Source: Acidobacteriota bacterium
Lineage (GTDB): Bacteria; Acidobacteriota; Terriglobia; Acidiferrales; UBA7541
Assembly: GCA_003225315.1 (NCBI GenBank)
Contig: QHZD01000007.1
Location: 1-35,244 of the forward strand
DNA: 35,244 nt
Direction of reading: 5' to 3'
Numbering within the stretch: position 1 is the first letter of the stretch; every line of letters starts with the position of its first letter. Position numbers and translations under genes: made by a program. Of the stretch, positions 1 to 35,244 are shown one piece after another. The notes beneath the pieces are model-generated. The model was given only the letters and a program-made list of their open reading frames with translations. It had not been told where the DNA came from and ran no database searches.

Positions 1-502
1 GGGAGAGGAGTTTGTGTCCTTCCTTGGTTAGCGTTACAACCTGGGTTGGGTTGTGCTCGGGATCAGCGATCGTGGTCGCCTTCATGAGCCCCTGCCGGAC
101 TAGATTTTCCACGTCGTTCTCGACCCGTGCTCGATCGCCGTTATGGGCGAACTCGGCCAGGTCCTTAGTGGCGACAACACGGAACTTGCCAACCTCCGAC
201 AGCGTGTGAATTTCGGAATCCCGGAGTGAATAAGTCTTGTTCCGGTCCGTGTACTGGGTACGCGTGCGCTGAGAGAGGATCGCTCGGACTCGTTCTTCGC
301 GGGCCAGCGGAGGACGGTCTCTGTTGGAACGGTCGGGAGCTTCGCGGTCGAGTCTGTCGGTGCGCTCTTCCTCCCGATGAATGTTGTGAAGCTCAGTCCA
401 CTTGTTCCAGTCGGACGAAGGGCTCCTGGATACCTCGCGCTCTAGGCCAAAATCAGAGCTACGAAAATCATCAATTTCGAAACCGTCAAAGCCTCGGGAC
501 AT
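1..502 (-). CDS. Partial winged-helix-like hypothetical protein (N-terminal part)
   Basis: The reading frame runs without a stop from an ATG at 502 to the window edge, giving about 167 residues. A good ribosome site (AGGAG, seven bases before the ATG) supports the start. The first ~80 residues are highly charged and look disordered (many Arg, Asp and Glu). From about residue 90 there is a compact predicted-helical segment containing YSLRDSEIHTLSEVGKFRVV, DLAEFAHN and ENLVRQGLM, followed by VVTLTKEGHKLL. That order (helices, then a strand pair ending in an L-T-x-E-G-x-x-L wing) resembles a winged helix-turn-helix DNA-binding domain. I do not recognise the family by name. The C-terminal part lies outside the window. 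It could belong to a mobile-element accessory family, but nothing visible here proves that. Confidence 0.75.
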   Translation of the reverse strand, partial: MSRGFDGFEIDDFRSSDFGLEREVSRSPSSDWNKWTELHNIHREEERTDRLDREAPDRSNRDRPPLAREERVRAILSQRTRTQYTDRNKTYSLRDSEIHTLSEVGKFRVVATKDLAEFAHNGDRARVENDVENLVRQGLMKATTIADPEHNPTQVVTLTKEGHKLLS

Positions 503-641
503 GAAATCAACTCCTGAAATGCCCTTTAGAGGGATGTCGACCCGCGTAAGACAAGCAGACGAGAGAATGCCGTGCGGAGTATTGCAGCGGATCGAACCGA
601 GAGGGTTGGAGGGATGAATAGTTACACATCACTTGCCTCTC

Positions 642-869
642 CTAGCTTGGAGAACCACTAGGATTTGCGGAGGCGCCGTCTGGGTACAAGAACACCTCTT
701 CTACGTTCTTGCCAAAGATGCGGGCGATCTTGAAAGCGAGCGGAAGACTCGGATCGTAGCGGCCTGTTTCGATGGAGTTGATGCAAGCGCGCGATACTCC
801 CACGTGCGCTGCAAGCTCTGCTTGTGACCACTCCTTTTCCGCTCGAAGTACTCGCAATCGGGTCTTCAT
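642..869 (-). CDS. Small XRE-family HTH transcriptional regulator
   Basis: A 75-residue protein that is almost entirely one helix-turn-helix_3 domain: MKTRLRVLRAEKEWSQAELA, then HVGVSRACINSIETGRYDPS and LPLAFKIARIFGKNVEEVF. This matches the short one-domain XRE regulators related to Bacillus YozG/YgzD, which usually sit beside a small integral membrane protein. The start codon overlaps the stop of the upstream membrane-protein gene (ATGA at 866-869), so the two are translationally coupled. It probably binds DNA as a dimer and represses its own operon. That role is known for the family and not shown by this sequence. Confidence 0.88.
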   Translation of the reverse strand: MKTRLRVLRAEKEWSQAELAAHVGVSRACINSIETGRYDPSLPLAFKIARIFGKNVEEVFLYPDGASANPSGSPS

Positions 870-1285
870 TCTTCACGCCCCTCCCCGAACCTTAGCCAGG
901 AGGCGGCAAGAATCAATCCCACTGTCCACAGGACAATCATGCAGACTGGAACTGCGAAGCGAGGAAGAGGAGGGACGCGCAGACCAAATGCTCTCAAGAA
1001 CTCGAACACAAGTGTCAGCGCCAGAAAACTGACAAATCCAAATACGAGTGCCCGATAGTTGATGACTTTGAAGGATTCATCAGCCGCCAGAAGAAACCAG
1101 GCAAAACATGCCACGGCGATTGCCGCAAAGAGAAAACCCGCGCCCAGAAGAGTCGCGCGGGCAGAGTGTTCAAATCGGAAGCCGAGGCTCACAGTCAAGG
1201 CAGATAGAAAGCTGAACGTGTAAATCGGAACAAGCGGGATAGGCCGGAACGGAGTTGCGCCGGGCTCGTCGGATTGGTTGGGCAT
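866..1285 (-). CDS. Four-helix membrane protein paired with the XRE regulator
   Basis: A 139-residue integral membrane protein. I chose the ATG at 1285 (MPNQSDEPG...) because GGAG lies eight bases upstream; the open frame continues upstream to 1411 but that extension has no good ribosome site. Four hydrophobic segments are visible: PLVPIYTFSFLSALTVSLGF, ATLLGAGFLFAAIAVACFAW, INYRALVFGFVSFLALTLVF and FAVPVCMIVLWTVGLILAAS. No catalytic motif is seen. The overlap with the HTH gene that follows makes a two-gene unit of the kind found with small YozG-like regulators (a membrane partner of unknown function). The biochemical role is unknown. Confidence 0.75.
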   Translation of the reverse strand: MPNQSDEPGATPFRPIPLVPIYTFSFLSALTVSLGFRFEHSARATLLGAGFLFAAIAVACFAWFLLAADESFKVINYRALVFGFVSFLALTLVFEFLRAFGLRVPPLPRFAVPVCMIVLWTVGLILAASWLRFGEGREE

Positions 1286-1723
1286 AGTGCTGCTCCAAAG
1301 AATGAGAATACGCGAGATATGGTAGCCCACACAAATCGTTATGTCAAGTACAAATATCATATTGTAACTTATGAAGACTATATGGCAAATCCTGAGACCA
1401 GCCTCCTCCAACTAAGTCTGTGGTTTGTCTCGACGGCGTTAGCGTTAACAGGTCGGAGATTTATGTGTTCCGGAACTTGTCGGAGGTCCTTTGACTGGGC
1501 TGTAGGGCTGATGCGGGGACAGCATTCTCTGTTCTCTTTGTGCATAAGGTTGGAAAAATTCAGAGGAGCGATCTTGGCGCGGGCATACTTCTTACTGTCA
1601 CCCTTACATTTTTCAGACAGTGCGCGGTGGACCGAGCAGGTAACAAGAGTTTCGGCAGGTCCTAACGCAGACACAGTAATCTTGTCCACACCGGCCCAAC
1701 CCTAACTGGGAAAAGGAGTTACC
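1286..1723. other. 438-bp stretch without a convincing gene
   Basis: This stretch lies between the divergently read membrane-protein gene at 866-1285 and the small exported-peptide gene at 1724. Open frames on both strands here (for example 1274-1705 plus and 1378-1689 minus) have no ribosome site, no recognisable motif and irregular composition. The stretch presumably holds the two divergent promoters. The part around 1315-1380 is AT-rich (several ATAT/TTAT steps) and is the likeliest promoter zone for the minus-strand pair. I see no tRNA, repeat or strong hairpin. Confidence 0.4.
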
Positions 1724-1894
1724 ATGAAAGTAGGAAGGCTGATTTGGCTGATATCACTGGCAATTTTGGCGAGTCTGCTATTGATAGCGGGGTTAAACCA
1801 CGCGACAACTTCTGCGAATCCTGTCTTGAGAGCTGACGGAGGGGCGCCCGTACCACCGCCAATACCGATCCCTTGGGTTCCAACGCTTTCCTGA
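1724..1894 (+). CDS. Small exported or membrane-anchored proline-rich peptide (56 aa)
   Basis: A short gene with a strong ribosome site (AAGGAG, six bases before the ATG). The product starts MKVGRLIWLISLAILASLLL, a classic positively charged plus hydrophobic signal or anchor segment. It continues through NHATTSANPVLRADGGAP to a proline-rich tail, VPPPIPIPWVPTLS. There are no cysteines. The strong start, the clean signal-like N-terminus and the hairpin right after the stop argue for a real gene. It sits 93 bp upstream of the membrane operon and could be exported alongside it. The DGGxPxPPPIPxPW tail is distinctive. I recall similar tails in other acidobacterial small ORFs, but I cannot verify that here. 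Function unknown. Confidence 0.7.
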   Translation: MKVGRLIWLISLAILASLLLIAGLNHATTSANPVLRADGGAPVPPPIPIPWVPTLS

Positions 1895-1914
1895 CGCGCT
1901 CCACACCGATGCGG

Positions 1915-1945
1915 GGAGGGAGAAGATGCCCATTCTTTTCCCTCC
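1915..1945 (+). terminator. Hairpin terminator or attenuator after the small peptide gene
   Basis: GGAGGGAGAAGA (1915-1926) pairs with TTCTTTTCCCTCC (1933-1945), about 12 pairs with one G-T wobble and a short loop, followed by TTGTGTGTT. It begins 21 bases after the stop of the 56-residue peptide gene and ends about 40 bases before the next gene, so it may be a partial terminator that sets different expression levels for peptide and membrane genes. The run of T residues is imperfect. Confidence 0.5.
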
Positions 1946-1986
1946 TTGTGTGTTAGTATCCGGTTTACGTCCCCCCGGCGGCGAGC

Positions 1987-2748
1987 GTGTTCGGACAAAT
2001 TCTTTGGTGGATGGAAATTGCAACGGAAGCTTTTATTCTGGTGCGTTCCATCAACGCAAAGCTCTACAGCAAGTATCTCGCTTTTTATATCTACCTGACT
2101 GTTGTTTTTCTGATTGATCTGTTGCGTCTCTCGGTGCTTACTCTGCGCCCCAGTGTTTACGCCCCGTTCTATTGGTACACTGAATTTCTCCATGCTTGCT
2201 TCGGCTATGCAGTCATTCTTGAAATTTACAAAAATGCACTGAACAAGTCATCTGGTGTTGCGCGCATTGCGCGGACTTTTCTGTGGGGTGTCCTTACGGC
2301 AGTCATCTTGAAAGTCACCTGGAACGCCGTTAGTGGACCTGTTTGGTCTCCTGGTACAACCTCGGCAGAATTGGAACGCGATCTGCGCACCGTCCAGGCA
2401 ATATTGCTGGCGGGGATCATCGCGTTGCTTGCCTACTATGTCGTTGCCACTGGGAGAAATCTGAAAGGAATCATCTTCGGGTATAGCGCTTACATTTACG
2501 CCTGCGTAGTATCCCTGGCATTCGGGTCGCTGCCAGGATACGGGCTACGACCAGGATGGCGGCTTGTTCAGCCCATTGCGTATCTGGCCGCTCTACTAAT
2601 CTGGAGTTACACTCTCTGGTCCTATTCCCCTAACCCTGCGACGGAAACTGAATCCAAAATTGAGCGCGACTACAAACTCATCGCCGAAAAGACCAGACGA
2701 GCCCTTGCAAGAGCCCGTTCATTCTTAAAGCTGGGTGGCGAATTATGA
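1987..2748 (+). CDS. Multi-pass (about 7 TM) membrane protein of unknown function
   Basis: 253 residues starting at a GTG (1987); an in-frame ATG at 2011 is an alternative start. About seven hydrophobic helices are visible, including YLAFYIYLTVVFLIDLLRLS, FLHACFGYAVILEIYK, TFLWGVLTAVILKVTW, TVQAILLAGIIALLAYYVVA, GIIFGYSAYIYACVVSLAFG and LVQPIAYLAALLIWSYTLWS. A charged cytoplasmic-looking tail (ESKIERDYKLIAEKTRRALA) follows. There is no histidine-kinase, transporter or enzyme motif. Its last codons overlap the next start (ATGA at 2745-2748). The layout, seven helices with a helical tail followed by two coupled soluble or anchored proteins, suggests a sensor or signalling complex, but that is speculation. 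Confidence 0.8.
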   Translation: MFGQILWWMEIATEAFILVRSINAKLYSKYLAFYIYLTVVFLIDLLRLSVLTLRPSVYAPFYWYTEFLHACFGYAVILEIYKNALNKSSGVARIARTFLWGVLTAVILKVTWNAVSGPVWSPGTTSAELERDLRTVQAILLAGIIALLAYYVVATGRNLKGIIFGYSAYIYACVVSLAFGSLPGYGLRPGWRLVQPIAYLAALLIWSYTLWSYSPNPATETESKIERDYKLIAEKTRRALARARSFLKLGGEL

Positions 2749-3281
2749 GCCAACTGCTACCGTATCTCGGGGTCTCATTACTCCTTTTAGTAGTCTCGGC
2801 GCTGTGGGCCCGGCAGCTCTTTCTCACACGGAAAACCAGAATAGAACTGATAGTCCCACAAAAGCGCGAGCCAACAAGTGGAAGCACTGCTTCACACGGG
2901 GATCTTGGTGAGAGGATATTTGACCTGGTGGATTGGGATTTCGTTTCACGAAATGTGCCCTCAGAAATTCAACAAATGTTTCTGCGCGAGCGGACCATCC
3001 TTGCTATTTCCTGGCTTCGGCGCACGCGCACGAGAGTCTCGCTGCTCATGCGCGCACATGTTGCGGCCGTGGGACAGATTGCGGATCTGCACCTCGCGAC
3101 CGAGCTTAAGTTAGCTCTGAACTACCTTGTAGTTCTCACTTTGTGTAACCTTTTGATTGCCTGGATCTGGGCGCGCGGTCCGATGCGCACTCGCAAGATG
3201 GTTGGCCAGACTCTTCGTACGGTGGCATGGCTGCGGGGCGCATTCGAGCAACTGATGGCGAGGGTAAGCGCTGAGACATGA
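2745..3281 (+). CDS. Membrane-anchored hypothetical protein
   Basis: 178 residues. The N-terminal segment LLPYLGVSLLLLVVSALWAR is a single membrane anchor. A soluble stretch follows with DLVDWDFVSRNVPSEIQQMF and LRERTILAISWLRRTRTRVS. A second hydrophobic segment lies near residues 125-150 (LALNYLVVLTLCNLLIAWIW). It is coupled by ATGA overlaps to both neighbours (2745-2748 and 3278-3281). I do not recognise the family. The W-D-F-V motif with a following acidic/aliphatic helix looks structural rather than catalytic. It is clearly part of a three-gene translational unit with the 7-TM protein and the soluble protein downstream. Confidence 0.78.
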   Translation: MSQLLPYLGVSLLLLVVSALWARQLFLTRKTRIELIVPQKREPTSGSTASHGDLGERIFDLVDWDFVSRNVPSEIQQMFLRERTILAISWLRRTRTRVSLLMRAHVAAVGQIADLHLATELKLALNYLVVLTLCNLLIAWIWARGPMRTRKMVGQTLRTVAWLRGAFEQLMARVSAET

Positions 3282-3760
3282 GCCTTGGAGTCAAGAACGT
3301 GGAAATTGAGCCTGCGATAAGAGACCTGAGGAATCGCACTCTCGCGAGACTTCCGGGTGATGTTAGCAGGCTCGTTTATTTGGCCTCTTCGCGCGATCTC
3401 AACACTGGCCGCTACTCCCATGACGGTCTCGCGTTTCACTTCAGCGAAAACGTTGCCTGCAAAGCAATGGCAGCTTGCCACGCGGAGATTTTTAATCGGC
3501 TGGTTTATTGCTCTCTAGAAGAACTGATCGAGGAGCTGCGAAGTTATATTTCCTCGACAGCCGAAAGGCCGGGAGACGTTTTGGAGAGTTGGAAACATCT
3601 CGGATCTTACCGGGTCACCATTCCGTCAGAGTGCGATGAAATGGCCGCTGAGATTTTCCTGTCCAACGTCAAGGTCGCTTTGGCGATCTTGCAGACACGC
3701 CAGGAGTCCGCTTTCCAGGATGGACAATTCGCATGGCGATACCGGTCACACGGCCGATGA
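3278..3760 (+). CDS. Soluble hypothetical protein, last gene of the membrane operon
   Basis: 160 residues with no membrane segment or signal peptide. Visible stretches are LVYLASSRDLNTGRYSHDGL, NVACKAMAACHAEIFNRLVY and SLEELIEELRSYISS, suggesting a mostly helical protein. I do not recognise it. The start overlaps the previous stop (ATGA, 3278-3281). Its 3' end overlaps the convergent XRE regulator gene at 3669-4478 by about 92 bp, so read-through from either side would make antisense RNA. It is likely the cytoplasmic partner of the two membrane proteins upstream. Confidence 0.75.
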   Translation: MSLGVKNVEIEPAIRDLRNRTLARLPGDVSRLVYLASSRDLNTGRYSHDGLAFHFSENVACKAMAACHAEIFNRLVYCSLEELIEELRSYISSTAERPGDVLESWKHLGSYRVTIPSECDEMAAEIFLSNVKVALAILQTRQESAFQDGQFAWRYRSHGR

Positions 3761-4478
3761 TTTCTGCCTCCCGTGCGTAGGCAAAGTGTCGAAGGCGGTT
3801 ACGCGACAACGGATGGGGTACTAAGGTCAACTGATTCCTTTTCAATTCACACCAAGAGCAAGCATACCCACCAGGGATTCTTACGAAATAGATTGGCCGA
3901 TCCAATTCTGTCCGCCAGGAAGAAGGACGAAGCACTTCGCGCACCCGGTCGTCGATCTGCACAAAGGAGCCTCCTGGGATAAGGGGATCCATCGTGTAGT
4001 CCCGAAGCCCTACATATCCATACAGGCTGTGCCTGATGTCCAAGTGGCGTATGACCGAGATGGGCACCTCCCCCCAGGCTCTTACCATACGTGAGAGCAG
4101 GGTTGTCTTGTCTAGTTTAAACCCCTTGCGCAATCGGGCTGGAAAGGTGGTGGTTCTGTGTTCATTGTAGACTTCTAGCCTAGCAAGGTGCGTCTTCGGC
4201 AAGCGAATTTCGAGCTGATGGAAGCCGATTCTCTCTAGGTCGATCCCAAACAGAGATAGCAACTCGACAAAATTGATCCGGTAGATAACGCTTAGGCTGA
4301 AGAGCTTCTGAACACAGGGTACTGACCCCGTGCCTTCAATCTGGCTGAGCCAAGCGTTGGAAATATAGAACTTCGCACTACCTTCGGCCTTTGCGATTTG
4401 CCGGCTGTATTTTTCGACTTGACGCGTGGAAATCCCATGACGCCTGCGGATCGCCTCAAGTCTTTCTCCGGGGTGCAA
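3669..4478 (-). CDS. XRE-family regulator with S24-like C-terminal domain (copy A)
   Basis: 269 residues from a TTG start at 4478; no better in-frame start exists because a stop lies just upstream. Residues ~1-65 form an HTH domain (GERLEAIRRRHGISTRQVEK ... AWLSQIEGTGSVPCVQKLFS). The C-terminal half contains DYTMDPLIPGGSFVQIDD, then RPIYFVRIPGGYACSWCELK and a GRVTGIAM strand. This order resembles the LexA/CI peptidase S24 fold (D-S-M-x-P ... G-D-x-V-x-V-D), but Thr stands where the catalytic Ser would be, so self-cleavage is unlikely. It is paralogous to the next gene at 4633-5478. It probably senses a small ligand or protein through the S24-like domain, by analogy only. Confidence 0.8.
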   Translation of the reverse strand: MHPGERLEAIRRRHGISTRQVEKYSRQIAKAEGSAKFYISNAWLSQIEGTGSVPCVQKLFSLSVIYRINFVELLSLFGIDLERIGFHQLEIRLPKTHLARLEVYNEHRTTTFPARLRKGFKLDKTTLLSRMVRAWGEVPISVIRHLDIRHSLYGYVGLRDYTMDPLIPGGSFVQIDDRVREVLRPSSWRTELDRPIYFVRIPGGYACSWCELKRNQLTLVPHPLSRNRLRHFAYAREAEIIGRVTGIAMRIVHPGKRTPGVSARSPKRP

Positions 4479-4632
4479 TTGAGCATCGCCTAGTTACTTC
4501 TTTAATACAGCTCCAAGCAGAGCAGAAGCAGTTGGCGAGAGCAATAGAACTTCGGTTTAGATCGGGACCGATTGGGGGAAGCTCGTTGAATAACCTGAGT
4601 CCTTTGGGGTTGGGGTAGACATCCCCAATGGT

Positions 4633-5478
4633 CTATCCAATTCTCTTACTGTCGGGGGCAGACAAAGATGACCGGGCCGGTTTCCGCCGGAGCGGCATCG
4701 CCACAGCAACTACCCGGCCCAGAACGTCTATGTCGTCTGGATAATTGAATTGCCGTGTCTTTCTTCCTGACATCTGGTGAGGAATGATGCTCAGGACCCT
4801 GCCTTCCAATTCACACCAGCCATACGCATAGCCCTCTCTAAGCTGAAAGAAGTAGATGGGACGGTCAAACTCATTCTCTCCCGGATCCGGATCAATCTTG
4901 GTGTCCTCGTCATCTATCTGGACGAAAGCGCCGGGACGAATCATCGGGTACAGTGTGTAGTCATCCATTCCAATGAACCCGTACAGATATTTCCGAAGCG
5001 CAAGATTCTGAACGAACGCGATAGGAATTTCACCCCAGGTTTGCACCATGCGAGAGAGGAGATTCGTCTCCTCGATCCTTGTTCCTGGATCGAACTTCGC
5101 CGGGAAACTCACACGACGTTCCGTGTCGTAAATCTCGGAAGGAACGAGATGAGTTCTGGGCAGTTTGACGGCAAGGCGAGCTGTGTTGATCTGGTCCAGG
5201 TCGATTCCAAAGAACAGAAGGAGGTCCACGAAATTAATTCGATAGAGTGCGCTCAGTGTGAAGAGTTTGTGGACACTCGGGACCCTGGTGGAGTTCTCGA
5301 TCTCGACCAGAGAACTGTGGGAGATACAATATCTCTGGTTCCCCTGTGAACGCGCGATTAGGCGGCTATGGGTTTGCACATCTCGACCACTGATGCCCAA
5401 TGCCTCGCGCAGTGCCTTGAGACGCTGCCCGGGAGGGCCCGGAGGATTCCGAGACTGGAGTGACCGACCCCGGATCAT
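4633..5478 (-). CDS. XRE-family regulator with S24-like C-terminal domain (copy B)
   Basis: About 281 residues from the ATG at 5478. The frame extends to a TTG at 5514, but neither start has a strong ribosome site. The HTH covers roughly residues 15-80 (GQRLKALREALGISGRDVQT ... SLVEIENSTRVPSVHKLFTL). The C-terminal half carries DYTLYPMIRPGAFVQIDD, RPIYFFQLREGYAYGWCELE and LGRVVAVAMP, parallel to the copy A blocks. The two proteins are clear tandem paralogues (shared NFV-LL--FGIDL, LLSRMV--WGE-PI and IYF blocks). As in copy A, Thr replaces the S24 nucleophile Ser. It is divergently oriented from the lasso cluster, whose first gene begins about 650 bp away, so it is a candidate regulator of that cluster. 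That link is inference only. Confidence 0.8.
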   Translation of the reverse strand: MIRGRSLQSRNPPGPPGQRLKALREALGISGRDVQTHSRLIARSQGNQRYCISHSSLVEIENSTRVPSVHKLFTLSALYRINFVDLLLFFGIDLDQINTARLAVKLPRTHLVPSEIYDTERRVSFPAKFDPGTRIEETNLLSRMVQTWGEIPIAFVQNLALRKYLYGFIGMDDYTLYPMIRPGAFVQIDDEDTKIDPDPGENEFDRPIYFFQLREGYAYGWCELEGRVLSIIPHQMSGRKTRQFNYPDDIDVLGRVVAVAMPLRRKPARSSLSAPDSKRIG

Positions 5479-6062
5479 GAAAGGTACGCTACTCCCTATA
5501 CTATAGTGGGTCAATGGTACCGTTTGTTACAGGCTAGTTATGATTGCGGAGGGCCTTTGCCCTCTCCCTAACCTGGACTCTCATGCTGGCGCGTTGTGTG
5601 GTCCCGACCTCGTCGGAGGAAAGACGTCAGCGTTTTGACGGCTGAGTGCACATGGCCTTTCAAAAGCCAGGGGCCGCGTAACTTGTCCGCCTCACATACA
5701 TTGAAGGCTCTTCGAGCAGCACTCACTCGGGGTCGGATTCTCGACCACCACTCTTCTTTTCAGCAGAAATTGCGGTTCGGACTACGACCGATAGGCATCA
5801 GCTAAATCGTGCTCAGCCGGTGAAATTGCCATCCGTAAGTGCTTGAAATCAATCAGACAACAGCGTCGATAACCCACTCTATTCACAGCCCTCCCATTCG
5901 CTGTTCATGTATATAGGTCCGGATTCGGAGCAGAAACATCTTTTTTTGCACAGCGACTCGAATTCGTGCGACACCTTCGAGCGCGTCGCCGCACAAGCGG
6001 TAGCGCAAGATGAAGGGGTTTTGTCCGAAAAGTCCGGACTTCACACTGCTCCTTTAGTCTTA
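5479..6062. other. Divergent intergenic region upstream of the lasso cluster
   Basis: About 580 bp with no convincing gene. It separates the XRE regulator on the minus strand from the lasso cluster on the plus strand and must hold both promoters. A near-palindrome CCCTATACTATAGTGGG lies at about 5494-5510, just upstream of the regulator ATG, and is a plausible operator or -10 zone. A small GAGGGC/GCCCTC hairpin lies at about 5551-5568. AAGTCCGGACTT at 6030-6041 is a perfect 12-bp palindrome. The plus-strand frame opening at 5907 is here treated as an upstream extension of the RRE gene without a ribosome site. Confidence 0.4.
6030..6041. promoter_or_regulatory. Perfect 12-bp palindrome AAGTCCGGACTT (possible operator)
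   Basis: A perfect inverted repeat about 88 bases upstream of the first lasso-cluster start codon. Its length and symmetry fit a dimeric HTH binding site. The neighbouring XRE proteins and the AraC-type protein of the cluster are candidate binders. There is no direct evidence of binding. Confidence 0.35.
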
Positions 6063-6094
6063 CAAACGGCCTCAGCCCGCCCCGAGGCCGTTTG
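6063..6094 (+). promoter_or_regulatory. Perfect 11-bp stem hairpin in the leader of the lasso cluster
   Basis: CAAACGGCCTC (6063-6073) pairs perfectly with GAGGCCGTTTG (6084-6094) around a 10-base loop. It ends 34 bases before the GTG of the first RRE gene and 23 bases before its ribosome site. With no T-run after it, it looks less like a complete intrinsic terminator than like an mRNA-leader structure, a processed 5' end or an attenuator. Confidence 0.5.
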
Positions 6095-6128
6095 CTTCGA
6101 ACTCAGACACTTCTGCCGGAGGGAGAGC

Positions 6129-6455
6129 GTGAAAACGGATCCCAACGCTATGTGGCTGGTTTCTCCAGATGTCCGTTCCACATATTCCGAGGATGGCGCT
6201 GTGCTTCTCGATATTCAAAAGGGGCTCTGCTACAGCCTCAATCCAGTCGCTGCACGTGTTTGGAGCACAGTGGAAGCGAGCCCTTCAGGAGTCGATCTTC
6301 GCGGGCTCGTGGATGTGATGGAAACTCATTACACAATCTCTCGCGAGCAGCTCGAACGAGACATCAAGGAGTACCTAGCTAAGCTGGAACATACGGGGCT
6401 TGTTCAACGGAACGGCCTGTTACACGAATCCAAGGCCGCCGGAGCGCGGGGTTGA
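6129..6455 (+). CDS. PqqD-like RiPP recognition element protein (lasso B1), copy 1
   Basis: I chose the GTG at 6129 because GGAGGGA (6118-6124) precedes it; an ATG at 6150 is also in frame. The product is about 108 residues and has the PqqD fold signature: DVRSTYSEDGAVLLDIQKGL, then CYSLNPVAARVWSTVE, a helical stretch, and the two closing helices REQLERDIKEYLAKLEHTGL. In lasso pathways this winged-helix protein (B1/RRE) binds the YxxP-type leader of the precursor and presents it to the B2 protease and the cyclase. It is the first gene of the cluster. A second PqqD-like protein is encoded at 11207-11581, so the system carries two RREs. Confidence 0.85.
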   Translation: MKTDPNAMWLVSPDVRSTYSEDGAVLLDIQKGLCYSLNPVAARVWSTVEASPSGVDLRGLVDVMETHYTISREQLERDIKEYLAKLEHTGLVQRNGLLHESKAAGARG

Positions 6456-6456
6456 C

Positions 6457-6762
6457 ATGTTTCGGAATACATGGCGTGCCTCCATGACAACCGAACTGTC
6501 GAATGCGCCGGCGGCCTGGACCTGTGATTCGGACGACACACTGTCCAACTCTAACCTACTGGAATCTCGCGCGAGTCGTTATTGCATTTCTCCCCGTGGG
6601 TGCCAATCTCCGCGCAAGAGCTACGCGGAATGCGCTCGGGGTGTGATTCTTTTCTGCCACTGCTCTCGAATGCTTCCGTTCAGGACCAACGCCATTGCTG
6701 ATGGAACTGTGGCTCGGGAGGGAGTCTGTCATCTAGCAATCGCGGACCCGTTCTCGGACTAA
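6457..6762 (+). CDS. Doubtful cysteine-rich small ORF inside the lasso cluster
   Basis: An open frame of about 101 codons beginning one base after the RRE stop (ATG at 6457; another ATG at 6484). It contains at least seven cysteines, with short stretches such as SRYCISPRGCQSPRKSYAEC and VILFCHCSRM. I recognise no domain. There is no clean ribosome site, and the composition is unlike its neighbours, so this may be the remnant of a decayed gene or plain intergenic DNA. Two purine-rich, ribosome-site-like stretches (6773-6788 and 6801-6808) follow it without a nearby ATG, which also hints at decay. Confidence 0.25.
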   Translation: MFRNTWRASMTTELSNAPAAWTCDSDDTLSNSNLLESRASRYCISPRGCQSPRKSYAECARGVILFCHCSRMLPFRTNAIADGTVAREGVCHLAIADPFSD

Positions 6763-6922
6763 TCTGGCCCACAGGAGGAAAAAGGAAGCACTCAAGTAGA
6801 GAGGAGGACTCGAGACAATCAACAAAATTCATCGACACCCATCCCGATATGGCGCGATGTCACCCAGTGAAGGAAACGTCAGCCCAGCTACGGAAATAGT
6901 TAGCAATCATGGGGGAAGTCCG

Positions 6923-7366
6923 ATGATTTATGAACATCCTGTAATTCGAGTGTTAGACAGTGTAGGTTATTTCTTTGAACACGTCTCTCAGCAAATATCC
7001 CATGTCCCTGGTCATCCGGACTGGCGCGCAATGAAGATCACAGATTTTATCGACAATCATCCCGGAAAGGTTGATTGCAATCTTGACAACATATGTAAAC
7101 AGCTTGGTCTTGCTTTGTCGGGGCGTCAAGCTCGCCGGGTGTTCCGACGTGCGATGAGAATTGGTTTCAAGGAATACTTGAAAAAAAGCCGTCTTGCCTT
7201 CGCTGCAGAACAGTTGAAGAAGACAACGACTGTGCCGATCAAGGCGATTGCAGCGGATGCCGGGTATGAAAGAGCTGCCGAATTCGGAAGAAGCTTCAAA
7301 AGCCTCTTTCTCCTGAGCCCGACAGAATTCAGGGCGGTCTGGCGCCAGAACAAGCGTGCAGCGTAG
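6923..7366 (+). CDS. AraC-type helix-turn-helix protein in the lasso cluster
   Basis: I chose the ATG at 6923 because GGGGGA lies just upstream; the frame also allows an ATG at 6857. The product is about 147 residues. The C-terminal ~90 residues match an AraC/XylS DNA-binding domain with two HTH motifs: NLDNICKQLGLALSGRQARR, then RIGFKEYLKKSRLAFAAEQL, then VPIKAIAADAGYERAAEFGR followed by SFKSLFLLSPTEFRAVWR. The N-terminal ~50 residues do not resemble the usual sugar-binding cupin. Its position between the RRE and the exporter suggests a cluster-specific regulator. No ligand domain is visible, so it may respond to another protein or act constitutively. Confidence 0.85.
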   Translation: MIYEHPVIRVLDSVGYFFEHVSQQISHVPGHPDWRAMKITDFIDNHPGKVDCNLDNICKQLGLALSGRQARRVFRRAMRIGFKEYLKKSRLAFAAEQLKKTTTVPIKAIAADAGYERAAEFGRSFKSLFLLSPTEFRAVWRQNKRAA

Positions 7367-7514
7367 AGCCCGACTCTGTTTCGATTGAGGGTCGCAGGGA
7401 GCTGTGAGAAGCGACTTAGTCCGCTTGGACAACGGACATCTATGACCTCCAAATTGCGGCCTCGGCGACTTGGATGAACTTCAAGGTGACTGTCCGAAGA
7501 GTCGGAGGAGAATT

Positions 7515-9293
7515 TTGATTCTGGACTCCAACTCGCAGCTTCAATGGTTTGTCCGCAAGCTGCGGCCCCTCCTTCGGGCGCACCTCCTGAGTGTGTCTCT
7601 GATCGTGCTGAGCAGCTTGATGTTTCTGCTCGATCCTCTCCTTATCAAATGGCTGATCGACAAGGTCCTGCCGAAAAGAGACATACGTCTGCTCTTGCTT
7701 GCGGCGGGGGCGTTCTTAGGAATCTATGTCTGTCGGTTAGGCTTTTCCGCGCTTGCGGGCATGGTGAGCTTCCGGACCGTCCAGAATCTCGTTTTCCGCA
7801 TTCGGCTCGATATCTTAGAGCACATGAATCTTCTCTCTGCGGATTTTCACGAATCGAGGCCAATTGGTGAAAAGCTGTACAGAATGGAGCAGGATGTGGA
7901 TCAGGTGGCGGAACTGGGATCAAGCCTTGTGCCCTACGTTCTCCAAACGACGTTCAACGCTTTTTTCGTCATCGGAACAATGTTCTTCCTTGATTTTCGG
8001 CTGACTATTCTCCTTCTACCGCTTATGCCTCTTTTCTTCGTTTTCAGAAGGCGCTTCGAAGGCCAATTGCGGCAGGCATCTGACAGCGCGCAACAACAAT
8101 CAAGTAGAGAGAGCAGCTTCCTGCAGGAACATTTGGCGTCCGTCATCCAAATCCAGCTCTTGCGTCGGGAGAGAAGTCAAGTCCAAGCGTTCCTTGAGCG
8201 GGCCTCAGCAAGAATGAAGGCATTGAATCACAGGACTCTGACAGAGACATTGTTCAGGACCTGCTACATGGCAGTGATTGCGCTCGGGACCATAGCGACT
8301 CTCGGTTACGGCGGTTACGAGGTGTTCGTTGGAGCATTGACTGTCGGTGGGCTGGTTGCGTTCTACAGTTATCTGGCGCGATTGTTTGATCCCTTGAATG
8401 CTGCTGTGGACATTTATTCTCGGTTTAACCGCCTGAGCGCGAGCATTCGGAGAATTGTGGAGGTCATTGAAAAAACGCCGACTGTCTCGGAATCCCCGAG
8501 CGCAATGCACTTCCCCTCCTCTTCTCGAGGGTGCGTCGAATTGCAGCGAGTATCTTTCTCCTACGGAAAAGCAACTCCAGTAGTGGATGGACTCGAACTC
8601 AAGCTAGAGGCTGGTGAGAAGGTCGCGTTGGTCGGCGTAAGTGGCAGTGGCAAGAGTACGATCACAAGGCTGATTGCAAGGCTGTACGACGTGAATCAAG
8701 GAGCGATCCACATCGATGGAATCGATGTTCGAGACGTAAGCCTGGAGAGTCTTCGGACGAACGTCTGCTATCTCATGCAGGATGCTGTCCTCTTCGACCG
8801 AACGCTGAAAGAGAACCTTCTACTGGGGAAGCCTTCCGCAACGAACAGAGAACTCTTTGGGGCGCTCGAAACCGCGGATCTCGGCGAACTGATCGGCTGC
8901 CTACCGCAAGGGTGGGATACTCCAATCGGCCCAAAAGGTAATTTCCTGTCCGGTGGCGAGCGGCAGCGCCTAGCCCTGGCGCGTTTGGTGCTTCAGAACC
9001 CCTCCGTACTACTGCTCGACGAATCGACGTCAGCACTGGATGCTCCTTCCGAACGGAGAGTCTTCACCAATCTGGTCGAGCGCTTCGCTGACAAGACGAT
9101 TGTCTTTGTTTCGCACCGAATCTCCGCGCTCAAATGGGTCGATCGTATCGTTGTGCTGAACGGCGGTATTGTTGAGGAGCAAGGTACGCATGATCGACTG
9201 GTCGGCAATGGTGGCCTATACGCTCTCCTCCATAACTCTCCGGCCCCGGCTCGCGGACAAGGGTTCTACCCCATTTCCAGTGAGAACATTTAG
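7515..9293 (+). CDS. ABC exporter with fused membrane and ATPase domains (lasso D)
   Basis: About 592 residues from the TTG at 7515, chosen because GGAGG (7504-7508) lies six bases upstream; the frame opens at another TTG at 7470. Roughly residues 20-300 form the six-helix membrane domain (for example LLSVSLIVLSSLMFLLDPLL and FNAFFVIGTMFFLDFRLTIL). The ATPase domain follows, with Walker A GVSGSGKST, Q-loop region YLMQDAVLF, signature LSGGERQR, Walker B VLLLDEST and switch VSHR. There is no C39 peptidase domain, so it exports a substrate already cut by another protease. This fits lasso clusters, where the D protein exports the folded peptide and gives self-protection. Confidence 0.92.
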   Translation: MILDSNSQLQWFVRKLRPLLRAHLLSVSLIVLSSLMFLLDPLLIKWLIDKVLPKRDIRLLLLAAGAFLGIYVCRLGFSALAGMVSFRTVQNLVFRIRLDILEHMNLLSADFHESRPIGEKLYRMEQDVDQVAELGSSLVPYVLQTTFNAFFVIGTMFFLDFRLTILLLPLMPLFFVFRRRFEGQLRQASDSAQQQSSRESSFLQEHLASVIQIQLLRRERSQVQAFLERASARMKALNHRTLTETLFRTCYMAVIALGTIATLGYGGYEVFVGALTVGGLVAFYSYLARLFDPLNAAVDIYSRFNRLSASIRRIVEVIEKTPTVSESPSAMHFPSSSRGCVELQRVSFSYGKATPVVDGLELKLEAGEKVALVGVSGSGKSTITRLIARLYDVNQGAIHIDGIDVRDVSLESLRTNVCYLMQDAVLFDRTLKENLLLGKPSATNRELFGALETADLGELIGCLPQGWDTPIGPKGNFLSGGERQRLALARLVLQNPSVLLLDESTSALDAPSERRVFTNLVERFADKTIVFVSHRISALKWVDRIVVLNGGIVEEQGTHDRLVGNGGLYALLHNSPAPARGQGFYPISSENI

Positions 9294-9323
9294 GCACAAT
9301 CTTCCGTGGCCACGCTAAGGGAG

Positions 9324-9497
9324 GGCCGGATCTGCGTACATTGGCCGGATGGGCGTATTGTTTGTAGTTGACGCAATAGCTTGCATTCCGCACCATCGCG
9401 CTTAGAACCGCTTGGGTCTCTACAAAGCGACCCTAACCGATCGCAAGTTCCGGATAGCTGAGAAATGGCCGAGACTTTGCAGGTTCAGTTCGATGAC
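9324..9497. repeat. Direct repeat copy 1 (upstream of the glycosyltransferase gene)
   Basis: The ~175-bp stretch between the exporter and the GT4 gene is repeated in diverged form at 11911-12099. Matching blocks in order are GGCCGGAT-TGCGTACATTGGCCG, a middle block ending TTCCGCACCAT, CCGATCGCAAGTTC, and CCGAGACTTTGCAGGTTCAG running into an ATG. In the first 78 positions about 62 agree by eye. Read from 9327 the first block gives AGSAYIGR-MG-VLFVVD-...PHH, closely like copy 2. The copy ends with a 10-codon ORF (ATG at 9493, stop 9523-9525) that abuts the GT4 start codon. Confidence 0.7.
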
Positions 9498-9525
9498 GCT
9501 CAAAACACCTCGGAGAACTGAATAG

Positions 9526-11262
9526 ATGAGAGCATTGTACCTTCCTAGTTTGCCCAGAAATCCCGAACGTCATCAGGAACAATTGGATCAGACAACGGTT
9601 ATGGGAGCGCGGGTGTTTGGGTGGACCGCTCTCTGCGCCTTACTTGAATACGGAACGTACGACGCTTACTTTGTACCGGGGCTTACAGACCAAAAGAAGG
9701 AGGAGTTGATTGAAGACGGCTTGACCGCGGACAGCGTCAAAAGATTAGTTGCCGTTCCTATTGGAAGCAAGTTGCCAATTACGAATTCTGACCAAATCGT
9801 CCTGACGACCTTCGATCCACAATTACGAACGCTGGCAACAATCCGTCGAAAACTCCAGCGACCTGATGCACCCGTGTGTGGATTAATCCACTCCATCAAC
9901 TCGGAACGCGTCGTCTTTGCGGTCTTACAGCATTACTTTGCGGGACTCTGCGAAGCCGATCTCCTTTTTTGTTCCAGTAGGGCCGGAATGAGAACGATCG
10001 ACGTATATATCGAGGAGGTCGGTCGGCTGTTGCTACCGAACATAACATATCGGCCGCGTCGAGTTCTTGTCCCCCTAGGCGTCCCGATTCCACTCCTGGA
10101 GCCTGAGCATCGGATCAACTTGCGCCAACTGCTAAACATTGGAGCACAGGAAACCATAACTCTTTTTTTTGGTCGTCTTTCACAGATGAGCAAGGGCGAC
10201 TTAGGGCCCATGCTTATCGCTCTATCATTGCTATCCCGCAGAGAAGCTCACACCCATTTGGTAATTGCAGGTGACGATACGCAAACGAATGAAGCGCGTC
10301 GTTTGAAAGCTCTGGCGAACGAATTGGGCTGTATTCAGAACTTGACGATATGGCCGAATCCATCCGCAAGAGACAAACACATGCTGTATTCCGGCGCCGA
10401 TATTTTCGTATCGCCCAGCGACAATATACAGGAAACCTTCGGATTGACCGTTGCAGAGGCACTATCCTATGGCCTTCCGGCTGTGGTCTCCGACTGGGAC
10501 GGGTACCGCGACATAGTGAGTGACGGTGAGACCGGATTCTTAGTTCCATCATTGTTCCCCTCAAGCTTGGAAACCCTCGAGGTAAGCGACTGCAGGATAT
10601 CAATGGTAGAAGAAGATTCTTTGGCACAATCCACGACCATCGACATCCCCGTCTTATCTGAGAAGATCCAAAGCCTTTTACACAATCCAGCGCTTCGAAG
10701 GCAAATGGGACGGGCAGCAAGGCAATCTGCAGAAAAGCATTACAGTTGGCCGGTGATTGTAAAACGGTATGAAGAAGTCTGGGGAGAATCGATACAGGCG
10801 GCAAAAACTGCCCCGTGCGAGGAGGATCTTGCGAGTGCAGTATTCCGCATGTCTCTTGAGAAGAGTTTTGGTCATTTTGCCACGGGAAAGCGAAATCCGC
10901 ATTGCAAGTGTTTCATCACAGCCGAGGGACGAGAATGGTTGAAACGGCCGGCTCGATTCTATTTCCTCTGCCATTTGTACGATCCCCCAACTCCGCAGAG
11001 ATTCAACCAGATGCTGCGCGAAATCGCTGCTCGTCCTGGTATCCCGGCTACGAAAGTGGTCGAGACATTGGGCGGGAACGGCGATCACGTATCGACCGGT
11101 GATGCACAATGGAGTCTTGGGCGACTGTTCAAGTACGGACTGGTGGCGAGCACCGAGGAATGTAGCGTCACCGGCGACCAGAGCGGCACTCTGCAAGCCG
11201 TGACTCGTGATTTCGGAAACGGCACCACCGGCTCGACAGAAAGTTCTGGGACGAATCGTTGA
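9526..11262 (+). CDS. GT4-family glycosyltransferase of the lasso cluster
   Basis: 578 residues with a GT-B fold, family GT4. The acceptor-side N-terminal domain covers about residues 1-205. The nucleotide-sugar domain begins near ETITLFFGRLSQMSKGDLGP, followed by HLVIAGDD and DIFVSPSDNIQETFGLTVAE ALSYGLPAVVSDWDGYRDIV, which includes the E-x7-E type motif of retaining GT4 enzymes. About 170 C-terminal residues (from TAPCEEDLASAVFRMSLEKS on) lie beyond the catalytic fold and may be a substrate-binding extension. The start ATG directly follows the stop of a 10-codon upstream ORF. The 3' end overlaps the second RRE gene by 56 bases. A tailoring enzyme that attaches a sugar to the peptide is the simplest role, but a cell-surface glycan role is possible. 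Confidence 0.85.
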   Translation: MRALYLPSLPRNPERHQEQLDQTTVMGARVFGWTALCALLEYGTYDAYFVPGLTDQKKEELIEDGLTADSVKRLVAVPIGSKLPITNSDQIVLTTFDPQLRTLATIRRKLQRPDAPVCGLIHSINSERVVFAVLQHYFAGLCEADLLFCSSRAGMRTIDVYIEEVGRLLLPNITYRPRRVLVPLGVPIPLLEPEHRINLRQLLNIGAQETITLFFGRLSQMSKGDLGPMLIALSLLSRREAHTHLVIAGDDTQTNEARRLKALANELGCIQNLTIWPNPSARDKHMLYSGADIFVSPSDNIQETFGLTVAEALSYGLPAVVSDWDGYRDIVSDGETGFLVPSLFPSSLETLEVSDCRISMVEEDSLAQSTTIDIPVLSEKIQSLLHNPALRRQMGRAARQSAEKHYSWPVIVKRYEEVWGESIQAAKTAPCEEDLASAVFRMSLEKSFGHFATGKRNPHCKCFITAEGREWLKRPARFYFLCHLYDPPTPQRFNQMLREIAARPGIPATKVVETLGGNGDHVSTGDAQWSLGRLFKYGLVASTEECSVTGDQSGTLQAVTRDFGNGTTGSTESSGTNR

Positions 11263-11581
11263 ATCAGAGTTGGTTCGTAGGTTTGGTCCAAAGGCGCGGA
11301 CGGTAGGCATGAACGTATCAGGAGTAGCGTTTCTGGTGTCACAACCAGATGGCAAGGCCACGTTAGAAGTCGCTGGCCGCCCTGTGTTTGAACTAAATCC
11401 CGTGGCGGCCCTCATTTGGGAGAACCTAGCAGTTGGCCTACCAACTCCCGAGATCATTGCTCAACTTGCTCGGCGATATAATATTCCGGAAGAACGAGCT
11501 GCGAGCGACGTAACGAACTTTATTAAACTTCTCACGCAATATTTGCTGCTTATCGATGATGCTCAGCTCACACCAGGGTGA
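11207..11581 (+). CDS. PqqD-like RiPP recognition element protein, copy 2
   Basis: Up to 124 residues from a GTG at 11207; an ATG at 11309 would give a 90-residue protein closer to the usual PqqD size. The core matches PqqD: VSGVAFLVSQPDGKATLEVA, then RPVFELNPVAALIWENLAVG LPTPEIIAQLARRYNIPEER, ending with DVTNFIKLLTQYLLLIDD. It overlaps the GT4 gene by 56 bases, so the two are probably translationally coupled and may work together, for instance the RRE docking the precursor to the glycosyltransferase. That is inference. It resembles the copy 1 RRE only in fold motifs. Confidence 0.8.
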   Translation: MISETAPPARQKVLGRIVESELVRRFGPKARTVGMNVSGVAFLVSQPDGKATLEVAGRPVFELNPVAALIWENLAVGLPTPEIIAQLARRYNIPEERAASDVTNFIKLLTQYLLLIDDAQLTPG

Positions 11582-11910
11582 CCGAACTGCAATTGTGGAC
11601 AGTTTTAGGTCAACGGCGAACCGTAAGACACCGTAGTGTCGGCGCGACGAAGTATCAGAAGAAAAGTATAGGGCATTCCCCACCAGACGCTTCGTCTTCA
11701 CTTCGTGTAGCATATCGGGACTTAATGGGCTGAGAGCATCGTCGTACTGACTCGAAGCGTTTTCACAGGGTAGTTGCAGTAATAAGTGCAAGTGACCCGT
11801 GTGCTTAGCCACACAACACGCCCGTCAAAGCGGAACCCGAGGCCGAAACTTCTCTTCCAGAACTACGAACAATTCTGGATATGGAGATCTGACCTTTCGG
11901 CCAAGTTTAT
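11582..11910. other. Gap of about 330 bp without a convincing gene
   Basis: The gap lies between the second RRE gene and repeat copy 2. A minus-strand frame spans 11438-11812 but overlaps the RRE gene and shows no domain. GACAC-cgta-GTGTC near 11626-11639 is only a five-pair hairpin. A plus-strand frame beginning at 11786 runs into the repeat and encodes AGSAYIGRNCVLFVIDG in the shared block (see the repeat entry). It may be a decayed gene. Confidence 0.35.
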
Positions 11911-12099
11911 GGCCGGATCCGCGTACATTGGCCGCAACTGCGTACTGTTTGTGATTGACGGAATGGTTGACCTTCCGCACCATCACGAACGAGATGAAAA
12001 ACATATCGAATGGCCCAGCCCTCTACACAGTGACCTGACCGATCGCAAGTTCGAGGATACGTAGAAATATCCGAGACTCTGGAGGTTCAGTTCGATGAC
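11911..12099. repeat. Direct repeat copy 2 (upstream of the B2/cyclase block)
   Basis: The diverged second copy of the 9324-9497 repeat. The last 29 bases (12071-12099) differ from copy 1 at only two positions, and CCGATCGCAAGTTC is identical. The first block lies in a frame from the ATG at 11909 that stays open for 51 codons (stop 12062-12064). It reads MAGSAYIGRNCVLFVIDG followed by DLPHHHERDEK. Several of the differences between copies in that block fall at third codon positions. The copy contains a stronger ribosome site (GGAGG at 12081-12085) than copy 1, nine bases before an ATG at 12095. Confidence 0.7.
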
Positions 12100-12555
12100 A
12101 GTAACGAACACAGCCGCTACAGTCGCCAGGAATACTGAAATTGACACTAAGGCTTCCGCGTTAGACTTTCGTCTGTACTCCATCGTTCTTTTGAAAAGAC
12201 AAGGGAAATCTTCCCTCAAGAACACTGTTTCGGCTTCGAGCTTCCGTGGAAGGCTGAAAAGCTCACCAAGTGAAGACGAGCGATGGCTTCGAAACCGCGG
12301 TCAAGACAGCGACTTGTACGCAATGCAGAAGCCGGGCTTGCGATTGGTGATTGGCGATGGTTGCCTAAATCACTCGAAACGCAGTTCGCGTGGCTCACGA
12401 AGTCAGCCGAATTGGGCAATCCCTTCGCCATGGAAAAGCTTGCAGACGAAAATGAAACACTTGGATCTTCGTACCCAACATCGAGTCTGGACTCGGCGAG
12501 ACTCTCACCCGGTTTGCGGAACTCTTGGCTCCTGGAGCCTGTATTCCAGAACTAA
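12095..12555 (+). pseudogene. Probable remnant reading frames between repeat copy 2 and B2
   Basis: The ATG at 12095 has a very good ribosome site and starts MTVTNTAATVARNTEIDTKA, then ALDFRLYSIVLLKRQGKSSL. Downstream, that frame becomes rich in Arg and Ser. A different frame (12283-12555) looks more protein-like, with AGLAIGDWRWLPKSLETQFA and WLTKSAELGNPFAMEKLADE, before stopping inside the ribosome site of the B2 gene. A frame switch of this kind suggests a gene broken by a frameshift, or two tiny ORFs. I recognise no family; the WLTKSAELGNPFAMEKLA stretch is faintly Sel1/TPR-like. Translation of the second ORF could couple to B2. Confidence 0.35.
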
Positions 12556-12569
12556 AGGAAGACTCGGTC

Positions 12570-12944
12570 ATGTCGTTTCTTGTTATTAAAGCGTATTTGA
12601 AGCTGATTCACTTTGATCTGTACTTGGCGCGTGGGAATTTCGCGGCACTGTACAACGAGGTCCGAAGATATCCCGTTGGGAAGAAAGCTCCATCTCCCGA
12701 AGCTGTCGAACGAATCTGTGCCGCGGTAGACATGGCTTGTATCTGGTATTGGAAAGAAGCGCTTTGCTTGCAGCGATCGGCGGCAGCCGCGTGTCTTTTG
12801 AAGCGGTACGGAGTACCTGCTCAAATGGTCATCGGTGCGCTGCAAATGCCCTTCAAGGCCCACGCCTGGGTTGAAGTCGATGGCCTCGTGGTCAACGATA
12901 AGCCGTATACGCCGGAACTCTATGGAGTGCTCGACAGGTGCTGA
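12570..12944 (+). CDS. Transglutaminase-like leader peptidase (lasso B2)
   Basis: 124 residues from the ATG at 12570, preceded by AAGGAAG (12555-12561). It matches the transglutaminase-like family that cleaves lasso leaders (Transglut_core3 type, as in McjB C-terminus). The catalytic Cys is in EALCLQRSAAAACLLKRYGV, the His in PFKAHAWVEVDG and the Asp in VVNDKPY. Only the protease domain is present; the RRE functions are on separate genes, as in split B1/B2 systems. It is followed after 31 bases by cyclase C1. It would cut the precursor just before the first core residue and hand the peptide to the cyclase. Confidence 0.9.
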   Translation: MSFLVIKAYLKLIHFDLYLARGNFAALYNEVRRYPVGKKAPSPEAVERICAAVDMACIWYWKEALCLQRSAAAACLLKRYGVPAQMVIGALQMPFKAHAWVEVDGLVVNDKPYTPELYGVLDRC

Positions 12945-12975
12945 GAACCAACCAGAAGCAGGAAGGGAATGAACC

Positions 12976-14904
12976 ATGAGCGTGCAGTTTGGAAGATGGA
13001 ATTTTGAAGGCCGACCTCCTAGCCCTGACTTCGTCGAGAAGGTCAGTGCGACTCTTGCTCCGTATGGACCTGATAGCAATGAGACGTATTCCAAGGGTGG
13101 CGTACAGATCCTCTATCGCGCCTTCCGGACCACGAAAGAATCGCATCGCGAAACGCAGCCACACATATCTCCGTCGGGCGCGGTGATCACCTGGGACGGC
13201 CGCTTGGACAACCGCGCAGAGCTTATCAGCGAACTGAGAAACGTTCTGGCCTTCGATTCTACAGACGTTGCTATTGTTGCTGCGGCTTACGAAAAATGGG
13301 GCCCCAATTTCTATGCCAAACTTATCGGCGATTGGGCTCTTTCTATCTGGAGCCCTGTCGACCGGTCATTGCTCCTGGTCAAAGATCCCATCGGTACGCG
13401 CCATCTCTACTATTCGTTCGACAAGAATCAGGTCACCTGGAGCACAGTCCTCGATCCACTCGTCCGGTTTGCTGGCAAAACCTTCGCACTCAACGAAGAG
13501 TACATCGCCGGCTGGTTCTCTATGTTTCCGGCCGTGCATCTGACACCCTGCGTTGGTATCCATGCTGTCCCGCCGTCTTCGTCCGTGTTGCTCCGCCCCG
13601 GAAAGCACACGGTCAGCAAATATTGGGATTTCGATCCCACCAAGAGTATCCGTTACCGCACCGACGCCGAATACGAGGAGCACTTCCGCACCGTCTTCGC
13701 GAAAGCCGTCCAGCGCAGACTCCGTTCTGATCGCCCTATCCTCGCCGAACTTAGCGGCGGCAGAGACTCCTCCTCCATCGTCTGCATGGCCGATACCATC
13801 ATCGCCCGTGGGGCCGCCGAAAACCCGCGGCTCGATACGGTCTCAATGTACGACGATTCCGAACCCAATTGGAACGAGCGTCCCTATTTCACTAAAGTAG
13901 AGGAAAAGCGTGGCCGCACTGGTTGGCACATCAATGTCTGTCCGCAAGATCCGAAAGACAAGCCCACGCCCGAACCACCTCCCGAATCTCCTAACAGCCG
14001 CTTTGTGCCAACTCTTGGCTACGATGGGCGCCCTTCCCCCCAATTCGGGATGTGCTTGGTCTCGCAAGGGAATCGTGTCGTGCTCTCGGGAATCGGCGGC
14101 GACGAGACTATGGGTGGCGTGCCGACACCCACACCGGAACTCGAAGATCTTCTCGCAAGAGGACAATTCGGGGCGCTGGCTCATCAACTAAAAGTTTGGG
14201 CACTCGAGAAGAAAAAACCCTGGTTTCATCTGTTCTTTGAAGCCGGACGGAACTTTTTCCCTCCCGCGCTCGTGGGTATTCCGAAACACATGCGGCCCCC
14301 CGCATGGCTGCAGTCCAAGTTCGTGAAGCGCCATTGGGCGGCGCTGACCGGTTATCCATCCAGGACGAAGCTATTCGGCCCTTTGCCGAGCTTCCAAGGA
14401 AATGTTGCCACACTCGATGCGCTGCGAAGGCAACTGGCGCGCACCGCTTTGCCATTCGAACCGTCCTTCGAGAAACGCTATCCCTATCTGGACCGTGGCT
14501 TGCTGGAGTTCATGTTCGCCATACCCCGTGAGCAACTGGTGCGCCCGACCCAGCGCCGTTCCCTCATGCGCCGCGCACTCGTCGGCATCGTTCCGGACGA
14601 AATCTTGAACAAGAAGAGGAAGGCGTTTGTCGCCCGGTCGCCTCTGGTGCGTATTTCGAAGGAATGGACTCATTGGGCGGAGATGACCCAGCACATGGTC
14701 AGCAGTTCGCTCGGAATCGTGGACTCGGAACGTGTTCTTGAGGCCTTGCAGAAGGGGCGCCGTGGCGAAGAAGTCCCCACGATCACCTTGATGCGGACGC
14801 TCTTTCTCGAAGAGTGGCTCCGGGATCTCCGCAAGCTGGGGATTGTGAATCTGCACACAACGCAGAAGGCGGAGCTGGCCTGGCAGGCTTCGATACAAGG
14901 CTAG
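12976..14904 (+). CDS. Asparagine-synthetase-like lasso macrolactam synthetase C1
   Basis: 642 residues. The N-terminal glutaminase-like domain starts MSVQFGRW, so it lacks the Cys2 nucleophile of true asparagine synthetase B; DGRLDNRAELISEL and GDWALSIW are recognisable remnants of that fold. The C-terminal ATP-pyrophosphatase domain has the P-loop S260-G-G-R-D-S-S and the later motif LSGIGGDE (D376, E377). This fits the lasso cyclase role: adenylating the side chain of the ring Asp/Glu and joining it to the core N-terminus. Arg at the variable position of the P-loop (SGGRDS) is unusual, since that position is usually hydrophobic (Met, Leu or Ile). It is a close tandem paralogue of C2, 30 bases downstream. 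Confidence 0.9.
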   Translation: MSVQFGRWNFEGRPPSPDFVEKVSATLAPYGPDSNETYSKGGVQILYRAFRTTKESHRETQPHISPSGAVITWDGRLDNRAELISELRNVLAFDSTDVAIVAAAYEKWGPNFYAKLIGDWALSIWSPVDRSLLLVKDPIGTRHLYYSFDKNQVTWSTVLDPLVRFAGKTFALNEEYIAGWFSMFPAVHLTPCVGIHAVPPSSSVLLRPGKHTVSKYWDFDPTKSIRYRTDAEYEEHFRTVFAKAVQRRLRSDRPILAELSGGRDSSSIVCMADTIIARGAAENPRLDTVSMYDDSEPNWNERPYFTKVEEKRGRTGWHINVCPQDPKDKPTPEPPPESPNSRFVPTLGYDGRPSPQFGMCLVSQGNRVVLSGIGGDETMGGVPTPTPELEDLLARGQFGALAHQLKVWALEKKKPWFHLFFEAGRNFFPPALVGIPKHMRPPAWLQSKFVKRHWAALTGYPSRTKLFGPLPSFQGNVATLDALRRQLARTALPFEPSFEKRYPYLDRGLLEFMFAIPREQLVRPTQRRSLMRRALVGIVPDEILNKKRKAFVARSPLVRISKEWTHWAEMTQHMVSSSLGIVDSERVLEALQKGRRGEEVPTITLMRTLFLEEWLRDLRKLGIVNLHTTQKAELAWQASIQG

Positions 14905-14934
14905 CCGCCTGTGGGTTTGGTAGGAGAGCAAGTC

Positions 14935-16911
14935 ATGAGTGTGCAGTTTGGAAGATGGAATTGGGGAAACCAGCCGCCTGCACCGGACTATATCGAAAGA
15001 GTCAACGCAACTCTCGCTCCATATGGGCCCGACAGCAATGAGTCTTATTCGATGGGCGGTGTAAAGATCCTCTATCGCGCCTTCAACACCACCAAGGAAT
15101 CGCATTTCGAAAGGCAGCCGCATATCTCCGCATCCGGCGCCGTGATCACCTGGGATGGCCGTTTGGACAATCGCGCCGAGCTCATCAGCGAGCTGCGCGA
15201 GTTCTTGACCATCAGCTCCACGGACATTGAAATCGTTGCGGCGGCGTTCGAACGGTGGGGCGACAGGTGCTTCGGCAAGCTCATTGGGGACTGGGCGCTC
15301 TCGATCTGGAATCCGCGCGAGCGCTCTTTGTTGCTCGCCAAGGATCCCATTGGCACGAAACATCTCTACTACTCGATGGAGAAGGATCACCTTACGTGGA
15401 GCACTATTCTCGATCCGCTGGTCCTGTACGCGAGCAGAACCTTCGAAATCTGCGAAGAGTACATTGCCGGCTGGTTCGCCACGATGTTTCCCGCCGCGCA
15501 TCTGACACCGTACGTCGGCATCCAGGCCGTCCCACCATCCTCGTCGGTGCTGATCCGCAGTAGAAAAAAGCATGTCATAAACAGGTACTGGGATTTTGAT
15601 CCAGGCAAGAGAATACGCTATCGCACCGACGCCGAATACGAAGAGCACTTCCGCTCCGCCTTCTTCACGTCCGTCCAGCGCAGACTCCGCTCGGACCGCC
15701 CCGTACTCGCCGAACTTAGCGGCGGCATGGACTCTTCCTCCATCGTCTGCATGGCGGACCTCATCATCGCTGGCGCACACACCGATTGCCCGCGCCTGGA
15801 CACGGTCACTTGGTACGACGGGTCCAACCCAAACTGGGGTGAACTTCCCTACTTCACGAAAGTTGAAGAAAGGCGCGGCTGCGTCGGTCACCACATCGAT
15901 GGCCGTTCTTTAAGAAGGGATAGCTCACAAAAACGTTTCGGAGCCGAATTTGAAAGCGATCGCTTTACAGCGACTCCGATTGCAAATAATGGCCAATCCG
16001 AGTTTTTTAAGCAGAATGCCGCATACATCATGTCACGGGGATATCGTGTCACGCTCTCCGGAATCGGAGGAGAAGTCACAGGCGACGGCGTGCCTACAGC
16101 AACGCCAGAACTCCAGAATCTCCTGGCCAGAGCACGATTCTTCACACTCGCTCATCGGCTGAACGCCTGGGCCGCGAAGATGGGAGAATCTCGGCTCTCT
16201 TTGCTTTGGGAAGCTGTACAAGGATTCTTCTCGTCTCGCGTAAACGTGCTCAAAGAGATGCACCCGCCTCACTGGCTTCATCCCAGCTTCGTTCGTCGGA
16301 ATCGTAATGCCTTTCGGGGCTATCCACTCAGAGTGAAACTGTGCGGTCCTTTGCCAAGCTTCCAAGACCATACTGATAAGTTGGGGGCCAATCGGAGGTT
16401 CGTGGCGCATTGCCACCTCAGTTCAGAATTGCTCCGCGAAGTGCGCTATCCCTACTATGACCGAGATTTTCTGGAATTCGTGTACGCCATTCCTCGGGAA
16501 CAGATCGTCGGCGTGGGACAGCGCCGTTTTCTGATGAGACGTGCCCTTGTCGGCATTGTCCCGGGCGAGATCCTGAGCCGAAGAAAGAAAGAGACTGTTC
16601 CGCAAAAGACGGCGAAAAGCATCTCGGTAGAATGGCCCAGCGTGACTGAGATCGGGCAACTCATGATCAGCAGTTTCGTGGGGGTGATCGATCTAGATCG
16701 ATTTGAAGAAGCATTGCAGAAGGCTCGGCGTGACGAGGAAGCTCCCATCGAGAGCCTGAAGCGTACATTGAAGCTTGAGGCCTGGCTACGTCACCTCATG
16801 ATTCAAGGAGTCCTGACAAACGCAATGGCGGCAAGAAGACACAGCTATTCCTCTGCTCTTAGAGCGAAGGAAGTCTCAGCCCCCGCTCAGTCCAAAAGTT
16901 CAGCTAGCTAG
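14935..16911 (+). CDS. Asparagine-synthetase-like lasso macrolactam synthetase C2
   Basis: 658 residues from the ATG at 14935, with a ribosome site (TAGGAGAGC) just upstream. Like C1 it begins MSVQFGRWN and lacks the glutaminase nucleophile Cys. The pyrophosphatase P-loop is canonical (S262-G-G-M-D-S-S). The second motif is changed: LSGIGGEV (E380, V381) where C1 has LSGIGGDE. The N-terminal halves of C1 and C2 are very similar and the middle (about residues 310-370) diverges strongly, consistent with tandem duplication followed by specialisation. Possible roles are a heteromeric cyclase, a second ring-closing step or a partly inactive copy. The precursor gene begins 43 bases after the stop. 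Confidence 0.9.
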   Translation: MSVQFGRWNWGNQPPAPDYIERVNATLAPYGPDSNESYSMGGVKILYRAFNTTKESHFERQPHISASGAVITWDGRLDNRAELISELREFLTISSTDIEIVAAAFERWGDRCFGKLIGDWALSIWNPRERSLLLAKDPIGTKHLYYSMEKDHLTWSTILDPLVLYASRTFEICEEYIAGWFATMFPAAHLTPYVGIQAVPPSSSVLIRSRKKHVINRYWDFDPGKRIRYRTDAEYEEHFRSAFFTSVQRRLRSDRPVLAELSGGMDSSSIVCMADLIIAGAHTDCPRLDTVTWYDGSNPNWGELPYFTKVEERRGCVGHHIDGRSLRRDSSQKRFGAEFESDRFTATPIANNGQSEFFKQNAAYIMSRGYRVTLSGIGGEVTGDGVPTATPELQNLLARARFFTLAHRLNAWAAKMGESRLSLLWEAVQGFFSSRVNVLKEMHPPHWLHPSFVRRNRNAFRGYPLRVKLCGPLPSFQDHTDKLGANRRFVAHCHLSSELLREVRYPYYDRDFLEFVYAIPREQIVGVGQRRFLMRRALVGIVPGEILSRRKKETVPQKTAKSISVEWPSVTEIGQLMISSFVGVIDLDRFEEALQKARRDEEAPIESLKRTLKLEAWLRHLMIQGVLTNAMAARRHSYSSALRAKEVSAPAQSKSSAS

Positions 16912-16954
16912 CAAGCTGCGTACGCAAATCCATCAAAGAAGGGAGGTGAACACC

Positions 16955-17104
16955 ATGAAATATGAAAATCCAGAACTGACTGCATTGACGCCCGCGATCA
17001 ATGCTATTCAGGGTACCGGACCAAATAAAGGAAGCACAACGCAACCACTGGATAGCCAATTCCAAAACGAATCTACCAATGGTTACGCAGACTGGGAAAG
17101 CTAA
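16955..17104 (+). CDS. Putative lasso-peptide precursor (lasso A), 49 aa
   Basis: A short gene with the strongest ribosome site in the cluster (GGGAGGTGA, 16941-16949). The leader begins MKYENPELTAL, matching the lasso leader motif Y-x-x-P-x-L read by RRE proteins. It continues TPAINAIQGTGPNK. The only start that leaves a small residue first and an acid at ring position 7-9 in the classic way is Gly26: GSTTQPLD closes as an 8-residue ring to Asp33. The tail is SQFQNESTNGYADWES, with bulky Phe36, Tyr44 and Trp47 as possible plugs and a C-terminal Ser. Unusual: Asn, not Thr, stands at leader position -2, and the gene is last, not first, in the operon. The cleavage site is a prediction. Confidence 0.8.
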   Translation: MKYENPELTALTPAINAIQGTGPNKGSTTQPLDSQFQNESTNGYADWES

Positions 17105-17112
17105 ACCAGGCT

Positions 17113-17148
17113 CTGTCGGAGCGTCCAAAACAGCGGGCGCTCCGACAG
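17113..17148. terminator. Strong hairpin, probable bidirectional terminator
   Basis: CTGTCGGAGCGTCC (17113-17126) pairs with GGGCGCTCCGACAG (17135-17148), 14 pairs including one wobble, around an 8-base loop. It begins eight bases after the precursor stop codon and ends 11 bases before the stop of the convergent S9 peptidase gene. It is followed by TCTATTAATAG and lacks a long T-run. Its position between convergent operons strongly supports termination for both. Confidence 0.7.
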
Positions 17149-17159
17149 TCTATTAATAG

Positions 17160-19487
17160 TTAGTTGGGCTGAAGATATTTTTCAAACCAAGCGAGCATAC
17201 GATTGATGTGGTCCACTTGATTTACAAAACCTCTCGGCGCGTGACTCTCGCCATCGTATTTGGCGTACTCGACCTCTTTCCCAAGCCTTCGAAGACTCAC
17301 AAAAATCTGATCGCCTAGAAATGACGGGACTACGGGGTCACCGGCCACGTGCACAATCAACAATGGCGTCTGGACTCTATCCAGATAAAAGAACGGGGAA
17401 TTCTCGATATATCTTTCTCGAACTTGCCAGGGAGTTCCACCCATGGCGTCTTGGCTGGATTCCAACGAGGTTCCGAACGCTGCTCCGTCTTTTTTCATCC
17501 CGCCGTATGTAGCAACTAGATCTCCCATGCCGTCCACGCTAACGGCAGCCTTGAACCGCTTGGTCTGGACGATCAGTGCCAGCGTGCTGTAGCCTCCGTT
17601 GCTGTGTCCCATCACTCCTAACCGCTCTGGATCCGCTATCCCCATCTCGATGACCTTATTCACTCCTGGCAGCACCGTCTTTGCCAAATCAGCCATCGGT
17701 GTTCCTTCGTGCGCTGGTGAATCTGGCAGGAGCACTGCATAGCCACGGGTGGCCAACAATTGTGGATGTACGGCTGCATTACTATTAAGCCCGAACAGAT
17801 CGAAACTCTCGGAGAGATGCGCCCCACCATAAACGCAAACGACGAGAGGGTAGCGCTTCCCTTCCTGATAGTCGGAGGGTAATAGCAAAGCTCCTCGCAA
17901 CCGCTCGCCATCGTCGCTGAGCCAGTCAATAAGCCGGGCGGCCCCCAACTTATAGTTGTCGAACTGAGGATTGAGATGTGTGAGCCGCCGAGGGTGTTTA
18001 AAAGTTGCATCATTCAGCCAGAGATCAGAATCACGCTTGGCATCTTCTGCCGCATACGCTAATTGTTTTCCATTTCGCGCCACCGCAATTGGGCGCTGCA
18101 TGGCCGTGCAAGTGTAACACTCACCGTTTTCTACAAGCTTGACACTTTCCCCGTTCTCCAAGTTGATCCTGTAGAACGCGTCCTGTTTCCCGACATCGTC
18201 ATGCGCTACAATTACGGTCGAGTTTCCACCGTCCGTCCATAACAAGTCATGGGATTGTGAAATGGACAAATTGATCTGATGATTTGGGATGCGAGCGATC
18301 TGCCATGCTTTGCCTTCGCTGACGGAAGCCCGCCATAATGCTCCATCATGGAGAAAATAAGTATAATGGCCACTCCTGTCCCACAGTGGAACTGATGAAT
18401 AACCACGACGTGATTGCTGCAAAGGCAAGAATTTTGATATATTTTGTGGAGGTCCTCCCTCTGCGTTGACGATGTAGCAGTCACGAATCTTCTCCTCGGG
18501 CCCATCCGGTTGATAGCTGATCAGCTGCATGTCCGGCGACCAACTGAAGTCCCCATCGCTGAGTCGGACGTCCGCCGCGACGACTCGTTCTTTCATCGTC
18601 GAAAGTGCTAGTACCACAAGGTCGTAAAGTAACTGCTGTGATCCCGGTTTCTCAAACCGTTTCTCAACTGCATACGCGACGCGTGAACTATCGGATGAAA
18701 TCTTATATGCTTGAATTCTCTGATTGTGAACCAATACTCGAGTCTGGCCCGTAACAACGTCAACCTTAACTAGGTCCCGCAAGAATCGATTCAGATCCCA
18801 AGGATCGGATTGCGGACCTTCCCTGCCGCGCGGCCCGGTGAAACTCGATTGGTACAGATGCAGAGTTGGACCTTGCTCTTTTTGTCCGGCAGGTTTCTCG
18901 GGTTCGGTGTCGGACTCTTTCCTTTTCTCAGACGCGCCAGCAGACAAGCGCTGCGGTTTTACAGTCACAAAGATACTGCGACTATCAGGCGTCCACTTCA
19001 TCGGCTGCCATGTGTCGACATCGATGTCTGGAACTTTGTTCAAGGCATCCTTCGTCGCATCCCAAATCCACATTAGCGCCCGCCCACCCCCCTCACGATC
19101 CGAGAGAAACGCAAGGAATCTTCCATCAGGAGACCATGTCGGGTGCCAGTTCTTGCCTTTTCCGCTCGTGAGGTTCCTTGCCTCGCCTGTTTCGATATTC
19201 AAGAGCCAAACGTTCTCACCCCTCACATACTCGGAAACCACTCTCCGAGGCTCCGGTTCTTTTTCATTCGGCTTGGCTTCTTCTTCACCTTCGACACCGT
19301 AAACCAACCATTTGCCATCAGGAGAAAACTCGATGGAAGACAATTGCGCAAAAGAGCGCTCCCGAAGAACGTCCTCTACGGGTAATGCGCTAGCCTGTTG
19401 CGCAAATGCGATTTCTGGCGTAATGCAACCAATGCATCCAGGAGCAAGGGTAAGGAACAAGACGAGCTTCTTTTTTCTCGGAAACAT
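17160..19487 (-). CDS. Secreted S9-family serine peptidase, putative lasso-peptide isopeptidase
   Basis: About 775 residues from the ATG at 19487, which gives a clean signal peptide (MFPRKKKLVLFLTLAPG ... AFAQ); upstream in-frame ATGs at 19508 and 19604 are less likely. Residues ~30-490 are beta-propeller-like, with repeats such as SSIEFSPDGKWLVYGV and HPTWSPDGRFLAFLSD. The C-terminal alpha/beta-hydrolase domain shows GHSNGGYS (Ser629), AGDPVVPS (Asp717) and GESHAPRG (His749). Prolyl-oligopeptidase-type enzymes of this layout beside lasso clusters (AtxE2 type) open the isopeptide bond. It is convergent with the cyclase-precursor operon and lies downstream of the receptor gene. A general dipeptidyl peptidase function is the main alternative. 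Confidence 0.85.
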   Translation of the reverse strand: MFPRKKKLVLFLTLAPGCIGCITPEIAFAQQASALPVEDVLRERSFAQLSSIEFSPDGKWLVYGVEGEEEAKPNEKEPEPRRVVSEYVRGENVWLLNIETGEARNLTSGKGKNWHPTWSPDGRFLAFLSDREGGGRALMWIWDATKDALNKVPDIDVDTWQPMKWTPDSRSIFVTVKPQRLSAGASEKRKESDTEPEKPAGQKEQGPTLHLYQSSFTGPRGREGPQSDPWDLNRFLRDLVKVDVVTGQTRVLVHNQRIQAYKISSDSSRVAYAVEKRFEKPGSQQLLYDLVVLALSTMKERVVAADVRLSDGDFSWSPDMQLISYQPDGPEEKIRDCYIVNAEGGPPQNISKFLPLQQSRRGYSSVPLWDRSGHYTYFLHDGALWRASVSEGKAWQIARIPNHQINLSISQSHDLLWTDGGNSTVIVAHDDVGKQDAFYRINLENGESVKLVENGECYTCTAMQRPIAVARNGKQLAYAAEDAKRDSDLWLNDATFKHPRRLTHLNPQFDNYKLGAARLIDWLSDDGERLRGALLLPSDYQEGKRYPLVVCVYGGAHLSESFDLFGLNSNAAVHPQLLATRGYAVLLPDSPAHEGTPMADLAKTVLPGVNKVIEMGIADPERLGVMGHSNGGYSTLALIVQTKRFKAAVSVDGMGDLVATYGGMKKDGAAFGTSLESSQDAMGGTPWQVRERYIENSPFFYLDRVQTPLLIVHVAGDPVVPSFLGDQIFVSLRRLGKEVEYAKYDGESHAPRGFVNQVDHINRMLAWFEKYLQPN

Positions 19488-19622
19488 CAGCTTCTCTTTT
19501 GGATTCATCGCAACGACGAAAGCTGATTCAATGCCCCAGAGTCTGGATATAGCCTTCCCTCTGTGGATAAAGCCGTGCCATTTCAGGGGAAGACACGATT
19601 TCATGTGCCCTTCCAGATTGAA

Positions 19623-22600
19623 TTAGAAAACTAATCTCAGAGCAAACTGCATGGAGCGTGGCCCGCCTTGTTGGTAAAGCGGGCTCAGGACTCCCAGCGT
19701 ACTTGCAAGCGTGCCTGTAGCCTGGCCGAATTGCCGGTTTGTGCAACCAGGTACGCCTGGAGTGCCACCACAGAACGCGCTAATGGTTCCGAAATTCGGA
19801 TGATTGAAAATATTAAATGCCTCGGCACGGAACTGGAGCTTCAGCCCTTCATGGATTGGAAAATCCCGCCGGAGCGCCAGATCCATCTGCCAAGCTCCAA
19901 AACCCCTCACAAAGTTGCGAGGCGCGTTTCCCAGACCAGAAGCCGGAGGAGCGAACGCATTGGGGTTAATCGCGCGGCCTCCCGGACATCCTTGTCCCGG
20001 AAGAAGGTCTCCCATCCCTTGGAGAACAGAGGTGCAATTGGAGCCATACAAATAGACGGACTGGCCCGAAACTAGATCCAGCCCGGAGTTGAACGATTGT
20101 CCCGTCGCAGAATCAAAGTTCTGATTTCCGTTTAGCGTAACCGGAAAACCAGTTCTCGCGGTTAGACGGTCGTCGAGACCCCAATTGTGAAACACGGCCC
20201 GTTGAAACCTGTTCTCTCCAAGATTCGGTAGGTCGTAAGAAAAAGCAGTCGAAAAATTATGCCGAACATCGAAATCGCAATTACCCCGTTGATATCCCAA
20301 CGTATAATTTTGTGACCCGTAGTCCATGCAGTGCGACCACGTATACGAAGCCAACGTCGTTAGCCCCCTGCTCAGTCTCCGACGGAACTGAATCTGCAGC
20401 GCGTCGTAATCCGACATCAGTCCACTATCGACAAAGAGAAACGTCTTTGCATTTGGGTTGCTGGGCGTTGAAATTTGAGCTTCTCTCAGCAATCTCCCTG
20501 CGTGCGCGCCTACATAGGAAACCGTAAGAACCTGTGAGCTGCCCAGCGCCTGCTCGATGCTGGCGTTCCACTGAAGCGTATACGGCAGCTGCAGATGCGC
20601 TGGGAATACAATAGGTTGAGCGCCGTACGAACCCGGCACAGGCGGGTTCACAATGACAGGAGAAGGCGCTGCAGGCGAAGGAAACGCTCCAGGCTGAACC
20701 TTTACTGCCTGGAAACCTGGCCCATCGAAGCCGAACGATCCCTGCTGTTGACCGGTATCGAAGAAGACACCGCCACCGCCCCGCACAACTATTTCGCGGC
20801 CCGGCGTGCCGCGGAGAATATATGCGGCACCAAGGCGCGGTGCAAAGTTGTACCAGGCAGTCTGCCATAATGGCGTGCCCTGCGGCGCCAGCGCCCACGT
20901 ATTGGGGCCGGACCCTTGAACCGTATAAGCGTTCGAACCTTGAGTTACACCGGGCGCCGGGTTTACATCCCACCTCAGTCCCAAGGAGAGGTTTAGCTTG
21001 TGTGACATTCTCCATTCATCCTGCGCAAACGCCGAGAAGTTTGTGTACAGCGGGTAGAAAGGAACAGTACTAACGGCTATTGTGAGGGCCCGGTTCGCTT
21101 GGACAGCAGCCACGCTAAAGTAGTCAAACAGGTGGGCTGAATTAGGTGGAGTCGCAATCGGAGTAAGCCGACGATAATCGATCCCAAACTTGAAGTGATG
21201 ACGTCCCCAAGAGAGGTCCACTGTGTCCACGAGATTCCATTGTCTTTGAACCGCTGATATCCGCTGCTGAAGCATAACAATGCGATACCCAGCATACTGA
21301 AGGATGACTTCTGGCTGGCTGTCAACGCTGGACCCTGTGAGCTGCGCCAGATCGACAGGTGTGCTGCCCCCGAATGAATCGATGACAGCACGAGCCGTCA
21401 CTTCGTTCGAACTGTAATTGAGGCGAAACTCGTTGCTGAGGCGGCTCGCGAAGACGCTACTGGCGCCCGCTGTATAGCTCCGCGGGGTATAGGCTGTAGT
21501 TTGGCTCATTGATGGATTTCCACCGGTGGGCTGTGTTTCCCGAATCGTCGACTTGGAAGGGACGTTGCTGAATCGGAAGAAGAGCCTCAGCTTATCGTTC
21601 ACGACTTGGTCAAGCCGGACGCTCGTCGAATCGATCGAACTCGGGTTCGACCAACTTCCGATAAATTGAGCAACCCCATGCGCCGTGTCGTCTATCCCAT
21701 TGAGGCTTTGCACAGGGAAAGCATTCAGCACCTGGTTCAGAGGTGCAACCGTGTTCGCGCGCAGAGCAGCATCCGGCACGAAGGTTACTGTTGCTGCCTG
21801 TGGCGCAACCAGACGCAGCCCCTCATACGAAACAAAGAAGAATGTCTTGTCTTTACCGTTGTACAGGCCAGGAATTCTTACCGGTCCGCCCAGTGTGCCG
21901 CCGAAATCGTTCTGGCGAAGGGCAGGTTCCGGCTTACCAAAGTAATCGTTGAACCAGTCCTGGGCATCAATCGCCCCATTACGCAAGTAGTCGTATGCCG
22001 TGCCATGCCATTGATTGGTGCCTGATTTTGTCTCGAACGCAAATTGGCCACCCGGATTGCGCCCATACTCAGCGGAATAGGTCGAACTCTGCACACGAAA
22101 CTCCTGGAGATCATCAATGGAAACGAGAGCCTGCGTGGTTCCCAAAGCCGTCGCCGTAGGCACTGAACCGCTAGGGCCTGCCCCGATCACCATATTCAAA
22201 CCCGCAGTTGCCCCTCCATTAGCGCTTACACCGTCCACGGTGTAATAGTTCGATTCCGGTCGCTGGCCATTCACACTGAACTCACCAGTCATTCCAAGGC
22301 CGGTCACTCCTGGGTTATTAGCTTGGGGCGTTTGCGTTACAACCCCCGGCGTGAGCAGGATTAAATCCTGGAAGCTGCGCCCATTCAGTGGCATGTTCTT
22401 CACATAAGTCTGATCAACTACAGTGCTCACTGCTGCCGACTCGGTGTTAATCAGGGGTACCCCGCCCTCCACAGTGACCGTGTCAGAAATCGGACCCACT
22501 GGAAGGGTGAAACCGATTGCTTTGGCATCTTGAACATTCAGCGTGATGTCGGGATGAACGATCGTCTTGAATCCTTGCTTGGACACCCGAATGTGATATG

Positions 22601-22823
22601 TGCCCGAAGGAACATTCGGCACGGAGTAGATCCCCTCGTCATTTGTTTCGGTCGTGTAGTGAACGTTCGTGGCATCGTTAATGACTTCGACGCTTGCATT
22701 TGGGATTGCTGAACCTGAAGTGTCGCGCACTTGGCCATTCACGACGGCCGTGGGCGTCTGCGCTAGAGAGGTAAGTGACGAACACAAAAAGAAGAAAACG
22801 AGCACACCAATGCGCTCTTTCAC
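19623..22823 (-). CDS. Oar-like TonB-dependent outer-membrane receptor
   Basis: About 1066 residues. I chose the GTG at 22823 because GAGAGG lies just upstream and it starts the signal peptide (VKERIGVLVFFFLCSSLTSLAQ-type); the open frame reaches 22868. After the signal comes a carboxypeptidase-regulatory-like domain (VNGQVRDTSGSAIPNASVEV), then the plug (NMPLNGRSFQDLILLTPGVV and YTVDGV). A long beta-barrel follows, ending in an aromatic residue (RSMQFALRLVF), the outer-membrane C-terminal signature. Oar-type receptors are characteristic of Acidobacteriota. Its place between sigma/anti-sigma genes and the S9 peptidase suggests it imports or senses the lasso peptide or a related peptide. The gene order matches the logic of proteobacterial lasso catabolic loci. 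Confidence 0.92.
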   Translation of the reverse strand: MKERIGVLVFFFLCSSLTSLAQTPTAVVNGQVRDTSGSAIPNASVEVINDATNVHYTTETNDEGIYSVPNVPSGTYHIRVSKQGFKTIVHPDITLNVQDAKAIGFTLPVGPISDTVTVEGGVPLINTESAAVSTVVDQTYVKNMPLNGRSFQDLILLTPGVVTQTPQANNPGVTGLGMTGEFSVNGQRPESNYYTVDGVSANGGATAGLNMVIGAGPSGSVPTATALGTTQALVSIDDLQEFRVQSSTYSAEYGRNPGGQFAFETKSGTNQWHGTAYDYLRNGAIDAQDWFNDYFGKPEPALRQNDFGGTLGGPVRIPGLYNGKDKTFFFVSYEGLRLVAPQAATVTFVPDAALRANTVAPLNQVLNAFPVQSLNGIDDTAHGVAQFIGSWSNPSSIDSTSVRLDQVVNDKLRLFFRFSNVPSKSTIRETQPTGGNPSMSQTTAYTPRSYTAGASSVFASRLSNEFRLNYSSNEVTARAVIDSFGGSTPVDLAQLTGSSVDSQPEVILQYAGYRIVMLQQRISAVQRQWNLVDTVDLSWGRHHFKFGIDYRRLTPIATPPNSAHLFDYFSVAAVQANRALTIAVSTVPFYPLYTNFSAFAQDEWRMSHKLNLSLGLRWDVNPAPGVTQGSNAYTVQGSGPNTWALAPQGTPLWQTAWYNFAPRLGAAYILRGTPGREIVVRGGGGVFFDTGQQQGSFGFDGPGFQAVKVQPGAFPSPAAPSPVIVNPPVPGSYGAQPIVFPAHLQLPYTLQWNASIEQALGSSQVLTVSYVGAHAGRLLREAQISTPSNPNAKTFLFVDSGLMSDYDALQIQFRRRLSRGLTTLASYTWSHCMDYGSQNYTLGYQRGNCDFDVRHNFSTAFSYDLPNLGENRFQRAVFHNWGLDDRLTARTGFPVTLNGNQNFDSATGQSFNSGLDLVSGQSVYLYGSNCTSVLQGMGDLLPGQGCPGGRAINPNAFAPPASGLGNAPRNFVRGFGAWQMDLALRRDFPIHEGLKLQFRAEAFNIFNHPNFGTISAFCGGTPGVPGCTNRQFGQATGTLASTLGVLSPLYQQGGPRSMQFALRLVF

Positions 22824-22976
22824 GCTTACCTCTCTTTCAAATTTTGTCTGGCGCGGGGATTCACCCAATATACGGAGCTACACGAAAAAAGGAACCAACG
22901 CGTAACTCCAATGTCCTGTGAAATAAATAGCTGCTTCGAGGGTTCGGCAGGAAAAAAATCAAAGAAACACTGCAAA

Positions 22977-24269
22977 CTAAGGGTGATTAGGCTCTTCACC
23001 CAGATAGGCGAACAGCACCTGTTTTCCCCGCGGTGCCGGACTTGTGCCGCTGGGCTCGACAGTCACAAATACCGCGTTGATCTTCTTGAGGGCCTCCGGG
23101 TTATCGAATCGCAACACCCAGCGTTTATTCGTGGTGTTATCCACGTACATCACACCCAAATTAAGAGCGGTATTGCGATCCGGGCCGCGCAGACCCCAAG
23201 CCTGAAAGGTGCTTGCGTTCCTTACCCCAGGTTCTTGGTCAAGGTCGTAGGCATAGAAAATCAAGGACTTACCCCTCGTGTAAAAAACCCTACCGTATGG
23301 TTTTTTTCTCTTCCCGTTCCCCCCAACATCGGATACCTCTGCGATGTATAGATCCCGCGCGCCCATTAGGTCGCGAATATCTCTGTCGGAAGCCAAGAAG
23401 CGCTGCTGTTCATCAATAGTTGAATCTTTGTCTTTTAGCAACTGCGACATGAAGTGAATTTGGTTCTCAAGACTTGTCACCCGGACCGCGTCACTTGCCT
23501 TTGCTTGCTCTAACGCATCGAGCTTCTTCTGTGTTGCCGCAAGGAGTCCTTGCTCATCTTCGACCTTGCGAACGAGTGTATTCCGCTCTGCAGAAGCCTC
23601 TTCCGTCTGCTCGCGCGCCTCGTGGTCTGCGGCCAGGAACGTAGCCTGTAGTGCTTCATTCTGTTTTCGCTGTTCCTTGAGTTGGGCTCTCAATCCAGCG
23701 ATGACAAGCTCTCGGTCTCTCAAGCTTGACTCCAGTTGGTCTCTTTCATGGCCAAGGCTTTCAAGGTGCGCTCGCCAAGGCGCGTTGTCACTCTTTGATT
23801 GCTCGACTACCTGAGATTGCTCTCGACCTCGTTTCAAGCCGATTCCATAAATGTACATTCCAAGAACGGCTGCGAGAATCAAAGAGGCAGCGGACGCCAA
23901 TTGGACGCGTAGATTTGATGGAAGGAAGAAGTTCGCTAGACGTGCCTCCGAAGTCCATCGAGGAGGGTTCGTCTTGTCCCTCACGTGCTCGGATGGACCT
24001 CTAGTCCCAGCCTGTGTTTCAATGGCGGCGTAAAGCCTTTTCTCGCCCTTTTGAATAGACCATGGCACAGAATCAAGTGTCAGGTCATCGCCAGCCTCGT
24101 CGGGTATGAGGGATAGCCCACTTCTCAGAATTGTTCGATACTCTCCTACGCTTTGTCGGCACTGGAGGCATTCGCTGAGGTGGTCCTCCAAAGATTTCGT
24201 CTCCTCAACCGACAATTCGCTGCTCAAATAGTCCAGGCAAAGGTCATCACTAAGGTGCAGTGGACTCAT
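22977..24269 (-). CDS. Zinc-finger anti-sigma factor with coiled coil and RskA-like domain
   Basis: 430 residues. The N-terminus has the anti-sigma zinc finger H-x3-C-x2-C (DHLSECLQCRQS), which sequesters ECF sigma factors. A single membrane helix follows near residue 135 (LASAASLILAAVLGMYIYGI). Then comes a long, charged coiled coil of about 150 residues (RAHLESLGHERDQLESSLRD and further heptads). The C-terminal ~100 residues look like the anti-sigma-K (RskA) domain: FYAYDLDQEPGVRNASTFQA WGL ... VTVEPSGTSPAPRGKQVLFA. It overlaps the sigma gene by ATGA (24266-24269). The coiled coil probably spans the periplasm towards the outer-membrane receptor, an inference from length. Confidence 0.88.
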   Translation of the reverse strand: MSPLHLSDDLCLDYLSSELSVEETKSLEDHLSECLQCRQSVGEYRTILRSGLSLIPDEAGDDLTLDSVPWSIQKGEKRLYAAIETQAGTRGPSEHVRDKTNPPRWTSEARLANFFLPSNLRVQLASAASLILAAVLGMYIYGIGLKRGREQSQVVEQSKSDNAPWRAHLESLGHERDQLESSLRDRELVIAGLRAQLKEQRKQNEALQATFLAADHEAREQTEEASAERNTLVRKVEDEQGLLAATQKKLDALEQAKASDAVRVTSLENQIHFMSQLLKDKDSTIDEQQRFLASDRDIRDLMGARDLYIAEVSDVGGNGKRKKPYGRVFYTRGKSLIFYAYDLDQEPGVRNASTFQAWGLRGPDRNTALNLGVMYVDNTTNKRWVLRFDNPEALKKINAVFVTVEPSGTSPAPRGKQVLFAYLGEEPNHP

Positions 24270-25015
24270 TGGAACCTGCTCTTCGCTTGAAGTTTAGTTC
24301 CCGGCTGAGCCGCTTGGCTCGACGCCGGTTTGTCCACGTGGAACACGATCCGTCTCAGACGTTGGATGCCTCGATAGGCGTGGTGCTTCGCGTTTCCGGA
24401 GGAGCAACCCAACTTCTCAGCGATTTCGCTGAAGGTGTAACCTGCAACGCGCATCTGGAATGTCAGCTGCTGTTCTCTCGGAAGACTCGCCAACAAAGCT
24501 CTAATGTCGTCAGCGGAGATTCTCTGCTCCATAGGACCTTGCTCTTCCATTAAATCAGACGGGATGGCAGCGCTTTTCCTTTCCCCATTTCCCTGGCGAA
24601 ATCCATGCCGGGCCCTCAGATAGTCGCGCCAGTCAAAGCACTTGTGGTAAGTCAACTGGAGCAGCCAAGAGCGGGCAGTGCCTTTCGTCGCATCGAAGGC
24701 CCCGGACCTTTTATATAAGGAGAGAAAGACCTCGTGAACCAGGTCTTCAGCTTCGATGGGGTCTCTTAATATACGGGCACAGACTGAATAAACCACTCTG
24801 GCATAACGCCGGTAGAGAAGGCCGAGCGCAGATATGTCCTTTTCCTGGAGTCGAAATAGAAGAGCCTCATCGCTCGTGTTGGCTTCTGGAACTCCGACAT
24901 CTTCGCTGTGTGATTCCGACCCGTCGCAAGAGGCCGCAGAAATCTGTTCATGCGCGCCGTTGCCGTTACGTTTTACAAAGACTCCTGGAAAGTAACGCGC
25001 AGCGGGGGAGCTCAT
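24266..25015 (-). CDS. ECF-type RNA polymerase sigma factor
   Basis: 249 residues. Region 2 covers about residues 48-125: DEALLFRLQEKDISALGLLY RRYARVVYSVCARILRDPIE AEDLVHEVFLSLYK. Region 4 covers about 165-225: LLASLPREQQLTFQMRVAGY TFSEIAEKLGCSSGNAKHHA YRGIQRLRR. The first ~45 residues and last ~20 are low-complexity extensions. Its stop overlaps the anti-sigma start, so the two are co-translated. It likely drives the receptor and peptidase genes downstream when the anti-sigma factor is inactivated. No confident ECF promoter consensus was found upstream of the receptor by eye. Confidence 0.92.
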   Translation of the reverse strand: MSSPAARYFPGVFVKRNGNGAHEQISAASCDGSESHSEDVGVPEANTSDEALLFRLQEKDISALGLLYRRYARVVYSVCARILRDPIEAEDLVHEVFLSLYKRSGAFDATKGTARSWLLQLTYHKCFDWRDYLRARHGFRQGNGERKSAAIPSDLMEEQGPMEQRISADDIRALLASLPREQQLTFQMRVAGYTFSEIAEKLGCSSGNAKHHAYRGIQRLRRIVFHVDKPASSQAAQPGTKLQAKSRFQ

Positions 25016-25643
25016 GCTACCCCCTCCGAGTCACGCCTCAGCCCGTAAGGTGACGAAGAACTTTTCGAGGGTATGCTGGATGAGGTGCTGGAATAAGTAG
25101 GCACCCCGACACACTTCCGATTTGGCTGGTCGGAAAACCGACCATCCCGAGCGACTGACGGCGCGCTTTGTTGACCTTCGCTGGTAGAAGTCAACCCCTG
25201 CCCTCTCAAGTTTCTAGATAGGCCCTGGGGACGAGGTTCCAAGAACTTGGTCGAGTCACTGAGTCCCGACCTTATTCCTGCTCACCATTTACACCCAGGG
25301 GTGGCTCCTGTCAATTCCCTTCTACTTGAGGCAATTGATAACTCATTTATTGCGAATAGCTTATACCTGAGCTTTCCCGTCCGCTCTGATTTGGCAACTT
25401 TGTGGTCTCCAGAATGGGACTCGATCCGATTAAGTCTCGCCATGACTTGCAAGCAATGGAGGCGAATTGAGGGGAGCAGCGCGTGGGCCGACTCGACGGA
25501 AACTAGTGTTCTTCGCCTCGCCTGGCGTTCGGACGGGGTGGTCAGTTTCCCGACCAAGGGCAGCTTCTGATTGCCCTGCGAAAAACAATCGCACAGACTT
25601 CTCCTCACGAAGTTCCTCGGCAAGCGGCCTCGCGATACGTCGT
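25016..25643. other. About 630 bp upstream of the sigma gene without a convincing gene
   Basis: It holds the sigma-operon promoter. TGGTCGG-aaaa-CCGACCA (25127-25144) is a perfect seven-pair hairpin or operator 112 bases upstream of the sigma start. A minus-strand frame of 76 codons (25012-25242) overlaps the sigma start by ATGA but is Ser/Arg/Pro-rich and looks non-coding. Frames at 25282-25647 and 25430-25750 show no domains. Confidence 0.35.
25127..25144. promoter_or_regulatory. Perfect 7-bp inverted repeat upstream of the ECF sigma gene
   Basis: TGGTCGG (25127-25133) and CCGACCA (25138-25144) are separated by AAAA. It lies 112 bases before the sigma start codon and could be an operator or an mRNA-leader hairpin. 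A looser GGTCG...CGACC pair occurs at 5731-5746 upstream of the lasso cluster, but it is too short to claim a shared site. Confidence 0.35.
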
Positions 25644-26000
25644 TCATACGGCTCTCGGCAGCCTAGGACTGTGCTGGCGATTTGCATCCAAAGGTTCCCG
25701 CAGTTTTCTCGCCTCGGCGTCGGCCATCCGGCTGACCCATTCTGAGGCACTCATGGATTGCGGATCGTAGCTCCAGGCACGCGAAACCACAGCAACAAGA
25801 AGATTAAGGACGGCTTTCTTTCCAAGCTGGTTTTTTCCGAAATAGCGAACTGCAACCTCTTGAAGTTCTCGATCACACGCCTCATAGAGCGCCATTACCG
25901 CAACGGCGTTCGCGGGATTTGCTCTTAAGCGTCCAAGCGCATCGGTTGCGCTGGCGAGATTTTTGTTTTGCCCCAAAGAGAACTGTCGCTGATAAATCAT
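25644..26000 (-). CDS. Orphan small protein with sigma-region-2-like helix
   Basis: 118 residues. The stretch VMALYEACDRELQEVAVRYF, then LGKKAVLNLLVAVVSRAWSY and SEWVSRMADAEARKLREPLD, has the spacing of sigma-70 region 2 (LY-x-R-...-V...L...W...A). It lacks region 4 and the usual A-E-D/E-x-V-Q motif, so it is at best a sigma-like domain and may be something else. Its start overlaps the stop of the upstream ribbon-helix-helix gene (ATGA, 25997-26000), so the two form an operon. Plausible roles are a mobile-element accessory protein or a toxin-antitoxin-like pair. I assign no function. Confidence 0.6.
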   Translation of the reverse strand: MIYQRQFSLGQNKNLASATDALGRLRANPANAVAVMALYEACDRELQEVAVRYFGKNQLGKKAVLNLLVAVVSRAWSYDPQSMSASEWVSRMADAEARKLREPLDANRQHSPRLPRAV

Positions 26001-26221
26001 TTGTGGAGCTTCCGTCCCGTCACAGCAGTGTCAGGCAAGCGAATCTTGTATTTCAGCAAGCGTTCAGTGGACCCAGCAGTTTTGAGCTGCTCGAAGGCCC
26101 ATTCCAGGATAAGTTCTGTGATATTCCCGAGCTTCCGTCTCTCGCGGACAGCAAATTCTTCCAGCTCAGCTCGCAGAGCTTGCCGGACCCGCAGGCTGAT
26201 TTGGGCTTTCCATTCCCCCAT
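25997..26221 (-). CDS. Ribbon-helix-helix (CopG/Arc-like) DNA-binding protein
   Basis: 74 residues. The N-terminal strand WKAQISLRVRQALRAELEEF is followed by AVRERRKLGNITELILEWAF, which fits a beta-strand plus two helices of an RHH DNA-binding dimer. The C-terminal tail is basic (LLKYKIRLPDTAVTGRKLHK). It is coupled by ATGA overlap with the downstream orphan protein at 25644-26000. Such small regulators often accompany plasmid, island or antitoxin functions. No toxin motif is recognised in the partner. Confidence 0.7.
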   Translation of the reverse strand: MGEWKAQISLRVRQALRAELEEFAVRERRKLGNITELILEWAFEQLKTAGSTERLLKYKIRLPDTAVTGRKLHK

Positions 26222-26337
26222 CCGCGCTCTCTTGCTTACGCTGCAGTAAATTCACACGCAACCAAAAGCGTGTCGGTAAACGATTTTTCCTATGGGTCCA
26301 CTGAAACCACAGGACGTCTACAACCGAATCGTTTCGG

Positions 26338-26628
26338 TCAGACGCTCGTGTGTTCAGTCAGGCAAATCTTTTGGTTGCTGTCGGGAGTCTTGCGTTCCCA
26401 CGCAGTTCGCTGTCGCTTGAAACGACTGTGGTCGTCTCGTTCAGAGGTGCCCATTCTCCCCGCAAAATCGGCATTGAGTCCGGCGCGAGCCTCTTCGAGC
26501 TGGACCTCGTAGAGTTTCATCTCGTGCTTGGAAAGAATTCCGCTCGACTCCATGCGTTGCAGGACGCGAATCAGACGGTCCATCTCGCGATTCCATAAAA
26601 AGATCTCGCCGAACGAGTCTGCCTTCAT
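26338..26628 (-). CDS. Small hypothetical protein, mostly helical
   Basis: 96 residues from the ATG at 26628 (AGGA about seven bases upstream; the frame also extends to 26673). The middle reads FLWNREMDRLIRVLQRMESS and ILSKHEMKLYEVQLEEARAG, a heptad-like charged helix pair. The C-terminus is basic. No family recognised. It lies in the accessory region between the RHH gene and the excisionase-like gene, all on the minus strand. Confidence 0.55.
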   Translation of the reverse strand: MKADSFGEIFLWNREMDRLIRVLQRMESSGILSKHEMKLYEVQLEEARAGLNADFAGRMGTSERDDHSRFKRQRTAWERKTPDSNQKICLTEHTSV

Positions 26629-26885
26629 AGTTCCTAAGTCCTTCCTTCTTTGCATGGGTTGCCGAATTCTCAAAACAATGATTGGGCGCGCACGAATAGC
26701 AAGGCAGTCTTAAAGGGGCTCTCGGCAAACATGTGTCCTGCTTTCAGCTAGGGAGGTGGTTCGGCCACCGGCTCAGGTGGGAAAAGCAGGCGAGCAATTG
26801 GGCGGTGGGAAAGTTGCGCCCTGGAGTGGAAATGGATAACTTCTCTTGCAGCCATCGTGGCACCTCATACGTGCGACCGTGGTCA

Positions 26886-26920
26886 GGGGCGCGTTGGTGC
26901 TAGTAACACCGGCGCGTCCC
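26886..26920. terminator. Long imperfect hairpin after the excisionase-like gene
   Basis: GGGGCGCGTTGGTG (26886-26899) pairs with CACCGGCGCGTCCC (26907-26920), 14 pairs with three G-T wobbles when read on the plus strand and three mismatches on the minus strand. It lies a few bases downstream of the stop of the minus-strand HTH gene (26927). There is no clear T-run. It may be a terminator or a remnant repeat. Confidence 0.4.
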
Positions 26921-26926
26921 GCTACG

Positions 26927-27154
26927 TCACCTTGTTCGTTTCTTGCGCTTCTTGCGACTGCCTTTGCCGCGATAATGGCCCGACTTGTATTTCCTGACCT
27001 TCTCTACGTCGTTTTCAGTCCAAATACGAACCCTAATTCTTCCGAGCGACTTGACCGGAGGAACAGGGAACTTTTTCTCGCGTATCCAGCGATTGAGAGT
27101 GTCCCAACTGACTTCCACTAGCTCGGCGACTTCAACGGTAGAGTAAGTCGACAT
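26927..27154 (-). CDS. Excisionase/MerR-like helix-turn-helix protein
   Basis: 75 residues. MSTYSTVEVAELVEVSWDTL, then NRWIREKKFPVPPVKSLG and RIRVRIWTENDVEKVRKYK match the HTH_17/MerR-like winged helix used by excisionases and small phage or island regulators. The C-terminal tail (RGKGSRKKRKKRTR) is very basic and would bind DNA or RNA non-specifically. The ATG lies only about 30 bases from a promoter-like TTGACA on the same strand, so it may be leaderless. It sits about 700 bases from the recombinase gene and could be its directionality factor, but that needs proof. Confidence 0.75.
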   Translation of the reverse strand: MSTYSTVEVAELVEVSWDTLNRWIREKKFPVPPVKSLGRIRVRIWTENDVEKVRKYKSGHYRGKGSRKKRKKRTR

Positions 27155-27188
27155 TTTTATAATCGTATAGGGCTATATGACCTGTCAA
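27155..27188 (-). promoter_or_regulatory. Promoter-like sequence before the excisionase-like gene
   Basis: On the minus strand TTGACA (27183-27188 on the plus strand, read as TGTCAA) precedes an AT-rich stretch (TATACGATTATAAAA) with a usable -10 about 17-18 bases away. The start codon follows immediately, which would give a very short or absent leader. Support is by sequence match only. Confidence 0.4.
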
Positions 27189-27360
27189 GCACAAAATCAG
27201 CGTAATGACGCAGGCACCGAATGTCCCGCATGCACCGCCAAAAAGAGTATCTCAATTCTGATTCAAATCGATAAGGGACCCCTAGGACTCTCGCTCATGT
27301 CCGTAAGGAAGAGTGCTACACGGAGGGGAAGTCGCTGATTCTAGCTCATTGCCAGAATAT

Positions 27361-27405
27361 GCCCCAGCGGGGCGGCCTGTTAGGGGCTGGCCGGATTGAG
27401 TCCGG
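27361..27405. repeat. Cluster of small perfect inverted repeats
   Basis: GCCCCAGCGGGGC (27361-27373) and CCGGATTGAGTCCGG (27391-27405) are two perfect five-pair hairpins within 45 bases. They lie just downstream of the PilZ-like gene (minus strand, stop near 27433) and may serve as its terminator or be part of a recombination site. Confidence 0.35.
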
Positions 27406-27432
27406 ATAAGGGCTAGCAGAAAATATCATATC

Positions 27433-27765
27433 TCACTTTTGCTTCGTTGGGTTGCCTTTGGCTTCGGGACTTCGAGTTGACCAGTCAGATGGAGGAAAGG
27501 AGATACGCCAAAATCGAGGGCAGGGCTCAATAAAGTCGACGCCTACTTGTCTCTTCTCCGATTCATGAGGGCTGACATAGACCACACGACACGCGATCTC
27601 TTCTCCTGTCGTCGAATTGCGAAGAGTGAGCAATTGTCCGATTGAGACCTTCAAGCCTAACAAGATCATGGCGCCGTGCGCGTTTACAGTGACTGTCCGT
27701 GTTTCCTCCGAGACTGGCTTGTTGTCGGCTTCCCCCGCTAGAACCATCACAGAGACCTTTACCAT
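27433..27765 (-). CDS. PilZ-like domain protein
   Basis: 110 residues. The core looks like a small PilZ-type beta-barrel: TRTVTVNAHGAMILLGLKVS, then GQLLTLRNSTTGEEIACRVV YVSPHESEKRQVGVDFIEPC, including the G-A-x-I and G-V-x-F strands. The usual R-x3-R c-di-GMP motif in front of the barrel is not obvious, so ligand binding is uncertain. Proteins like this are abundant in Acidobacteriota. It is divergent from the tyrosine recombinase, with a strong inverted repeat in between. Confidence 0.65.
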   Translation of the reverse strand: MVKVSVMVLAGEADNKPVSEETRTVTVNAHGAMILLGLKVSIGQLLTLRNSTTGEEIACRVVYVSPHESEKRQVGVDFIEPCPRFWRISFPPSDWSTRSPEAKGNPTKQK

Positions 27766-27804
27766 TTATGTGGAATAGGGCTGGTTCTCCCGCCAGACGT
27801 ATCG

Positions 27805-27836
27805 TTGGGTTCGGCCCCCGAGGGGGCCGAACCCAA
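27805..27836. repeat. Perfect 15-bp inverted repeat before the recombinase gene
   Basis: TTGGGTTCGGCCCCC (27805-27819) and GGGGGCCGAACCCAA (27822-27836) are perfectly complementary with only GA between them. It ends four bases before the ribosome site of the recombinase gene and lies in the divergent gap to the PilZ-like gene. A hairpin there would form in the mRNA leader and may limit recombinase expression. A role as a recombinase binding site or REP-like element is also possible. Confidence 0.75.
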
Positions 27837-27849
27837 AATGGAGGAACCA

Positions 27850-28881
27850 ATGGCCCTGGAGTTCTCGATTTGTGAAGTCCGCTGGGAGCGATATCGGAGA
27901 GTTTCAGAGAATCCGCAGGCGAGGGAATGGCTGAAGTTTCAGGCCACGCGAGGCCTGGCAGCCAACACCATCGAAGCCTACGGCCGAGACCTGGACTCGT
28001 ATCTCGGATTCCTGGAATCCGAAAATATTCGGTTCGATTCCGTGGTTCGTCCGACGATTGGAGCCTATGTCCGCAGCATCGCCGAACTTCCAGTTCCAAG
28101 AGTTCGAAAAAAAGGGGCAGCGGCAAGGACAACCCTCGCGCACGCGACCTTGCAACAATATCTGACCGTGGTTCGGCTCTTTCATGACTTCTTGGTGGAA
28201 GAGAGAATCTGTGCGCGAAACCCCCTGCGCCCGGCTGTAGCCGGGCGCAGCTTCATTCAAAGACAGCACCGGCTTCCATGGATTCCAAACGAAGAAGACT
28301 GGCAGACCATCCTGAAAGTTTGCAAACAAGAGCCGCTGCGCAACCGGGTGATGCTGGCAATGTCCTACGACGCGGCACTTCGCCGTGAAGAGATCTGCTC
28401 CCTGGAAACGACGGACATTGACCCAGCGCATCGAATGCTGCGGATTCGGGCGGAGAAGACAAAGAATCGTACAGAGAGAATCGTTCCCTATTCCCCATCA
28501 ACGGGTGAACTGTTCGGCAGATACCTGCTCATTCGCCGGACACTAAGTCGCGAACGAGGTCCGTTGTTTCTTTCTGAGTCGTGTCGCAATCATGGGCAAC
28601 CGATTTCGATCTGGACCTGGTCCAAAGCAATCGCACGTGTGTCCGAGCGATGCAATCTGCCCCGTTTTACACCGCACAGCCTGCGGCATCTCTGCTTGAC
28701 TGATCTCGCCCGGGCCAACTGGGATATCCACGAGATAGCCACTTTTGCGGGCCATCGCAGTATCCAGACAACCGTACTTTACGTTCATCTGAGCGGTCGC
28801 GACCTGGCGAATAAACTGGCCCGTGGGATGGCGGAGATACACGCGCGGCGGGTAGCAGCGATGGGCGACGTGCTGGCATGA
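27850..28881 (+). CDS. Tyrosine recombinase / integrase
   Basis: 343 residues from the ATG at 27850, with GGAGGA four bases upstream. The N-terminal core-binding domain includes KFQATRGLAANTIEAYGRDL and LQQYLTVVRLFHDFLVEERI. The catalytic domain shows Arg in ALRREEIC, Lys in RAEKTKN, H-x-x-R in PHSLRHLC, GHRS and Tyr in TVLYVHL, so all tyrosine-recombinase residues are visible. A 26-base inverted repeat (28225-28250) lies inside the gene at the domain linker. The stop overlaps the start of the next gene (ATGA, 28878-28881). Size and the coupled second ORF resemble TnpA of Tn554-type elements, which is inference. Confidence 0.92.
   Translation: MALEFSICEVRWERYRRVSENPQAREWLKFQATRGLAANTIEAYGRDLDSYLGFLESENIRFDSVVRPTIGAYVRSIAELPVPRVRKKGAAARTTLAHATLQQYLTVVRLFHDFLVEERICARNPLRPAVAGRSFIQRQHRLPWIPNEEDWQTILKVCKQEPLRNRVMLAMSYDAALRREEICSLETTDIDPAHRMLRIRAEKTKNRTERIVPYSPSTGELFGRYLLIRRTLSRERGPLFLSESCRNHGQPISIWTWSKAIARVSERCNLPRFTPHSLRHLCLTDLARANWDIHEIATFAGHRSIQTTVLYVHLSGRDLANKLARGMAEIHARRVAAMGDVLA
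28225..28250. repeat. Perfect 12-bp inverted repeat inside the recombinase gene
   Basis: CTGCGCCCGGCT (28225-28236) and AGCCGGGCGCAG (28239-28250) are perfectly paired around GT. In frame it encodes NPLRPAVAGRSF at the linker between the core-binding and catalytic domains. The very GC-rich arms look like a REP/palindromic element inserted in frame, but a chance coding palindrome is possible. Confidence 0.65.
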
Positions 28882-29513
28882 ACGACAAAGCATGTGCCTC
28901 GCCTTCGTGGACCTGGCCGGTGAAGCTCGACGAGTACGACCGGAGGCCCGAACTGAACCCAGAGGAAGCGGAAACTATTCGTGCCAATCAGTCGAGCTTG
29001 GTAGAAGGCATCCCTCCTTCGCAGGTGCTCGAGAAATGCAACCTCGCACGGCTGATGAAGCCGCTCGAGGATGTCTGCGCTCACATTGAGCTGCAGCCAA
29101 AATACTGGGCGAAGCTGAAGGCGAGAATGGTGCGCGACGTTGCAGCTCGCGGAAGGAGCTACTGGGGCTGGACGGAGGAAGAATGGATCGAGAGCATTAG
29201 GAAAGGTGGTCACGAAAAACCGTCCGTTGCTGCGGTCGGCTACCTGTTGTGCGGTTTCGACGCACTGCATAAGTTGGGAGGCAAGAGCATCATTTTTTAT
29301 GGTCTTGCGTATCGCATCTTCGGTCGGGAACACGTTCGAAGGCTGTTCGCGGATCTCGAAGTGATGCTTGTGAACTTTGGATATCGCGACCGAACCGCGA
29401 GAATCTACGTTCCTCGGGCGATGTGCGAGGTTCTGGTTACGAATCGTAGTCCTCATCTGGAGGACCTCACCGTGGAGGTGGCTGTGGGAAATGCGCTCGG
29501 CGACTGTGGCTAG
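28878..29513 (+). CDS. Partner protein of the recombinase, possibly truncated
   Basis: 211 residues, start overlapping the recombinase stop (ATGA). It is soluble and rich in aromatic residues. Blocks include LDEYDRRPELNPEEAETIRA, RSYWGWTEEEWIESIRKG and FYGLAYRIFGREHVRRLFAD. No recombinase catalytic residues are visible. Two readings: an accessory protein of the recombinase, or the N-terminal part of a second, longer recombinase (as TnpB follows TnpA in Tn554) that ends early. I cannot decide from the window; no homologous catalytic remnant is seen in the next 90 bases. Confidence 0.65.
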   Translation: MNDKACASPSWTWPVKLDEYDRRPELNPEEAETIRANQSSLVEGIPPSQVLEKCNLARLMKPLEDVCAHIELQPKYWAKLKARMVRDVAARGRSYWGWTEEEWIESIRKGGHEKPSVAAVGYLLCGFDALHKLGGKSIIFYGLAYRIFGREHVRRLFADLEVMLVNFGYRDRTARIYVPRAMCEVLVTNRSPHLEDLTVEVAVGNALGDCG

Positions 29514-29603
29514 AGTGCGTGACCGCAACCCGATGGAAATTGCCAATGACTGAGGGCACCGTTCTTGGCGATTACTGTCGCGGCCCGTGGACTCTAACTG
29601 AGC

Positions 29604-29828
29604 TTAACTCGTCACAGGCGGCCTTGCCGGTCCAGGCTTTTCGCTAATGGACCAACGGAAAAATCTGGAATCGCATTTCTCGCAGCGAAACGGTCGCACG
29701 AAAATCATGGCCAGAAGACCTGATTCAAGGACACCTTTAGGCTTGGATCGATGGATTCTTTGACTCTGACAGTATGGGCAATTAATCGACCTCATGATTC
29801 TCTCTATGGCGTCAATTCGCGAGTTCAT
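29604..29828 (-). CDS. Small zinc-ribbon protein
   Basis: 74 residues. Two knuckles, CPYCQSQRIHRS and CEKCDSRFFRWS, form a C-x2-C ... C-x2-C zinc ribbon, with the hydrophobic segment LESGLLAMIFVRPF between them. An in-frame ATG at 29795 (MRSINCPYC) is an alternative start. Such single-ribbon proteins are common and of unknown role. It is downstream of the GH130/GT4 operon on the same strand, 33 bases from the GH130 stop. Confidence 0.7.
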   Translation of the reverse strand: MNSRIDAIERIMRSINCPYCQSQRIHRSKPKGVLESGLLAMIFVRPFRCEKCDSRFFRWSISEKPGPARPPVTS

Positions 29829-29861
29829 GGCAAGGAACGTGCCGGCAGCAGAACCAGGCGG

Positions 29862-30875
29862 TTACTTGCGTAGCCGTCGATCGTGAGATTGTTCCGAATG
29901 GCCATTCGCGTCCAGCCAGGTCAAGAGATTGCGAATGCTGCCGTGCGCCAACGCAATGCTCGAATCGGCGGCGCCGTAGTAGAGATTGATGGTGTCGCCA
30001 TCCGATGCCAGCGTATAGCCGCAAGGAAACACGACGTCTTGCACGTCGCCATGACGTTCATATTCCGCTTCAGGCGCAAACATCCAAGAATCCCCCCGAA
30101 TCAGGCATTTTTCTGGCTGCTCAAGGTCGAAGAGAGCTAGCCCCAGCCGGTAGATGGAACTCGACGGTGTGCGTCGAACGCCGTGGTAAATCATCAACCA
30201 GCCACGCGACGTTTCAATCGGTGGCGGTGACATTCCAATTTTGTTGGCATCCCACCAAGCCCCCCGGCGGGCTTCCAGCATGAGCTTGTGATTGCCCCAA
30301 TGCCGCAAATCGGGCGAGTAGGAAATCCAGATGTGAGCGCCGAGCGGCGTCATGGGGCGATGGATCAAAGCCCAAGAGCCGTTAATCCTTCTGGGCAAAA
30401 GGGCTGCGTCTTTGTCGTCCGGCGACATGACGACGCCAAGTTTGTCGAATACGCGAAAATCTTTCGTGAGTGCCAGAGACACTCCGGGACCGCCACGCGA
30501 ATACGAAGTGTAAGCGACGGCATATTGCTGGAGTTCCGGCATATACGTGATGCGCGGATCTTCGACGCCCCATAACTCCTCAGGGAACCGCTCGACGTCT
30601 GGAGTGAATGTCGGTTCGCGATCGATCTGCCACCCATCCACGCCGTTTGCCGAACGCGCCACGCACAAATGAGAGAGCCCGCGGCGATCTTCCACGCGAC
30701 AAAGGAGAAGAGTGGAGCCGTCGGGCATTAACGTGGCGCCCGCATTAAAAACGCTATTCATGGAATACGGCCAATCCCTTCCGGTAAGGATCGGATTGCT
30801 GGGATGCCGATGAAATAGCGTCTCGTATTTATTTATGAGCGGTCTGTCGAGACTTTTTTCCGCAAGAATGCTCAT
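29862..30875 (-). CDS. GH130-family glycosidase/phosphorylase
   Basis: About 337 residues from the ATG at 30875 (GGAGA upstream), overlapping the stop of the two-domain GT4 gene (ATGA). It shows the five-bladed propeller of GH130 enzymes: HRHPSNPILTGRDWPYSMNS VFNAGATL, GVEDPRITYM, SPDDKDAALLPRRINGSWAL IHRP, MIYHGVRR and INLYYGAADSSIALAHGS. Known members are mannoside phosphorylases, acting on beta-1,2- or beta-1,4-linked mannosides with phosphate. The exact substrate cannot be told from sequence by eye. Its operon partner is a GT4 enzyme, so the pair may build or recycle a mannose-containing glycan. Confidence 0.88.
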   Translation of the reverse strand: MSILAEKSLDRPLINKYETLFHRHPSNPILTGRDWPYSMNSVFNAGATLMPDGSTLLLCRVEDRRGLSHLCVARSANGVDGWQIDREPTFTPDVERFPEELWGVEDPRITYMPELQQYAVAYTSYSRGGPGVSLALTKDFRVFDKLGVVMSPDDKDAALLPRRINGSWALIHRPMTPLGAHIWISYSPDLRHWGNHKLMLEARRGAWWDANKIGMSPPPIETSRGWLMIYHGVRRTPSSSIYRLGLALFDLEQPEKCLIRGDSWMFAPEAEYERHGDVQDVVFPCGYTLASDGDTINLYYGAADSSIALAHGSIRNLLTWLDANGHSEQSHDRRLRK

Positions 30876-33253
30876 CGTGAGTTGTTCTCCGTACGGTCGG
30901 TTTCTTCCAGTTTGCACATTTCCAGAAGTGCCATCAAAAAAGATAGCGTCGATTCCGCACCCTGGTTTTCATTGGCTCGATCCGGATGCAAACCGTCTCG
31001 ACATCCGCCGGTCGTGTGATCGTAGAGGGCGATCTGCAAGTCGTTATCTCCTAGGAACCAATTGAAAGCGGACCAGGCCTCTTTCCTCCAACGGCTTTTT
31101 CCGGTAGCGCGATACGCCTGCAAGCAAGCCGATACGACGGCACATGCTTCGACCGGTTGTTGATCGAAGCGCGCTTTTTCCGTTTTCCGCGAATAGAAGC
31201 CATGTGACCCGATAGGCACAAAATGACCCTTTATTTCGCAACGCTGAATCGTCCCCAGCCAATCCAGCGCTCTAAGTCCGGCTGAAATCATCTCGTCGTT
31301 GCCGCCGCGCATTCCCGCGCGAATCAAAGCCTGTGGCAGGCGGGCATTGGAGTAAGCAAGGCCGTATTCAAACCAATTCCAGGCCGTCGAATGTACCGCG
31401 CGATAGGAATTTAGAAGGCGATTCGCAAGTTCATCCGCCGCGCCAAGAGCTGCGCGATCCCCAGGGAAGGAATCGAGATATTCATGAAGCCCCAGCAAGG
31501 CGAAAGCGCACGCGCGCGGACTTTTAAACTCAACGGCGGCGGGAATCGCCAGCTCGAAGAGACGACCCGCAGCTCCACGCAACCCAGCATCCTTGGATCG
31601 GCCGAGAACGGTTCCCAATCCCCATAGGGCGCGGCCATGGCTGTCTTCCGAGCCTTCCGGTTCCTGCCATTGGCGTTCATAGCTGAGGCAGTTCCTAAAT
31701 CTCTTGGTCGTCGGGTCAAATGCCAGCCATAAAAAAGCCAAATAACGAGCGGCGAGGTCCGACGAACCGGCTGGAATACGGCTTCCCAATTCTTCCAGCA
31801 GAATCGCGACGATGAGCGCGCGCGCATTGTCATCCGTCGAATATCCTTCCGGATAGTTTGGCACCGTGAATACTGCGTGCTCTGCAATTCCAGTTTGGTC
31901 AGTCATCCGCTGCAGATGATCCAGCTTTACGGCCGGAAGACGGTCGAGAACCTTTTCCGTGTTTTGCGCCGAAAATGTGGCGCGTGGATTCCGCAAGCGC
32001 TCGTTGTACACGCGTTCAAAGCTCCCCATGTATTGTTGAGCCACGCGATCCCAAACCATGTTCCTCGAATAGAGGTACGCACGTTTCCTCATGGCGTGGC
32101 GCGCAGTGCCATTGTCCAATAGCTCGATCGTTTTTTCGGCAATCGCCTGTGGATCGTCGAAGGGAACAAGCACGCCGCGTTGGTCGTCCAACAGCTCGAT
32201 CGCGTGCAGATACGGAGTGGAGATGATCGCTTTTCCCGCGCTCAAGGCATAGGCAAGTGTTCCCGAAACGACTTGTCCTTTGTGCTTGTAAGGCGTGATG
32301 TAAATATCTGCTCCGCCGATCAGTTCCACTAGCTCTCTAGGACTGACGAACCGGTTACGAAAAATCACGCTGTCCTGGACCCCGAGTTCCTTCGCTAGGT
32401 TCTGCAAGTACAGCCGGTATTTGTCGCCTTCTCGTCGGAGAATATGCGGGTGCGTCACGCCGGAAATCATGTAAACAACATTGCTGTGCCGCGACAGAAT
32501 GCTCGGCAACGCTTGGATTACGTTTTCGATGCCCTTGTTTGGAGAAAGCAGGCCGAACGTGAGCAACACATCTTTTCCTTCGGTTCCGAAGGCATCCTTG
32601 AAGAAACTGGAATCGGTAAACGGCAGATCGGGAATCCCGTGGGGGATGAGATCGATTTTGTCAGGAGAGACGTGAAACACTTCTTTCAGGATGTCGGCGG
32701 ATTGCTGGCTCATGACAATGAGACGATCCGACAAAGTCGCAATTTCCGCCATCACCGTGCGTTGATCGATGTTGGGCTCGCGAAGGACCGTGTGCAACGT
32801 CGTGACCACGGGCATCTGAAGGCGGCGTAGAAGTTCTAAAATGTGGGCGCCGGCCGGACCGCCGAAGATTCCATACTCATGCTGCAGACAAACCAAATCG
32901 ATGTTGCTGAAATTCAGGAAGTCCGCAGCCTGCCGGTATGACGCCAGGTTATCTTCGGAAAGCTCGAATCGCACTCGTGCAGGGTAACTGTAGCCTTCTC
33001 CGGTATCGTTGACTGGTAACGCCAGAAGCTCCGTCGCGCCATATTCAGCGTGGATCGCATCGCATAGGTCTGTCGTGAATGTCGCAATCCCGCACTTCCG
33101 CGGAAGATAATTCCCGACGATGGCGACTCGACTTGGAAGCGCCGGTCGCGGTTGCATTGGCGTGAGTGCTGGTGTCTCCTCCTCAATCGTGAGGGGGCTA
33201 AGATCAATACGGGCCACGGTCTCTACTAGGGACATTGTCTTTGGCAACGGCAT
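30872..33253 (-). CDS. Two-domain GT4 glycosyltransferase with C-terminal helical barrel
   Basis: About 793 residues from the ATG at 33253 (AAGGAA upstream; the frame extends to 33325). The N-terminal half is a GT-B GT4 enzyme: VGNYLPRKCGIATFTTDLCD, HGIPDLPFTDSSFF, TFGLLSPNKGIENVIQALPS and ITPYKHKGQVVSGTLAYALS AGKAIIST. The C-terminal ~370 residues are helical repeats with NYPEGYSTDDNARALIVAIL, RALWGLGTVLGRSKDAGLRG and KARFDQQPVEACAVVSACLQ, resembling an (alpha/alpha)6 barrel of carbohydrate enzymes. It is the first gene of a coupled pair with GH130. A mannosyltransferase role fits the partner. Confidence 0.88.
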   Translation of the reverse strand: MPLPKTMSLVETVARIDLSPLTIEEETPALTPMQPRPALPSRVAIVGNYLPRKCGIATFTTDLCDAIHAEYGATELLALPVNDTGEGYSYPARVRFELSEDNLASYRQAADFLNFSNIDLVCLQHEYGIFGGPAGAHILELLRRLQMPVVTTLHTVLREPNIDQRTVMAEIATLSDRLIVMSQQSADILKEVFHVSPDKIDLIPHGIPDLPFTDSSFFKDAFGTEGKDVLLTFGLLSPNKGIENVIQALPSILSRHSNVVYMISGVTHPHILRREGDKYRLYLQNLAKELGVQDSVIFRNRFVSPRELVELIGGADIYITPYKHKGQVVSGTLAYALSAGKAIISTPYLHAIELLDDQRGVLVPFDDPQAIAEKTIELLDNGTARHAMRKRAYLYSRNMVWDRVAQQYMGSFERVYNERLRNPRATFSAQNTEKVLDRLPAVKLDHLQRMTDQTGIAEHAVFTVPNYPEGYSTDDNARALIVAILLEELGSRIPAGSSDLAARYLAFLWLAFDPTTKRFRNCLSYERQWQEPEGSEDSHGRALWGLGTVLGRSKDAGLRGAAGRLFELAIPAAVEFKSPRACAFALLGLHEYLDSFPGDRAALGAADELANRLLNSYRAVHSTAWNWFEYGLAYSNARLPQALIRAGMRGGNDEMISAGLRALDWLGTIQRCEIKGHFVPIGSHGFYSRKTEKARFDQQPVEACAVVSACLQAYRATGKSRWRKEAWSAFNWFLGDNDLQIALYDHTTGGCRDGLHPDRANENQGAESTLSFLMALLEMCKLEETDRTENNSR

Positions 33254-33499
33254 TTCCTTTGTTATCTCCTTGCCACGCCGATCAACTCCAGAAAGGCGAG
33301 AAGGCGATACGCGGTTCTCTCGCAATATGACAACCCGGTGAAGCCGCCGATTCCTCGGTTGCGCTTCACGACCGAGCTGTTTCCACGAAAAAACGCATAT
33401 GGCTTAACCTGCGATTAGATTTCTTGTTTAGCAGCATCTGAACCCACAGCCCAAGTGCCGCAAACGGCCCAACGGCCGAGGCCAAGGGAACTACTGGGA

Positions 33500-35125
<1,626 letters not shown>

Positions 35126-35184
35126 TCACCCTCCCGGGTGATTGAACACTTCTGCCCGTCCGAAATCTTCGGTACGGGTGAAAC

Positions 35185-35244
35185 CTACTTCTTGCCGGAT
35201 GCCGCTTTGGCGATTCCGCTGACTTTCACCAGGATTTCCTCCTC
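35185..35244 (-). CDS. groES: GroES C-terminal end (partial)
   Basis: Only the last 19 codons and the stop are in the window: EEEILVKVSGIAKAASGKK. The E-E-x-I-L-x-x-V motif matches the C-terminal strand of the 10-kDa chaperonin, and the position directly upstream of groEL on the same strand supports the call. The basic tail after the strand is slightly longer than in the E. coli protein. The promoter and any CIRCE element lie outside the window. Confidence 0.8.
   Translation of the reverse strand, partial: EEEILVKVSGIAKAASGKK

Follow-up and report, generated by a model that had tools for sequence, protein, structure and literature searches.

The 49-codon gene that we describe here is, as judged from its sequence and its relatives, a real lasso-type precursor gene in a lasso cluster of the window, by which we mean the whole 35,244-nucleotide stretch of acidobacterial DNA that was analysed, and its product is probably a lasso-type macrolactam with Lys25 and Asp33 as the ring partners. 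We consider this ring the most likely one because the spacing between a lysine and an acidic residue holds in 57 of the 58 family precursors that lack an acid at the standard position, because the distance between that lysine and the leader floats, and because a control set of precursors with Thr at position -2 obeys the standard rule of an acid at core positions 7-9.

The reading frame comprises 49 codons and a stop and encodes the peptide MKYENPELTALTPAINAIQGTGPNKGSTTQPLDSQFQNESTNGYADWES (Table 1). Both the reading of the frame and its homologues bear out the original prediction of a 49-codon gene with a strong ribosome site and a YxxPxL leader, here YENPEL at residues 3-8, and they support its view that the operon closes at its 3' end with a lasso-type precursor that poses an unusual cleavage problem. 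The sequence downstream is also as it had been described, with GSTTQPLD at residues 26-33 followed by a 16-residue tail (residues 34-49) that includes F36, Y44 and W47. The gene lies 43 bases beyond the second cyclase gene, and GGAGG-type ribosome sites precede most precursors of the family. An identical peptide is encoded in the related genome G007, where the gene differs by one synonymous change (AAA/AAG at Lys25); because of this and because homologues occupy the same place in sister clusters, the frame is not a chance one. The 49-residue peptide gave no Pfam match (E 0.001) and no NCBIfam match (E 1). The hairpin between the convergent precursor and S9 peptidase genes lacks a T tract and is terminator-like only.

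Table 1. Coordinates in the window of the precursor, its parts and the genes of the surrounding cluster.
Feature	Position	Strand	Basis
Second PqqD-like protein, 182 aa	5907-6455	+	Profile match; start of cluster
ABC exporter (D)	7470-9293	+	Pfam and NCBIfam scans
Family 4 (GT4) glycosyltransferase	9526-11262	+	Pfam scan
B1, PqqD-like RRE	11207-11581	+	PF05402, 47.1 bits (cut-off 23.4)
B2, leader peptidase (transglutaminase-like)	12570-12944	+	NF033537, 75.2 bits (cut-off 33)
First cyclase (C1); SGGRDS and GGDE intact	12976-14904	+	Profile matches and alignment
Second cyclase (C2), asparagine-synthetase-like; SGGMDS kept, GGDE replaced by GGEV	14935-16911	+	Profile matches and alignment
Ribosome-binding site GGGAGGTGA	16941-16949	+	Ends 5 bases before ATG
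Precursor gene (A), 49 aa	16955-17104	+	ORF reading and homologues
Leader by register, residues 1-19, ending Ile18-Gln19 (Ile at -2)	16955-17011	+	YxxPxL register (PMC10368454) and conservation
Linker Gly20-Asn24	17012-17026	+	Family comparison
Proposed ring segment Lys25-Asp33 (acid at Lys+8)	17027-17053	+	Family Lys-acid spacing
Conserved C-terminal block N38-E39...G-Y-A-D-W-E48	17066-17098	+	Family alignment
Hairpin, 14 pairs, between convergent A and S9 genes	17113-17148		z -5.5
S9 peptidase, candidate lasso isopeptidase	17160-19604	-	Pfam, sequence and fold search
Outer-membrane beta-barrel protein, TonB-receptor-like, with carboxypeptidase-regulatory domain	19623-22868	-	Profile match
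Putative anti-sigma factor	22977-24269	-	RskA_C match below its cut-off
Sigma-70 family (ECF-like) sigma factor	24266-25015	-	Profile match

The B2 start was chosen at an ATG, the scanned frame being longer and opening with TTG at 12525, and the C2 start was set by the family alignment within a frame that opens at 14911. Both cyclases exceed the cut-offs for PF00733 (Asn_synthase) and GATase, while their NF033535 scores (251 and 271 bits) fall far below the cut-off of 525, and the lasso-specific NCBIfam models score B1 below cut-off. The second PqqD-like gene adjoins that of an HTH_18 regulator (6857-7366); the end of the GT4 glycosyltransferase gene, whose product could glycosylate the peptide, runs into the beginning of the longest reading frame for B1; and a phage-type integrase gene lies beyond the cluster at 27805-28881.

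The precursor belongs to an acidobacterial family, as its sequence relatives indicate. A homologue search of 95 genomes of the order returned clear homologues (E below 1e-5) in seven, the window's own included. That genome holds a second, paralogous two-cyclase cluster (L035; G000 contig C9, positions 32315-33197) whose four precursors stand in tandem and include two identical proteins, and G008, G013, G014, G015 and G018 carry three precursor homologues each. Two cyclase genes precede the homologues in the seven genomes; the exception is G014, where the contig starts inside a cyclase gene and the locus (L040) was counted as two-cyclase from that fragment and its peptides. One-cyclase relatives were added by B2 searches (68 of 95 genomes in the order, 90 of 396 in the phylum), and by scanning named genomes with an alignment of the cyclases, of which the best 80 of 94 were retained, giving 78 loci. 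The regions examined were those of 83 of the 93 places from the order search, plus the window's own, and 25 for the 115 places from the phylum search. Precursors were read from 26 loci and from the 78 named-genome loci with no condition on the core, and from L202 and L204 with a core condition. The final set, compiled by eye, holds 89 precursors from 59 clusters; identical or near-identical copies were dropped (one of L035, the middle one of L040, and one each of L204, L257, L258 and L262), as were loci that the two sets shared, such as G007, along with Thr(-2) precursors belonging to other cyclases and ORFs that lacked the family features.

These precursors share a layout of a near-fixed leader, a linker, a lysine, a variable stretch, an acid, a variable tail and a conserved end. 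The C-terminus reads N[DE]x3-5[GA]YxDWE in 18 of the 20 two-cyclase precursors and YxDWE in all 20, and the remaining precursors end in Y..[DW][EDN] in 46 of 69 cases. On the cyclase-gene strand, over 2.5-3.5 kb upstream and 2.2-2.6 kb downstream, every compiled precursor lies 3' of a cyclase gene except in the distant member L266, where it stands between B2 and C; the original prediction was right that the A gene comes last here, but last is the usual state in this family and not the exception. Its proposed family mark AIQGxxxxKG fares similarly, in that AIQ and K are family features and the two glycines are not.

Lasso rings are commonly predicted by taking the residue at a fixed distance from the leader and looking for an acid 7-9 residues on. 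YxxPxL spans positions -17 to -12, and Ile at -2 matters for B2 cleavage of the precursor BsfA (PMC10368454). The leader of the present family is nearly fixed, with Y..P followed by [IV]-x at register positions -2/-1: with Tyr fixed at -17, the strict register gives I or V at residue -2 in 63 of the 72 Lys-type members; leaders are shorter by one residue in nine of the 72, and allowing for this raises the count to 71 (L037a, shifted by hand, has Leu at -2). For the window peptide, the register makes Gly20 residue 1 and places Ile18 at -2, where Thr is common but not obligatory; the Asn originally assigned to -2 holds only if Gly26 is residue 1. A cut before Lys25 would put Pro23 at that position, and one after Lys25 would put Asn24 there.

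By this register, an acid stands at core positions 7-9 in 31 of the 89 precursors, that of the strain Acidicapsa dinghuensis 4GSKX (L251) with an acid at position 9 among them, and is missing there in 58, from 39 clusters. The window peptide is among the latter, its acid being at +14 for the register cut and within 7-9 if the core began at Lys25 or Gly26; a standard ring on a core beginning at Gly20 or Gly22 is ruled out, since neither has an acid at 7-9. Our control drew on the other lasso clusters that these searches returned; its distinct precursors were selected for Thr at -2 with no condition on the core, and 29 of 30 have an acid at 7-9, the exception being a precursor in L107 with an acid at 10. 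The predicted residue 1 of these control precursors, which come from the same order, is often T, S, K, Q, A or N (non-Gly examples include L114 3101(-), L146 9953(-) and L162 7106(+)), so Gly is not required at that position.

What the 58 precursors share is a lysine (core positions 2-9) with D or E at +6, +7 or +8, found in 57 of them, L252 being the lone misfit, against a mean of 8.8 and a maximum of 20 in 2000 rounds of shuffled cores, a null that covers the Lys positions and not the choice of the +6 to +8 window, which was picked after seeing the data. Sliding that window gives 45 at +5 to +7 and 42 at +7 to +9. With one precursor per cluster, 38 of 39 fit (null mean 6.6, maximum 15, 5000 rounds), and strict register with Lys at 1-9 again gives 57 of 58. 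Other residues score lower as anchors of the acid (K 57, then S 21, G 20, T 19 and the rest fewer); seven members offer several Lys-acid pairs, of which the first was used, and the automatic family alignment puts some of the lysines in wrong columns. The spacing is +6 in 20, +7 in 17 and +8 in one of the one-cyclase members, and +8 in 12 and +7 in seven of the two-cyclase members. The linker varies from 1 to 7 residues among the 72 Lys-type members, and the acid lies 10-16 residues from the leader end, yet it tracks the lysine (r 0.91), with standard deviations of 0.55 and 0.48 for the K-acid spacing against 1.23 and 1.34 for the acid measured from the leader end. Counted inclusively, lysine through acid makes 7-9 residues; lasso rings have 7-9 residues (PMC8498205). 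On this sequence evidence, Lys25 and Asp33 look like a pair under selection, and the choice of Asp33 as the likely ring acid in the original prediction agrees with the conservation of D/E in relatives. Because 21 of the 31 precursors with an acid at 7-9 also carry a lysine at 2-9, the lysine may be a recognition residue and not a ring partner. Eleven of those 21 are Gly-x-Lys precursors with an acid at 8 or 9 (L043, L150, L161, L242, L244 and L262); these conform to the standard rule and may bridge the two states, or their lysine may serve recognition only.

The original prediction paired Gly26 with Asp33, so that B2 would cut Lys25|Gly26, with the lysine preceding the cut, and the Gly26 alpha-amine would close an 8-residue ring with a 16-residue tail. 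That pairing is unique only as long as Gly is required at residue 1. In its favour, an 8-residue ring and Gly1 conform to the standard, Gly follows the lysine in 17 of 72 members, and between tandem copies the linker evolves like the leader. Even so, the remaining members have T, Q, N, L, P, K, S, A, D, V, M, R or I after a constant Lys, so that of the two residues on whose conservation the prediction had been staked, Asp33 is conserved and Gly26 is not. A cut after Lys throughout the family would shrink the ring to 6 residues in 20 of the 57 non-canonical members that have the lysine and make proline residue 1 in 5 of 72, and we know of no lasso peptide with either property; it would also leave the conserved Ile(-2) register unused. 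Gly26 as ring residue 1 is thus probably wrong and the model as a whole quite improbable, with a Lys25|Gly26 cut being possible for the window peptide alone.

The register would be kept if B2 cut after Gln19 and the alpha-amine of Gly20 reacted with Asp33; the ring would then count 14 residues here and 10-16 in the non-canonical members, and an in vitro analogue containing a ten-residue ring has been mentioned (PMC8498205). We regard this as very unlikely: the constant lysine and its spacing from the acid are left unexplained, and Gly occupies +1 in only 24 of 72 members, with E, D, R, H and M among the others.

A ring between Lys25 and Asp33 could form by two routes that we consider about equally probable. 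The alpha-amine of Lys25 could react after a cut at Asn24|Lys25, giving a 9-residue ring, or its side chain could react after a cut at Gln19|Gly20, leaving a free 5-residue N-terminal extension. Applied across the family, the alpha-amine route yields rings of 7, 8 and 9 residues, which is the known range. This route is favoured by the divergence of tandem copies, because the linker changes like the leader and less than the ring and the tail, as if it were removed. Among ten non-overlapping tandem pairs, diverged sites number 8/48 in the linker, 18/170 in the leader, 26/62 in the ring (p 0.006) and 40/102 in the tail (p 0.008), these sites being few and the linker perhaps conserved for other reasons; the set leaves out L043, L150 and two pairs with L036a and adds L218, whose lysine was set by hand. 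All 13 equal-length pairs, some of them overlapping, give 12/59 for the linker, 34/80 for the ring, 50/130 for the tail and 36/221 for the leader. The side-chain route is favoured by the register, because Ile(-2) holds near register though nothing beside the lysine is conserved, and the Thr(-2) control lends it support by showing how strict the register is.

The cyclases bear on both the side-chain route and the prospect that no ring is made. On a quick tree with SH-aLRT support only, the paired cyclases group together in a single set of 17 rows (98), divided into C1 (nine rows, 99) and C2 (eight rows, 100); two Pyrinomonadaceae pairs (L247 and L253) fall outside it, and the rows of the window and L205 are near-copies. 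SGGRDS and GGDE are present in 9/9 C1 rows, and C2 has SGG[ML]DS in 8/8 and GGDE in 2/8 (L206 and L210). Among 44 single cyclases, SGGR occurs in one only (L202), and exact GGDE is missing in seven (L220, which has AGDE, L204, L246, L257, L258, L259 and L261). The differing motif changes of C1 and C2 (window 12976-16911; L035-L041 and L206-L211) suggest a division of labour or the decay of C2. We tentatively propose a nucleophile switch in one branch of lasso biosynthesis: the usual cut would fall after Ile-Gln, and the cyclase would join the side-chain amine of an internal lysine to an Asp/Glu that follows at a distance of 6-8 residues, so that the N-terminal extension stays free, with the cyclase of the window's branch duplicated into two partners that bear different motif changes and perhaps form an obligate pair. 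In a rival reading, C2 would be a pseudo-enzyme and no macrolactam would arise from this precursor, the peptide being linear or modified in some other way, or the cluster decaying. GGDE is absent from six of the eight C2 rows, C2 is frameshifted in L038/L211, and soil clusters that are possibly similar yielded no product on heterologous expression (PMC12670498). We nevertheless hold this outcome to be unlikely, given that C1 retains GGDE in every row, that the motif is not strict, as the seven single cyclases without it indicate, which weakens the decay reading of C2, and that the failed expressions, from which the peptidase genes had been omitted (PMC12670498), may be a host effect.

Genes for an APH-type phosphotransferase, a prolyl oligopeptidase or both are present in many one-cyclase clusters (L133:8058-11494, L164, L213-L223 and others), for the most part between B1 and B2, and tblastn (E 1e-8) found neither in the examined flanks of the two-cyclase clusters. 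The window has about 1 kb (11582-12569) without a convincing gene where many relatives hold these two genes, and this gap may be a remnant. We also considered the prolyl oligopeptidase as the enzyme that cuts at the lysine and rejected it: by sequence it is a prolyl endopeptidase (2bkl, E 4.6e-126), tblastn found none in the two-cyclase clusters or in several one-cyclase clusters that keep the lysine (L042, L147, L148, L152, L224 and L227, among others), and Pro precedes the lysine in only 6 of 72 members.

The S9 peptidase is a candidate lasso isopeptidase by sequence and modelled fold. A sequence search placed AtxE2 third (E 1.1e-17), and by both sequence and fold search the protein is nearer to S9 carboxypeptidase entries than to AtxE2 or SpI-IsoP. 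Its AlphaFold model, built from seven sequences, is of low confidence (mean pLDDT 61.3), and a Foldseek search with it returned the S9 fold with isopeptidases among the matches, though not first, SpI-IsoP having rank 11. The astexin and sphingopyxin systems include an isopeptidase and a TonB receptor, and, as in the window, they have an S9 peptidase (AtxE2, SpI-IsoP) and a TonB-type receptor beside the precursor; the A gene comes first in the astexin cluster and last in the window.

In the pathway that we infer from this operon, the RRE protein B1 would bind the YENPEL leader, B2 would remove it, and the C1/C2 pair would activate the Asp33 side chain with ATP and join it to an amine of Lys25. 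The product would then have a variable ring, presumably threaded, and its tail would close with the conserved N[DE]...GYADWE block. It would probably be exported by the ABC protein, and, by analogy with the astexin-type systems of Proteobacteria, it could be recognised by the adjacent outer-membrane receptor and its ring opened by the S9 peptidase. Graspetides contain side-chain to side-chain lactams made by an ATP-grasp enzyme; the window product would resemble them if the Lys side chain reacts, whereas the window cyclases are asparagine-synthetase-like, and no ATP-grasp ligase, the enzyme that would mark a graspetide cluster, was found among the 23 window ORFs scanned with Pfam.

Clusters like these and the Ile(-2) residue are already in print. 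The bsf cluster of Bradymonas sediminis has, like the window, split B1/B2 proteins, YxxPxL at -17 to -12 and Ile(-2), and Ile/Val(-2) also occurs in Acidobacteriaceae (PMC10368454). BsfA differs in having Gly1 and Asp8 in register, and its cluster includes a kinase, whereas the window has no acid at 7-9, a floating Lys-acid pair and two cyclases; tblastn found no kinase at the window cluster. The metagenomic acidobacterial BGC 482.1 runs PqqD, PqqD, phosphotransferase, B2, C and two A genes last, with one cyclase, as in our one-cyclase layout, against two in the window (PMC9064862). Its ring was guessed from a Gly near an Asp, which put Leu and Ser at -2 (PMC9064862); a Gly-based choice thus gave odd -2 residues, as Gly26 gave Asn here, a likeness drawn from the layout and the -2 residues. 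Group II BGCs have a split B and, in three cases, a prolyl oligopeptidase between core genes, like many of our one-cyclase clusters, a match drawn from the described gene layout, and no product was seen from them (PMC12670498). Metanodin, with Thr(-2), Asn1 and a standard ring, shows that residue 1 need not be Gly (PMC12670498). In the literature searched, which covers few subscription papers, we found neither the Lys-acid spacing nor paired cyclases described.

The standard rule for locating the ring fails for 58 of the 89 precursors of this acidobacterial family, and a rule of Lys followed by Asp/Glu 6-8 residues on fits 57 of those 58. If the lysine is indeed a ring partner, either B2 cuts at a lysine at a variable distance from the leader or a lasso cyclase uses a side-chain amine, neither of which was known before, to our knowledge. 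Cores of this kind would then have been mis-assigned and the wrong masses sought, which is a possible reason for failed searches.
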